IMG/VR virus record: IMGVR_UViG_3300047997_000056
Span: 1 to 50,435 of that record
Length of the DNA: 50,435 nt
From: a virus
Strand: one strand, 5' to 3'
Positions 1 to 50,435 of the stretch are shown here, in pieces. Under the pieces are notes generated by a model. The model worked only from the letters and a program-made list of their open reading frames with translations. It made no database searches and was not told the DNA's origin. The position numbers were made by a program, and so were the translations under genes. Positions within the stretch are counted from its first letter, which is position 1; each line of letters starts with the position of its first letter.

Positions 1-181
1 TATCACGGTATGATTTGTCTTCTTGTATCCCTTCTTTGGTTAGTATTTGTGTTGGTGTTGCATGTGGTCTGAACTCTTCACACTGTTGTATAATCTCTTG
101 TAGGACTGGTTGTGTGAGATTAGTATGAAAGTAGTTGCAGTTAGCAGCAGAGAACAGTTCAAGATTGGGATTTTTCTGCAT
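1..181 (-). CDS. Partial small protein, function unknown
   Basis: An open frame starts with ATG at 181 and runs off the left edge of the window without a stop, giving 60 residues. It begins MQKNPNLELFSAANCNYF and continues with a Gln/Thr-rich stretch. The start lies 23 bases inside the end of the upstream gene, the same overlap style as its neighbours, which supports translation. I do not recognise the family. The C-terminus lies outside the window. Confidence 0.55.
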   Translation of the reverse strand, partial: MQKNPNLELFSAANCNYFHTNLTQPVLQEIIQQCEEFRPHATPTQILTKEGIQEDKSYRD

Positions 182-368
182 ACAACTCTTCCATTTCTTT
201 CATATTAACATAGAAGATATCTTCTACATTGTCAGGGTCAATCCATTCAACAAACTCTTCTGCAACAGCAATAGCATCTTCTGAACGCTCTTTCGACATA
301 AGAAACTTGAAGCGACGTTCTCTATTCTTGAGAGTCTTGTCTACTTGAGTGAAGAAATCGTTATTCAT
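159..368 (-). CDS. Small charged protein, function unknown
   Basis: 69 residues, rich in Glu/Asp and Lys/Arg, with no membrane segment or cysteine motif. The N-terminal third is basic (KNRERRFKFLMSKER) and the C-terminal half is acidic. The start overlaps the stop of the upstream gene by 4 bases and its own end overlaps the next start, so it sits in a translationally coupled string. No recognised domain. Confidence 0.65.
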   Translation of the reverse strand: MNNDFFTQVDKTLKNRERRFKFLMSKERSEDAIAVAEEFVEWIDPDNVEDIFYVNMKEMEELYAEKSQS

Positions 369-583
369 TTGATAGTCAGGATGTTGGAGAGGTGATCGTA
401 GGTAACGAATTCTTGTTTGGTATTGAGTGCAAGTCTCAAACCTTTAGCAAACTCATTAGGAAACTTAGAGAAATAACGCCAGTATTTGTCTGGGTCAATG
501 TCGTTTGGAACTGGTTTGAATGTTGTTGATGTCAGTTGTTGGAGTTCAACTAATTCTTTGACATGATCGGAGATTAAATTCAC
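365..583 (-). CDS. Small protein, function unknown (GTG start)
   Basis: I place the start at GTG 583, not at the ATG at 646. GTG 583 forms a GTGA overlap with the stop of the upstream gene, and a GAGGT ribosome-binding site lies a few bases before it. The longer version would add a Thr/Ser-rich leader (MSTTTTSTST) read out of frame through the upstream gene. The resulting protein is 72 residues, soluble, and contains the segment DPDKYWRYFSKFPNEFAKGL. The family is not recognised. Confidence 0.65.
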   Translation of the reverse strand: MNLISDHVKELVELQQLTSTTFKPVPNDIDPDKYWRYFSKFPNEFAKGLRLALNTKQEFVTYDHLSNILTIK

Positions 584-810
584 TTGACGTAGACCTCGTT
601 GTTTTGTTCGATTGTGAGTGCTTGTGCTTGTTGTAGTAGTTGACACATATGTGCAACATGATCTACATCTTCATCATTTGGATTGAAATCATAAGACGTA
701 GACCAATCAGGTGTGCCGTCATCATGAGTATAAGCACCAAACATGTAACCATCATCTTCAATAGCAAAGACGTGTGGATAAGTAACAAGATAGAACTTGG
801 GACTAGTCAT
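580..810 (-). CDS. Small protein, function unknown
   Basis: 76 residues beginning MTSPKFYLVTYPHVFAIEDD, with a Tyr/Asp-rich middle and a Gln-rich end. It is the first gene downstream of a strong sigma-70-like promoter at 834-862, so it probably heads a transcription unit covering the genes down to the left edge. No domain recognised. Confidence 0.7.
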   Translation of the reverse strand: MTSPKFYLVTYPHVFAIEDDGYMFGAYTHDDGTPDWSTSYDFNPNDEDVDHVAHMCQLLQQAQALTIEQNNEVYVK

Positions 811-833
811 CGATCTGTGTGGTGGATGTGTTC

Positions 834-862
834 AGTATACTATGTATTGGGCAGGATGTCAA
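834..862 (-). promoter_or_regulatory. Sigma-70-type promoter
   Basis: On the minus strand there is a perfect -35 box TTGACA (857-862), a 17-base spacer and a -10 box TATACT (834-839). It sits 24 bases before the start at 810, and its -35 box overlaps the stop codon of the upstream gene. This matches the early or middle promoters that T4-like phages of cyanobacteria offer to host RNA polymerase. Confidence 0.8.
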
Positions 863-1326
863 CCCTTGTAACCTGCATTGCGGTAGAGATAACCGCCTGC
901 CCAGTCAGCATGTTCCATCATCATCTCACGCTCTTTGATGATGAGCATATTGAATCTTACACCCTTGGCAGGTGCTTTGATTGATGCTGGTTTGTATACT
1001 TCACCAGTCTTACGATCTACAAAAGCATGAACAGAACGTGAACCATTTGCATTCATCATGATCTTGTGATACTTTCTACCTGTATCAACTGTAAAATTAT
1101 AACCACAACGACCATCTTTCAAGTCATCAATACATGCTTGATGATATTCTTGCTTATCAGTTGCCATAAAGAACTCATGACGACGAATTGACTCGTTGAT
1201 GAAGTTTGAAACCAGTGCATCACACAACTCAAAGCAATACTTAGTGATATTGATTTGATTGGTGTTCTGTGCATCCTGCTGAGCACAGAAGTCAGAAAAC
1301 TCTTTGTTCAATGAAGTGGTGGTCAT
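859..1326 (-). CDS. Conserved-looking phage protein, function unknown
   Basis: I choose ATG 1326 (MTTTSLNKEF), giving 155 residues, over the upstream in-frame ATG at 1383, because the intervening DNA carries a promoter-like leader shared with the next gene upstream. The C-terminal 80 residues have a distinctive pattern: CGYNFTVDTGRKYHKI, then a Lys/Pro-rich APAKGVRFNML segment, then EHADWAGGYLYR. This resembles small early proteins I recall from T4-like cyanophages, but I cannot assign a role. No membrane segment or metal motif. Confidence 0.75.
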   Translation of the reverse strand: MTTTSLNKEFSDFCAQQDAQNTNQINITKYCFELCDALVSNFINESIRRHEFFMATDKQEYHQACIDDLKDGRCGYNFTVDTGRKYHKIMMNANGSRSVHAFVDRKTGEVYKPASIKAPAKGVRFNMLIIKEREMMMEHADWAGGYLYRNAGYKG

Positions 1327-1358
1327 GTGTTTTGTGCTGATGTGAATAGTATAGGGCA
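1327..1358 (-). promoter_or_regulatory. Leader shared with the one at 1613-1649
   Basis: The bases before the ATG at 1326 read GCCCTATACTATTCACATC, then AGCAC and CACATGACCAC. Almost the same string lies before the ATG at 1612. TATACT at 1348-1353 could be a -10 box, but no good -35 box lies 16-18 bases upstream. The conserved spacing to the start codon suggests a duplicated expression signal. Confidence 0.45.
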
Positions 1359-1360
1359 GA

Positions 1361-1612
1361 TTAGGCGTTGCGGACCTCACCACCGACCACTACGTCAGCT
1401 GGCACACGAGAGACAGTGTAGCGACGGATCTGCTGTGAGAATGGACGCCATGCCTCCACAGTCTCACCCACAATGCGATCATGCTGACGATCCATGCCCT
1501 TAGCAGTGGTGCATTTGCCACACTTGCGGAAATACACGATGGGGTGCTGGGGAGCATCAACAGTGTCGATCTCGATCTTGTAGAAGCAGTGCTTGACGAC
1601 TGTGGTGGTCAT
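1361..1612 (-). CDS. Small protein with one CxxC knuckle, function unknown
   Basis: 83 residues with KCGKCTTAKG near residue 31 (one CxxC knuckle, no second pair) and a basic Arg-rich second half. It starts MTTT, as does the next gene downstream, and both carry the same leader. A metal- or nucleic-acid-binding role is possible but not shown. It ends 35 bases before the start of the next gene. Confidence 0.65.
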   Translation of the reverse strand: MTTTVVKHCFYKIEIDTVDAPQHPIVYFRKCGKCTTAKGMDRQHDRIVGETVEAWRPFSQQIRRYTVSRVPADVVVGGEVRNA

Positions 1613-1649
1613 GTGGTGTGTCCCGTGCTGATGAATATAGTATAGGGCA
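1613..1649 (-). promoter_or_regulatory. Leader shared with the one at 1327-1358
   Basis: GCCCTATACTATATTCATC then AGCACGGGACAC lies directly before the ATG at 1612, matching the leader of the next gene downstream. TATACT occupies 1639-1644. It abuts the hairpin at 1645-1660, and no canonical -35 box is visible. Confidence 0.45.
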
Positions 1650-1660
1650 TTCGGATGCCC
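1645..1660 (-). terminator. Hairpin after a stop codon
   Basis: GGGCAT-CCGA-ATGCCC forms a perfect 6-bp stem with a 4-base loop, 24 bases after the stop of the gene ending at 1684. No U-run follows; a TATACT box follows instead. It could be a terminator, an RNA-processing site or an operator for the adjoining promoter. Confidence 0.45.
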
Positions 1661-1683
1661 TGTGGCGGTTCAGTGGACACTTG

Positions 1684-1875
1684 TCAGGCTGGTCTACGAA
1701 TGGGTCTGTCAAACAATTTCATCTGATAACCTTCCTTCAGTGCATGAATGATAATGTTATCGTATGAATGTGATCGTAGTGGGATGTGTCTATGAACTAA
1801 AAAGTCTTCACAGTCTTCTGCAATTGCCTCCTTAAGTTCATGTGGCATTCTGTCTAGAAATGAGCGATCAATCAT
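1684..1875 (-). CDS. Small protein, function unknown
   Basis: 63 residues with an amphipathic N-terminal half (DRMPHELKEAIAEDCEDFL) and a basic C-terminus ending FDRPIRRPA. A TTGCAA/TATAAT promoter lies 25 bases upstream and a hairpin follows the stop, so it may be expressed as its own short unit. No domain recognised. Confidence 0.65.
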   Translation of the reverse strand: MIDRSFLDRMPHELKEAIAEDCEDFLVHRHIPLRSHSYDNIIIHALKEGYQMKLFDRPIRRPA

Positions 1876-1899
1876 TGTGATAATGGTGTAACGTTTCTA

Positions 1900-1929
1900 A
1901 TTATAAGTCATGAATGCCTGACATTGCAA
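1900..1929 (-). promoter_or_regulatory. Sigma-70-type promoter
   Basis: On the minus strand, TTGCAA (1924-1929, 4 of 6 consensus) lies 18 bases before a perfect TATAAT (1900-1905). It lies between the stop at 1935 and the start at 1875. Confidence 0.6.
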
Positions 1930-1934
1930 TAATT

Positions 1935-2546
1935 TTATGATTTCTTCTTAAACTTACGTCGTCCTGATAGGTATTGGTAGTCTACACTACGTTGTTCATA
2001 TTTAATACCAGCAGCAATCAACTCATCGATCTTCAATGAACACTGCACACGTCGTTGTTTCTTACTATCAACCTTGGGATTGATCACATACAATGCACTC
2101 TTATCTTCTATCTCTTCTTTGAACACCTTACGTGATAGTTTTGTCTCTTGCTGTGCTTCCTTACTCTTGGTGATGCTCTTGATATATGATACGAAAGCAT
2201 CAATATTTTCTCTCTTCATCTTACCCCACAACACATCATAGTCTGATGGTGTGATATAAAACTCATACTCAGTATGAAATGTCTTGATATCACCTACTTG
2301 AACATATTGTCCTACAATAAGATTATATTCCTGATGCTCCATCTTCTTCTGGATATCACCACAACAAATAGTATTGCTACCAGTAGACTTCACACTACCA
2401 TTATAATCAACAACGATGCCATCAACTAAATCAAACTCATCAGTATATCCTCCACCCTTGAGCGCATCATACTCATCCTTAGTGTAACCAGTGCGCTTCT
2501 TGATTACATCACTCTCGTAAGAGTTACCATGTGCTTGAACTTCCAT
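1935..2546 (-). CDS. Possible PD-(D/E)XK-like nuclease; otherwise unknown
   Basis: 203 residues. It opens MEVQAHGNSYESDVIKKRTG, has acidic residues in DEFDLVDGIVVDYNG and a lysine in SVKSTGSNTICCGD (roughly residues 37-65). An acidic pair followed by x-Lys and a small, Cys-containing helix is loosely like restriction-endonuclease-fold proteins of phages. The ExK half-motif is SVK here, so catalysis is uncertain. The second half is Lys-rich and ends in FKKKS, which fits nucleic-acid binding. It is the largest unknown gene of the left part. The nuclease reading is inference. Confidence 0.65.
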   Translation of the reverse strand: MEVQAHGNSYESDVIKKRTGYTKDEYDALKGGGYTDEFDLVDGIVVDYNGSVKSTGSNTICCGDIQKKMEHQEYNLIVGQYVQVGDIKTFHTEYEFYITPSDYDVLWGKMKRENIDAFVSYIKSITKSKEAQQETKLSRKVFKEEIEDKSALYVINPKVDSKKQRRVQCSLKIDELIAAGIKYEQRSVDYQYLSGRRKFKKKS

Positions 2547-2734
2547 CAGGCAAACCCTTTTTTCTTCTTGTAGTCATGAACAACCACCACTTGATTAGTG
2601 ATGATAGAACTCCACCAATGATTTCTCACGAGTTCATAGTCATGAAACGTTCTGTTTCCAAGAGTGTAATAGTGTCTGTCGTAGAGTTTGTCACTTGTTT
2701 GAGTGAACCAGTCAGAATTAGTTGTTGGTGTCAT
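2546..2734 (-). CDS. Small Tyr/Trp/His-rich protein, function unknown
   Basis: 62 residues with the dense aromatic segment SDKLYDRHYYTLGNRTFHDY followed by HWWSSI and a C-terminal KKKK patch. Its stop shares a base with the next start, and it overlaps the upstream gene by 4 bases. It resembles short conserved cyanophage proteins I recall, none with a known role. Confidence 0.7.
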   Translation of the reverse strand: MTPTTNSDWFTQTSDKLYDRHYYTLGNRTFHDYELVRNHWWSSIITNQVVVVHDYKKKKGFA

Positions 2735-3009
2735 TGTTCAACAAATGATTTGAGTAGTGGCATAGCAGAGTATGCCGTAGTGTTACCTAAGTCTACTGGT
2801 TTGCCAGGACGTTTGTGGTTAATTGGGGCAATGTAACATTGTTTCTTTGTGTTGTAGAATCCCCAGATTGAGACGACAGGATCATTGGTGTAACTAAACC
2901 TAGCATGATTCCTAATCCAAATGCCAACGATGTTGGTCTTATGTTCTTGAACATAGTATGTGAAACCTTGTGGTGGTTGATGAGGGAAATCAGTTGGTAG
3001 TTCTGTCAT
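2731..3009 (-). CDS. Conserved-looking phage protein, function unknown
   Basis: 92 residues, Pro- and aromatic-rich, with VSIWGFYNTKKQCYIAP near the middle and TTAYSAMPLL near the end. The WGFYNTKK signature is one I associate with T4-like cyanophages, where the protein is unnamed. The start forms a TAATG overlap with the small gene upstream. Probably soluble. Confidence 0.75.
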   Translation of the reverse strand: MTELPTDFPHQPPQGFTYYVQEHKTNIVGIWIRNHARFSYTNDPVVSIWGFYNTKKQCYIAPINHKRPGKPVDLGNTTAYSAMPLLKSFVEQ

Positions 3010-3185
3010 TAAAGATCAGCATGGAGCATCTCATCAACAGTCATCTCAAGTTCTGCTGCTCGCAGTTCTAGTTCATCACAACATGTGTCATCATCATGTA
3101 GATCAATCATGTCAGTGTCAACAAAACTGAAGAGTTTGTCGAAGAGATCATTTACGAACTGTTTGTTGCTGGATTGTTGAGTCAT
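3009..3185 (-). CDS. 58-residue acidic protein, function unknown
   Basis: A frame from ATG 3185 to TAA 3009-3011 encodes 58 residues starting MTQQSSNKQFVNDLFDKLF. It is strongly acidic, with DLHDDDTCCDELELRAAELE in the middle. The stop overlaps the next ATG as TAATG. The composition, the overlap and the absence of any competing frame over most of its length support it as a real gene. The CC within an acidic helix is unusual, and no function is apparent. Confidence 0.7.
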   Translation of the reverse strand: MTQQSSNKQFVNDLFDKLFSFVDTDMIDLHDDDTCCDELELRAAELEMTVDEMLHADL

Positions 3186-3288
3186 AGTAGTTCATCATTT
3201 GAGTGTCACGCTGCGCTAAGAATAGCAGGTAACATGTGATAGCGACAAAGGCAAAGATGCCGCTCAGGAGATACTGTGTGATTCTCAT
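3148..3288 (-). CDS. 46-residue single-span membrane protein
   Basis: A frame from ATG 3288 to TGA 3148-3150 encodes 46 residues. MRITQ is followed by a hydrophobic stretch LLSGIFAFVAITCYLLFLA (about residues 7-25) and a polar, Gln-rich tail. The start overlaps the previous stop as ATGA. It overlaps the next gene by 38 bases. A membrane-inserted phage miniprotein is likely; its role is unknown. Confidence 0.6.
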   Translation of the reverse strand: MRITQYLLSGIFAFVAITCYLLFLAQRDTQMMNYYDSTIQQQTVRK

Positions 3289-3539
3289 CAAACTGCCATT
3301 GGAGCATACTCGGAGCGTGGCATCTGCTCTACGTTGTAGTTAGTTACCTCAGCACCGTTAGCAATACGCTCTGCCCACTCGTGCTTAGCGGTGAGCATGG
3401 TGACAGTGCTGTAGGACTTGAGACCGTTAGCATTCCAGGTGACACGCTTCTGGAAACGCTTGACGACAGTGCCAGACTCTTCAGCGATGAATGCTTCAGG
3501 AAAGAAGTCAACTGTGGTGACGAGTGTGGTGAGTTGCAT
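3288..3539 (-). CDS. Small protein, function unknown
   Basis: 83 residues, mixed beta/alpha character, starting MQLTTLVTTVDFFPEAF and ending MPRSEYAPMAV, with TWNANGLKSYSTVTML in the middle. GAGAG, 6 bases before the ATG, is a plausible ribosome-binding site. The stop is shared with the start of the small membrane protein downstream. Not recognised. Confidence 0.7.
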   Translation of the reverse strand: MQLTTLVTTVDFFPEAFIAEESGTVVKRFQKRVTWNANGLKSYSTVTMLTAKHEWAERIANGAEVTNYNVEQMPRSEYAPMAV

Positions 3540-3550
3540 GGGTGTCTCTC

Positions 3551-3565
3551 GATTACTTTGTAATC
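3551..3565 (-). terminator. Small hairpin overlapping a stop codon
   Basis: GATTAC-AAA-GTAATC is a perfect 6-bp stem whose 5' edge overlaps the TGA of the DUF4385-like gene. There is no U-run, so it may be a weak terminator or an RNA-stability element. Confidence 0.3.
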
Positions 3566-4079
3566 ATAGCAGCTTCCAAGCGGGTGTTGGGGGGTCTGGT
3601 AGACACTTCGACCACTGGCACTCAGCATCGCGCCATTGCTTTCGTGCTGACTTATAGATGGTATCGTTCGCAGCATCATCACGATACATCTTGAAGATTT
3701 TAGCAGATTCTGCGTAACAGCACGTCGCATGGTCCGTCTCTTGCGGACGAATCTTGCCATTTTTAGCGTATTTACGTCCAGAATGGTGATTTGCGTAGCG
3801 TCGTGCTCTTGTAAACCCCATTTCAAGGAACTTTCTGCACATGTCCATGCCAACAAAGTCCCCTTCAGACATATATTCGTAAAACTTGCGATGCAGAGTC
3901 TCCGCACTGACCTGTGCCTCCTCTGGAGTTTTAAAACGCCAGAAAAGACAGAGTTGTGCAGAATAGGGTTGAACTAGCAACACTCCTTGTTCGCCGCGGC
4001 CAATACGATAGAGATGACGCTTATCATTCTCTGTGAAGTCAAGTGACTTGTAGTCCAACGAATAATCAAACTCAATCAT
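3564..4079 (-). CDS. DUF4385-like protein
   Basis: From ATG 4079 the product is 171 residues, MIEFDYSLDYKSLDF and onward. Features that point to the DUF4385 family are RIGRGEQGVLLVQPY, WRFKTPEEA, FVGMDMCRKFLEMGFTRARR and YANHHSGRKY. The biochemical role of that family is not established; it occurs in bacteria and large phages. I reject the 13-residue longer start at 4118 because that DNA codes for the end of the gene at 4072-4233, giving a natural short overlap. The C-terminus carries Cys and Trp residues and ends PAWKLL. Confidence 0.75.
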   Translation of the reverse strand: MIEFDYSLDYKSLDFTENDKRHLYRIGRGEQGVLLVQPYSAQLCLFWRFKTPEEAQVSAETLHRKFYEYMSEGDFVGMDMCRKFLEMGFTRARRYANHHSGRKYAKNGKIRPQETDHATCCYAESAKIFKMYRDDAANDTIYKSARKQWRDAECQWSKCLPDPPTPAWKLL

Positions 4080-4233
4080 CAGTCTGCTTACGATTCTTGA
4101 TAGTGTGTGGTTTCTCAAACTTGAACTTCTTGTTCATTAGTTTGTTCTCATGTCTGATAGCATTGAGAAGATCATTACGATCTTCCCAACACCCGTAGTC
4201 AAATTCACCCTTGTCTCTTGTAGATTTCGTCAT
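4072..4233 (-). CDS. 53-residue basic protein, function unknown
   Basis: A frame from ATG 4233 to TGA 4072-4074 encodes MTKSTRDKGEFDYGCWEDRN and then a Lys-rich second half (NKKFKFEKPHTIKNRKQ). It overlaps the genes on both sides by a few bases (8 downstream, 29 upstream). The strongly basic tail suggests nucleic-acid contact, but no domain is recognised. Confidence 0.65.
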   Translation of the reverse strand: MTKSTRDKGEFDYGCWEDRNDLLNAIRHENKLMNKKFKFEKPHTIKNRKQTDD

Positions 4234-4363
4234 TGATCTTTTGATGTAGTTTTTGATGCTTCAGGGCAGGAAGATCAATCTGTTCTGCTTCAGCAATAGT
4301 ATACGTTGTTGTTCTTTCCAGAACAGTTCGTAGGTATACAAGTTCGTCAAGGTTGAGTTGCAT
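4205..4363 (-). CDS. 52-residue helical protein, function unknown
   Basis: ATG 4363 to TGA 4205-4207 encodes 52 residues starting MQLNLDELVYLRTVLERTTT. The charged heptad-like pattern and the length suggest a single helical hairpin. No clear Shine-Dalgarno sequence is seen. It overlaps the downstream gene by 29 bases. Confidence 0.6.
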   Translation of the reverse strand: MQLNLDELVYLRTVLERTTTYTIAEAEQIDLPALKHQKLHQKINDEIYKRQG

Positions 4364-4389
4364 TGTTCAGTATGTAATAAGTTGTGGTT

Positions 4390-4476
4390 CTAACGTTTGT
4401 GATTCCTTACTCCCCATGTCATCTCCATTGCTATTGTCAGCAATAGGATGAACACTAGGACGAAGATTGTGCTCAC
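4390..4476 (-). CDS. Candidate 28-residue membrane miniprotein (GTG start)
   Basis: GTG 4476 overlaps the upstream stop as GTGA, and the frame codes for 28 residues, almost all of residues 4-17 being hydrophobic (IFVLVFILLLTIAM), followed by a basic tail ending VRNHKR. The classical coupling overlap and the positive-inside tail favour this over the competing 40-residue frame 4367-4489, which has no recognisable character. Very short, so confidence is limited. Confidence 0.45.
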   Translation of the reverse strand: MSTIFVLVFILLLTIAMEMTWGVRNHKR

Positions 4477-4616
4477 TTTCCAACTCCATAGTCACCACCA
4501 TCCTCTGCATGTTTGCGTTCAGTTTCATGTAATGCTTTGAGTGCCTCTTCAACCTCAGGAGAATGTTCCCACTCCCACATGTCACCCTTCTCAGTGATTC
4601 TGCTCTTCGTGCTCAT
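4473..4616 (-). CDS. 47-residue acidic helical protein, function unknown
   Basis: ATG 4616 to TGA 4473-4475 encodes 47 residues: MSTKSRITEKGDMWEWEHSP, then a helical EVEEALKALHETERKHAED segment and a Gly-rich end. It overlaps the upstream gene by 26 bases. The composition is protein-like in this frame only. Confidence 0.6.
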   Translation of the reverse strand: MSTKSRITEKGDMWEWEHSPEVEEALKALHETERKHAEDGGDYGVGK

Positions 4617-4776
4617 TTACTTTCCTCAATGTGAAATAGTCGTCATGTGATTCAAAGTCAATCACAGTGTCAGTTGTCCATCCTAACTCCTCTAAGAGTT
4701 CATCTGGCAATGGTAACACGAGATCACCATTTTCGTCAACCTCAACCTGACTGTAGTATTTTGAATTGTTAGTCAC
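4591..4776 (-). CDS. AbrB/MazE-like swapped-hairpin protein
   Basis: From GTG 4776 the product is 61 residues. The core SQVEVDENGDLVLPLPDELL then LEELGWTTDTVIDFE and DDYFTLRKV follows the AbrB/MazE beta-hairpin pattern (V-x-ENGDLVLPLP-ELL--LGW---D---F). Members of this fold dimerise and bind DNA; no toxin partner is visible beside it, so it is more likely a phage regulator than an antitoxin. An ATG start at 4818 is also possible and would overlap the previous gene by 26 bases. I prefer GTG because GGGATGGA lies just upstream of it. Confidence 0.6.
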   Translation of the reverse strand: MTNNSKYYSQVEVDENGDLVLPLPDELLEELGWTTDTVIDFESHDDYFTLRKVNEHEEQNH

Positions 4777-4792
4777 AGTAATTCCATCCCAT

Positions 4793-5200
4793 TTAACTCG
4801 TCTGCGCTCCCAAGGCATCAAAATCATATCTGAGTTTGTAGTCTTTGGGGAGCATATTATATCTAGTAATGTGCTTCTCTGCGTGTTCAAAGCATTGAAA
4901 GTGACACACTTTGCTCTCACGCTTGTCATCAAGACGATAAGGAAATGTCTCCCATGGGAATAGTTTCTTATCGTATGATCTAACTGCTACGATATCAGAC
5001 TTCTTCTTTCCAGAAGTCTTCCCAGTCTTCTTGCGTGGCGGTGTTGATGTTAATGTTTTGAGATTCTCCTCTAGTTTCTGTTGAGGCGATGATTTCTTCG
5101 GCGTAGGTGCGGAGGACTTGGTTGAAGTCTTCTTCTGTGAAGTCGTTGAAGATACTTTCTTTGGGGTCGTTTTCGTCCCACGAGATTGTGAACGTGCCAT
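4793..5200 (-). CDS. Basic protein with Lys/Thr/Ser-rich N-terminal half
   Basis: 135 residues from ATG 5200 (MARSQSRG). The first 70 residues are a low-complexity Lys/Thr/Ser/Pro stretch. The second half is a compact, aromatic-rich region (KKLFPWETFPYRLDDKRESK, then HFQCFEHAEKHITRYNMLP). The C-terminal half looks like a conserved phage domain of unknown role. The N-terminal half lies out of frame over the acidic gene 4995-5225. No start codon was found between residue 1 and the compact domain, so I keep the long form, with some doubt about how much of the N-terminus is translated. Confidence 0.55.
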   Translation of the reverse strand: MARSQSRGTKTTPKKVSSTTSQKKTSTKSSAPTPKKSSPQQKLEENLKTLTSTPPRKKTGKTSGKKKSDIVAVRSYDKKLFPWETFPYRLDDKRESKVCHFQCFEHAEKHITRYNMLPKDYKLRYDFDALGAQTS

Positions 5201-5225
5201 CGTTTTCTTCTTTAACATCAATCAT
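4995..5225 (-). CDS. Acidic small protein, function unknown
   Basis: 76 residues, very acidic: MIDVKEENDGTFTISWDEND, then FNDFTEEDFNQVL and a C-terminal EDWEDFWKEEV. It overlaps the stop of the exported putative peptidase gene by 8 bases. It shares 206 bases out of frame with the next gene. Regular hydrophobic spacing suggests a folded domain, and I recall similar short acidic proteins in T4-like cyanophages. No function assigned. Confidence 0.65.
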   Translation of the reverse strand: MIDVKEENDGTFTISWDENDPKESIFNDFTEEDFNQVLRTYAEEIIASTETRGESQNININTATQEDWEDFWKEEV

Positions 5226-5898
5226 TAATGTAACCGTTTAACTCTAAGTATTTACGAGTCAAGGGAGTTGGTTCATATACTTCCCACATATTACCACCAG
5301 CACATGCAGCAAGAGCATTCATTGTCATGTTCTCAGTTCTACCTGCCCAACCTGCTTCTGCTTCCCATGCCACAACATTCTTAGGATAAGTGCGTTCTGC
5401 CATCACACGCCAGATGATAGGAACAGAGTCTTCAGGCATGATGATAGCAATTAAACTATTATCAATTGTGCCTGCCATACAATCTTGTGCAGCGTGCCAT
5501 CCTTCATGTCTCATCACCATCATGAGTGTGCTAGGATTGCCCATGTAATCCTTATTCAGGAAGAAGTTGTTGCTTACTGTGTGATAGACACCACGATGAC
5601 CTGATGGGAAATACTTTTCATCTGCAAGGAATACATTCACACCAATTTGATTGAGTGATGTAAGCATATTATGGAACTCACCAGTGACACCAGTGAATTC
5701 TTCAGTATTAGGATACTGTGATGAGATGTCAAGCATCGAGAATACTTTTACAACACCATCAGTGCATTCACCTAATAGCATACAACCCATGGCATCCATA
5801 GAGTTATATCCTTGTGTGATCTTACTATCATCAGCAAGTGCAACTTGTGCTGTGCTGAGTGATAATGCAGCAAATAGTGTAGGAAGAAATCGTTTCAT
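5218..5898 (-). CDS. Exported HExxH putative metallopeptidase
   Basis: 226 residues. MKRFLPTLFAALSLSTAQVA followed by LADD is a clear Sec signal peptide, with likely cleavage after ALA at residue 22. Residues 131-135 are HEGWH, a zinc-binding HExxH motif in a helix (MVMRHEGWHAAQDC); WEAEAGW near residues 178-184 could supply a third glutamate ligand. The mature protein would act in the periplasm or outside. Possible targets are peptidoglycan, envelope proteins or a superinfecting phage. Four cysteines (39, 45, 140, 199) may form disulfides. The exact family is not recognised. The start overlaps the downstream end of the next upstream gene by 4 bases. Confidence 0.7.
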   Translation of the reverse strand: MKRFLPTLFAALSLSTAQVALADDSKITQGYNSMDAMGCMLLGECTDGVVKVFSMLDISSQYPNTEEFTGVTGEFHNMLTSLNQIGVNVFLADEKYFPSGHRGVYHTVSNNFFLNKDYMGNPSTLMMVMRHEGWHAAQDCMAGTIDNSLIAIIMPEDSVPIIWRVMAERTYPKNVVAWEAEAGWAGRTENMTMNALAACAGGNMWEVYEPTPLTRKYLELNGYIND

Positions 5899-6104
5899 GA
5901 ATTTAATGCAGAATGATCTGCGACAGTGTGTGATAGACGACGCTCAAGTTCAACGTCATTGATATTGTTTCTGAATGCTAGTGCTTGAGAGTCGTGTCGT
6001 GTCTGACTCCACATACAATCAATGAGATATTGAACCTCACCGATTGTTAAATCAACACTGACAGTATCAGAATTCTGAGAGGAGATCTTCGGGGAGGAGT
6101 TCAT
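5895..6104 (-). CDS. Small helical protein, function unknown
   Basis: I choose ATG 6104 (MNSSPKISSQNSD), giving 69 residues, because the longer frame to 6140 would lie inside the small gene 6067-6210. The core SVDLTIGEVQYLIDCMWSQT reads like a helix-strand unit common in small phage proteins that take substrate-position hydrophobics (LTIGEVQYL). No motif assigned. Confidence 0.6.
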   Translation of the reverse strand: MNSSPKISSQNSDTVSVDLTIGEVQYLIDCMWSQTRHDSQALAFRNNINDVELERRLSHTVADHSALNS

Positions 6105-6210
6105 AGATTTGATTGCTAGGCATGTTGTAATCTGCTTCATAAAGAATACGAGTGCGCTCTTCTTCTGTCATCTCAGCAGGGTCGATGATGTCGTTGATCA
6201 CGTTGTTCAT
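6067..6210 (-). CDS. 47-residue acidic protein, function unknown
   Basis: ATG 6210 to TGA 6067-6069 encodes 47 residues starting MNNVINDIIDPAEMTEEERT and ending PEDLLSEF. It directly follows a strong promoter (6226-6254), so it should be the first gene of a transcript. Acidic and helical; not recognised. Confidence 0.65.
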   Translation of the reverse strand: MNNVINDIIDPAEMTEEERTRILYEADYNMPSNQIYELLPEDLLSEF

Positions 6211-6225
6211 TGTGTAACTCTTGTA

Positions 6226-6254
6226 ATTATAACAGTAGAATGGGGCGGAGTCAG
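6226..6254 (-). promoter_or_regulatory. Extended -10 sigma-70 promoter
   Basis: On the minus strand: CTGACT (6249-6254), 17-base spacer, TGT immediately before a perfect TATAAT (6226-6231), i.e. an extended -10. It lies 16 bases before the start at 6210 and directly after a hairpin. Confidence 0.75.
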
Positions 6255-6264
6255 GGGTATAGTA

Positions 6265-6282
6265 GACACTTCATCAAGTGTC
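6265..6282 (-). terminator. Hairpin between two transcription units
   Basis: GACACTT-GATG-AAGTGTC is a perfect 7-bp stem 20 bases after the stop at 6302 and just before the promoter at 6226-6254. No U-run. It may act as a terminator, a processing site or an operator. Confidence 0.45.
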
Positions 6283-6301
6283 ACTAAAGATAGGGATGAT
6301 G

Positions 6302-6616
6302 TCAGTTTTTACGTGTAGGGTCTTGTTTACGTGCTGCTCCCATGAGCTGGCGTCCTCTAAATTGTAAAAGATCGCTTCTTGGCGTGTCTTCTTGTTTTTC
6401 TTTTGCTTTAGATAAACAACAGCGAATTTCATTTTGTTGTGGAGGATAAACTATCAAATTGACATAATGACGACCCCATCTAGAGTGCGCTGACTCAGGA
6501 AGTGGGAGGTCAACAAAGCAAATACTAACGTAGTATTCACTAATAAAACTAATGTAACCTGTGGTGCCACGATACTCAACGGGTTGAAGCAATTCAAACA
6601 TCGTAGAATCTGTCAT
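6302..6616 (-). CDS. Conserved-looking small phage protein, function unknown
   Basis: 104 residues. The N-terminal half has a beta pattern (MFELLQPVEYRGTTGYISFI, then YYVSICFVDLP) and RWGRHYVNLIVYP follows. The C-terminal third is basic. The combination 'LLQPV...GTTGYI.FI...YVSIC...RGRH.VNLIVYP' is one I associate with small cyanophage proteins without a known role. A hairpin follows its stop. Confidence 0.7.
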   Translation of the reverse strand: MTDSTMFELLQPVEYRGTTGYISFISEYYVSICFVDLPLPESAHSRWGRHYVNLIVYPPQQNEIRCCLSKAKEKQEDTPRSDLLQFRGRQLMGAARKQDPTRKN

Positions 6617-6767
6617 GCATGTCTTCCATTTGTTGTTTTAGTTCAATGATGTAGGTGGACATTGATGCCACTTTCTCTTGTAAACCTTTGTTTACATCTT
6701 GAAGATCTTTGACAAGATCTTTAACCTCATCAGTGAGTGCATCTGCTGCTTCTTGACTGTGTGCCAT
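6594..6767 (-). CDS. 57-residue coiled-coil protein
   Basis: ATG 6767 to TGA 6594-6596 encodes 57 residues with heptad-like hydrophobics: ALTDEVKDLVKDLQDVNKGL, then EKVASMSTYIIELKQQMEDM. It looks like an uninterrupted coiled coil, so it probably oligomerises. It overlaps the next gene downstream by 23 bases. Function unknown. Confidence 0.7.
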   Translation of the reverse strand: MAHSQEAADALTDEVKDLVKDLQDVNKGLQEKVASMSTYIIELKQQMEDMHDRFYDV

Positions 6768-6781
6768 TTAAACCTCAGGAA

Positions 6782-7033
6782 CTAAAGTGCAACTTTATCT
6801 ATGTTATCATACGATTCCTTGATTTCATCAACCTGTTTAGTCATACTAGATTCAGTCATGTCGATCAATGGTGGTCCACCATTACCAAAACCACAACCTC
6901 TAGTCATATCGCGACGTAATCGTAGAAGATCATTCACACGTCGCTTCATTCTAATAATCTCTTCTGTGCTGTAGAGATAGTCTTTTTGTAACGCTTTGCG
7001 TAACATTTTGATCTCTTTTGTCGGTGTCCACAT
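6782..7033 (-). CDS. Small basic helical protein, function unknown
   Basis: 83 residues. The first 50 are Lys/Arg-rich helix (EEIIRMKRRVNDLLRLRRDM), followed by a GCGFGNGGPP turn and an acidic helix. One base separates it from the upstream gene. A nucleic-acid or structural role is possible; not recognised. Confidence 0.65.
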   Translation of the reverse strand: MWTPTKEIKMLRKALQKDYLYSTEEIIRMKRRVNDLLRLRRDMTRGCGFGNGGPPLIDMTESSMTKQVDEIKESYDNIDKVAL

Positions 7034-7034
7034 A

Positions 7035-7310
7035 CTAATAACGTGAGGGGATGGTAGTTTCTTGGATGAATTGAGGTTGACCCAGGTCAGCAGTGCCGTC
7101 AGGATTACCTATTAGAAATGCTCTAAGAGTCTTTGCTTTCTCCATATTACTACGGTAGTAAGCAATAGTCTCTTCAATCTCTGATAGAATCTCTTCATAA
7201 CACTGACGAGCAGATGTCTTGTCACATGTGAGATAGTCAGCAACAGCATTAGCAAGACGTTCACGACGCTGCTTGCTATACTCTGCTGCCCAGTATTCTT
7301 TGGTTTCCAT
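7035..7310 (-). CDS. Small helical protein, function unknown
   Basis: 91 residues with a long amphipathic helix from residue 10 to 68 (SKQRRERLANAVADYL, ARQCYEEILSEIEETIAYY) and a Pro/Gly/Gln-rich tail. It shares one base with the upstream gene (TAATG overlap). Not recognised. Confidence 0.65.
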   Translation of the reverse strand: METKEYWAAEYSKQRRERLANAVADYLTCDKTSARQCYEEILSEIEETIAYYRSNMEKAKTLRAFLIGNPDGTADLGQPQFIQETTIPSRY

Positions 7311-7492
7311 TAATTAAACTCCTGGTTACGACGGGTGTCTAGGTATGAAATGATCTCGGAACGCCATTCCATCAGTTCATTGTAGCACTCTTGATTGTGA
7401 GCACAGTTTCTGAGTTTGGGGTCAGGTTTCAAAACACTTTCATAAAAAAGTCCAAGTGCATCTTTACGTTTTTGATACTTGTTGGTGTCCAT
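7310..7492 (-). CDS. Small helical protein, function unknown
   Basis: 60 residues, mostly charged helix (KYQKRKDALGLFYESVLKPD, then ECYNELMEWRSEIISYLDTR). AGGA, 5 bases before the ATG, is a good ribosome-binding site. It is the first gene after the helicase and follows the hairpin at 7534-7558. Confidence 0.65.
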   Translation of the reverse strand: MDTNKYQKRKDALGLFYESVLKPDPKLRNCAHNQECYNELMEWRSEIISYLDTRRNQEFN

Positions 7493-7533
7493 GTTATCCT
7501 AGCAGTGACAGGTCAGTTTACCACGTATGGTCA

Positions 7534-7558
7534 GGGAATGCAAACACGTTGCACTCCC
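7534..7558 (-). terminator. Hairpin after the helicase gene
   Basis: GGGAGTGCAA pairs with TTGCATTCCC (one G-U pair) around a 5-base loop, giving about a 10-bp stem that starts 8 bases after the helicase stop at 7566. There is no U-run on either side, so it could be a terminator or an mRNA 3'-end stabiliser. Confidence 0.55.
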
Positions 7559-7565
7559 GTTATAA

Positions 7566-8807
7566 TTATGCAACCACACTGGTGGCAGGCATACCGTCAA
7601 CGAATACTGTGTTGACAATTGCTTGGAGTCTCTTGATAGTAGGAGCACCATAGTTCTTGAACACGGGCACTGTCACATAACCAGTAGACTTGCGATACAT
7701 TGCAACATCACCAGCAGCAATCTTGCCGTTAGCAATATCAGCAGTATCCTCACGATTCATACGAATCACACGACCAATAGTTTGTGCCATCTCAATGACA
7801 TCAAGTTGACGCAACATCACAGTGTGAGTGAGACCGTGAACGTTGATACCTTCAGACAGGATGCTATAGTGGAAGATGATAAACTTCTTGTTAGGGTCTT
7901 TGCCCCATGCATCGAAGGTGTTGAAGAACTCTTGACGATTGACTTTGGTCTTGTTCACATAAGCACCATACTTGCTGGTGATATGCAGCACATCGTAACC
8001 ACGCTCACGTAATTGATGCATGATATCAGTCTTGAATAACATAGCACCCATGATCTTGCTCGCAGGAGACGCTACAAGCACCTTAGAAGCACTCTTAACG
8101 TCAAGTGAGTCTACTACACCCAATAACATGTCACGATCGTTTACAGCAGCATCTGCACCCTTCTGACGAGCATAGTCTACTTCAAAGGGAAGAATTGTAG
8201 GAGGAAGGATGCTACCACCTGCAATTAATTCAGGAGCAGGAACATTCTCAAGAACAGAACCAAAGATCTCACCATTGTTCATGCCACGGTTGCTGAAACG
8301 AGTGTGCTTAGGTGTTGCAGTAAAGAAATATGATGCATCAGCACTTAGACTGGCAGCAGCAACACCAACAAAGTGATTACGCTGCACAGCATTATGCGCC
8401 TCATCAAAATAACAGCAATCGAGCTTGATACCAGCATCAATGATACGTCCGAGTGAATGATATGTTGTGAAGATAATTACATGCTCACCAACATGGTGAC
8501 ACATGCGAGTGAACAAGTCAATGCGATCAGACTTAGTAGTGCTGAAGTGCTTTGTCTCTCCACTATGAACGTGAAGAACATTAGCATTGGTGATAAACTC
8601 AAGGTATTCAGACGATAGTTGAGTTGCTAGCATGATGCGAGGAGCAACAACAACAATAGTCTGCGGAGTCTCTGCGGAACAGAGACGCCTCACTACATCC
8701 ATGATAGCAATAAGAGTCTTGCCGCCGCCAGTAGGCACGATGATCTGACCCTTGCTCGCATTCTCCATGGCATCGAGAGCACGTTGCTGATGGGGACGGA
8801 GTTGCAT
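7566..8807 (-). CDS. Superfamily 2 DNA helicase (UvsW/Res-like)
   Basis: 413 residues. Seen motifs: Walker A PTGGGKT (25-31), motif Ia VAPRIMLATQ, Walker B/DEAH YFDEAHN (around 133-139), motif III FTATP, and motif VI AQTIGRVIRM in the C-terminal RecA-like domain. The N-terminus LRPHQQRALDAM is a Q-motif-like entry as in type III restriction Res, UvsW and RecG-type helicases. In T4-like phages such enzymes remodel branched recombination and replication intermediates. It is shorter than T4 UvsW (about 500 residues), so orthology is not certain. It has its own strong promoter at 8834-8862 and a hairpin behind it. Confidence 0.85.
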   Translation of the reverse strand: MQLRPHQQRALDAMENASKGQIIVPTGGGKTLIAIMDVVRRLCSAETPQTIVVVAPRIMLATQLSSEYLEFITNANVLHVHSGETKHFSTTKSDRIDLFTRMCHHVGEHVIIFTTYHSLGRIIDAGIKLDCCYFDEAHNAVQRNHFVGVAAASLSADASYFFTATPKHTRFSNRGMNNGEIFGSVLENVPAPELIAGGSILPPTILPFEVDYARQKGADAAVNDRDMLLGVVDSLDVKSASKVLVASPASKIMGAMLFKTDIMHQLRERGYDVLHITSKYGAYVNKTKVNRQEFFNTFDAWGKDPNKKFIIFHYSILSEGINVHGLTHTVMLRQLDVIEMAQTIGRVIRMNREDTADIANGKIAAGDVAMYRKSTGYVTVPVFKNYGAPTIKRLQAIVNTVFVDGMPATSVVA

Positions 8808-8833
8808 CGGGTCTGTCTTGCGTTGATGCTATT

Positions 8834-8862
8834 ATTATAGAGCATCAGACCGCGCTGGTCAA
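8834..8862 (-). promoter_or_regulatory. Sigma-70-type promoter of the helicase gene
   Basis: TTGACC (8857-8862), a 17-base spacer and a perfect TATAAT (8834-8839) on the minus strand, 27 bases before the helicase ATG. The region also marks the border between the small-gene block and the tail-fibre block. Confidence 0.8.
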
Positions 8863-8887
8863 GAGTCTGTGACAGTTTACAGACTGG

Positions 8888-9757
8888 TTAGCGGAACGAC
8901 TGGAAGTTCTTTGCTTCTCTCTTGTATACTAGCACATCTTCGAGCGCACCAGTATCACTGAATACAAATGAGAAGTCGATTTCTTGATCAGTATGATCAA
9001 TTAGTGTGCGAATCCATGCCGCATCGTCTGCACTAATCAACTCATATGCTTGCTCAATAAGATCAATCCACTTCTCTCTAATCTCAGACTTGGGTCTTTT
9101 CTTCTTGCTCCACTTTAGCGAAGAGATCTGCTTCTCTGCTGCATTTGCAGGGAATGCGTATAATCTATTAGTATAGTCACGACGCAAGTGAACAACAATA
9201 CTACGATCTAGTTTGTTATGTTCAAACCACACTTTGTGCTGTTGGTGTGATATTCTCTCGATAAAACTATACAGTGTAGAATTCTGTAGCAGTTTTGTAA
9301 TACGCTGAGGAGTATGTGACATTCCAATAGTATTACCATAGGCATCAAATTTAAACTTGCCGATTCTAATTTGGTTGGGTCCAATCCTGTCGAAGAGGTT
9401 CAACATCCTCTCTCTAATACCTTCAATTGGATCTAACTCAAGAGATAACTGATACCACTCTTTTCTATCCATGAGATATTCTACTGACATATCAGTAGTT
9501 GCTTCTACCTGCTCAATCTCTTCGTTGTAGTAGATCTCAATAAATTTGGTTGTAGACTTTGGAACAAAATAGTCAGGATCAATAAAAGTATATCCTAGGA
9601 CTTTTTGTAATCTATCAATTTGTGCATTTGTGAAGATTTCTGGATATTGACTATCCACCAGAGATGTGCATTGTGGCCACATCACTGCATGATTGTGCAG
9701 CAGTGACTTATCACTCAAGCGATATACTTTTGATACGTCAAGTTCTGCTGCAAACAT
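8888..9757 (-). CDS. Protein of unknown function next to tail genes
   Basis: 289 residues, soluble, mixed alpha/beta, with no clear motif. The N-terminus is MFAAELDVSKVYRLSDKSLL. The middle contains WFEHNKLDRSIVVHLRRDYT, and the C-terminal third has a Lys-rich patch (KWSKKKRPKSEIREKW) followed by acidic IDHTDQEIDFSFVF. It shares one base with the upstream gene and ends the long late-type transcript that enters from the fibre genes. A tail or fibre maturation role is plausible from position alone. Confidence 0.65.
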   Translation of the reverse strand: MFAAELDVSKVYRLSDKSLLHNHAVMWPQCTSLVDSQYPEIFTNAQIDRLQKVLGYTFIDPDYFVPKSTTKFIEIYYNEEIEQVEATTDMSVEYLMDRKEWYQLSLELDPIEGIRERMLNLFDRIGPNQIRIGKFKFDAYGNTIGMSHTPQRITKLLQNSTLYSFIERISHQQHKVWFEHNKLDRSIVVHLRRDYTNRLYAFPANAAEKQISSLKWSKKKRPKSEIREKWIDLIEQAYELISADDAAWIRTLIDHTDQEIDFSFVFSDTGALEDVLVYKREAKNFQSFR

Positions 9758-10110
9758 TATTCGTTATCCGCTAGTAGTTGACCTTGAGGACTGTATACAG
9801 CATAGAAGATATAATCTTCTGGTCTGGTGCATGATTCCTGATTAACTGGGAATAGATCCTCACACCATTCCATTGCCTCTGTTACATTATCACAGACAAT
9901 AAATGTATACTCAGACTCGTGAAGAGCACCGAAAATATCAACTGGTAGTCTGCTTCTATACAGATCATATGATGCATTGATTGCATCAACATCACTGCTG
10001 CTGTTCCAACCAGTAGAACGCAGGAAGATAACAGTTTTCTCTTGACGCTTAGCAGACTCTTCAATAAAGTCTTGCAAGTAATCAATAGTGTAGTTTGCGT
10101 GTAGCTCCAT
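9757..10110 (-). CDS. Protein of unknown function
   Basis: 117 residues, acidic, rich in Tyr and Asp, with VTEAMEWCEDLFPVN and YIFYAVYSPQGQLL near the C-terminus. It overlaps the 2OG oxygenase gene upstream by 29 bases and the next gene by one base. The position between an oxygenase and another unknown tail-region gene suggests a shared process, but no domain is recognised. Confidence 0.6.
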   Translation of the reverse strand: MELHANYTIDYLQDFIEESAKRQEKTVIFLRSTGWNSSSDVDAINASYDLYRSRLPVDIFGALHESEYTFIVCDNVTEAMEWCEDLFPVNQESCTRPEDYIFYAVYSPQGQLLADNE

Positions 10111-10597
10111 TTAACTTCCAGGCGATTGTAACTCTTAATGAATTGAATGTTCTAGAGACTTCTTCTGCATAGTGTGTCATACGTCCATTGAAGAATACTG
10201 CTTTATTAGGTGCAGGTTCAGCATATGTCCATTTACCATCACTACCTTGGAATGCAGTCTTACCGCCCCAGGTTTGTTCCCACATATGATTTGCATACAA
10301 TAGGAATGTTCTACAATCATCATAATGACCATCAGTGTGAGGCATTGCCTTATCACCAAATACATGTCCATTTGCATAGACACGTTCTAACTCTAGGTCA
10401 GGTTCATTGGTCACGTCTCTAATAATATTTAGGAGATAGTCATTATAAAATTGTTCGTCATCTAGTTTCATCTCCCAAAATGGGATGTCATGATTTTTTG
10501 ATACTGATGCATGACCATAACTCCATTGTGGTCTTGCCATGTCTTGTATGATTTGAGCGAAGTCATATTCACCAAAGACTTGATCATAGATTTCCAT
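10082..10597 (-). CDS. Fe(II)/2-oxoglutarate oxygenase 1
   Basis: 171 residues. The metal triad is visible: HTD at 87-89 (in MPHTDGHYDDCRTFLLYAN) and His142 in NGRMTHYAEEVSRT, with Arg155 (SLRVTIAWK) as the 2-oxoglutarate-binding arginine. W-GGKTAF and PNKAVFFNG are typical strands of the jelly-roll core. The enzyme should couple oxidative decarboxylation of 2-oxoglutarate to hydroxylation of a substrate that the sequence does not reveal. It overlaps the next oxygenase by 14 bases, so the two are probably made together. Confidence 0.85.
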   Translation of the reverse strand: MEIYDQVFGEYDFAQIIQDMARPQWSYGHASVSKNHDIPFWEMKLDDEQFYNDYLLNIIRDVTNEPDLELERVYANGHVFGDKAMPHTDGHYDDCRTFLLYANHMWEQTWGGKTAFQGSDGKWTYAEPAPNKAVFFNGRMTHYAEEVSRTFNSLRVTIAWKLNGATRKLHY

Positions 10598-11258
10598 ATT
10601 CTCTAATAAAATTAGTTCTTACTTGTTCAAATGGCACAAGAACTTCTTGTGGTGCATCAGGAAACTCTTTCAATAGTTTCTCAATACTTTTACCAAAGTT
10701 GAGAATTTGATGACGCATGAAGAAGTCTTCGATAAGACTAGTTGCCCACATGAGTGCAACACGACGCTTACCAGATGTCACAGGTGCAACATAATGCATA
10801 TATCCTGTAGGATATACTAATGCCGTGCCTGCTTTTTGTTTAAATTTGAATGGCATGTCACCATCAGTGATCACTAGTTCCCCACCCTCATATTCATCAG
10901 GGTCATTGAGGAACAATGTGATACTGTGATGTGCTTTTAGTCCTTGAACAGTAATATTGTCAATGTGTGGATTATACTTTCCACCCTCACGATACTCTGT
11001 CAATTGAGGAACTGTCATCTCTTTCACAACGAAAGTAGATCTGAATGCAGTAGCATCATTGATACCCTGCTGAATCAGTTCTAAACTCTTTCTAAACTGT
11101 GATGTATGCTGAGACATAACGTAGTTATCCTTGACGGATGTGTCTACATTATTCTCATCACGTTGGGAAACAGTTCCTTGTGTAAACTCTGCCTTGTCGT
11201 ATAAAGAATTGATATGGGTCAGTTGTTGTTCATTAAGAATCTCACATTCATAAAACAT
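10584..11258 (-). CDS. Fe(II)/2-oxoglutarate oxygenase 2 (PKHD/PiuC-like)
   Basis: 224 residues. HID at 98-100 (KYNPHIDN), distal His155 (GYMHYVAPVTSG) and Arg166 (KRRVALMW) form a complete facial triad with the cosubstrate arginine. YEGGELVI and AGTALVYPTGYMHYV match the PKHD-type hydroxylase (PiuC/YbiX) pattern. The C-terminal 50 residues after the jelly roll are helical and Lys/Glu-rich. The substrate is unknown; peptidyl hydroxylation is the family's usual assumption. It lies 2 bases after the tail-fibre-assembly-like gene. Confidence 0.87.
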   Translation of the reverse strand: MFYECEILNEQQLTHINSLYDKAEFTQGTVSQRDENNVDTSVKDNYVMSQHTSQFRKSLELIQQGINDATAFRSTFVVKEMTVPQLTEYREGGKYNPHIDNITVQGLKAHHSITLFLNDPDEYEGGELVITDGDMPFKFKQKAGTALVYPTGYMHYVAPVTSGKRRVALMWATSLIEDFFMRHQILNFGKSIEKLLKEFPDAPQEVLVPFEQVRTNFIREYGNL

Positions 11259-11260
11259 AG

Positions 11261-12184
11261 TTAGTCGTCCAGGATAAATTGACTGCTATCGAAATCGGGG
11301 TAGATTGATTCTACCTGCATTAGTTTGATGATGTCAAGAACTTCTTGCTTGACTCTCTTACTTCCAGATGCTCTCTGCTTAGCATACATGAGTCTGTTGA
11401 TCATTCTGCTATCAAGGAAGTCAGATGATGCATCATCATCATAGTTTGTCCACTGATCAGAATCATCAGGATCCATGAATGCTGGTGGATTTTCTACACC
11501 ATCATATAGTTTTCTATAGTTCTTAGGATCAATAGGATAAACCTGATTGTATAGAGTTTTAGCAAACTCTAGTTTGTCACCATATTGTTCTGGCGTAGGA
11601 ATAGCAATAGATCTAATCTTTGATCTCCATGCAATCCACATTGCTTTCTCGCCTTCATAACTATCATCAACATCAGGAAGCACACGCCAATCACTAGCAG
11701 ATAGCATCAGTTGCTTCTCTCTAGTTCTCTTGATCCACTTAGATTCAAAGAAGTTGATCTCTTTGTCTAGTGCTTGAGTATTTTTAAGTGCAACATCAGT
11801 CTTACGTTTAGCAGCAACAGCAAACAATGCCAGTGCTGTGTTATATACTTGGGTTGCTTGTTCTTGACTGCTACTCTTGAATTGATACTCTTGCCAATAT
11901 AGAGACTCAGACTTGAAGTCATACTTCTGTCTCTTACGTTGCGCCGCGTAGGTGCCGTCATTATAGAAACTAAAGAAATCAAGAGTATCTTCTTCAGTAT
12001 GCCAGAAAGTTCCGATCATCTCAAGAAATTTAGTCTTGAGTTCCTCTTCAAACTCCTGTGTCTGCAGTGATGCTGTATTGAAATCCGACAACGTTGTAGC
12101 ACTGTTAGGTGCTTGCAGGATCGTTTTGTTAATAAGATCCAACTGCAGTAGTGGTTTCCTTATGATTGGTGTGCTTGAGGTCAT
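11261..12184 (-). CDS. Tail-fibre assembly (APC)-like protein
   Basis: I choose ATG 12184 (MTSSTPIIRKP), which overlaps the upstream stop as ATGA; the product is 307 residues. Residues around 162-200 carry REKQLMLSASDWRVLPDVDD, then WIAWRSKIRSIAIPTP, which follows the 'R--LL--SDW--LPD----W--YR--LR' pattern of phage tail-fibre assembly chaperones. The rest is helical and charged, larger than the usual 100-200-residue chaperones. A role in folding or trimerising the neighbouring fibres is likely. Lying between oxygenases, it may bring modifying enzymes to fibres, but that is inference. Confidence 0.65.
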   Translation of the reverse strand: MTSSTPIIRKPLLQLDLINKTILQAPNSATTLSDFNTASLQTQEFEEELKTKFLEMIGTFWHTEEDTLDFFSFYNDGTYAAQRKRQKYDFKSESLYWQEYQFKSSSQEQATQVYNTALALFAVAAKRKTDVALKNTQALDKEINFFESKWIKRTREKQLMLSASDWRVLPDVDDSYEGEKAMWIAWRSKIRSIAIPTPEQYGDKLEFAKTLYNQVYPIDPKNYRKLYDGVENPPAFMDPDDSDQWTNYDDDASSDFLDSRMINRLMYAKQRASGSKRVKQEVLDIIKLMQVESIYPDFDSSQFILDD

Positions 12185-12909
12185 GCTAGTGCCGTCTTGA
12201 TATACCATCCCGTCAAGATATATTTATCTCCGTTGAACAGTGTGTTTCCTTTGTGGACGTGTGTCATACCTGCAGGAAAGTATACAACTGTTCCTTTTGT
12301 AGGACGAATTCTTCTTTTTTGATACAAGAACTCTGTCTCACCACCCTCACCATCAGGAACATCATTAAGATAAATCATCCAGGTAACTTCTCTACATGCA
12401 TGTGATGCAGCAGAGTTTTCATAATGCCATTGATGATAACCACCAGTTGGTAGTGTCTTCTGCATCTTAACATCAGCAGAAATCATAGGAACATTCTTTA
12501 GTTGTCCAAACTCTGCCATATAATGAACCATACATGACTTCAGGAATTGATTAACCTGATATGTCATGCCTTGGTTAACATAGTTAGCAAGAACAGATTG
12601 ATCCTTTCTTGTCATGTTGCTACCATACTGTGTAGCACCATTCATGTAGTGATCATCAAAGTTTTCCTGTTGCTCCTGTGTATCACCAAAAGAGAAATCT
12701 TCTGGTCCAACAAATGAACCACGCTTGTTCAATAGATTTTCAAACCATCCAATACATTGATCACAAAATGGGGCAGGAACAAAGTTTTCCCATACCCCAA
12801 TAAAATCAGTAAATTCTGACTTGGTGATGTTTGGATCTTGCATCAACTCAAGTGGTCTCCATTGTTGGACCTTACCAACAGTGGGATCTGCATTATGTGC
12901 AATTGCCAT
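12181..12909 (-). CDS. Prolyl-4-hydroxylase-like 2OG oxygenase 3 (HxE variant)
   Basis: 242 residues. The core GGYHQWHYENSAA, WMIYLNDVPDGEGGETEF, KGTVVYFPAGMTHVHKGN, DKYILTGWY is the jelly roll of prolyl 4-hydroxylase alpha-type enzymes. The facial triad would be His162, Glu164 and His217, with Lys229 binding 2-oxoglutarate as in true P4Hs. HxE in place of HxD is unusual but may still bind iron. The N-terminal 150 residues are specific to this phage type. The gene stands directly downstream of the 1057-residue fibre, with an ATGA overlap to the assembly gene after it. Confidence 0.87.
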   Translation of the reverse strand: MAIAHNADPTVGKVQQWRPLELMQDPNITKSEFTDFIGVWENFVPAPFCDQCIGWFENLLNKRGSFVGPEDFSFGDTQEQQENFDDHYMNGATQYGSNMTRKDQSVLANYVNQGMTYQVNQFLKSCMVHYMAEFGQLKNVPMISADVKMQKTLPTGGYHQWHYENSAASHACREVTWMIYLNDVPDGEGGETEFLYQKRRIRPTKGTVVYFPAGMTHVHKGNTLFNGDKYILTGWYIKTALA

Positions 12910-12917
12910 ATTCTAAA

Positions 12918-15900
12918 TTAGTATGCCTTAATTATATATTTAACTTTGTGGAATGGTGCGATGATAGGAACCTTACGCTGTGGATTCATAGCAGCAGTAG
13001 GAATTGGTTTGCTGGTATTGTTCCATGAGAATGTTGCTGGATTGAGTTCGATATCAACACCTGCTCCACCATCTGTCGTGGCATTCTGAGTAAACTTGAG
13101 TGAGAATGTAGAGTTGAATGTTGCTAGTCCTTGTCTGAATGCAGTAGCGTCTGAGTTGACGTTACCGTAACTAAAGTCAGTCTGTGGATTAGTAACAGGA
13201 TCTGTTCCTAGTAAGTGAGAGTGATTTAGTGTGCCAGTGTAGATAGACAGATAGTTATCTATTCTAGCACGAGTTGAGTCTGTGTCAATAACTCCACAGT
13301 CACCATTGCCTGGAGTTCCATTTTTAGTGAAGTAATCATCACTTAGACTACTGATCTCCGAGAATGGTGAACCCCAGTAGTTACCAAATGCTACGCTGCT
13401 GCTACCTCTACCAGGCAACAGATCTAGAAGTGATCCTCTGCCAGAATTTTCAGTTTCTGACTCAAAGTTACCAAAGTTCCAGAAGTTTGCATCTTCCCAA
13501 TAACCATCATCAACAGCATCTGTGTCACCGTCAGGTCTTCCACTCCAGTTTTGTGAACCACTGGCACTAACACCGTAGTATGCTCTAGTGCCCCATGGAA
13601 TGAGTGGATCGCCATCATCACTATCAGTTTGTCCACTAATGAGTTCATGTTCGTGCTGTGGAGGACGAACAGAAATATCACTAACAGGACCAATGTTAGC
13701 AACAACTTCACCAGTGACAGTGAATTCAACATCTGTCTCTAGTTCTTCAGTTCCAAATGTTCTTGGAGTTCCTAGTGTAAAGTATTCTGATTCTATACCA
13801 TCACTAGATCCAGCAGGTGCAATAATTTGTTCTAGTGGATCTGGACCAGCAACATCAACATCATCAACATACCAGTAACCACCAGTTGATCCAGTCAGTT
13901 CAAATGAACCACCAGCACTTGTAACAGGAACGAATGAAGATGATCCTCTGTTAGAGTCAACAATACCAGCACCTACCATTCTAACATTACGATAGTCTGG
14001 AACATTGAAGTTTCCAGTGTAGGATTTAGTTGCAGGAATATATGTAGCGTTGCCACCATATGTGTTACCAATTGCTTCCCACAACCAAGGATAATCTGCG
14101 GCAGCAAAGGTTGCTCCATCACATGGTAAGAATCCTGGATATCTTTCTTCAATATCACCATAACCAAAGTTACCATCATTTAGTGGTGTTTCTTTAGTGA
14201 TAGGAACAACAGTTCCAATAGAGTAACCATCAAACTTAGGTGCTCTATAGTAATCTCTAGCATTGTTAGGATCTTCGCCTGCTGCTGCCCATGATTCAGC
14301 ATTGAAGAATGCGTTCTTCTCAGAATACCAAACACCAAGATATCCTGGTGGGATAGGTTTAACAGCATAGTTGATAGATCTCAACTGAAATGGAGATGCA
14401 TCACCAAATGTGATAACTGTTTGACCATAATTTGAGAGTCCTTGAACAGGATCAAGATCTGCATTTCCAGGTTGTTGCATAATAATAGTGATGAATACAG
14501 GATTACCACCAGGATCAGGATTAACTGTTCGTGGTCCTACTACTGCTGCATCACCATTTATAGAGAATAGAACATCACCAATATTCTCATTAGTAGCAAA
14601 ATTGAACTCATTAAACGATTCAGGATTTGTCGCACTAATAGTAATTGGTAGATTGAAACTTGTCAATCCAATAGGACCAATGACACTAGGACCACCAGGA
14701 GTTCTATTAATAACTTGGTTGATAGGTGTGAATGATGGAATAGTATCTGGACCAGTCCAGTTTGCTACAGTCCATGTCTGAATAAATCTGTTTCCTACGT
14801 TAATACCAACAGTAACAACACCCTGACCAGGAATTACAGGGTTAGTGATATCGGTAGAGTTATCAACAACCAGTTCGATAGTATCACCATTCTGAACTGT
14901 GACATTATTGATGAGACCAGAAGAACCACCATTAATACTAATCTTAGGAACAATAGTAGTATCAGCAGGTCTGATTATAACAGGAACAGATAGTCCAGCG
15001 TCAAGTCCACCAACCAGTGCTACATTTCTACCAGCAACTAATGTAGAAGAACCTGATGCAACTTCTGATCTAAGACCAGTTTGTCCAGGAATCTGACCAA
15101 TTAAATCTTGGAATACAAAGTTAGATGGATTATCATCAACACCTTGTCCAGATGTAATCTGCCATACAGAAATACCAGCACCATCACCAACAGTAACACT
15201 GAAGTTAACAGTTGCTGTTGGTGTTACTGATGATGTTCCCCTTAACTGAACATACTGACCATTACTTACTGTTAGGTTGTTACCCCATCCAGATGAAAGA
15301 TTATTCAGAACATCATATCCATCAGCATTAGTAAATGTAGTATTAAAATTAGATACTGCAATCTCTGCACTATTATCAACACTAATGATAGCAGAAGTAG
15401 TTAATCCTAGGATTTGTGCAATATCACTATATACAACTTGTCCTAATGGTAGATTGTTTAGTGAACCAAAATCTGGTGGTGGGTTTGGTGTGTTGACTGG
15501 AATTGCACCAGTTGTAACATTCCAAGTAGCAGAACCTGTTCCAACAGTAACAACAACATTTTTTGTGTCTGATGGTGCAGAAGAAGATACTATTCTGACC
15601 TGAATCTGGTCATTATTAGATACAGTATCGTTAAGTGCTCTAGTCCATGCACCCCAAGAACCATAACTACTGGTTCCTTCGTTGTATAGTCTTAGACGAT
15701 AAGACCAGTCGTTTACATCAATAACATTAGAACTAACAATCAATGGTGCTTGCGTTCCAGGATCAAGACCAGTAATTGTAATAACTTCTTCGCCTTCTCT
15801 TAAAGGATCAGGATCAGTTGCTAGTCCAGTATATGCAACACCATTATCGGGATCTGTGGTTGCTGCATATGTTAATAAAGTATCAGATTCTGCATCATCA

Positions 15901-16091
15901 ACATCCCTAAGGAAGAACGGATCAGGTTCAAAATCTTCCAGTTTAGTTTCAATAATCCAGAAGACAGTAAGCTCGCCAATCTCAATCTTGACTTGAGTAA
16001 TGTCGTTGAAAAGAGGAGGAGCTTCGTAACGAAACTGGATAGACTGTCCTTCTTCAACATACAGCGGACTGGCACTAAACTGATATGGCAT
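12918..16091 (-). CDS. Collar-domain tail fibre, 1057 residues
   Basis: Virion fibre or tailspike-type protein. The N-terminal 590 residues are beta-rich and Thr/Ser/Asn/Val-rich with repeated Ig-like units (for example VTVGTGSATWNVTTG and VTVGDGAGISVWQITSG). Residues about 615-720 form a phage tail-collar domain: RYPGFLPCDGATFAAADYPWLW, GNTYGG, then FNVPDYRNVRMVGAG. The C-terminus (PIIAPFHKVKYIIKAY) resembles the short hydrophobic end shared by the fibres at 21117-22001 and 22003-23706. It probably contributes to host recognition at the baseplate. Three 2OG oxygenases follow in the same direction. No lyase or hydrolase motif is visible. Confidence 0.85.
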   Translation of the reverse strand: MPYQFSASPLYVEEGQSIQFRYEAPPLFNDITQVKIEIGELTVFWIIETKLEDFEPDPFFLRDVDDAESDTLLTYAATTDPDNGVAYTGLATDPDPLREGEEVITITGLDPGTQAPLIVSSNVIDVNDWSYRLRLYNEGTSSYGSWGAWTRALNDTVSNNDQIQVRIVSSSAPSDTKNVVVTVGTGSATWNVTTGAIPVNTPNPPPDFGSLNNLPLGQVVYSDIAQILGLTTSAIISVDNSAEIAVSNFNTTFTNADGYDVLNNLSSGWGNNLTVSNGQYVQLRGTSSVTPTATVNFSVTVGDGAGISVWQITSGQGVDDNPSNFVFQDLIGQIPGQTGLRSEVASGSSTLVAGRNVALVGGLDAGLSVPVIIRPADTTIVPKISINGGSSGLINNVTVQNGDTIELVVDNSTDITNPVIPGQGVVTVGINVGNRFIQTWTVANWTGPDTIPSFTPINQVINRTPGGPSVIGPIGLTSFNLPITISATNPESFNEFNFATNENIGDVLFSINGDAAVVGPRTVNPDPGGNPVFITIIMQQPGNADLDPVQGLSNYGQTVITFGDASPFQLRSINYAVKPIPPGYLGVWYSEKNAFFNAESWAAAGEDPNNARDYYRAPKFDGYSIGTVVPITKETPLNDGNFGYGDIEERYPGFLPCDGATFAAADYPWLWEAIGNTYGGNATYIPATKSYTGNFNVPDYRNVRMVGAGIVDSNRGSSSFVPVTSAGGSFELTGSTGGYWYVDDVDVAGPDPLEQIIAPAGSSDGIESEYFTLGTPRTFGTEELETDVEFTVTGEVVANIGPVSDISVRPPQHEHELISGQTDSDDGDPLIPWGTRAYYGVSASGSQNWSGRPDGDTDAVDDGYWEDANFWNFGNFESETENSGRGSLLDLLPGRGSSSVAFGNYWGSPFSEISSLSDDYFTKNGTPGNGDCGVIDTDSTRARIDNYLSIYTGTLNHSHLLGTDPVTNPQTDFSYGNVNSDATAFRQGLATFNSTFSLKFTQNATTDGGAGVDIELNPATFSWNNTSKPIPTAAMNPQRKVPIIAPFHKVKYIIKAY
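12937..12944 (-). promoter_or_regulatory. Late-promoter-like GTTAAATA motif
   Basis: GTTAAATA on the minus strand, 28 bases before the start of oxygenase 3, resembles the TATAAATA core of T4-type late promoters (gp55-dependent). It lies inside the end of the upstream fibre gene. Confidence 0.4.
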
Positions 16092-16118
16092 CTGATGTTA
16101 AGATTTTATCCCGTTAAG

Positions 16119-16126
16119 TATTTAGG
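16119..16126 (-). promoter_or_regulatory. Late-promoter-like CCTAAATA motif
   Basis: CCTAAATA on the minus strand, 28 bases before the ATG at 16091, at the same spacing as the other TAAATA motifs in front of virion genes. Confidence 0.5.
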
Positions 16127-17896
16127 TCAAATTTGACGAAGATCGTTCCAGTTACTTTCTATATCAGGATCGTTATCATCAAATCTTACTTGAATAGGAA
16201 AATTCGATCTGATCTCTGCTGCAACTTCAATATCTGTAACTACAATAGGATCACTAAGAACCAATGACTCATCAGGTGCTGCAATCTGATCAAGTGGTAG
16301 TTCATCTAAGTTATCAGGAATAGTAATATTATCAGGTGTTTCATCGACAACTACACCAACGCTAGTGTTCTGAGGATTCGTTCCACCTGCACCACTAGCA
16401 GTAGCAGTAAATGCAACAGCAAATGTTCCATGTAATGTCCATGGAATATTAAATGTTGCTGTATTGGTTATTGCTGTTCCAGATTCGTCGGATGCTGTTC
16501 CTGGCAGAGAAAGACTTTCTGTTATATTTACAGCATTACCTGTATTTGGATTTCTTTGCGTATAAATCGCATTAATAGTAACACCACTGGTTGCATATCT
16601 ATATGTCATATCAATTGACAAAGTATCGCCATAGTTAATCTGCAGTGGTGGATTATATGACAATTCTGGTGGTTGATTCACAGTAACAGTAACACCATCA
16701 GTGTCTGATCCACCGAGACCAGAAGCAGATAATGTATATGTGGTTGTAAGAGTTGGTTGAACGTTTGTATTACTTGTAAGCAAAACTCCACCAATACCTT
16801 GATCGATTGATGCACTGCTTGCATCACCAGTCACAACCCAATCTAGGTTTGCAAACTGTCCTCTAGTGATAGATGTAGAAACATTTTGTCCATCTGCTCT
16901 CAAGTTAGCAACAACTGGTTGATATACGGTAAGAATTGCTTGGGCAGTATCATTACCTGCTTGACCAATAGCAGTCAATATGTATGTGGTTGTGGAGTTT
17001 GGACTAACAACTCTAGTATCTACAGCAGAGACAGCACCAATTCCTGCATTAATACTTTGAGACTCAGAATCTATTACACCCCAGGATAGAGTTGCATTTT
17101 GACCAGCGATGATACTTGTTTTATTTAAATTGAAATAACTAATCTCTGCAACCTTTAGATTATACTGCAATGATCCAAATCCATTGCCACTCACACCACC
17201 TTGTGCTGTTAATGACAAAATACCAGCGTTATAGCGAGAAGTGCCTCCGCCGCCACCGCCACCGCCAAAATTACAGTCAGTGCCAGCACCGCCACCACCG
17301 CCACCAGTGTGACCACCGCCACCTCCGCCGCCGCCTCCGCCGTCTCCACCACCTTTATTAGCACCAGCACCACCAGTTCCTAGACTAGGGTTTGCATTAG
17401 CAAATCCACCAGCACCACCACCACCGCCTCCAGGACGTTGGGGACCACCACAAGAAAAGGATCCACCTCCACCACCACCACCGCCTCCAGCGGTGACCAC
17501 ACGAGCGCCTGAAAGACGAAAAACAGATGCTGCTCCGCCGCCTGCTCCACAACCAGACCATCCACTAGTTCCATCATCACCACCTTTACCGCCGCGACCA
17601 GTAGATCTACCTGCTAAGTTACCACCAGGACCACCAACAGCAGCACCAGATCCACCAGGACCATTACTTCCTACAGCTCCAATAAATGCTTGCCATCCTC
17701 TATCACCTGATGATGTTGGGATAGAAAATGTTCCAAATCTACCATTACCAGCACCACCACCAGGACCACCAGAGTCAAATCCACCAGATCCTCCTCTAGC
17801 ACCTCCAATTTGCATAGTTATATTTCGAGCACCACCAGGAATAATTCCTGAGGATCCCCCAAAAGCAAAACTAACAGTTACAGTTTGATTTGACAT
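16127..17896 (-). CDS. Adhesin-like fibre with glycine-rich head
   Basis: 589 residues in three parts. Residues about 1-245 are glycine-rich, with GGGAASVFRLSGARVVTAG (119-137) followed by runs of 6-11 glycines; this matches the glycine-rich domain of ALK-type receptors and some bacterial surface proteins and could fold as polyglycine-II helices, as in phage S16 adhesin gp38. Residues about 255-410 hold two Ig-like repeats (SIIAGQNATLSW, then RGQFANLDWVVTGDASSAS). A third beta module and a conserved acidic tail end in NFPIQVRFDDNDPDIESNW. The Ig repeats and tail recur in the next two genes. Probably a receptor-binding tip. Confidence 0.8.
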   Translation of the reverse strand: MSNQTVTVSFAFGGSSGIIPGGARNITMQIGGARGGSGGFDSGGPGGGAGNGRFGTFSIPTSSGDRGWQAFIGAVGSNGPGGSGAAVGGPGGNLAGRSTGRGGKGGDDGTSGWSGCGAGGGAASVFRLSGARVVTAGGGGGGGGGSFSCGGPQRPGGGGGGAGGFANANPSLGTGGAGANKGGGDGGGGGGGGGGHTGGGGGGAGTDCNFGGGGGGGGTSRYNAGILSLTAQGGVSGNGFGSLQYNLKVAEISYFNLNKTSIIAGQNATLSWGVIDSESQSINAGIGAVSAVDTRVVSPNSTTTYILTAIGQAGNDTAQAILTVYQPVVANLRADGQNVSTSITRGQFANLDWVVTGDASSASIDQGIGGVLLTSNTNVQPTLTTTYTLSASGLGGSDTDGVTVTVNQPPELSYNPPLQINYGDTLSIDMTYRYATSGVTINAIYTQRNPNTGNAVNITESLSLPGTASDESGTAITNTATFNIPWTLHGTFAVAFTATASGAGGTNPQNTSVGVVVDETPDNITIPDNLDELPLDQIAAPDESLVLSDPIVVTDIEVAAEIRSNFPIQVRFDDNDPDIESNWNDLRQI

Positions 17897-19430
17897 TAGA
17901 TTTGTTGAACGTCGTTCCAGTTAGATTCTATATCAGGATCATCATTATCAAATCTTACTTGAATAGGAAAATTAGATTTGATTGTCACTGGTATATCTAT
18001 TCCAGTAACAACAATAGGATCACTAACAACTGTCTCTTCATCAGGTGCTTCAACTATATCTTCTGGTATTTCATCTAGATTCTCTGGAAGCGTGATGTTA
18101 TCAGGTAATTGATCAATGTTAACATTAATAGTGTTACTTTGATTTACAATACCACCATCACCAGTTGCAGTAAAAGTAACAATAATACTGCTAGGACCAA
18201 AATCATTCCAAGGAACAACAGTGGTTAAATTTTGAGTTACCGATATACCAGGAGTAACAGCATCACCATTTGCAGAACCATTGACGACTGCAGTATCTGT
18301 TGATCCATCAAGATAGTTGAAAATATATGATGCGCTTACGCCACTATTTGCATACGTTGTGGTGGTATTTGCAGTAAAAGATCCCTCGTAATCAATTGTT
18401 AATGGAACACTTGCTGATAATGTAGGTCTTTGATAAACAGTTACTGTCGCAGAATCAGTATCTGATCCTCCAGGACCAGAAGCAGATAATGTATACGTAG
18501 TTGAAGCGTTAGGACTTACATTTTTACTAGAAGATAGTAGAACAGCACCAATACCCTGATCAATTGATGCTGTATCAGCATCTCCAGAAGTAACCCAAGT
18601 TAGTTGAGCAATTCCTCCAGCAATAATAGATGCTGGAATACTACTCATACTGACACTGACAGGTTGGTATACTGTTATTTGAGCACTATAATTTCTTGAT
18701 CCACCAGCACCAGATACCGTAAGAGTATAGATTGTAGTGGTGCTTGGACTAATTGTTTGAGATCCAGAACCTGCAACATTTCCTATGTTTGTAATTGAAA
18801 CTGAATCAACAAATCCACTACTAGACCAACTTAAAATTGCAGAGTCTTGTCCAGCAATAATGCTTGACTTATTAATCGAGATGCTTCCTGTTGGTGCTGG
18901 TGGTTGTGATGGTGCATCAATTGTAAACGCAATAGCATATGGATTTGAACTATAGTCGGAACCAGAACCATTACGAACAGTTCCAGAAACTGTCTGATTT
19001 CCAGGATTAGCATAAAATTGTGTGGTAGCTGCACCTCTAAATCCAGCAACACTACAATTATTACCTGCAACATTAAGAGTTGCAAAGTTATCACATGATG
19101 CTTGGACTGTATAAGTGCCAGGGTATGGAAAGTTTACAGTAACGCTAAAACTAAATGTAACACCTTCAAATGCATTACCGCTTCCAGATCCTGGTGTAAA
19201 GCGCCTACCATAAGTATTCATCAAGGTGCCCCAGGCACCATTGGTGTATCCACCATAACTATTTGGAAGATTAGCACTAGTGTAAATGATTGGCATTATA
19301 TTTCCCTAACGTCGTTCCAATTGGTTTCTAAGTTTGGATCATTATTATCAAATCTAACCTTGATAGGTTTATCAGATCTAATTTCTACTGGGATATCTAT
19401 ATCAGTAACTACGATAGGGTCACTTAATAC
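16131..19430 (-). repeat. Triplicated 3'-end segment of three adhesin genes
   Basis: The last ~130 bases of the genes ending at 16127, 17896 and 19296 are direct repeats (approximate copies 16131-16270, 17905-18045, 19312-19430). Each codes for SDPIVVT-(D/G)I, then a variable stretch, then PI-VRFD-(D/N)DP and NWNDV. Similarity weakens upstream into the Ig-like repeats and stops at the heads, showing tandem duplication followed by head divergence. Confidence 0.8.
17896..19296 (-). CDS. Adhesin-like fibre, second paralogue
   Basis: 466 residues. The N-terminal head (about residues 1-125) is beta-rich: GGYTNGAWGTLMNTYGRRF, then a carbohydrate-binding-like sandwich FSVTVNFPYPGTYTVQASCD with two cysteines. 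A PSQPPAPTG linker follows. Two Ig-like repeats (SIIAGQDSAILSWSSSG and IIAGGIAQLTWVTSGDADTAS), a third module, and the shared tail NFPIQVRFDNDDPDIESNW complete it. The start shares a base with the preceding gene and its stop shares one with the following gene, so the array is translationally coupled. The head fold is unassigned; a PA14- or jelly-roll-like sugar-binding head is a guess. Confidence 0.78.
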   Translation of the reverse strand: MPIIYTSANLPNSYGGYTNGAWGTLMNTYGRRFTPGSGSGNAFEGVTFSFSVTVNFPYPGTYTVQASCDNFATLNVAGNNCSVAGFRGAATTQFYANPGNQTVSGTVRNGSGSDYSSNPYAIAFTIDAPSQPPAPTGSISINKSSIIAGQDSAILSWSSSGFVDSVSITNIGNVAGSGSQTISPSTTTIYTLTVSGAGGSRNYSAQITVYQPVSVSMSSIPASIIAGGIAQLTWVTSGDADTASIDQGIGAVLLSSSKNVSPNASTTYTLSASGPGGSDTDSATVTVYQRPTLSASVPLTIDYEGSFTANTTTTYANSGVSASYIFNYLDGSTDTAVVNGSANGDAVTPGISVTQNLTTVVPWNDFGPSSIIVTFTATGDGGIVNQSNTINVNIDQLPDNITLPENLDEIPEDIVEAPDEETVVSDPIVVTGIDIPVTIKSNFPIQVRFDNDDPDIESNWNDVQQI

Positions 19431-21107
19431 AATATCTTCATCGGGAGCATAAACTTCTTCTTCGGGTATCTTATCTAGAGAATCTCTAATATTGAATAGA
19501 TCAGGAAGTTGATCGATTTCTACACTAACAGTAACTGCTGAGGCAAATACTGTTCCTCCACAACCACTAGCAAATAATTGGTATTGAATTACTTCTGGTC
19601 CAAAATCATCCCACGGAACGTTTGAATTAAAAGTTACAGTTTCTTCAGTGCCATTTTCGTCTGATGCAGATGTTCCTATGCTACGAGTATCGGATGTTGT
19701 AACACCTTCAATGTTAGTGTATGTAATAACTACACCCGCACCACTAGTAGCACTACTAAAAGTAACTTCTACAGTGAATTGATCTCCATAGTCAAGATTG
19801 ACTGGGAAGTTACCAGCAATTGTTGGTATCTGACATACCTTTACATCTACAAATGCTTCGTCAAATCCACCAGGACCATCAGCAGTCAAAGTATATCGTG
19901 TAGTTACATTTGGTGATACATTTGCATTACTTGCTAGCAAAACCTCTCCAGTAGCAGTTACAGGAGGACTAATAAATGCTTCGTTAGCATCCCCAGTAAC
20001 TGTCCACTGTAAGTTTGTCTGTTGTCCTACAGTAATGGGATTTGGGATAGCAGATATATTTGCAACAGTTGGTTCATAAACAGTGACGATAACTGACTTC
20101 GTTGTTTGTGACCCCTGAGCACCACCGAAATTTTTTGCTGTTATAGTATAAGTCCTACTGATATTTGGATTGACAATAATACTACCTGTTCCAACACCAA
20201 ATTCATCAAATACTGTGATAGGTAGCACATCACCAATACCTTCATTGATATCAATATCAGAAACACTAACACCTTGAACTGTCCAAGACAATGTTGCTTG
20301 TCCAGGTCTAATATATGATGATGGAGATACAGAAAATGTAACTGTTGGTGGAGGTGGTGGTAGAACTGTAACCGTAATTACTCTAATACTATTTCCTACT
20401 GGTCCAACTGCAGTTAATTGATAGTTTGTAGTTGCTGCTGGACTTACAGTAACAGTTCCAGAAGGATCAGAAACTGCACCAACACCACTAATGTCTGCAC
20501 TAGTTGTGTCTCCAAATACAATCCATGACAATGTAGCAGATCCACCGAAAGGAATAGTTACCGAGTTAACTTCATTAAAATTATTTAAAAAATTTGGATC
20601 AGTAGAGAATGATGCGCTCGGTAGAAAAAATTGATTATGTCCAGGAATCCATCTCTCACCACTGTTACTAGTCTCAAGAATAATATTGATACCAGCAGCA
20701 GTGCATCTCTCTACAAAATACTCATAGGATTTTTGAACTGTTGAATATACCATCGAACCAGAGACATCCAACCATACAGATACATAAGATCCTGGTGGTT
20801 GTGATGATAGATTTGTAATAGCAAACCAGTCTGATCGTTGACTTATATTATTGTTATCTCTATTGACAGTAAAAGTTCCCCCGCCAACAGATCCGTTAGC
20901 AAGAGAATCATTCAAAAAATTAGATGGTCTGTTTAGATCATTAAAATTCCATCTACTACCTGCTGGTTGCAACAACCAGAACTCGCGACCTACTCCACCA
21001 GCATTAGGAAAGTTTGATCTAAAACTATTCCAGTCGTTTGTATGGGTAGATACAGAAGGAGACGATTCGTCAATAATTGAAATACATTGAGTTCTTGGGA
21101 CTACCAT
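19296..21107 (-). CDS. Adhesin-like fibre with von Willebrand A-like head
   Basis: 603 residues. Residues 1-170 form a distinct head with SYVSVWLDVSGSMVYSTV: DVSGSM (114-119) matches the DxSxS MIDAS metal motif of von Willebrand A domains, followed by a helix (QKSYEYFVERCTAAGI) and strand (NIILET). The domain is short for a vWA fold, so it may be partial or permuted. Three Ig-like repeats follow (for example FGGSATLSWIVFG, PGQATLSWTVQG, VGQQTNLQWTVTGDANEAF), then the third module and conserved tail KPIKVRFDNNDPNLETNW. Probably a metal-dependent receptor-binding tip; the function is inference. Confidence 0.78.
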   Translation of the reverse strand: MVVPRTQCISIIDESSPSVSTHTNDWNSFRSNFPNAGGVGREFWLLQPAGSRWNFNDLNRPSNFLNDSLANGSVGGGTFTVNRDNNNISQRSDWFAITNLSSQPPGSYVSVWLDVSGSMVYSTVQKSYEYFVERCTAAGINIILETSNSGERWIPGHNQFFLPSASFSTDPNFLNNFNEVNSVTIPFGGSATLSWIVFGDTTSADISGVGAVSDPSGTVTVSPAATTNYQLTAVGPVGNSIRVITVTVLPPPPPTVTFSVSPSSYIRPGQATLSWTVQGVSVSDIDINEGIGDVLPITVFDEFGVGTGSIIVNPNISRTYTITAKNFGGAQGSQTTKSVIVTVYEPTVANISAIPNPITVGQQTNLQWTVTGDANEAFISPPVTATGEVLLASNANVSPNVTTRYTLTADGPGGFDEAFVDVKVCQIPTIAGNFPVNLDYGDQFTVEVTFSSATSGAGVVITYTNIEGVTTSDTRSIGTSASDENGTEETVTFNSNVPWDDFGPEVIQYQLFASGCGGTVFASAVTVSVEIDQLPDLFNIRDSLDKIPEEEVYAPDEDIVLSDPIVVTDIDIPVEIRSDKPIKVRFDNNDPNLETNWNDVREI

Positions 21108-21116
21108 ATCTCAACC

Positions 21117-22001
21117 TCAAATTTTAATGATGTAAGTAACAATAATAAAAGGAGTAACCACAGCATCAAGTTTATTAACATTTTCGACAGATACATTCAA
21201 TGTAGTATTGACATTATCTGCAGGAATATCAAATGGTTGATGCTGATATTGGAAATTGTGAATGTATTGTGTAGGTTTACCAATTCTATGAGTATGTGAT
21301 GATAGTGCTGTAGTATTAGCTTCACTCTGTTCTAGAGCATTTCCTGCTCCAGAGTTACCACTAGCATTACCACCATCTTTACCATCACCACCAACAGCAT
21401 GGTTTGTAGTGTAGTTTAGATAGTTTGTGTTTGCATTGTGAGCATGACCTTGGAAGTTCTCAATGTCTAGGAATGCTGACTGTGATGTAGTCTCGAACTG
21501 ATACTTAGGACTAGATCTAAAATCATATGATGTCTCTACTGGTATTCCACGGAAGTTACCAATAAAATCACATGTCAACTGTGTTCCTTCGTTACATAAA
21601 ACTTCAACGGCAGGTCCAACTCTAGTCTCTTCAGTATCACCAACAAAAGTATTCAAGTAGTCACCAACTGATCTAGATGGAATAATAACTTTAGATCCAA
21701 GATCAGGTAACTGGAACTGTCCTAGGTCTCCTGTGTCTTGATCTGCTTCTCTAAGATCTACATTTGTCTTTCTAAACTTAGAGTTTTGACCCACACCTAG
21801 GATTTGTGATAGTGCAACAAACTCCTGTGCATTCCTAATAGATCCATCACACTTCAAATAACCAGCAGGAACATGCTCCTGAAAATTTGCTCCATTGGGA
21901 TCATTTATGTTTGCAAGGTATGGAGTTGAGTGAACCTGAATAGATCCAATGTAACCACCATAATGTGACCTGACTTTAGAATAGTTATTGTTGACTGCCA
22001 T
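21117..22001 (-). CDS. Collar-domain tail fibre, 294 residues
   Basis: Short fibre with a tail-collar motif: HVPAGYLKCDGSIRNAQEF, then GQFQLPDLGSKVIIPSRS. A Gly/Asn/Ser-rich loop (GGDGKDGGNASGNSGAG) is followed by HTHRIGKP, a histidine-containing segment typical of collar domains that hold metal at the trimer interface. The C-terminus VTPFIIVTYIIKI matches the other collar fibres. The gene starts one base after the next upstream gene ends. Confidence 0.82.
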   Translation of the reverse strand: MAVNNNYSKVRSHYGGYIGSIQVHSTPYLANINDPNGANFQEHVPAGYLKCDGSIRNAQEFVALSQILGVGQNSKFRKTNVDLREADQDTGDLGQFQLPDLGSKVIIPSRSVGDYLNTFVGDTEETRVGPAVEVLCNEGTQLTCDFIGNFRGIPVETSYDFRSSPKYQFETTSQSAFLDIENFQGHAHNANTNYLNYTTNHAVGGDGKDGGNASGNSGAGNALEQSEANTTALSSHTHRIGKPTQYIHNFQYQHQPFDIPADNVNTTLNVSVENVNKLDAVVTPFIIVTYIIKI

Positions 22002-22002
22002 C

Positions 22003-23706
22003 TTAGTATGCTCTGATTACATATACTGAAGTCATTCCAGGTTGAGTCGTGTTGAAATTAATCTGGAATACACCAACGTTTCTTGCATTATCTAAATTCA
22101 AGTTACCTGCGGGAGCAGTAACGTATACGTTCAAACTATTTAATGGTCTTAGACCAGAAAGATCGAATGATACATCAAATTCATCATGAGTGTGAGAGAG
22201 AATAATATCTCTTGATGCAGCAACTCCAATAGTTGTTCTCTTAAAGTCCCAACCAGCATTACTATTAAACGTATCATAAGTATTGAATGCCGAAGGATCT
22301 GCTAGTGCTCCTGCTTCTGCATCACCATTATATTCAAGAAGATCTGGATACCAGTTAGTCAATCCATTACTGAACTGAGTTATCTGCTCACCATTCTGAC
22401 CATAGTCAACTGCTTCTCTTCCTCCAGGACCTTTGTTGAATCCAGCAATACCACCAGACAATGCACCTTTCTTTAGACCAACACCCTCATTAAATGTTCT
22501 ATGTGTGAGTGGGTGAGTCAAGACTGATTTAATGGGAGTCCACACGACGTTTCGTGGAGTCCAGTTAATTGGGGGATTCTCTGCATTAATAGCACCAATA
22601 ACACGTCCAGGGATACCACCACCAAAACCAGATCTACCTCTTAACTGATCACTCATGTTGTATTCCAGTTCAAATTCATTATCATTAGTAATGAAGATGT
22701 CACTATCAGAAGTATCAACCTGTGCATCAAAGTTAAAGTTGATGTTTGACCATGGAATCACACCTTCTCCTGGTTGTGTCTCAGGATCTTTTACAATAGT
22801 ATCAATTCTACCACCATGACCATGACCTTTAATATGTCCTCTTCCTAGTTTTCTAGGACCGAAGAACATAACACGATTACCCTGACCAGATCCTGTGACA
22901 ATAGTGTTTGCCTGTAGTTTACCACCGTAGTAGTATGAAATCTCTCCACTATCACCAGCTGGTGCTGTCGTTCTCTCATTCAATTCAAACACAACGTCAG
23001 TAGCAACATCGTTAAATGATGTAGGAACACCTGTGTCTGAGTTTACACCAATGAATGAACTAATTTCTGATACTGCTGTTGAATCAACGTCAAAAATTCT
23101 ACCAGTAGGAGATCCTGGTCCAAGATATGATTGCTCCATATCAACCAGAGGTCTATTGATTAGAGCAGGAAGAACAATCTCTCCCTGATAACTAGGAAAC
23201 TCTCCACCAAATGTAGAAACAGATCCCTCTTCAACAGTAGCTACAGTAATTAAAATATCAGATCCACCACCAGAGTTGCCTGAGGGAATAGTTAGAACAT
23301 CATTAACTTCATAGTTAGCACCTTGCTGTAGTCTTTGAACAGTAACTGTTCCACCAACACCATTAGGAGCACCGCCTGCTTGTGTTCCTGCATCAGCAAC
23401 AATGACAGCAAAAGTTGCGCCACCACCACTACCATCAATCGGTGAGTAGATATATGTATCAGGAATTCTTCCTGCTTGTGTTGATGCGTTGTTAGCAAAG
23501 GTATTGATTAGACCTTGAGTAACTGTAGTAGATAGATTGTATGTGTCTCCAATTGCTCTTGCAAGCAATGGAAAGTCTTTGGCACTGACTTGAGAACCAT
23601 CGCATACAATCCAACCGTCAGGAATATCTGAGATATTCCCGATCCATGGCATGATTGTTCCGATGGCAGCTGCCTTTGCGGTTCTGATCTCTTGATAGAA
23701 AGACAT
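22003..23706 (-). CDS. Collar-domain tail fibre, 567 residues
   Basis: The N-terminus carries the collar signature: IGTIMPWIGNISDIPDGWIV, CDGSQVSAKDFPLLARAIGD, then GEIVLPALINRPLVDME around residues 170-190. Between them is an inserted Gly/Thr-rich beta region with SGGGATFAVIVADAGTQAGG. The C-terminal half is Asn/Gly-rich with LSHTHDEFDVSFDLSGL and ends GMTSVYVIRAY. Likely trimeric fibre subunit of the same class as its neighbours at 12918-16091 and 21117-22001. The giant protein gene lies 7 bases upstream. Confidence 0.83.
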   Translation of the reverse strand: MSFYQEIRTAKAAAIGTIMPWIGNISDIPDGWIVCDGSQVSAKDFPLLARAIGDTYNLSTTVTQGLINTFANNASTQAGRIPDTYIYSPIDGSGGGATFAVIVADAGTQAGGAPNGVGGTVTVQRLQQGANYEVNDVLTIPSGNSGGGSDILITVATVEEGSVSTFGGEFPSYQGEIVLPALINRPLVDMEQSYLGPGSPTGRIFDVDSTAVSEISSFIGVNSDTGVPTSFNDVATDVVFELNERTTAPAGDSGEISYYYGGKLQANTIVTGSGQGNRVMFFGPRKLGRGHIKGHGHGGRIDTIVKDPETQPGEGVIPWSNINFNFDAQVDTSDSDIFITNDNEFELEYNMSDQLRGRSGFGGGIPGRVIGAINAENPPINWTPRNVVWTPIKSVLTHPLTHRTFNEGVGLKKGALSGGIAGFNKGPGGREAVDYGQNGEQITQFSNGLTNWYPDLLEYNGDAEAGALADPSAFNTYDTFNSNAGWDFKRTTIGVAASRDIILSHTHDEFDVSFDLSGLRPLNSLNVYVTAPAGNLNLDNARNVGVFQINFNTTQPGMTSVYVIRAY

Positions 23707-23713
23707 GTGTTTT

Positions 23714-26700
23714 TTATACGTCCATTAGATACCATCCTGCCTTATTGGGATTCGCTCCAGGACCACCATCAGCATCAGAAGTGCCAGCAAAAACAAGACC
23801 GAATGCTGCATTTGGTGTTTGAACAACTAATTCACCACCGTCGTGTGTGAGTGAGAAGTTCTCTCCTAGAGTGTTACCCGTGACAGTAGTTCCTGTGTTG
23901 CTGACCGAACCCTGAATCCTTACCAGATTAGGAGCACGAACAACTAGAGACTTGTCGTATGAAAGGATACCACCTATATCTATAATGCGAATCATATCGC
24001 CCATTTGAGCGTTCGCTGGTAGTTTGAGTAGTGATGTTCCAGAAACGTCAACGAAGTAATTAACGTTCGCTTCAGCATTAATAATATTGGTGTTAGAAAC
24101 AACCCACTTACGTCCACCAGTGCTGGAGAAGTAGTTAGAGATGCCACCAATATTAACTGAACCATCATCATCTACTGCGAATACTTCAACACCGTTCTGG
24201 TTAACTTGTAGATCACCACCATTGACTGTTAGGTCACCTGCCATTGTGACAGGACCACCGAAGGAAGACATTCCATCACCAAGTGCTGAGAATGAACCAT
24301 AAGTGGTGAAGTCACCCGAAGAGTTGTTAAAGGTTAGTCGTGGTGTAGTTCCATCAACTCCGAAGATATTGATATTACCACCATTCATCACCATATTACC
24401 AGTTGCACTATCAATTTGGAAGGTAGTTCTCAGTGGTGTAATAACTGTTACGCCATCATCCTCGAAAGAAGGACCACCGTTAGTGATAGTAAAGAACTCA
24501 GTTGAAGGAATAGTAGAACCATTCAGTGTGATGGTGTTCTCTACCGTGAGAGTTCCAGCGATGTTGGTGTTACCAGAACTACCAGCAATAGTGAACTGAT
24601 TGAATCCAAGTCCAATACCAACATTACCAGCAATAACTGTGTTACCAGTTGTAGACTCAACCTTGAAGTTAGTAACAGCAGGATCGCCACCATCGGTAAC
24701 AATCAGGGACTGAATGTCAGTGCTGACAACATCAGCAATTGCAACGATTTCAGACTGATCAATTCTCAGAAGGTCTAGTGTAGTTAGAACCCCACCAAAT
24801 TCAGCAACACCGATTCTTACGTTAGCACTGGTTCCATCGATACCAGCTCTTGGTTCATCCAAGATACCGTCAGGAACGTTAGGATCAGCAAATGAACCAA
24901 CGTCCTTACCAGTAATGTAAGATGCTGCAGGTTGCTTGTCAAGTTTAGCAATGACACAACCATCGGGGTGGTTAGTCCAACCGTCACCAGTAGCAGGATC
25001 ACCAGTTCCTTCTTGTGCTCTTGTTACAGATATTCTGAAACCTTGAGGATCATTAGGATTAGTAAGATTGTCTAGACCGACAACACGCATGATCTCAGAA
25101 TACTGCTGATCTCTCAGGTTAAGAACCTGAGTTCCACCTGCTGGAGTAACTTCATCAGGAGATGCAGCGTTACCACGATCCAAGAGGATCAGATCACCGA
25201 TATCAAAATCAGATGCAGCAGGTGTTGTGATTGGAAGGATGAATACTTCACTTGCATCAGTAACACCGTTGATGTCAAACGTAATGTCAGGAGCACCACC
25301 ACCACCGAGTTGATTATCGCGAATAGTCAATGTCTGGTTGTCAGCGTATCCAGAACCTGCAGCAACTAGTTCAACAGTAACGGTGCCGTCAAATGCAACA
25401 CCAACGTCGAATGCAGCTCCAGAACCTGTGCCACCATCAGCAAATCTGAAGGTATACTGACCAGAAACACGGAGTGCATCAGGTGCTGCTTGTAGATTAT
25501 CGAATGCTCCGATTCTACCACCACCTGCTTGGTCTTGTGATCCACCCCAGAATCTGTTACCTTCAGTATCAACGAATCTACCAGTTGTAGAATACTTGTA
25601 GAAGTCTAGGTTAGGAACGTCAAGTGAACCAAGATTGTGAAGATTGAGAGGAGTAGAGAATCTAGATCTTATAATCTCAATGATACCAGCAGTTGTTCCA
25701 CCATCTAGAATGATGTTAGAGTCTACCGTTGCAGATGCTTGAACCTTCAGGGAGTTTCTGATGGTTGTAGATCCACCTAGAGATGCAATCGTGATGTCAT
25801 TTGCCTTAGTGAATGCTTCAATGACCTGCGTTCTGTCATCATCAAAGAGTCTTGCTTTTCCTGTCTGAGTGAAGAGTCTGGAAACTCCTGTTCCAGCAGC
25901 AACTTTACTGCCAATCTCTATGTTACCAGCAGCAATTGTCTGAGAAGATCCTAAAACAACCTTGGAGTCTGTGTTTGCCCATGCTCCACCAATGAAGACC
26001 TGACATGCATTAGTAGCGTCGTCAGCAACCGATGCGATGTCAACCAGAGCGTTAGCAGACAAAGCATGAACACTGAAGATAGATCTTCCAGAGTTATTAC
26101 CGATTCTGACTGTCTGGAAGTTAGCATTACTACCAATAGTGATCGTTTGATCATTGCTAGTGTTGCTGAACATATCGATCAACTGAGCATCACCAGCAAA
26201 GTTGATGATGTTCGCGTTGTTATTGATCAGGTTGAAGGTCTCAGATGTAGTGTTGATGTCTCCACCGTCTACACTGATGTCTTGCTCCATCAAGAAGTTA
26301 CCAGTGATTCTACCATCACCGACAACAACTAGGTTACGATCCAGTTCATCTCGTGCTTGTAGTCCTAGGGTTGTGTTGATACCCAGTCTACCACCAGTTT
26401 GATAACCGATGCCTTGATCTACAACTGCAGCGTCTGTAGTTGCAACACGGAGAGTTGCACGTTGCTCTAGATCATTGCTATCACCACCAACCAGCAGTGC
26501 ATTGTCCTGAGGAATGAATCCTTGTGCCAGAAGTGGAGCACCAGTTAGACCTTCACGCTGGTCGCTATTGAGATTATTGTCATCATAGCGGTTGTCATCT
26601 ACATCACCAGCAAGATTATACTCAACCAGAGTCTTACCACTAATGAATGTTGTTCCAACAACATCCAGGGTTGCTCTTGGTGTTGTAAAGTCATCAACGT

Positions 26701-29700
26701 TAGCAGTTAGAACAACAGAATGTGCTGCTCTTGCTACAGTGTTGATACCCAGTCTAAAGTCACCACGCTGCTCAGTATATGTTCTGAGAGTTTCAGCACC
26801 CAGGACTCCAGTCTCTTTCCAGTTAGAAACAGAGAACTGTAGGTCAGCACCAGCATTTTGGTCTGCCCAGTTGTATACAGTTCCGTTTTCAATTGGTGTG
26901 CTGATTCTGAACTTAAGTGTTTGTTGTCCAGGTGAAGTAGAATCATCCCATCCAACGATCTCCCATGTTCCATTAGCAACAGGATTACTGAAGTTTGAGA
27001 TTCTAATAGTAGAGTTGCCTTTAATACCAATAGAATCATTGGTTTCAGTTGCAATCCAGGTGATCGTCAGATTTTGTGTGCCATCAGCACTGATAGTCTG
27101 AACAGATGTCTCAGCAGACTTGAACTGGTTAGTTAGAATCCAACCGATCGAACCACTTTGACCAACGGAGCTACCTTTGTAGATGATATCTCCTGCTTCT
27201 GGATCATTACCACCGTAGGAAACTTCCTGTGATGCATAGAAGTAGTTGGTTTCTTGCCAAGGAACAATGTTGGAAGGTTCGCCTGCGAGATAGTTAGTTC
27301 TCCAGGTGTAAGACTGACCATATTGTGCGCCTGGTTTTGGACGTGCATTCAGATAGAAGACTGCTGCCTTAATCTGGTTCTTACTAATGACAACATCGCC
27401 ATCAGACTGAGTTCTCCAGGAACCATTAAACAGTGTAGGATCATCACCAGCACCGATGTTAGAGAATACTCTTAGAGCATCGCCTTCGCTTGCCTCGACG
27501 TTAATCTCAACAGGAGCGTTGAGAGTAGACTTACCTGCTACTGTAATAGTAGAGTTGAACGTTACAGGTGAGTCGAACGTCGTAACGAGGGTGCCGATAT
27601 CCTCATCTTCGTCCTCAGAATCAACTAATGCAGCAGATTCAAGGAATGTTTCCTCACCCGTGATAGCATTAACTTTCTTGTTACCGATATACAGGTCACC
27701 ATTGCTGTTCAGACCCGTGTAGAAGACGATACCACCGTCTTCACGCTTCGCTTGAGCATAGAAGTCCTGTTTGTCAGTTAAGACCACTTCCTGGCGCAGT
27801 GGGAAACCAGTTGAGTAGTTACCAGGACCGAATCCAAGATACTCAAATGTGTGGTTACCAGATCTTGCGATAGATGGTCTTCTAAGTTCGATGTAAAGCT
27901 TACGCTCTGTTGGGAACTGAGAGTCGCCAGAGATAGGAATCAATCTATCTTCAGAACCAGAGGTTGCGTTACCCTCTTGTGCCTGAATTCTATTATCAAT
28001 GATGTCTCCACTGCTAGCATCAGTTGTGCTATTAGTGTATGAGTATTGATCAAGTGCTGTATTACGGGTAATGTCTTCGACCATCTCTTTGGTCTCACTA
28101 CCCTTAGCATCGTTAACGGTAACTAGACCGTGAACGTAGTTGTCAGCAGCAGAGAATGTCTGAGGAACATCAACAACAGATGTATCTCTTACACCAGTTG
28201 TGCCATCAACTTGGAACCATAGAGGATCATTCTTGTAGTTGATAGGATACAGTTGAGAGATAGGTTGAGAGAACTTAAAGTTTCTGAAGTTCTCACCAAC
28301 ACCAGATCCAGTTGGGAATGGAGAGATGTTACCACGTAGGCAAGTCAGGTAATAGATACCATCTTGCTGGTTAGGAATACGCTTCTGCAGAGTATCGATA
28401 TCGAAGATGTAGAAGCAATCTTCAAAGTCACCTTGATCTTCGATGTTATGAACATAGTAAGTGTTCTGACCAGTGTCATCAGTGATTGTATCACCAGGAC
28501 AGATGGTGTAAACATTAGAACCTTCTACTCTGTAGAGATAGTTGTCACGAAGTGACTTATCTCTTGGCGTTACGGCAACCTCACCGAAGGAGTTAGGAAC
28601 ATCAGTCAGTTGAACATTAGCACCATTAGACTGAGTAAATGTGACATTACCAGCAGGATCATAATAGATATCACCTTGAACATCTTTCAGGACTAGACAG
28701 ATCTGTGCTGTGTTAAGATCATTGAACCATGCCTGAAGATATGCAGAACCAGAAGATGCTGCATTACCTGAAACTGTCTCCCAGGTGATTTTGTTGTTCT
28801 CATTAGACTGTGTAGCATTTGGTTGGAGGAATCCACCTTGCAAGAAGTTAGTTCTAACAACAGTGAAGATCTCGTTCTTAACAGACTGGTTGACGATTGT
28901 GTGATCGAACAAAGTCAGTTCAATGAACTCATCACTTTGACCAGCAGGAACAACCTTCCTAGCAGACTGAATAGTAGCAGCAATCTTAGAGTCAAACTCA
29001 ATTACTTTTGGTGCCAGGTATGGATCATACAGATTTTGCTGTTCAGGTAGCAGATCAACAACAGATGGATCAATTGTTCTGATCTGATCAGCAATCAGTT
29101 CATCCTTATTCAAACCAATCTGTTCGTTAGAACCTAGAGGGTTGTAGAAAGATGCAACGTTGTTAGGGTTACCTGCAATTGGTTTCAGTAGAACTCTCTG
29201 TGGAATCAAACGACGCTTGTCATCAGTTCTCGTCTTGATAACGAAACCGTTGAGAGGATCTCTAACAGTCTCCAGATAAGAAGGAACAACATAACGCATT
29301 CTGTAAACACGTTCTTCCTTCTCACGTTTATCCTCAACACGAGTATATCGTGTATCTAAAGTAGGATCAGTTTTAGTCTGGAAGTCGTTTGCTAATTCAT
29401 TACCACCGTGGAATCTAGATAGGATGCTGTAACGGTTATAGTCTGCAGTTCCATTGCTAGACTCGTCAGCAACATTCAGATACCAAAGACCAGTTTGGTT
29501 GGATGCAGTGCTGTATACAGGGTCAAATCTCAGTGGGGATGGACGCTTGTTAGCGTAGATATAGAAGTTGTTACCTGTTCCAGAAACAAATGTCAGTGCT
29601 CTATCACCAGACTCTGCATCTGCTGCAGTTAGGTGAAGTGTGACACGCTTGTTAGAAACATAGCGAACAAAGTATTCAGTCTGTGTTGAGATAGATGATG

Positions 29701-32700
29701 CAGATCCACTTAGTTGAGGTAGTGTAGAACCTTGAATGTCATCTGCAATTCTAACAAATACTATCTGTGGAGTAGTGTTAGGAGCAGGAACGTCAAAGAT
29801 GTGTGCAACGTTTGTCTCAATCTCGGAAGCACCAACAACGTTGGACTTATACTTATGGAGATCATACTTAGTATCAAGGACAAATCTGTTAATGACAATC
29901 TCAACTTGAGAATCAACGGAGTCAGTCTCCGAAGAATACATGTAGATACCTGCTGCTGCGTTCTCAGGTGAGGTTGCAAGCATCAACTTGTTAGTCTCAG
30001 TGCCATCGAATACACCAGGATATTCTGCAGGGGATACAGCAGTGATCTCAATCTCCAGATCAGGAGCACCAGATCCACCAAGTTGACCATCACTGATAAC
30101 AACAATGTCGCCGATTTCGTATCTAGAACCACCATTAGCGATTCCATCGAGACTGTTTACTGCATTGCCAAACTCAATAGAACCATCTGCATTAACAGTT
30201 AAGTTGTAGCGCAGACCAGTTCCTCTTGCGAGTGCAGTTCCATCAGTATCAATCTTAGGTTGTGCAACCAGTGAACGATAAATTCCAGCAACAGCTGCTC
30301 TAGTTGAGTTTGCAGTTGAGAAGCTAGTTCCTGCTGCCTCAGTAACAGTGATAACACTGTTGCTTACAGAGAAGTTCTCAGGATAGAGGTTTCTACCAGG
30401 AGCAATAACATAATACTTGGTATTAGTATCGAAACCTTTTGGTAGTCTGATAACACGCTTGTCTGGGAACGTTCCTGCTTTAGGACGTGGAACCAGTCTT
30501 ACAGGTGTTCCAGTCTCTAGATCATGTGGGTTAGGGTTACCTACGACTCCAGATGTTGCCAGAGTGAATAGAGTTGCACGAGCAGATAGACCAGTCAGAT
30601 CAGAAGTTGGTTCAACTCTTGTTACAGCACTGAATGCTGGTAGAGTCTTGTTACCAATCGAACCGCCGTTGATAGCAGTTGTGACAAGTGACGTTAACGT
30701 GGAGATTGTAAGTGCAACATCTGCACAAGGAGGAGTAACAAGTTGACCATTCTGATCATACTCAGGTGGAACTCCATTGTCAATTACCTGAGTCAGACCA
30801 TGATCGCCCTCAACAGTAATTGTTTCCTGGCGCATTGCTTTAATTGCCAAGTCTCTTGCCAAGTTGAATGCAGCAATAGATTCGGATTCTTCACCTTGAA
30901 CATGAGCACCAACCAGATACAGTTCTGCTGCATCATAGACTCTGTTGTTGCCGCCAAACTTAACGTTGTAAGCAATCTGACCAAGAATGTTCTCAACGTC
31001 GTCTACACAAGCATCCTGGATGGTCTCACCAGTCGATGCTAGTAAACCTTGACCCAGTTTGGTGCCAGCATATGCAGCATCGTTAGCGATTCTGTAAACT
31101 GCTTCTGCAGCAATGAAACGCTTGTTATCCATGATACCATTGAAGGCATCAATTTCTCTACTACCAAGTGCAGTGTAACCAGTATTCAGAACCAGGAAGA
31201 TTTCATTGAAGTAACCTTCGATTGTGGTTGCAATGTTCTGACACTCAGGTAAAGGATTGCCGTTACCATCAATTTGAGCATCTTGAGTGATCGTAGGATC
31301 AACAGAAGGTGAGATACTTGCCCATGCAGGATTCTCTAGAGTAAAGTAGAGGAATGCACCACTAACACTACCAGTAGCGTTTCTAGTAGAACCAGCAGTT
31401 AGTTTAGCACCAGGGATACCAAGTTCGATCTGAGTATCACTAATAATTTGCTTAATGAACGCATTCTGTGGAACGTTGGTGTAGATTGGTGTTGCAGTTG
31501 AATTAAGGAGACCGTTGGTAAAATCGCTAGGATCATACTCAACAACTCTCATACCAATGATCAGACCCTGAGTAGAGGGAACATTAACAATTGCAGAACC
31601 GCTAAATGTCTCAGCATCTCTAACCAGATAGTCAAAGTTACGCATTGCTGCGATCATGATATTTTTTACATAATCATATGCATCAATAGACTCATTGAGT
31701 TCTCCAGTAATATACTCAAGGTTACCAGAAATATAATAACCTTCTGCTGCCTGAATAGAATTAATGTTACCACCAATTCTCAAGTCATTTACAACAGCAT
31801 CGACGAAGTATCCGATGTCTCTTTCACACTTACCAATCGTGATGTTTGGTTTGGTGAGTAGTTCAGGATACTTAGCAATGATATACTGATAACCTTCTGC
31901 TTGAATCAGTTCCTTGTTATCTTCAATCTGATTAGCAGCATCCTGTGCATAGTTGTCAACGTTTGCACTGTTAGGTGTCAGTGTCTCAATGCCAACCGTC
32001 CAGGACTTGAATCCATTTGGTTCCAGAGTCTGAGAGAACTCAATAGGACCAGTTGGTTCAATTGCATAACGTGCAAGATCAACAGATAGAGTTTCACCAG
32101 ACTTAGCACCAATTCTGTATCCATTGATAGAAGATGCTGGACGATCATCTGGATTTTCAATATCGTCACCAGCAAGATACAGTCTGGTATGGTTAGTTCT
32201 TGAGTTAGATGCAGGAACATCTAGAGTATACCACTGGTTGATAACTTCGTTGCTTGTAGATACAACCTCAGGAGGAACAATGTCAGTGATGTAACCACCC
32301 TTATCTTGGTTGAAGGAGAATCCTTTGAAACCAACAGAGTGAAGTGATGTATTACCAAAGTTAGAGTTGGAGTTCGTGATGGACATATCTCCACCACTTT
32401 CCATCAGGAAGTGATCGAAGAAACCAACAGCAAAGACCGAGACGCACTGAACGAAAGAGTCATCCGAAGCACGGATGTGGAAGTTTCTCCAGTCATCTTT
32501 CCAGTATGCATCACCCTTAGTATGGTAAGGAATGGTAGCAAATGCGTCAGTAAGTGATGCTTGGTTCCAAGTGTTAGTTAATGCATCATAACGGATGAAT
32601 GCACGATCATCTTTTTGAAGGCTAACTCCCGTATATTGAGCTACGACCATTGACTTGAATCCAGTTGCCTTGGATCCATCCGCCCACATGCCGCACTGAC

Positions 32701-35700
32701 CCCAGGTAGAGCGGATTGAGCAGTTGAAAACATACGGAGATGCGGACTCAACAGAGTCAATTTCCGCAAGAACTACCGCATTTGTGCTAACTCCGCCGAC
32801 TTCACCTGACAGATATGTCTGTCCAGAGACTAATCCAAGAGATGCTGCGGTATTGTTGTATACTTCATACTTAAATACTTTAGGATTATTACCATCGATT
32901 GAGGTAACTTTCCACGTTCCGTTGATCTCATCAGACAGTCCAGAGTTGATGATAGCAACATACTGACCCTCGAAGTAACCGTGGTCAATCTTTGTGTTTA
33001 TTGTGATGTTAGCATAACCAAAGGATGCAAGGAATGATACGTTACCAGTTCCCGAAATCGATTGGTTGAGCGTAACTGTAGTGCCAGAGATGCTCTCAAT
33101 TCTAGTGTTTGGAGAGATAACAACACTGACATCAGGTGATGTAATCTCATATCCAACTTCAAGACTCTCAGCATTGGTAACATTATTCAGAATTGTGCTA
33201 TTAGATGCATTACCACTGAAGGTTGCAGAGTCATCAATTCTGATACTTTCGATAGTTCTGCTGTCAGACAGAGGACCAACGATTCTGTTTTCTTGAACCA
33301 GTGCTTCCAGTCCACCATCATCGATAGTTGGTTGGAACTGTTGGAATGATTTACCTACCTTGTCATAGTAGTTGTCAAGATCTTTAGAATCTGCATACTC
33401 CATGATGCAGATTTTGTGGTGAGAATACTCAGGAATTGCAAGATCAGTTGAACCTTTCTTGTAGTAAACCTTACCAACACCAGCAGATGCATCATACAGA
33501 GGAGATTGTGCAGATAGGTCACCATCTTTAATAGTGAACTGCCAGATGTAACAACCACCAGTTAGGTTGAAGATAGAAGTTCTTGGTTGTGAAGTATCAG
33601 CAGGATCAGGAACATACAGAGGACGAACAACTGTTCTTCTCAGGTCGTAACCAATCAGTGAACAACCTCTAGGAACAATACAACCACCATCGGCAGCATT
33701 AAACTTATAAAGAACGTTGTCAGGGTTTGCTAGATCAACAATGGAGTTGTCCTGCCACTCTTCTAGTGCTTGGTTATAATTGAATGAAGGAAGAACACCT
33801 GTAACTTTGATTGCTGCTAGTTCATCTAAGTTACCAACTTCAATAACATCAGTCAGGATTCCAATAAGAGTATCAATTGTTGCCTGAACATCTACACAAG
33901 TAGCAGCATTACCTGATGCTAGATTTGGAATTTCAGGAGTATTTGCACCAGCATATGCAGGACCAGGAGAGATAGTCAGATCCTTAAAGAACAGTTGATT
34001 AGTAACTGCTTGCTTAGCAAATGTTGCAATGCCTTTGAATGCAGTGATAGATTCTGATTCTTCACCCAGAAGACCATTAGCAATAGGATTGCCGAAGCGA
34101 TCGAAGTATGCTTTTGTATTAGTAATCGTGTTTGCATTACCTTCTGTGCGAAGGTCATTGATCAGACCGTCAGTGATGATACCAGCGTCACGCTTACACT
34201 TAGCAAGACCAGCAGAGATAACATCAGATAGAGTCTCTTCAGGCAGATTGGTTAGGTTCTCATCGTTAATGATTTGAGTAACGATTGCACCTAGGGTATC
34301 AATCTGGGTTTGAATGTCAGCACATGCAGCAGGGTTACCAGAAGGTAGATTCTCCTGAGGGTTGTTGCTGTTACCATAGATTGCATCACCAGGAGTAATG
34401 CCAATATCCTTGAAAGACAATTGGTTAGTGATTGCCTTCTTCATCTGAGTGAAGAGTGTAGAGAATGCAGTTAAAGATTCTGCAGTCTCTCCTTGTAGAC
34501 CATTGACTACCCAGTTATTACCTGTAGCGTCGAAATAGTTTTGGAGAAGTTTTCTGGTGTAGCGGTTACCACCACCTTCATGAACGTCTAGTGAAAGTGC
34601 ATCTAGAACAAATCCTGTGTCACGCTTACACTTAGCATGACCAGCAGAAATCTTATCAGATACAGATTCAGCAGGGAGAACGTTGCTGAGGAGGAATGAT
34701 CCATTGTTAACTCTTAGATCAGTATCATTGAAGATGCTATCAATAGTAGCATAGAGGTTGTCAATGAAGGTTTGAACATCAGAACATGCAGTGGGGTCAG
34801 TGTTAGTAACATCACCGTTACCGTCACCATAAACTGCTTCGCCAGTAACAACTGTTAGATCCTGATACTCATTTCCAGGACCAGATGTAGAAGTGTAGTT
34901 GTTGGTGATCGCCTGCTTCATCAACTCAACTGCTTTCGAGAAAGCAACCAGTGCAGATGCTTCCTCGCCACGAAGACCACCAGTCTTATCAACACGAAGA
35001 CCGTTATTAAGTGCGCTTACAAATGTGTGAGCAGTTTGTGGTTCGTGCTTGATTGCTTGTGCAGTTGCACTAATGAAGGTATGAGCAGAGGTGTCAGAAG
35101 AAATACCCACGTTGATGGTAAAAGTGCCATCTTGACGCTTGACACCATCAGCAGTCGCACTCACAAAGGTGTGAGCACCTTGATACTCAGAAGAACCAAT
35201 GTTAATAGAGATGGTATCAGCATCGATAACAGTGATTTCCATCCAGCGACCTGATGGATAATCGTATCCAGGACGAGGATATGCCTTAGCACTAACGTTA
35301 CCGTCTAGATCACAAGTGTATGACAGGGACTCATCCTCAACCAGGATGTAGTCACCAGTAGAGAAACCATGAGTTGCAATATCTAGGGTAACAATACCAG
35401 TTGATGTATTGTAGGTAGAACCAGTTGCAGTGTGTGATGTAGAACCAACTGCAGCAATTTGAATAGACTTACCTGCGAATGGATCTTGTCCAGGACGTGG
35501 GTATGTCTTCTGCTCGACGTTACCATCGAGAGCACAAGTGAAGGTGAAGGAGTTATCTTCTAGAACAACGCCGCGGCCAACACCTAGACCATGTTGTCCA
35601 ACAGTGACAACCATCTCTCCCGTTACAGGGTTGTAGTCTGCAGCACTTGGTTGGAAATACTTGTTAGGACCAGAGATACCACCTTGAATGGTGATGCTGT

Positions 35701-36718
35701 TTGCAGTAGTTGCAGTTACATCATAACCTCTCAGTGCGAAAGGATCGATACCAACACGAGGATAGGACTTCTCAGCCTGATCACCATCCATTGCACAAGT
35801 GAAGGTTAGAGCACCTTCATCAAAGTAAACTTGATCGTTACCAGTAATGCTATGCGGTTGTGCAAATGTAATTACAGTTAGACCAGTTGCAGGATCATAA
35901 GTTGCATCAGATGGAGTGTAACGGTCAACAGTTCCAGTCCAATCAGTGCCTGCATCATTAAAGTAGTTGGTGATATACTTTCTAGTATACTTGTTACCAC
36001 CACCCTCATGAACATCGAGAGCGATCGAATCGATCATGATTCCGATGTCACGAACACATGAAGTGCCGTAACCATTAGGAAGAGGAGATGGTGGAGAAGA
36101 TCCGTTCATGAAGTCGAACGCATCTTGAGCGATAAGATCCTTATTAAGTTGGATCAGACGATATGCATCTTTATAACGTGACCAGAGTCCTTCTACTGGG
36201 TCACCAGGATATACAAAGTCAGGGTGAGCAACAGGAATCTGTGCAGTTGCTCTATCAATCAGTTCGTCTCTGTTTTTCTGAATCAGACGATATGCATCTT
36301 TGAAGCGAGACCATGCACCAGTCTGAGGATCACCAGGATAATAGAAATCAGGATGCTGAACAGATACTTGTGCTACAGAACGATCAATAACTTCCTGACG
36401 GTTACCCTCAAGAAGATTTCCAGCATCAAAATAACGTGCTTCAACAGCAGTCTCTGTTACAAGACCAGGACGGTTATCAATATAGTGATTACCAGGCATC
36501 AGCATGATGCTGAACTGGTCAAATCTATCGTTGTTGGCACCAGGGAGATACGAATATCTCGATACTTCAATAAATGCCCTCTGGATTGTCTTGAATGGAC
36601 GTAAAGGTGAGTTACCTCTATTGTCTAGTTCATCAGTTGCATTAAAGTCATCTGGTGATACGTAAAGATACTTACCAGTCTTACTTGAATACAGATTATC
36701 AAGTCTTGTTAGCGGCAT
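23714..36718 (-). CDS. Giant virion structural/fibre protein, 4334 residues
   Basis: One uninterrupted 13-kb frame. The N-terminus MPLTRLDNLYSSKTGKYLYV, then NSPLRPFKTIQRAFIEVSR, looks like the start of giant structural proteins I recall from cyanophage myoviruses and suggests a pectin-lyase-like beta-helix. Then come a duplicated HPDF-YPGDP-WSR-KDAYRLIQ segment, three DGN-K-YPR-G-DP repeats, and five CKRDxG-like repeats spread over 36060-30900. The middle has beta domains with RGD-free, Asn/Thr-rich surface. The C-terminal 1500 residues show VAGNVGIG-type triple-helix repeats and a compact end (KLPANAQMGDMIRIIDIGG, then GWYLMDV). It has a perfect late promoter. Probably a very long fibre or a baseplate periphery protein. 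Confidence 0.85.
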   Translation of the reverse strand: MPLTRLDNLYSSKTGKYLYVSPDDFNATDELDNRGNSPLRPFKTIQRAFIEVSRYSYLPGANNDRFDQFSIMLMPGNHYIDNRPGLVTETAVEARYFDAGNLLEGNRQEVIDRSVAQVSVQHPDFYYPGDPQTGAWSRFKDAYRLIQKNRDELIDRATAQIPVAHPDFVYPGDPVEGLWSRYKDAYRLIQLNKDLIAQDAFDFMNGSSPPSPLPNGYGTSCVRDIGIMIDSIALDVHEGGGNKYTRKYITNYFNDAGTDWTGTVDRYTPSDATYDPATGLTVITFAQPHSITGNDQVYFDEGALTFTCAMDGDQAEKSYPRVGIDPFALRGYDVTATTANSITIQGGISGPNKYFQPSAADYNPVTGEMVVTVGQHGLGVGRGVVLEDNSFTFTCALDGNVEQKTYPRPGQDPFAGKSIQIAAVGSTSHTATGSTYNTSTGIVTLDIATHGFSTGDYILVEDESLSYTCDLDGNVSAKAYPRPGYDYPSGRWMEITVIDADTISINIGSSEYQGAHTFVSATADGVKRQDGTFTINVGISSDTSAHTFISATAQAIKHEPQTAHTFVSALNNGLRVDKTGGLRGEEASALVAFSKAVELMKQAITNNYTSTSGPGNEYQDLTVVTGEAVYGDGNGDVTNTDPTACSDVQTFIDNLYATIDSIFNDTDLRVNNGSFLLSNVLPAESVSDKISAGHAKCKRDTGFVLDALSLDVHEGGGNRYTRKLLQNYFDATGNNWVVNGLQGETAESLTAFSTLFTQMKKAITNQLSFKDIGITPGDAIYGNSNNPQENLPSGNPAACADIQTQIDTLGAIVTQIINDENLTNLPEETLSDVISAGLAKCKRDAGIITDGLINDLRTEGNANTITNTKAYFDRFGNPIANGLLGEESESITAFKGIATFAKQAVTNQLFFKDLTISPGPAYAGANTPEIPNLASGNAATCVDVQATIDTLIGILTDVIEVGNLDELAAIKVTGVLPSFNYNQALEEWQDNSIVDLANPDNVLYKFNAADGGCIVPRGCSLIGYDLRRTVVRPLYVPDPADTSQPRTSIFNLTGGCYIWQFTIKDGDLSAQSPLYDASAGVGKVYYKKGSTDLAIPEYSHHKICIMEYADSKDLDNYYDKVGKSFQQFQPTIDDGGLEALVQENRIVGPLSDSRTIESIRIDDSATFSGNASNSTILNNVTNAESLEVGYEITSPDVSVVISPNTRIESISGTTVTLNQSISGTGNVSFLASFGYANITINTKIDHGYFEGQYVAIINSGLSDEINGTWKVTSIDGNNPKVFKYEVYNNTAASLGLVSGQTYLSGEVGGVSTNAVVLAEIDSVESASPYVFNCSIRSTWGQCGMWADGSKATGFKSMVVAQYTGVSLQKDDRAFIRYDALTNTWNQASLTDAFATIPYHTKGDAYWKDDWRNFHIRASDDSFVQCVSVFAVGFFDHFLMESGGDMSITNSNSNFGNTSLHSVGFKGFSFNQDKGGYITDIVPPEVVSTSNEVINQWYTLDVPASNSRTNHTRLYLAGDDIENPDDRPASSINGYRIGAKSGETLSVDLARYAIEPTGPIEFSQTLEPNGFKSWTVGIETLTPNSANVDNYAQDAANQIEDNKELIQAEGYQYIIAKYPELLTKPNITIGKCERDIGYFVDAVVNDLRIGGNINSIQAAEGYYISGNLEYITGELNESIDAYDYVKNIMIAAMRNFDYLVRDAETFSGSAIVNVPSTQGLIIGMRVVEYDPSDFTNGLLNSTATPIYTNVPQNAFIKQIISDTQIELGIPGAKLTAGSTRNATGSVSGAFLYFTLENPAWASISPSVDPTITQDAQIDGNGNPLPECQNIATTIEGYFNEIFLVLNTGYTALGSREIDAFNGIMDNKRFIAAEAVYRIANDAAYAGTKLGQGLLASTGETIQDACVDDVENILGQIAYNVKFGGNNRVYDAAELYLVGAHVQGEESESIAAFNLARDLAIKAMRQETITVEGDHGLTQVIDNGVPPEYDQNGQLVTPPCADVALTISTLTSLVTTAINGGSIGNKTLPAFSAVTRVEPTSDLTGLSARATLFTLATSGVVGNPNPHDLETGTPVRLVPRPKAGTFPDKRVIRLPKGFDTNTKYYVIAPGRNLYPENFSVSNSVITVTEAAGTSFSTANSTRAAVAGIYRSLVAQPKIDTDGTALARGTGLRYNLTVNADGSIEFGNAVNSLDGIANGGSRYEIGDIVVISDGQLGGSGAPDLEIEITAVSPAEYPGVFDGTETNKLMLATSPENAAAGIYMYSSETDSVDSQVEIVINRFVLDTKYDLHKYKSNVVGASEIETNVAHIFDVPAPNTTPQIVFVRIADDIQGSTLPQLSGSASSISTQTEYFVRYVSNKRVTLHLTAADAESGDRALTFVSGTGNNFYIYANKRPSPLRFDPVYSTASNQTGLWYLNVADESSNGTADYNRYSILSRFHGGNELANDFQTKTDPTLDTRYTRVEDKREKEERVYRMRYVVPSYLETVRDPLNGFVIKTRTDDKRRLIPQRVLLKPIAGNPNNVASFYNPLGSNEQIGLNKDELIADQIRTIDPSVVDLLPEQQNLYDPYLAPKVIEFDSKIAATIQSARKVVPAGQSDEFIELTLFDHTIVNQSVKNEIFTVVRTNFLQGGFLQPNATQSNENNKITWETVSGNAASSGSAYLQAWFNDLNTAQICLVLKDVQGDIYYDPAGNVTFTQSNGANVQLTDVPNSFGEVAVTPRDKSLRDNYLYRVEGSNVYTICPGDTITDDTGQNTYYVHNIEDQGDFEDCFYIFDIDTLQKRIPNQQDGIYYLTCLRGNISPFPTGSGVGENFRNFKFSQPISQLYPINYKNDPLWFQVDGTTGVRDTSVVDVPQTFSAADNYVHGLVTVNDAKGSETKEMVEDITRNTALDQYSYTNSTTDASSGDIIDNRIQAQEGNATSGSEDRLIPISGDSQFPTERKLYIELRRPSIARSGNHTFEYLGFGPGNYSTGFPLRQEVVLTDKQDFYAQAKREDGGIVFYTGLNSNGDLYIGNKKVNAITGEETFLESAALVDSEDEDEDIGTLVTTFDSPVTFNSTITVAGKSTLNAPVEINVEASEGDALRVFSNIGAGDDPTLFNGSWRTQSDGDVVISKNQIKAAVFYLNARPKPGAQYGQSYTWRTNYLAGEPSNIVPWQETNYFYASQEVSYGGNDPEAGDIIYKGSSVGQSGSIGWILTNQFKSAETSVQTISADGTQNLTITWIATETNDSIGIKGNSTIRISNFSNPVANGTWEIVGWDDSTSPGQQTLKFRISTPIENGTVYNWADQNAGADLQFSVSNWKETGVLGAETLRTYTEQRGDFRLGINTVARAAHSVVLTANVDDFTTPRATLDVVGTTFISGKTLVEYNLAGDVDDNRYDDNNLNSDQREGLTGAPLLAQGFIPQDNALLVGGDSNDLEQRATLRVATTDAAVVDQGIGYQTGGRLGINTTLGLQARDELDRNLVVVGDGRITGNFLMEQDISVDGGDINTTSETFNLINNNANIINFAGDAQLIDMFSNTSNDQTITIGSNANFQTVRIGNNSGRSIFSVHALSANALVDIASVADDATNACQVFIGGAWANTDSKVVLGSSQTIAAGNIEIGSKVAAGTGVSRLFTQTGKARLFDDDRTQVIEAFTKANDITIASLGGSTTIRNSLKVQASATVDSNIILDGGTTAGIIEIIRSRFSTPLNLHNLGSLDVPNLDFYKYSTTGRFVDTEGNRFWGGSQDQAGGGRIGAFDNLQAAPDALRVSGQYTFRFADGGTGSGAAFDVGVAFDGTVTVELVAAGSGYADNQTLTIRDNQLGGGGAPDITFDINGVTDASEVFILPITTPAASDFDIGDLILLDRGNAASPDEVTPAGGTQVLNLRDQQYSEIMRVVGLDNLTNPNDPQGFRISVTRAQEGTGDPATGDGWTNHPDGCVIAKLDKQPAASYITGKDVGSFADPNVPDGILDEPRAGIDGTSANVRIGVAEFGGVLTTLDLLRIDQSEIVAIADVVSTDIQSLIVTDGGDPAVTNFKVESTTGNTVIAGNVGIGLGFNQFTIAGSSGNTNIAGTLTVENTITLNGSTIPSTEFFTITNGGPSFEDDGVTVITPLRTTFQIDSATGNMVMNGGNINIFGVDGTTPRLTFNNSSGDFTTYGSFSALGDGMSSFGGPVTMAGDLTVNGGDLQVNQNGVEVFAVDDDGSVNIGGISNYFSSTGGRKWVVSNTNIINAEANVNYFVDVSGTSLLKLPANAQMGDMIRIIDIGGILSYDKSLVVRAPNLVRIQGSVSNTGTTVTGNTLGENFSLTHDGGELVVQTPNAAFGLVFAGTSDADGGPGANPNKAGWYLMDV
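30900..36060 (-). repeat. CKRDxG-type repeats inside the giant protein
   Basis: Five protein-level copies of a ~35-residue unit, C-(K/V/E)RD-G---D---D(L/V)---GGN: CVRDIGIMIDSIALDVHEGG (about 36050), CKRDTGFVLDALSLDVHEGG (34620), CKRDAGIITDGLINDLRTEG (34190), CERDIGYFVDAVVNDLRIGG (31820), and a degenerate CVDDVENILGQIAYNVKFGG (31000). Copies 2-4 are followed by GLLGEESESI-AF-type segments and CADVQTTIDTL units, so a whole ~150-residue helical domain is repeated. Confidence 0.75.
35235..35930 (-). repeat. Three tandem DGN/YPR repeats inside the giant protein
   Basis: Three copies of a ~75-residue beta unit: Y-P-TG---V-----H----G----E---TFTC--DG---K-YPR-G-DP--G----V. Approximate copies at 35700-35925, 35460-35650 and 35235-35420. 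The pattern FTCALDGNVEQKTYPRPG is diagnostic. The tandem spacing suggests a string of identical beta domains. Confidence 0.75.
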
Positions 36719-36754
36719 AACTACCCGAGCCCAGTTGTCGTTTTCCTAAAGTTT

Positions 36755-36762
36755 ATTTATAC
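36755..36762 (-). promoter_or_regulatory. T4-type late promoter of the giant gene
   Basis: A perfect TATAAATA on the minus strand, 36 bases before the ATG at 36718, exactly the T4 late -10 consensus. It overlaps the stop region of oxygenase 4. Confidence 0.75.
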
Positions 36763-37329
36763 GGGTGCCTTTGCTCTTTGTCCGAAACAGTTCCACATAA
36801 CGTGTTTCTGACCATAAGTAACTTTTGTAGATTTGTGAAGAAAATGTGGTCCACATGGAAACATCAGAACACTACCATTTTGAGGTTTGATTCTAAGTTT
36901 GTCATTCATAAACAAAGTATCACCTCCACCAAACCCATCATTAAGATAAAGTAGAAAAGAAACTACTAGTTGAGTATTATCGTGAGATCGATCTACATGC
37001 CAATTATAATGATCTGACTTGTCATAAAAACGATACACATAGTTAGAAATAAATCCTTGACTCTGGATAATACTATATGCGATTAAAGGACAATCTTTAT
37101 AGTATCGCATGAATGCTTTTTTGCCAATCTTATCAATTTCATAATTGAGTTCCTGCATACCATCAACATGCTTCCACTCGCCTAGATGATATCCTCGATT
37201 CTTTCTATGAAAAGTAGTATTTTTAGGATCAAACTTAAGTAGTGTAGATGCTTGTTCTTGTATGAAACCAGTTGTTCTGGGATTAACGAACCCAGGGTAT
37301 TCAATAATATATGGAGTGTGTTTAATCAT
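36757..37329 (-). CDS. Fe(II)/2-oxoglutarate oxygenase 4
   Basis: 190 residues. HVD at 111-113 (DHYNWHVDRSHDN), distal His165 (PHFLHKSTKVTYGQ) and Lys175 as the likely 2-oxoglutarate-binding residue. VSFLLYLNDGFGGGDTLF and NGSVLMFPCG are typical core strands of the P4H-like oxygenases. It is compact, with a 105-residue helical N-terminal part. It lies between the giant fibre gene and tRNA-Leu, and so flanks the opposite side of the fibre cluster from oxygenases 1-3. The substrate is unknown. Confidence 0.86.
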   Translation of the reverse strand: MIKHTPYIIEYPGFVNPRTTGFIQEQASTLLKFDPKNTTFHRKNRGYHLGEWKHVDGMQELNYEIDKIGKKAFMRYYKDCPLIAYSIIQSQGFISNYVYRFYDKSDHYNWHVDRSHDNTQLVVSFLLYLNDGFGGGDTLFMNDKLRIKPQNGSVLMFPCGPHFLHKSTKVTYGQKHVMWNCFGQRAKAPV

Positions 37330-37339
37330 ATTAATTACA

Positions 37340-37421
37340 TGTCGGTAAGAGGACTTGAACCTCCACGAGTTGCCTCACCAGAACCTAAATCTGGCGCGTC
37401 TACCAATTCCGCCATACCGAC
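37340..37421 (-). tRNA. tRNA-Leu (UAG anticodon)
   Basis: On the minus strand the 7-bp acceptor stem GTCGGTA/TACCGAC closes an 82-base class II tRNA. The anticodon arm is CCAGA-TTTAGGT-TCTGG with anticodon TAG. The D arm has GGCGGAATTGGTAGAC, the T loop is GGTTCAAGTCC, and a variable arm GAGGCAACTC is typical of Leu. No CCA is encoded. It reads CUA codons. Confidence 0.95.
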
Positions 37422-37423
37422 GA

Positions 37424-37963
37424 TTATTGTGATGTTTCTTTCTTGAATAAAAATCTGCCATGTCTGGAACCCCAGAGTTGCTGATTAGTTTCAGGATCGA
37501 ACCCTTTATCTTCTACATTATACCACCCATCTCCTAATGCTGCAATATTTTGGAGATAAGAATCTTTATCTCCCCATTTTACTTTACAGTTACATCCTGG
37601 TTCAATCTCACCAATAAATTGGTTAGCATCAGGACGCCAAGTAAATATTGTATCACATCCTTTCTTATGTGTCAAAGGACTACCAGATATAAGATTAAGA
37701 TTTTTGAAACCAGTATAAGTAGACTTATTTTCTGGTTCCATTGATCTTACAACAACTTTACCATGACATTCAGAAATTTGTAAAAGAAATTGTCTATATG
37801 GTGTTCTAGTTTGATTAAAATATGCTTGCTCACCATAAAACAGTCCATGATTGTTTACAGCACGATGCTCAACAATAATGTATGCAAATTTAGATGGATG
37901 TGAAAATGCTTGAATTTTATTATTATATCTTCCTTCAAACCATTCATAAAATTGATCAATCAT
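37424..37963 (-). CDS. cpeT: CpeT/CpcT-family phycobilin lyase homologue
   Basis: 179 residues matching the CpeT family from end to end: YIIVEHRAVNNHGLFYGEQA, PYRQFLLQIS, GCDTIFTWRPDANQFIGEIE, then PGCNCKVKWGDKDSYLQNIA and ETNQQLWGSRHGRFLFKKE. Host CpeT/CpcT attaches a bilin to a phycobiliprotein beta subunit; phage copies are known auxiliary metabolic genes that bind bilins and may alter light harvesting during infection. It shares an 8-base overlap with the upstream gene and lies 2 bases from the tRNA. The protein is about the length of other phage CpeT proteins. The best single pointer to a cyanobacterial host. Confidence 0.9.
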   Translation of the reverse strand: MIDQFYEWFEGRYNNKIQAFSHPSKFAYIIVEHRAVNNHGLFYGEQAYFNQTRTPYRQFLLQISECHGKVVVRSMEPENKSTYTGFKNLNLISGSPLTHKKGCDTIFTWRPDANQFIGEIEPGCNCKVKWGDKDSYLQNIAALGDGWYNVEDKGFDPETNQQLWGSRHGRFLFKKETSQ

Positions 37964-38228
37964 CTTTAGGCAGCAACGCAGGGTTTTCTAGTGGTAAATC
38001 AAACATTAATGGATGACATTCTTCTTCCATAAGATAAGAAGAAATATTATAGAGTTCTTCTAAATCATAATCTTTATAACGTAGTGCCTCAGTTTGTATT
38101 TGAGGCATCTCTTCAACACCTTTTGGAAGTTCGTCAAAGGTATATGGCATACCATGTATGAAATACATACGAACCGCGCTACCTTCAAGATAAACATATC
38201 TTTGAGATAATTGGTATGTTTCGCCCAT
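37956..38228 (-). CDS. Small protein next to cpeT, function unknown
   Basis: 90 residues starting MGETYQLSQRYVYLEGSAVR, with FIHGMPYTFDELPKGVEEMP in the middle and an acidic, Leu/Pro-rich end. No domain recognised. Directly upstream of and coupled to cpeT, with a late-promoter-like motif 17 bases before its start, so it is probably co-expressed with cpeT. Confidence 0.6.
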   Translation of the reverse strand: MGETYQLSQRYVYLEGSAVRMYFIHGMPYTFDELPKGVEEMPQIQTEALRYKDYDLEELYNISSYLMEEECHPLMFDLPLENPALLPKDD

Positions 38229-38244
38229 GTCTACCCTTTTTCGA

Positions 38245-38252
38245 TATTTATG
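38245..38252 (-). promoter_or_regulatory. Late-promoter-like CATAAATA motif
   Basis: CATAAATA on the minus strand, about 17 bases before the ATG at 38228; it overlaps the stop codon of oxygenase 5 and would drive the 90-residue gene and cpeT. Confidence 0.5.
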
Positions 38253-38865
38253 TGAGTTCTAACACAGAGATGTGTGCGGTTGAGTCATGGAGACCAAAAA
38301 CACCATTAGGAAGAATATTGAATGCAATCGAAAAACGATCTTCATTACTTCTATTTCTGCTAACCTGATGAGTCAAATGACTTGGGAAAAAAACTACCTG
38401 ACCCATTGATGGGGTATGTGCTACTTCGTTAGATGAATATTCTGTAATAGTATCTACATCTAGAACTATTGTAGCAGATTTTTCTCGATGAAACAAAATT
38501 GGACTGGTATCATTACTCAAATATAACACACCAGACCAAAAAGAATTGCAATGAGAATGTCTATTTGACATGCCACCAGGAGGAGTCATAGTTCCCCATG
38601 AACTCATAAGTTTAAACTCGCATGTTTGTTTTACTGCAAGTGTGCTATACGCAAAATCAGTAAATAAAGTCTCAATTGATGTTTTTACTTCTGGAAAATA
38701 TTTTCCCAAAACATTACGATCTTCTGATCGATATGATTTTATTTCTGCAGTTTTTTTATAGTATTCAAGTGTTGCACATATATCTGCTAATCTGATACAA
38801 TCTTCTTCTAATAAAAAATTGTCTTGTTTAGCGATAGGTGTTGCAAAAATTCCTAAAATATCCAT
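38248..38865 (-). CDS. Putative 2OG-Fe(II) oxygenase 5 (Oxy_5-like)
   Basis: 205 residues. PPGGMSNRHSHCNSFWSGVL, then YLSNDTSPILF and GQVVFFPSHLTHQVSRNRSN match the 2OG-FeII_Oxy_5/TIGR02466 pattern. Candidate ligands are His103, His105 and distal His166, with Arg177 (EDRFSIAFNI) binding the cosubstrate. The aspartate normally seen in HxD is absent in this subfamily's 'HSH' form, so iron binding should be tested. The start shares one base with the glutaredoxin-like gene. Confidence 0.75.
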   Translation of the reverse strand: MDILGIFATPIAKQDNFLLEEDCIRLADICATLEYYKKTAEIKSYRSEDRNVLGKYFPEVKTSIETLFTDFAYSTLAVKQTCEFKLMSSWGTMTPPGGMSNRHSHCNSFWSGVLYLSNDTSPILFHREKSATIVLDVDTITEYSSNEVAHTPSMGQVVFFPSHLTHQVSRNRSNEDRFSIAFNILPNGVFGLHDSTAHISVLELT

Positions 38866-39110
38866 TATTTCAATAATTCATGTTCTTGTGCATAATGAAG
38901 CATCTCTTTCAGATGTCCAATATGTTTTGCTCCAAGGGCAATCTGTGGATATTCTGCTTCTGATCCAAATTCTTGCTCAAATGATCTTTGAGTGAAATGC
39001 GTGTTAAGACGATATTCTAAAAATTCACCACCTAGTGACTTGAGGAGTTGTGCTGCTCTCTCGCACTCTAGCGATCCATTGGTATAGATGACTGCTGTTA
39101 ATGGGATCAT
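38865..39110 (-). CDS. Glutaredoxin-like protein lacking the first active-site Cys
   Basis: 81 residues with a thioredoxin-fold layout: strand LTAVIYTNGSLECERAAQLL, then EYRLNT, the cis-proline strand EYPQIALGAKHIGHLKEM. The usual CxxC is S-L-E-C (Ser13-Leu14-Glu15-Cys16), so only the buried-side cysteine remains. Dithiol reduction is therefore unlikely; it may bind, or act as a regulator, or form mixed disulfides. Typical phage glutaredoxins are 75-90 residues. Confidence 0.65.
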   Translation of the reverse strand: MIPLTAVIYTNGSLECERAAQLLKSLGGEFLEYRLNTHFTQRSFEQEFGSEAEYPQIALGAKHIGHLKEMLHYAQEHELLK

Positions 39111-39298
39111 TTTTTCTTTTGATGGTTGTATTCGATTACAATTTTTTCGTGTTGAGTTTTTTTATCGGTGCAAATATAATGATTTGCTTCACCGCCCAAT
39201 ATTTTGCATATGTTATGTAGTTGAGTATCAACTATAAATTTTTTGAAACCTTCATCCATCCAACTTTTATTGGATCCTGGTGTGTTGAAATCATCCAT
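39107..39298 (-). CDS. Small protein, function unknown
   Basis: 63 residues, polar, with LHNICKILGGEANHYICTDK and a Lys-rich C-terminus (NHQKKK). It overlaps the glutaredoxin-like gene by 4 bases and the upstream gene by 8 bases. Not recognised. Confidence 0.6.
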   Translation of the reverse strand: MDDFNTPGSNKSWMDEGFKKFIVDTQLHNICKILGGEANHYICTDKKTQHEKIVIEYNHQKKK

Positions 39299-39605
39299 AA
39301 GTAATCACAATTTTGTTATCTAGATATTCGACTTGAGCATTTAGTAAACCACCTGCTCTTTTAATAAGGTCCAGACCAGCAATTTTATCTGCCTCAGGAC
39401 CCGCCTCAGGTTGCTCTCTATGCTTCTTCCACATCTCTGCAACCATATCGACAGGGTGTCTTACTGGTTGGTGTATAGGAGCAGCATTTTGCCACTTATC
39501 AATTGCTTCCTGTGTAGGAATAGTAATAGTGAAAGCAAGTCCCTCTTCTCGGAACTCATCTTCCATCTTTTGATAAGTTTCTGGCGTAATCTTAACTTTT
39601 TTCAT
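39291..39605 (-). CDS. Protein of unknown function
   Basis: 104 residues: MKKVKITPETYQKMEDEFRE, then EEGLAFTITIPTQEAIDKW, a Pro-rich hinge and an amphipathic AEMWKKHREQ helix. Soluble, no motif. Overlaps the genes either side by a few bases. Confidence 0.6.
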   Translation of the reverse strand: MKKVKITPETYQKMEDEFREEGLAFTITIPTQEAIDKWQNAAPIHQPVRHPVDMVAEMWKKHREQPEAGPEADKIAGLDLIKRAGGLLNAQVEYLDNKIVITYG

Positions 39606-39789
39606 TTAAGGTATTGTCAAGTGTATCAAGAAGTTCATCAAAAGAACCAATACTTTCAATATCAGTCAACAACTTAGCAATTTGTGTGCAAACGATAGGT
39701 CGTTCTTGCCTAGCAGCATATGCTAATGCATTACGTAAATGTGCTTGTGCTTCTTCAAGTGATTTTTCAACTGAATTAGATAGTGCCAT
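39592..39789 (-). CDS. Small helical protein, function unknown
   Basis: 65 residues, almost entirely alpha-helical: EKSLEEAQAHLRNALAYAAR, then VCTQIAKLLTDIESI and FDELLDTLDNTL. It probably forms a helical hairpin. I associate this type with T4-like cyanophages, where it has no known role. Confidence 0.65.
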   Translation of the reverse strand: MALSNSVEKSLEEAQAHLRNALAYAARQERPIVCTQIAKLLTDIESIGSFDELLDTLDNTLNEKS

Positions 39790-39928
39790 TATTTTTATTT
39801 ACCCAACAAGGTTTGCATAAGGAATTTTTGTATCTTTTCTCAGATGGAACATAGCATCCAACCTGAGGTGCCTGATTCGCTGGAACCATTCTACCACATC
39901 CAGAGCATTTTGTCTCCCACATTTTCAT
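39776..39928 (-). CDS. 50-residue protein with two CxxC pairs
   Basis: ATG 39928 to TAA 39776-39778 encodes 50 residues. MKMWETKCSGCGRMVPANQA has CxxC at residues 8-11, and SLCKPCW has CxxC at 38-41, giving a likely zinc ribbon or zinc-binding beta hairpin. ATGA-type overlap with the upstream start and a 14-base overlap with the next gene. Confidence 0.75.
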   Translation of the reverse strand: MKMWETKCSGCGRMVPANQAPQVGCYVPSEKRYKNSLCKPCWVNKNNGTI

Positions 39929-40218
39929 AATGTTCTCTCTAATCTATTTGTTGCTTGATCTGGGAAGTCTCTAGGACGACTATCACCAGCATTATCAGTT
40001 CTAGCAGAACCTTCGTTTGCTTTCATAGTATGCTGAAAGTTTGCTCTCTTGTATCTCAACCCCAGTGGATCAGGCATCCAATATGTTACCTGCCAATCTT
40101 GATCAGGACATAATTCAAGATGCTTCTCTACTGAGTGATTGAAACTACCCATTTGAACGTGTCCATCATGAGTGACACATCTACCATCGCCATCAGGAAC
40201 TAGAAAAAGTTGTTTCAT
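39925..40218 (-). CDS. Small protein, function unknown
   Basis: 97 residues starting MKQLFLVPDGDGRCVTHDGH, with an aromatic WQVTYWMPDPLGLRYKR stretch and a disordered polar C-terminus (ANEGSARTDNAGDSRPRD). Not recognised. Confidence 0.6.
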   Translation of the reverse strand: MKQLFLVPDGDGRCVTHDGHVQMGSFNHSVEKHLELCPDQDWQVTYWMPDPLGLRYKRANFQHTMKANEGSARTDNAGDSRPRDFPDQATNRLERTL

Positions 40219-40346
40219 AGCACTTCTTGCTCTGGGTTGAGATTTTTCACGAATTGCTCAGGATCCTTTTCTGACTTGTGAACCCAATGATAGCGCATCA
40301 TCTCGTAAATAGGATCCCACATGGGGATACAGACATAATCCTTCAT
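40215..40346 (-). CDS. 43-residue protein, function unknown
   Basis: ATG 40346 to TGA 40215-40217 encodes MKDYVCIPMWDPIYEMMRYH and a polar second half. ATGA overlap with the gene at 40218 and a 4-base overlap with the gene upstream. Confidence 0.6.
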   Translation of the reverse strand: MKDYVCIPMWDPIYEMMRYHWVHKSEKDPEQFVKNLNPEQEVL

Positions 40347-40447
40347 GTATGTCTCGCAGCAAGTTCCTTAAGTTCCTTTGCTGTGAGTTTATCTAATTGC
40401 TCTGTAAAGTGGTCCAGTAGCAATTGTTTGTATTGTTTCTTAGTCAC
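40343..40447 (-). CDS. 34-residue helical miniprotein (GTG start)
   Basis: GTG 40447 lies inside the last codons of the upstream gene and is preceded by GGAGA at the right spacing. The product is 34 residues, TKKQYKQLLLDHFTEQLDKL, a charged helix. I reject the 66-residue frame to 40543, which runs through the upstream gene, and the ATG at 40462. Confidence 0.55.
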   Translation of the reverse strand: MTKKQYKQLLLDHFTEQLDKLTAKELKELAARHT

Positions 40448-40754
40448 GTTGTCTCCAATCATCAGGTTTGTCTTGCTGAAACCAATTCTTGATATCGTCA
40501 GCATCAGTGAATCCCTTCTTATGGTTGGATGGGTCGGGATCACCTAAACCCATTCTATTCAAAAAATCGTCTGTGCTACCTTCTTCAATTTTATATGTGA
40601 TTTGCCTACGTGCCATCTTTAACATTTCATTGGCAGTTGTGTTTGCCTTTGCTAATTTGTTCGCCCAAATCATATCAGATAATTTTACTTCTTCCCCATT
40701 TGCAATGCATTTACAGATAAATTCCAGTCGTAGTCTGTATTGAGTTGATAGCAT
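40440..40754 (-). CDS. Conserved-looking cyanophage protein, function unknown
   Basis: 104 residues: MLSTQYRLRLEFICKCIANG, SLSDMIW-type segment KLSDMIWANKLAKANTTANE, then GDPDPSNHKKGF and a C-terminal DDWRQRD. I recall very similar proteins from T4-like cyanophages of Synechococcus and Prochlorococcus, where it has no assigned role. It supports the cyanophage assignment of the window. Confidence 0.75.
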   Translation of the reverse strand: MLSTQYRLRLEFICKCIANGEEVKLSDMIWANKLAKANTTANEMLKMARRQITYKIEEGSTDDFLNRMGLGDPDPSNHKKGFTDADDIKNWFQQDKPDDWRQRD

Positions 40755-40755
40755 G

Positions 40756-40950
40756 TCAGTCTCGGAGTTTTAGTTCTAAATCTTCAAGTTTATGATATTC
40801 AGCATGTGCTTCTTCTTGACGAATACAAATAATATCCAGAATATCTTCCATGATTATATTGTTCTCAACGTAATCGTCAAGATACTTGTTAAGTGCTTCT
40901 TTTAAATATCGATATCTATGCCACTCAGGACTATATGGTTTGTAATGCAT
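40756..40950 (-). CDS. Conserved-looking small cyanophage protein
   Basis: 64 residues: MHYKPYSPEWHRYRYLKEAL followed by an acidic, helical DYVENNIIMEDILDI stretch and EEAHAEYHKLEDLELK. The YKPYSPEWHR N-terminus is familiar from T4-like cyanophages. First gene after the promoter at 41010-41038. Confidence 0.75.
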   Translation of the reverse strand: MHYKPYSPEWHRYRYLKEALNKYLDDYVENNIIMEDILDIICIRQEEAHAEYHKLEDLELKLRD

Positions 40951-40970
40951 AATGAAGTATCATTCAATAG

Positions 40971-40978
40971 TATTTAGA
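40971..40978 (-). promoter_or_regulatory. Late-promoter-like TCTAAATA motif
   Basis: TCTAAATA on the minus strand, 20 bases before the start at 40950 and downstream of the sigma-70-like promoter, so this operon may have both early and late expression. Confidence 0.45.
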
Positions 40979-41009
40979 GTCACAGTAACCCTTGAACCCT
41001 TACAGAGTC

Positions 41010-41038
41010 ATCCTACTCGTTTTGTGAGGATTTGTCAA
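41010..41038 (-). promoter_or_regulatory. Sigma-70-type promoter
   Basis: A perfect -35 TTGACA (41033-41038), a 17-base spacer and -10 TAGGAT (41010-41015) on the minus strand in the 142-base gap before the accessory gene block. The rest of the gap (41039-41092) is AT-rich and I see no gene in it. Confidence 0.75.
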
Positions 41039-41092
41039 GCTCGACTTTTTTAGGTATTTTTGGACAGAGAAAATTTTTCGAGTTTTACGTAA

Positions 41093-42172
41093 TCAATTCA
41101 AGAAAATTGATTTACCTGTCATGGTGACAGCAGTCTTACCAACGATGTTGACGTTGGTGCTGTTAAAGATCGATGCTCCAACAAATGTAGCATTAAAGAA
41201 CGATGCACCTTTAATTTCAAGCGAACCTTTCAATGAGGAACCTAGGTTCATTTTATATGCTGCAGGTGGTTCATCAAGGTTCACTGACTTACCAATGACA
41301 GTCAAATCCTTCAAACCTCTTACAGTGCTAGTATCATCACCATTGATGATTCTTGCCATACCACCTTTAGTAGATTTGAATAACAAGTGACCAAAGTCTG
41401 ATTCTAGTTGTAGATTACCAGTTGCTCTTAAATTATAGTCACCTTTGATGACTTGGTTGACTGTTCCAATAGTATTGAAAGATGTTGATGCACCTATCTG
41501 ATCTTTCTGGTTGACTGAAAACTCACCTGATCCATCAACATAAAAACCACCACTAGTAGTAAATCTAGTGAATGATGAATCCATATTAATATCAGCAGCA
41601 GTAACATTTACTTTACCTTGACCTTCAGCAGGTTCTATGTTAATATTCTCTCCTGCGCGTAAAGTTAAATTATTGACTGCATTTAGTGTAATGTTATCTC
41701 CTTTGATTCCAACATCACCACCTTGTGATTCGATGGCAACATCACCTTCAACGTATATAGAATATGGTGATGTCTTTGTAGTGCTTCCATCTTCTTCTTT
41801 AGTCTGCTCATCATCATTACCACGAACATGTAGAGCATAGGTGTCAGTTTTTTCGTGGTGATCTTTAGCATGAATGACTACCTTACCACCACAACCTGAC
41901 TGTCCAGGTTTACCTGTTGCCATGACGATGTTACCATTCACATCGAAGTGGAACATCGATTGACCATTAGTTAAAATGAAACCTGTAGATCCATCCTTGT
42001 TTGTATAGGTTCCCATTGTCCACCCATGTTTGGTGGCAATTACATTAAAATCTTCATTACTAAACTGACCTTCTTCGGGCGCATCAGCACCTTCAGGTCT
42101 TGCTGGACCATTTTTTTGTAGTTTCTTCTGTTCAGAACTTGCTTTTTGTTCTGTTGCTTTCTCTTGTGACAT
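41093..42172 (-). CDS. Baseplate spike beta-helix protein (gp5 C-terminal-like)
   Basis: 359 residues from ATG 42172, which overlaps the stop of the gene upstream as TAATG. Residues about 110-359 show regular beta repeats: YSIYVEGDVAIESQGGDVGI, KGDNITLNAVNNLTLRAG, then repeated V-x-G-x-S-x-N strands (NVNIVGKTAVTMTGKSIFLN at the end). This is the triple-stranded beta-helix pattern of the T4 gp5 C-terminus and VgrG spikes, here as a separate protein. The N-terminal 40 residues are charged and disordered. Probably pierces the outer membrane during infection. Confidence 0.82.
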   Translation of the reverse strand: MSQEKATEQKASSEQKKLQKNGPARPEGADAPEEGQFSNEDFNVIATKHGWTMGTYTNKDGSTGFILTNGQSMFHFDVNGNIVMATGKPGQSGCGGKVVIHAKDHHEKTDTYALHVRGNDDEQTKEEDGSTTKTSPYSIYVEGDVAIESQGGDVGIKGDNITLNAVNNLTLRAGENINIEPAEGQGKVNVTAADINMDSSFTRFTTSGGFYVDGSGEFSVNQKDQIGASTSFNTIGTVNQVIKGDYNLRATGNLQLESDFGHLLFKSTKGGMARIINGDDTSTVRGLKDLTVIGKSVNLDEPPAAYKMNLGSSLKGSLEIKGASFFNATFVGASIFNSTNVNIVGKTAVTMTGKSIFLN

Positions 42173-45105
42173 TATGGACAATCAACGTAAGATCCAGTTC
42201 CAATCTTGGCGTAACCTTTACGCTCAAGTTCATTACTATCTAGGCAAACCATGTTAGGTAAGAAACGAGCACCACCGCCTCCACCACCTAATAGTGTGAC
42301 AGTAGGCATGTCTGTATAACGCTTGCTTCTGTCAAGTGTTCTAATACTGACGACAAATCCTCTTTGATCGATAATTGCCTCTGCAATATCTTTCACGCCA
42401 TTGATCAGAACAACGGGTGCTTCAGTGTATCCACTACCAGGAGATAGCAGAGTGAAAGAATCAACGACACATTGTAGATTGTTTTCGTCAGCTGTATTAG
42501 GGACATAGTTGATACCTTGTCTAGTGACTCGGACTTCAGTAACAAACCCTTTATCATTGAGCAGAGCAACAGCACCAGAACCATATCCATCGCCAGTGAT
42601 GATGATCTGAGGTGCAGTCTGATATGGTCCACCAGGAACTTTAATAGGAATCTCTACAATAGCACCAGTGTTATCAGTAACAATATCACCAGCAATTGGT
42701 TTCTTGATTGTGAAGTCATCATCATTATTATCATCTATTACTTCATCTTCCTCACCACCTGCTTCAGTGATGCTAAATGATGTGCTAACCCCTTTGCTTG
42801 CAAGAATAATAGTTGCATTCTCGATACCCTCAACAGTGCTATCATCCTCAATACCAATGACAAATGCAGCAGCACCATTTTTAATGACTAGAGTTCCAGA
42901 TAGTGTTCTACTTACAAAGTCTTCTGCTGTAATGCCACTACCAATAATGTAGTAATCAACCTCAGTATTATCAGCAACATATTGTGTAGTTACTGTGACT
43001 AGAACATCTTCTCCTTCCTGATATGAATTCTTATCTGTAGTAAGATTCCAAACAGCAACCTGTGATGGATCTGGTGATACTGGATCATTAACATCACTAT
43101 CAATTGCAACATCAGTAGAAGTCGTTAATGGAAATTCTTCTGTTGTTCCATCATTATCTGTATCTAATATGATTGGAGTTTTTGTAGTAGCAGTAAAGAT
43201 CAGTAGTTCTGGTGCTTGTTCTACTTCCTCATCTGTTGCAAGAACAACAGAAACTGTAGCAGTATTATTTGTAACAGTGAACTCTCCCGTGAGAGACCCA
43301 TCGATGTCACCCTGTGTGATAGTAGGACCAGACAGTTCATAATCAAACTGAGTTCCGTCAGGAATGTTGACACCCGTTAGATTGTAAACGATAGTGTCTC
43401 CTTCATTGTATAGATTACTCTCTGTGTATACTTCAATGAATGGTTCATTGCCCAATGGTAGGGTAGGCAAACCATCATCATCAGGATCAGGGAATATAAT
43501 TGATCCGTCATCAGGTAAATTGTCTTCATCAATAGGATCATCGTCAAAATCTTCGTCAAGATCTATCTCTGGAATTGGGAAGTCGATAACAGCATCACCA
43601 GATGGTGGTGTGTTTTCTGGAGATGGTGAGAGATCATCTGGAACACCACCAACAAATGAAATTTCGGTAGGTTTTTTACTAGGAACTTGTTTTGCTTCAT
43701 CACAAATAAATGCAGACTCATCGCCGACTCCTGATTCAAGTGCCTTCAGCAGTTTATCAAGCGAGTCATCTTCTTCGTTACCACAGTCTGTGCATTTCTG
43801 TTGGATTGGTTCACACTTCTGTCCAGGTCCTGTGCAGGTGATTCCCAGTAGTTTCATGAACTTATTGATGATTCCACCAATGAAGTTCAATGGTGCAGCA
43901 ATTGCTTCTAAAATTGCTTGGATAGGTGCAAGAATTACATTGACAAGTTCATCAAATTTAGCAAGGATCTCATTCAGAATGCCATCAACTAGTGTGTCTA
44001 TAAAACATGCAGCATTATTGAATACATCTTGAATGAATCCCATCAACAGATCAGTGATGAATCGTGCAATAGTATCAGTGATGTCTGCGATACTACATCC
44101 TAATGCTCCAAAGATATCATCAAAGATTTTCTTAACTGTCTTGAGTCTGTTGCTCTTCTCTGTGATAGGTTTGAATGCTTTATCTGGATCTGCGAGTGGT
44201 CCAGTGTTACCTACTACTGCCTCTGTTGTTAGTAGAGTTTTATTCAGAAAATCAATAGCACCACGCAGTGCCTTTGTGATCTCTGTCTTTCCTCTAGCAA
44301 TGAAACTCTTGACTAGTCTGACTACACGACTAATATGATATCGTGCTTGTCCAACACCATTATAAAGAAGACCATTGATCTTACTGACATAGAAGTCACC
44401 AATGTTTCCTCCTGATGCTTGGTTAGCAGCAAGAAGATCACCAACGATTCTAGTCAGACCACTACGAAGATTATTCTCTTGTCCACAGTTAGGGTTAGCA
44501 ACAACAATACAACTCTTACCACCAGTGGGGTTAGTTTCACTGTGCTTTGCATATGCTGCTAATAATATAGGTGGAGCACCATCTTTCAGATCTGCTTTAT
44601 CTGCATCAACAACACCCTTGTCTGTGTTAGCACCGCTCTTGTTCTTACCACTCTGGGTATCTGCAGATCGATTTTGCTTTGGATTAGTCTTAGGATCAAT
44701 GACAGGTTTGAAGTTTAGTGGAGCACTTGGATTGTCATCTTGGAATGAATCTTTAGTAGCACCTTTGACACCACCAATAGAACCCATGATGACAGGTTTC
44801 TGCTTGTCATTATCCAGGTAGAATCCAACAACAAAACAACCACGTTGCAGTCCAGGAGATGCACCACCAGTGCCACCTTCAATGAACGGTGTAGTCACAG
44901 GCATCATGATGTGCGCCCATGGTAGTTCCTGTGTAGATGTAGCATTGTCACCTGTCTTCAGGTGTTGTCCAATGATACGCACACGATATCTACCAGACCT
45001 TTTAGGGTCGTCCTTTTTGTTGGTCTCTACCTGACCGATCCACCAGGAGAATCCGTCAGAACCAATCTGGTGTATGGGATACAGTGATGATAAAGATTGA
45101 TCCAT
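42172..45105 (-). CDS. gp5-like baseplate hub OB-fold protein
   Basis: 977 residues. Residues about 15-125 form the gp5-type OB fold: GFSWWIGQVETNKKDDPKRS, then YRVRIIGQH, PWAHIMMPVT, and RGCFVVGFYLDNDKQKPVIM. Residues about 300-430 are helical and hydrophobic, followed by a Cys cluster (CTGPGQKCEPIQQKC, CTDC). Two Calx-beta-like repeats follow (about 555-640 and 680-775). The C-terminus has Gly/Tyr-rich repeats like IIITGDGYGSGAVALLN. No T4-lysozyme (ELAA-type) domain is seen, so peptidoglycan cutting is left to the two enzymes upstream. Start codon ATG, 20 bases after the previous stop. Confidence 0.82.
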   Translation of the reverse strand: MDQSLSSLYPIHQIGSDGFSWWIGQVETNKKDDPKRSGRYRVRIIGQHLKTGDNATSTQELPWAHIMMPVTTPFIEGGTGGASPGLQRGCFVVGFYLDNDKQKPVIMGSIGGVKGATKDSFQDDNPSAPLNFKPVIDPKTNPKQNRSADTQSGKNKSGANTDKGVVDADKADLKDGAPPILLAAYAKHSETNPTGGKSCIVVANPNCGQENNLRSGLTRIVGDLLAANQASGGNIGDFYVSKINGLLYNGVGQARYHISRVVRLVKSFIARGKTEITKALRGAIDFLNKTLLTTEAVVGNTGPLADPDKAFKPITEKSNRLKTVKKIFDDIFGALGCSIADITDTIARFITDLLMGFIQDVFNNAACFIDTLVDGILNEILAKFDELVNVILAPIQAILEAIAAPLNFIGGIINKFMKLLGITCTGPGQKCEPIQQKCTDCGNEEDDSLDKLLKALESGVGDESAFICDEAKQVPSKKPTEISFVGGVPDDLSPSPENTPPSGDAVIDFPIPEIDLDEDFDDDPIDEDNLPDDGSIIFPDPDDDGLPTLPLGNEPFIEVYTESNLYNEGDTIVYNLTGVNIPDGTQFDYELSGPTITQGDIDGSLTGEFTVTNNTATVSVVLATDEEVEQAPELLIFTATTKTPIILDTDNDGTTEEFPLTTSTDVAIDSDVNDPVSPDPSQVAVWNLTTDKNSYQEGEDVLVTVTTQYVADNTEVDYYIIGSGITAEDFVSRTLSGTLVIKNGAAAFVIGIEDDSTVEGIENATIILASKGVSTSFSITEAGGEEDEVIDDNNDDDFTIKKPIAGDIVTDNTGAIVEIPIKVPGGPYQTAPQIIITGDGYGSGAVALLNDKGFVTEVRVTRQGINYVPNTADENNLQCVVDSFTLLSPGSGYTEAPVVLINGVKDIAEAIIDQRGFVVSIRTLDRSKRYTDMPTVTLLGGGGGGARFLPNMVCLDSNELERKGYAKIGTGSYVDCP

Positions 45106-45124
45106 CTTTTAATAACTCCTACTC

Positions 45125-46519
45125 TTATTTAACCTTGGAGGTGTATTCTTTAATACCCATGGTGTCACGAATGAGTTCCAAGTTGGTGAAGAACTTAGGT
45201 TCTCCACTATCAACAATGAATGAAAAGTTGTGAGACAATGCAGCAATTAGATAAGTGCCACTTGCCTCCTCATCATATGGTTGTTCCTCTCTCAGTTGCT
45301 CTGCTACCATGTTAGGTAGCATAATCTTAACCTTATCTCCTACCTTCAGGTCTGAGTTGCCAGCGATCTCAATCTGAACTCGGTGAGTATCCATCAAGTA
45401 TCTTCTACCAATAGACTGTGCAGTATAATATTTTGCATAGTCTGGGAACTGTGTATCACCACCCTCTTCTGGGTTAGCAACATCTTCTCCGCTATACCAT
45501 GCCTCATGGTCTAGCAGGATACTCATAACTCTGCTAGGTCTTGATGCTAATTGTTTTTGATACTTTGCTAGTGTTACCTGACTACCAAGATGCGACATGT
45601 TATTGAATGTCTTTGCCATGTCATAGGTATACTCTTCATACTTTTGAGAAGAGATATCAAAGTAACACATATGTGTAGAATATATTCCGTTGTTTAACTT
45701 CTCCGACATGTCGATGTCACCATCGAATGCATAGTTCTCAATGTTATAGTATACCTGATCAGGTGGCATACCAGCAGATGGACGTGAGTAGTATGTTTCT
45801 ACTGGTGGAGTGCCGCCGAAAGAATCTGTCCCATCTGAGCATAGTCTATCCATAGATTGAAAGATGAATCCATCTTTGTTCTCAAAGAATAGATAACCTG
45901 CTGTTCCTGATGACTTCTTCTTATTATTACCACCTAGTTCTGATTCGCTCTTAGTATCATCAACACCACCACCTTTGTTGAACTTGGTTGACTTTGATAC
46001 TGTCTTATACATCAATGATTGCACCAAAGCATGGCACTTCTTACCATTAGGGAATATACTCATCTTGAATTGAGATTCTTCTGCAAACAATTCTTTATCA
46101 GTCTTCAATACATTCTTAAGAACATCCTTAACAATTGCTTCTGAGTTTGCTTTATATTTTTCTGTTACTCTAGAAGTATCATTCTCCAGACCTTCCTTAG
46201 ATATAAGCACTAAAGTATAATATTGCATGTTCCTTTCAACAGATCTGTTTACGATCTTCTGAACCCTCATCTTATATTCTACTGCTTCCTTTCTAACGTT
46301 GATTAGTTTAACAATAACTTCCTCTCCACCTTGTATAGGTAGGTTACCAATAAAGTTTTGTCCACTGTCAACCATCAGCATGTTTGCTGTAACAAATGGT
46401 TGATAGATATCCTCATAGTAAGAGAACATTCCAACTGCTTTAGTAACATCATACTGGACGCCATCAACGTCAGCAATGACTACTTTCTGAGGTTCAAATT
46501 TCTTAACTGAGTTTGACAT
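45125..46519 (-). CDS. Probable baseplate hub protein (gp27/gpD-like)
   Basis: 464 residues, starting MSNSVKKFEPQKVVIADVDG. Beta-rich N-terminal part (GMFSYYEDIYQPFVTANMLM, DSGQNFIGNLPIQGGEEVIV) with an insertion of helical regions, then an HRVQIEIAGNSDLKVGDKVK segment near the C-terminus, which is typical of gpD/gp27-type hub proteins that sit on the tail tube and carry the spike. Its place directly before the gp5-like OB protein matches hub gene order. I infer the family from pattern and neighbours, not from a clear motif. Overlaps the next gene upstream by one base. Confidence 0.6.
   Translation of the reverse strand: MSNSVKKFEPQKVVIADVDGVQYDVTKAVGMFSYYEDIYQPFVTANMLMVDSGQNFIGNLPIQGGEEVIVKLINVRKEAVEYKMRVQKIVNRSVERNMQYYTLVLISKEGLENDTSRVTEKYKANSEAIVKDVLKNVLKTDKELFAEESQFKMSIFPNGKKCHALVQSLMYKTVSKSTKFNKGGGVDDTKSESELGGNNKKKSSGTAGYLFFENKDGFIFQSMDRLCSDGTDSFGGTPPVETYYSRPSAGMPPDQVYYNIENYAFDGDIDMSEKLNNGIYSTHMCYFDISSQKYEEYTYDMAKTFNNMSHLGSQVTLAKYQKQLASRPSRVMSILLDHEAWYSGEDVANPEEGGDTQFPDYAKYYTAQSIGRRYLMDTHRVQIEIAGNSDLKVGDKVKIMLPNMVAEQLREEQPYDEEASGTYLIAALSHNFSFIVDSGEPKFFTNLELIRDTMGIKEYTSKVK
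45126..45133 (-). promoter_or_regulatory. Late-promoter-like GTTAAATA motif
   Basis: GTTAAATA on the minus strand, about 21 bases before the ATG at 45105, overlapping the stop of the probable hub gene. Confidence 0.5.
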
Positions 46520-48723
46520 TACGGCATACCTCCTAGTAATGACATTGATGCGTTAGGGTTTCTCACTGGGAGATTAGCGCCACCATTGCCTGAGTTATCA
46601 GGTGCTGCTGCTGGCGCTGGTGCTGCAGGAGCAGGAAGAACAATTGGTTCTAGGGTTGCTGGTTGATTTGATTCTGGTGTTGCTGCAGCAGGTTGGGGTG
46701 TCTGTGCTGATGGACTTGCTACAGCAGTTGGTTGAACTGCTGTTGGTGGAGCAGTAGGTGTGAGGGTCCCACCAACACTAAAGACAGATGATGCAACACC
46801 AGAACCATCAACAGGACCAGATGATCCATCTGGATAGTATTCAAAGTGTAGGTGAGCACCACTAGTAGGACCAGCACCAGGAGTTCCAGGTTCTCCACCA
46901 GTTTTACCAAGGAATGCTCCAGCATCAACACGCTGACCAGCAGACACTGCTACAGCACTCAGGTGTAAGTATCTAGACTTAGATCCATCATCATGCTGAA
47001 TATATACTTCACCATTGTTACCAATAGCAGGAGCAGTAGTAGCAATAACTTTTCCTGGTCTCTTGATAGAGAGTTTGGTTCCTTGTGGTGTGCGGTAGTC
47101 AACGCCTAAGTGATTAGTAGAAGCACCAGGAATACCAGTATTACGAGGACCAAAAGGTGATGAGATTCCATATCCATCAACAGAACCACCACCACTAATT
47201 GTTCCTCCACCTATAGTAGATCCAGGTGTGACTCCAGGTGCTGTTTCACTACCACCACCATTAGATCCACCACCTTTACCTTTACCTTTACCTTTGCCGA
47301 TACCTCCGAGTCCTTTCGCTGAAGCACCACTACCAAAGAATGCAGTAATTAGATTAGCAGGCAATCCGAATGCTGTAGCAGCAGGAACAAACATCCTCGA
47401 CAAAACTGGACGGAATAGTTTGGAAACTCCACCCATGTTGTTGATAACATTACCAACCGTTGACATAAGCAGAGCACCTGCTGCCATGGTAGGTAGTTGC
47501 ATCACCTTAGCAAAAGGATCTGCTTTCTTTACATTATCTTGATTAGTTTTGACTGCTTGTGTCAGTTTGTTCTTTGGGATAACTGCCTGTCCCGTGGTTG
47601 GATTGTCAACAATACCACCACTTGCAAACTTTATTGGTGATGACTCCATTCTTGGAGCAAATCCACCCTGTCCAAATTGACCACCACGATCACCAGCACC
47701 TTTTGCTGCCCATGGTGTAGCAGAGTTCATCGGTTGTGGTCCGACAGGAGCAGTGTATTGAGTCCTACCTCTACTCACGCCACGAGACGCGCTTCTGCGC
47801 CTGCCACGCTTGCCGAACATACCTAAACCAATACCACCCCCTCGGCGACCACCACGTCTTCTCCTGCCACCACGACGCCTACGACCACCAAAACCAAGCA
47901 GATCACCAGCAAGGTCAAGCAATCCACCACCTAGTCCCTTGAGAGTGGATCCCTCTCTGCTATTGTCAATACCACTATTGCCAGCAGATCTGTCTCTACC
48001 TTCTGCTATTGATTCTGCTCTTGCTTTTTTTGCATCAGCAGAATCTTCTTTCTGCTGCTCCAGTTGCTGCTCAGAAATCTTTACTTGTTCTTCTTCAATC
48101 TTATTGTTCTTAGAGAAGAACCTTCTGATACTACCTACATTTTTACTGAGATTTACTACAGTTTTAGGTGTCTGATCTTTCTGTTCTACGTTTTTTAGAT
48201 CATCTACTTTCTTAGAAAGAAGACTAATCTTCTCAATGATACCAGTAGCAAATGATCCTAATACACCACCATCTTGAGATGTTTTTGGTGCCTCTGGTGG
48301 TGCTCCAGGTGGTGTTTGTTTATTACCTGCTGGTTGTGCTCGCAGGAGTGCTTCAAATCTTTTCTTCTTATCTAATGCTGGATCATCCTGATCATCAGGA
48401 CTCATCTGGAAGAAACCTTTTGTTCTTCTTCTCAGATCTCCACCGAACTCAGTGCCCAGTGCTTTCTTTCCAATAAATCCAAATCCTTGAGAATTTAAAT
48501 CTTCTTGTCTCTTCTGTAAATCTTTTAGTTGCTGCTTCTCGTCTTCAGTCTTATCTTCTTTTTTGTTTAGTGAAGTAATTTCATCAGTTAATCTTTCTTT
48601 CTCTCCATCACGCTGGCGTCTTGCTGTTGCTGCCATCGTGAGAGCACTACCAATCTTCCCGCCAATAGCACCAGCGAGATTTCCATATTGTGGTGCTTCG
48701 TAACTCTCGGTGCCTGCTGCCAT
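46519..48723 (-). CDS. M23 endopeptidase virion protein with Arg/Gly-rich segment
   Basis: 734 residues. The N-terminal 270 residues are charged and helical/disordered. Residues about 274-325 are an extreme Arg/Gly region (GRRRRGGRRRRGGRRGGG). The LytM/M23 domain spans about 515-640: SSPFGPRN, NHLGVDYRTPQG (HxxxD), RYLHLS and AHLHFEYYPDGS (HxH), all zinc and catalytic positions intact. The last 90 residues are Pro/Ala/Thr-rich. It should cut peptidoglycan cross-bridges during DNA injection or release. Such domains are often part of tail tape-measure or hub proteins; here the gene lies in the hub cluster. The RGG-like segment may bind nucleic acid or membrane. Confidence 0.85.
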   Translation of the reverse strand: MAAGTESYEAPQYGNLAGAIGGKIGSALTMAATARRQRDGEKERLTDEITSLNKKEDKTEDEKQQLKDLQKRQEDLNSQGFGFIGKKALGTEFGGDLRRRTKGFFQMSPDDQDDPALDKKKRFEALLRAQPAGNKQTPPGAPPEAPKTSQDGGVLGSFATGIIEKISLLSKKVDDLKNVEQKDQTPKTVVNLSKNVGSIRRFFSKNNKIEEEQVKISEQQLEQQKEDSADAKKARAESIAEGRDRSAGNSGIDNSREGSTLKGLGGGLLDLAGDLLGFGGRRRRGGRRRRGGRRGGGIGLGMFGKRGRRRSASRGVSRGRTQYTAPVGPQPMNSATPWAAKGAGDRGGQFGQGGFAPRMESSPIKFASGGIVDNPTTGQAVIPKNKLTQAVKTNQDNVKKADPFAKVMQLPTMAAGALLMSTVGNVINNMGGVSKLFRPVLSRMFVPAATAFGLPANLITAFFGSGASAKGLGGIGKGKGKGKGGGSNGGGSETAPGVTPGSTIGGGTISGGGSVDGYGISSPFGPRNTGIPGASTNHLGVDYRTPQGTKLSIKRPGKVIATTAPAIGNNGEVYIQHDDGSKSRYLHLSAVAVSAGQRVDAGAFLGKTGGEPGTPGAGPTSGAHLHFEYYPDGSSGPVDGSGVASSVFSVGGTLTPTAPPTAVQPTAVASPSAQTPQPAAATPESNQPATLEPIVLPAPAAPAPAAAPDNSGNGGANLPVRNPNASMSLLGGMP

Positions 48724-48784
48724 GCTCGACCTTTTTCTTTAAATTTTTGCGGAGATTTTTTTTCGGAATTTGTGTAATTGTATA

Positions 48785-48800
48785 GTGAAATTTGTTTCAC
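48785..48800 (-). terminator. Hairpin between two virion enzyme genes
   Basis: GTGAAA-CAAA-TTTCAC is a perfect 6-bp stem in the 88-base gap after the stop at 48812. No U-run follows directly, though the downstream DNA is A-rich on the minus strand. Possible weak terminator or processing site. Confidence 0.35.
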
Positions 48801-48805
48801 CTATG

Positions 48806-48813
48806 TATTTATC
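48806..48813 (-). promoter_or_regulatory. Late-promoter-like GATAAATA motif
   Basis: GATAAATA on the minus strand (TGATAAATAC), 83 bases before the ATG at 48723 and overlapping the stop of the tail-lysozyme gene. It resembles the other late motifs, at a longer distance from the gene. Confidence 0.45.
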
Positions 48814-50435
48814 AGTTATTTTGTAACCTCGCTGCCTTCAAGTCAGCAAGAGTTGTTTTCTCTCCTGTTTTATCATAAAAGAAGCGAGCCATATGTCCAC
48901 CACCTGTATCAATATTTTTTCGGTAACCAATAGGTGTAGAAGTTCCTGCATAAATGATAGGTTGAACAGTTATATGACTTTTCTTGTTAGATTCTGCGAG
49001 TGCTGCTGGCATTGGTGGTGCCTGAATCACAGGACCAGGACTCTCTGGTGTATGCCCACCATTTTCTGCTGCAGCAACTGTTGGTGCTGGTGGTCCTATC
49101 AATTCAGGTGTTGCACCTACTGGTCCAGGACTTTCTGCATTGTGTCCTCCATCTTCATCACTACTTTCACTTGCAGGGACAGGTGTTGATGGTGGGGGAG
49201 TCATCGATGGAGTAGTTGCTCCTTTATACTCCGCAACATTATTAAGAATGTCTTGAGCATATCCAAAACGACTACCCTCTTCACTGTAACCTTCATATGC
49301 TTTTACGAATTGCATATGTTCTTGGACATTATTACCTTTCATTTTTTTCAGACCAGAGTCGTATTGGTTGCCCTCAACAATAGTATATTCTAACTGTGCA
49401 AAGAAGTCTCCAGGTTCTTTGCTGTTTGCTGCTGCCCATTCTTTATACTTAATCCATCTTGCGCCAGATGCAGCATCATCTCTCCACTGTGCTAGACCCC
49501 ATGCACGTCCACCATCTCCATTAGCAGCAGGATTTAATGTAGATTCTTGCATCAAGTTACCAACCATGTAAGCAGCACCAGAATCTGAGAATCCTTTTGA
49601 CTTATAGAATTGGAATGCAACCTTCGCTCTCTCTTTTACATCACCAGATGGAACATTGACTGGGGTTACCGCCCCAGGATTATTGCTAGTCATTGATTCT
49701 TGTGATTTTACACCTTCAGCATCACCTCCTGTTCCAGGGATGTTAATACCTACGTTCTTACCAACAGACTTAACAGCATCGATACCCTTGCCGACAACTT
49801 CACTGACGTTAAACTTTGCAATGCCAAACAATCTTTCTAATGTTCCAATCTCTTGTTGGATGTATGGTTTTGCTGGACCAGAAATTAGACTAGTTACATT
49901 CTGTGTGATACCTAAGATGAATGGCAGTGCAGACATCGATGTGTTCTGAACCGATGATACTTCATCAACTACCTTCCTACCTTCAGTAGAACTCAGACTA
50001 AACACTGCCTCAGGTCCTGCTTCACCTGCCATAACACCACCCGATGCTAGTTTTTCTGGCGGTTCTTCAGAAGCAGGATCAACTGATGGTGGTGCTTTCT
50101 CTGTTCCTGCAGTCGCAGCAATGCCACTTCCGCCGCCAGTGACTGCATCATAGATAGAACCACCAACTAGGTCGCCAACAATACCACCAGCAATCGTGCC
50201 GACACCAGGGATAGGAATCAGTGTGCCTAATGCACCACCAAGTGTGGCACCAATTGCTTTTGCTGCTGCTCTACCTAATGGTTCTCCCATTGCAAGGGAC
50301 ACAACAAAGTCAATCAATCCACCAACAATAGGAATGCGTTTGAAGATAGGACGCAAGAATCCAAGAACTGCTCTCGATGAGATAGCACCTGCTGCTCTGC
50401 TGACTACTGATTGAGAGCAGTTCTTGGATTCTTGC
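48812..50435 (-). CDS. Tail-lysozyme-like virion protein, 5' end beyond window
   Basis: At least 514 residues. The frame stays open to the right edge; a TTG at 50356 is not a convincing start because sensible coding (AGAISSRAVLGFLRPIFKRI) continues upstream of it. A hydrophobic Gly-rich stretch (LGGALGTLIPIPGVGTIAGG) lies near the start. Residues about 236-370 match phage tail lysozymes: KVAFQFYKSKGFSDSGAAYM, VGNLMQESTLNPAANGDGGR, AWGLAQWRDD; Glu in MQEST is the likely catalytic acid. The C-terminal part has two ESPGPV-containing Pro/Glu repeats. Probable peptidoglycan-cutting part of the tail. The first ~10 residues at the edge may be an assembly artefact (see inverted repeat). Confidence 0.8.
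   Translation of the reverse strand, partial: QESKNCSQSVVSRAAGAISSRAVLGFLRPIFKRIPIVGGLIDFVVSLAMGEPLGRAAAKAIGATLGGALGTLIPIPGVGTIAGGIVGDLVGGSIYDAVTGGGSGIAATAGTEKAPPSVDPASEEPPEKLASGGVMAGEAGPEAVFSLSSTEGRKVVDEVSSVQNTSMSALPFILGITQNVTSLISGPAKPYIQQEIGTLERLFGIAKFNVSEVVGKGIDAVKSVGKNVGINIPGTGGDAEGVKSQESMTSNNPGAVTPVNVPSGDVKERAKVAFQFYKSKGFSDSGAAYMVGNLMQESTLNPAANGDGGRAWGLAQWRDDAASGARWIKYKEWAAANSKEPGDFFAQLEYTIVEGNQYDSGLKKMKGNNVQEHMQFVKAYEGYSEEGSRFGYAQDILNNVAEYKGATTPSMTPPPSTPVPASESSDEDGGHNAESPGPVGATPELIGPPAPTVAAAENGGHTPESPGPVIQAPPMPAALAESNKKSHITVQPIIYAGTSTPIGYRKNIDTGGGHMARFFYDKTGEKTTLADLKAARLQNN
50353..50435. repeat. 23-bp perfect inverted repeat at the right edge
   Basis: Bases 50353-50375 and 50413-50435 are exact reverse complements (outer edge GCAAGAATCC / GGATTCTTGC) with a 37-base spacer, and the second arm stops exactly at the last base of the window. 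It lies inside the reading frame of the tail-lysozyme-like gene. Confidence 0.95.

Follow-up and report, generated by a model that had tools for sequence, protein, structure and literature searches.

A candidate exported HExxH metallopeptidase gene common among Synechococcus phages

The candidate gene and its surroundings

The stretch of DNA analysed here (the window, 50,435 nucleotides) represents part of the genome of a T4-like cyanophage (Kyanoviridae, near S-RIM44 and Syn1). The region around positions 5218-5898 is 92-93% identical to S-RIM44 and Syn1, and the Syn1 counterpart of the protein encoded there is Syn1_053. The initial annotation had placed an exported HExxH enzyme at these positions without stating the strand. 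The open reading frame is borne out and lies on the minus strand; the plus strand across it contains many stop codons. The gene and the elements adjoining it are:

5218-5898, minus strand: coding sequence of the candidate exported HExxH metallopeptidase (226 aa, PHROG 591, T4-GC 945 in Syn1)
4995-5225, minus strand: downstream small ORF (PHROG 1364), overlapping the peptidase stop
5895-6140, minus strand: upstream small ORF (PHROG 9334), with an ATGA overlap at the peptidase start
6226-6254, minus strand: promoter-like CTGACT-N17-TATAAT with an extended -10 (TG), a consensus match in the intergenic stretch that precedes the small peptidase operon

The four-base ATGA overlap suggests that the upstream ORF and the peptidase gene probably share one transcript. 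The gene is one of a series of small unnamed ORFs that lie between the left window end and a helicase gene. Conserved neighbours were considered as possible functional partners and rejected after a comparison among 67 relatives; the downstream PHROG 1364 ORF is no conserved partner, a similar neighbour being present in 3 of the 67. This suggests that the peptidase probably works alone, needing no adjacently encoded phage partner.

Several other features of the window are recorded here in their own right. The minus-strand ORFs 4995-5225 and 4793-5221 overlap in different frames, and each matches a PHROG family over part of the overlap, so that approximately 100 bases may be coding in two frames. 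Three adjacent minus-strand genes at 16127-21107 all belong to PHROG 2155 (virion structural protein) and are tandem paralogues; a gene for a short tail fibre (22003-23706) adjoins them. Roughly a quarter of the window (23714-36718) is occupied by one ORF of 4334 aa on the minus strand. Three genes are 2OG-Fe(II) oxygenase-like (PHROG 61; 10584-11258, 12181-12909 and 36757-37329), and a gene labelled endonuclease V (PHROG 274; 10082-10597) may join this group. The neighbouring genes at 46522-48723 and 48815-50356 have matches to PHROG 5453 as well as to endolysin and metallo-endopeptidase profiles, and are possible peptidoglycan-cutting proteins of the virion.

Active site, export signal and predicted fold

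The window protein is a full-length member of PHROG 591 (E = 1.6e-123, residues 13-225 on 13-225 of 226) and weakly matches PHROG 16003 (E = 4.6e-10); Syn5 gp14 shows the reverse, with a strong match to PHROG 16003 and a weak one to PHROG 591. Both families, like T4-GC 945, come without an assigned function, and the few database records that label relatives as 'proteolytic enzyme' or 'metallopeptidase' give no evidence. When the predicted structure of the window protein was compared with viral folds, it recovered its own family, followed by Syn5 gp14 and proteins of S-CBP42 and S-N03. Sequence searches started from these identified a diverged shorter form of 150-186 aa, corresponding to PHROG 16003. 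The elements of the window protein that bear on its function are:

5833-5898, minus strand: signal peptide, residues 1-22, with rule-based predicted cleavage after Ala22 (VALA-DD)
5554-5598, minus strand: H-R-G-V-Y...L-N, residues 101-115, a conserved strand pair before the active-site helix
5494-5508, minus strand: HEGWH, residues 131-135, with predicted zinc ligands His131 and His135 and predicted catalytic base Glu132
5479-5481, minus strand: Cys140, near-universal and probably disulfide-bonded to Cys199 (codon 5302-5304)
5353-5364, minus strand: E-A-E-A, residues 179-182 in helix 173-186, with the predicted third zinc ligand, Glu179 favoured

The HEGWH motif and the two glutamates lie at the residues given in the initial annotation. 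HExxH occurs a single time in the ~15,700 amino acids of window proteins, arises in 0.6% of shuffles of the window peptidase, and is kept in all 81 collected relatives. His131, Glu132, His135, Glu179 and Glu181 are invariant among 56 non-redundant family members, down to 66% identity, and equally in eight far relatives of 20-25% identity. The dN/dS ratio of the mature part is ~0.10-0.15 against most relatives, corresponding to strong purifying selection. Together, the rarity of the motif, its retention, the invariant residues and the low dN/dS indicate that the observation is real and not a product of chance.

An alignment of 11 diverse members shows which residues the long and short forms have in common. 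Gly86, Gly103, Arg130, His131, Glu132, His135, Gln138, Cys140, Glu179 and Glu181 are invariant, and Cys199 nearly so, giving a shared frame R-H-E-x-x-H-x-x-Q-x-C ... E-x-E-[AT]. Gly103, invariant across the superfamily, falls in the strand pair of residues 101-115, which is likely to form the substrate edge strand; the model places strands 104-106 and 112-115 there.

The initial annotation left the choice of the third zinc ligand between Glu179 and Glu181 to structure prediction. Since both are invariant, conservation alone cannot choose between them. Glu181, two residues on and about 200 degrees around, lies on a different face of the helix from Glu179. The usual pattern for the third ligand in gluzincins is E-x-x-A; Glu179 is favoured because E179-x-x-A182 fits it, residue 182 always being Ala or Thr. 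In this argument we used the alignment that keeps both glutamates and the following A or T, in which ExE is invariant and followed by A or T in 11/11 members; an alternative alignment moves ExE by two residues.

Structure prediction agrees with this layout. An AlphaFold2 model of the window protein based on 56 sequences (mean pLDDT 86.9) contains helix 65-84, strands 89-92, 104-106 and 112-115, an HExxH helix at 122-141 and an ExE helix at 173-186. A model of the short podovirus form P60 gp06 (pLDDT 83.4, exceeding 90 in the greater part of the catalytic region) has the same order of elements. In both models HExxH and ExE fall in neighbouring helices. Foldseek searches of the PDB with both models returned mostly HExxH zincins as top matches, all weak (E >= 0.1): M34, M61, jannalysin and MATCAP for both, and additionally IrrE, Wss1 and PPEP-2 for P60 gp06.

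Sequence searches of Pfam, NCBIfam and the PDB with the window protein gave nothing significant, and matches to KaiC, aldolase and antibodies in the PDB searches were set aside as chance. Sub-threshold Pfam matches of the relatives are mostly to metallopeptidases (M76, 1e-3; Zn_peptidase_2, 6.5e-4), and neither the window protein nor its relatives match M34, M48, M61, M76 or Zn_peptidase above the curated cutoff. As no PDB fold scored better than E = 0.1 and no Pfam profile reached its cutoff, the assignment to peptidases rests on motif, topology and the company of fold matches. The modelled topologies agree with a gluzincin, and this company is telling although each match is weak. On these grounds of sequence and model, the window protein is likely to be a peptidase.

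The N-terminus of the window protein reads MKRFLPTLFAALSLSTAQVALA and continues with DD; it is positively charged and includes a hydrophobic segment as well as an A-x-A site for cleavage. Signal peptides were judged by a simple rule on n-, h- and c-regions and not by a trained predictor. Among 45 tested minus-strand ORFs of the window only the peptidase passed, and 78 of 81 family members passed as well, upholding the clear signal peptide of the initial annotation. The N-termini of all 11 diverse superfamily members are likewise hydrophobic and positively charged, of the export type.

Counterparts of Cys140 and Cys199 are both present in 10 of 11 superfamily members, and a disulfide between them is likely from the sequences. 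Four cysteines after residue 25 occur in 79/81 family members; the second pair lies on a strand hairpin in the short forms, the long form having Cys39 and Cys45 instead. Export-type N-termini combined with paired cysteines are the pattern expected of proteins acting outside the cytoplasm. The earlier reading of an exported protein with a zinc-enzyme signature is thereby supported, by the signal peptide and by the conserved HExxH and ExE, and from its sequence the window protein is very probably an exported zinc hydrolase.

Distribution among phages and timing of expression

Using tblastn, we found proteins of the PHROG 591 type in 366 phage records, all of them cyanophages. They are present in 362 of ~434 T4-like records labelled Synechococcus or 'Cyanophage', the denominator being records with this label and a T4-like gp6, many of which are near-identical isolates. 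The tail-lysozyme gene was rejected as a denominator in favour of gp6, as it is not core. The short form is carried by T7-like podoviruses (Syn5 with gp14, S-TIP28, P60 with gp06, and S-CBP42), by S-CRES phages, by the siphovirus PSS2 and by several myoviruses. Some genomes, for example S-B05, RB11-B, S-CREM2 and S-N03, contain two versions. When viral contigs were scanned using the short forms as queries, only close copies came up, and plasmid searches for relatives of the peptidase gave nothing credible.

The gene tracks Synechococcus rather than Prochlorococcus phages. Among 16 chosen genomes it is present in one of nine phages isolated on Prochlorococcus (P-RSM1, host MIT9303) versus six of the seven others, S-PM2 being the sole genome of these seven without it (Fisher P = 0.009, not corrected for relatedness). 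S-SM2 was a known positive before the count, and leaving it out gives P = 0.011; the record of S-RSM4, also among the seven, names no host. P-TIM40, a phage of Prochlorococcus NATL2A, carries the gene too.

Apparent cellular homologues in assemblies of Formosa, Proteobacteria TMED61 and Nonlabens were rejected as cyanophage-like: the Nonlabens contig is P-TIM40-like DNA, and in Formosa and TMED61 nothing but this phage-type gene matches. The Nonlabens contig (NZ_RMVE01000006.1, Nonlabens xiamenensis 1Q3, Bacteroidota) is 98.8% identical to P-TIM40 over the 10.7 kb examined and comprises 188,235 bases, against 188,632 in P-TIM40. This has the appearance of a cyanophage genome that remained in a bacterial assembly.

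The initial annotation assumed early expression. The ORF itself cannot show timing, and the assumption gains indirect support from two sides. In five podoviruses (Syn5, P60, S-CBP42, S-TIP28 and the environmental podovirus L108) at most one gene separates the relative from the phage RNA polymerase gene downstream of it. In T7-like phages the region upstream of this gene is transcribed first, by the host polymerase. In the window, the promoter-like site matches the host-type consensus at 10 of 12 positions and is identical in one relative (L002). Over 55 relatives the best promoter score within 700 bases upstream averages 10.1, compared with 9.1 in shuffled sequences and 8.9 in gene bodies. The Syn9 relative, gp219 (3850-4503 of its locus), directly follows psbA-psbD and is not in an early block, which suggests that timing may differ between phages. 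The Syn9 transcriptome has reportedly been published. Judged from gene position and promoter-like sequence, early expression may be regarded as rather likely.

Possible roles and relation to known enzymes

The explanation that we favour, and consider moderately probable as a whole, is that of an exported early zinc peptidase made by the infected Synechococcus cell. A host-type promoter would allow the peptidase to be made early in infection. The protein would cross the plasma membrane, be trimmed after Ala22 and then form its disulfides. Zinc would be bound by His131, His135 and Glu179, with Glu132 as the base that activates water, and, on the far side of the plasma membrane, the enzyme would cleave a single host protein or a small number of them. 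As to the benefit, we tentatively suggest that a surface or periplasmic protein is disabled, closing the cell to later phages, as in the superinfection exclusion of the initial annotation, or blunting an envelope response.

A different view takes the protein for a captured cyanobacterial envelope enzyme that sustains a host process, such as protein quality control or the maturation of nutrient uptake, after host transcription stops, much as phage pstS and psbA keep host processes going in infection. Synechococcus elongatus was the sole match to the PHROG 16003 profile among 14 control genomes (E <= 1e-6), with no match at 1e-5 in 298 other Proteobacteria genomes, and on the strength of this profile match a cyanobacterial host origin of the gene is possible. 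The genome scan recovered no close cellular copy beyond the three cyanophage-like cases, one of which is P-TIM40 itself, and the early position suggests takeover over maintenance. We regard a housekeeping role as unlikely.

The Sec-type signal peptide by itself is compatible with a second destination, since cyanobacterial Sec signals direct proteins to the periplasm and also to the thylakoid lumen. There the enzyme could act on photosystem proteins of the lumen, trimming them or promoting their turnover, alongside the phage PsbA and PsbD and so sustain photosynthesis. The Syn9 copy behind psbA-psbD and the P-TIM40 copy ~0.5 kb after psbA suggested such a linkage, but psbA or psbD lies within the flanks (up to 3 kb) in 3 of 86 loci, which is about chance, and near the gene in none of six further genomes. 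The podovirus relatives adjoin the RNA polymerase gene and not photosynthesis genes, and the bias towards Synechococcus over Prochlorococcus phages has no obvious photosystem reason. A lumenal role appears doubtful.

Many double-stranded DNA phages of Gram-negative bacteria require an outer-membrane step, and an exported protein with four conserved cysteines could cut protein links between the outer membrane and peptidoglycan at the end of infection, a spanin-like job. Such help with lysis is improbable, because the gene is not beside holin or endolysin genes, its podovirus counterparts belong to the early region, host-type promoter-like sequences are found upstream and some phages have two versions. 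An exported metal-binding protein that keeps the zincin fold without hydrolysis (a zinc scavenger, inhibitor or binding decoy) would fit with the literature searched, in which we found no measured activity for any family member, but is very unlikely, as Glu132 is invariant in every member down to 20% identity and a non-catalytic binder would not need the base.

Returning to the exported early peptidase, we propose, as a conjecture of comparable tentativeness to that on its benefit, that a host-derived enzyme of this kind is common to Synechococcus phages with three types of tail and alters the outer face of the infected cell. The gene would then track Synechococcus because the substrate is a Synechococcus envelope protein. 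If this is true, a peptidase acting on the outside face is a general and so far unrecognised arm of cyanophage takeover, reaching beyond the cytoplasm. Most cyanophage genes are unnamed, and this one is widespread, has conserved catalytic residues and has a copy in Syn9 (gp219). If an envelope protein is cut, the substrate would point to a surface target, possibly a receptor, worth attacking for many Synechococcus phages, and the difference in gene content between Synechococcus and Prochlorococcus phages would be explained.

Among known enzymes, M34 proteins (anthrax lethal factor and the Pro-Pro endopeptidases) are the top fold matches of both models (E 0.11 to 0.6), as a common zincin core would lead one to expect. 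They differ in showing 7-14% identity, poor superpositions (rmsd 7.6-14 A) and no sequence match, and the likeness gives no reason to see a toxin in the window protein. Jannalysin (4jix) has a similarly small HExxH scaffold and recurs as a match of both models, and the M. jannaschii genome gives a weak match to the PHROG 591 profile. The Foldseek E-values are, however, 1.2-9, the PDB searches gave no sequence match, and to our knowledge jannalysin is not exported.

In predicted layout the family resembles the gluzincins (MEROPS clan MA(E)), with which it has in common the HExxH helix, a later helix bearing an invariant Glu in E-x-x-A, and the preceding strand pair. It differs from them in giving no family-level sequence match for the window protein, in its own RHExxHxxQxC...ExE arrangement with likely disulfides, and in the ~75-residue N-terminal extension of the long form. 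HExxH hydrolases are a known kind of enzyme, and the sequence family itself was known but unexplained; the literature searched contains no description of the PHROG 591/16003 proteins. The joining of PHROG 591 with PHROG 16003, their export and their early placement are new as far as that literature goes, and outline a cyanophage-wide family that spans three tail types, is predicted to be exported, is probably expressed early and is tied to Synechococcus hosts.
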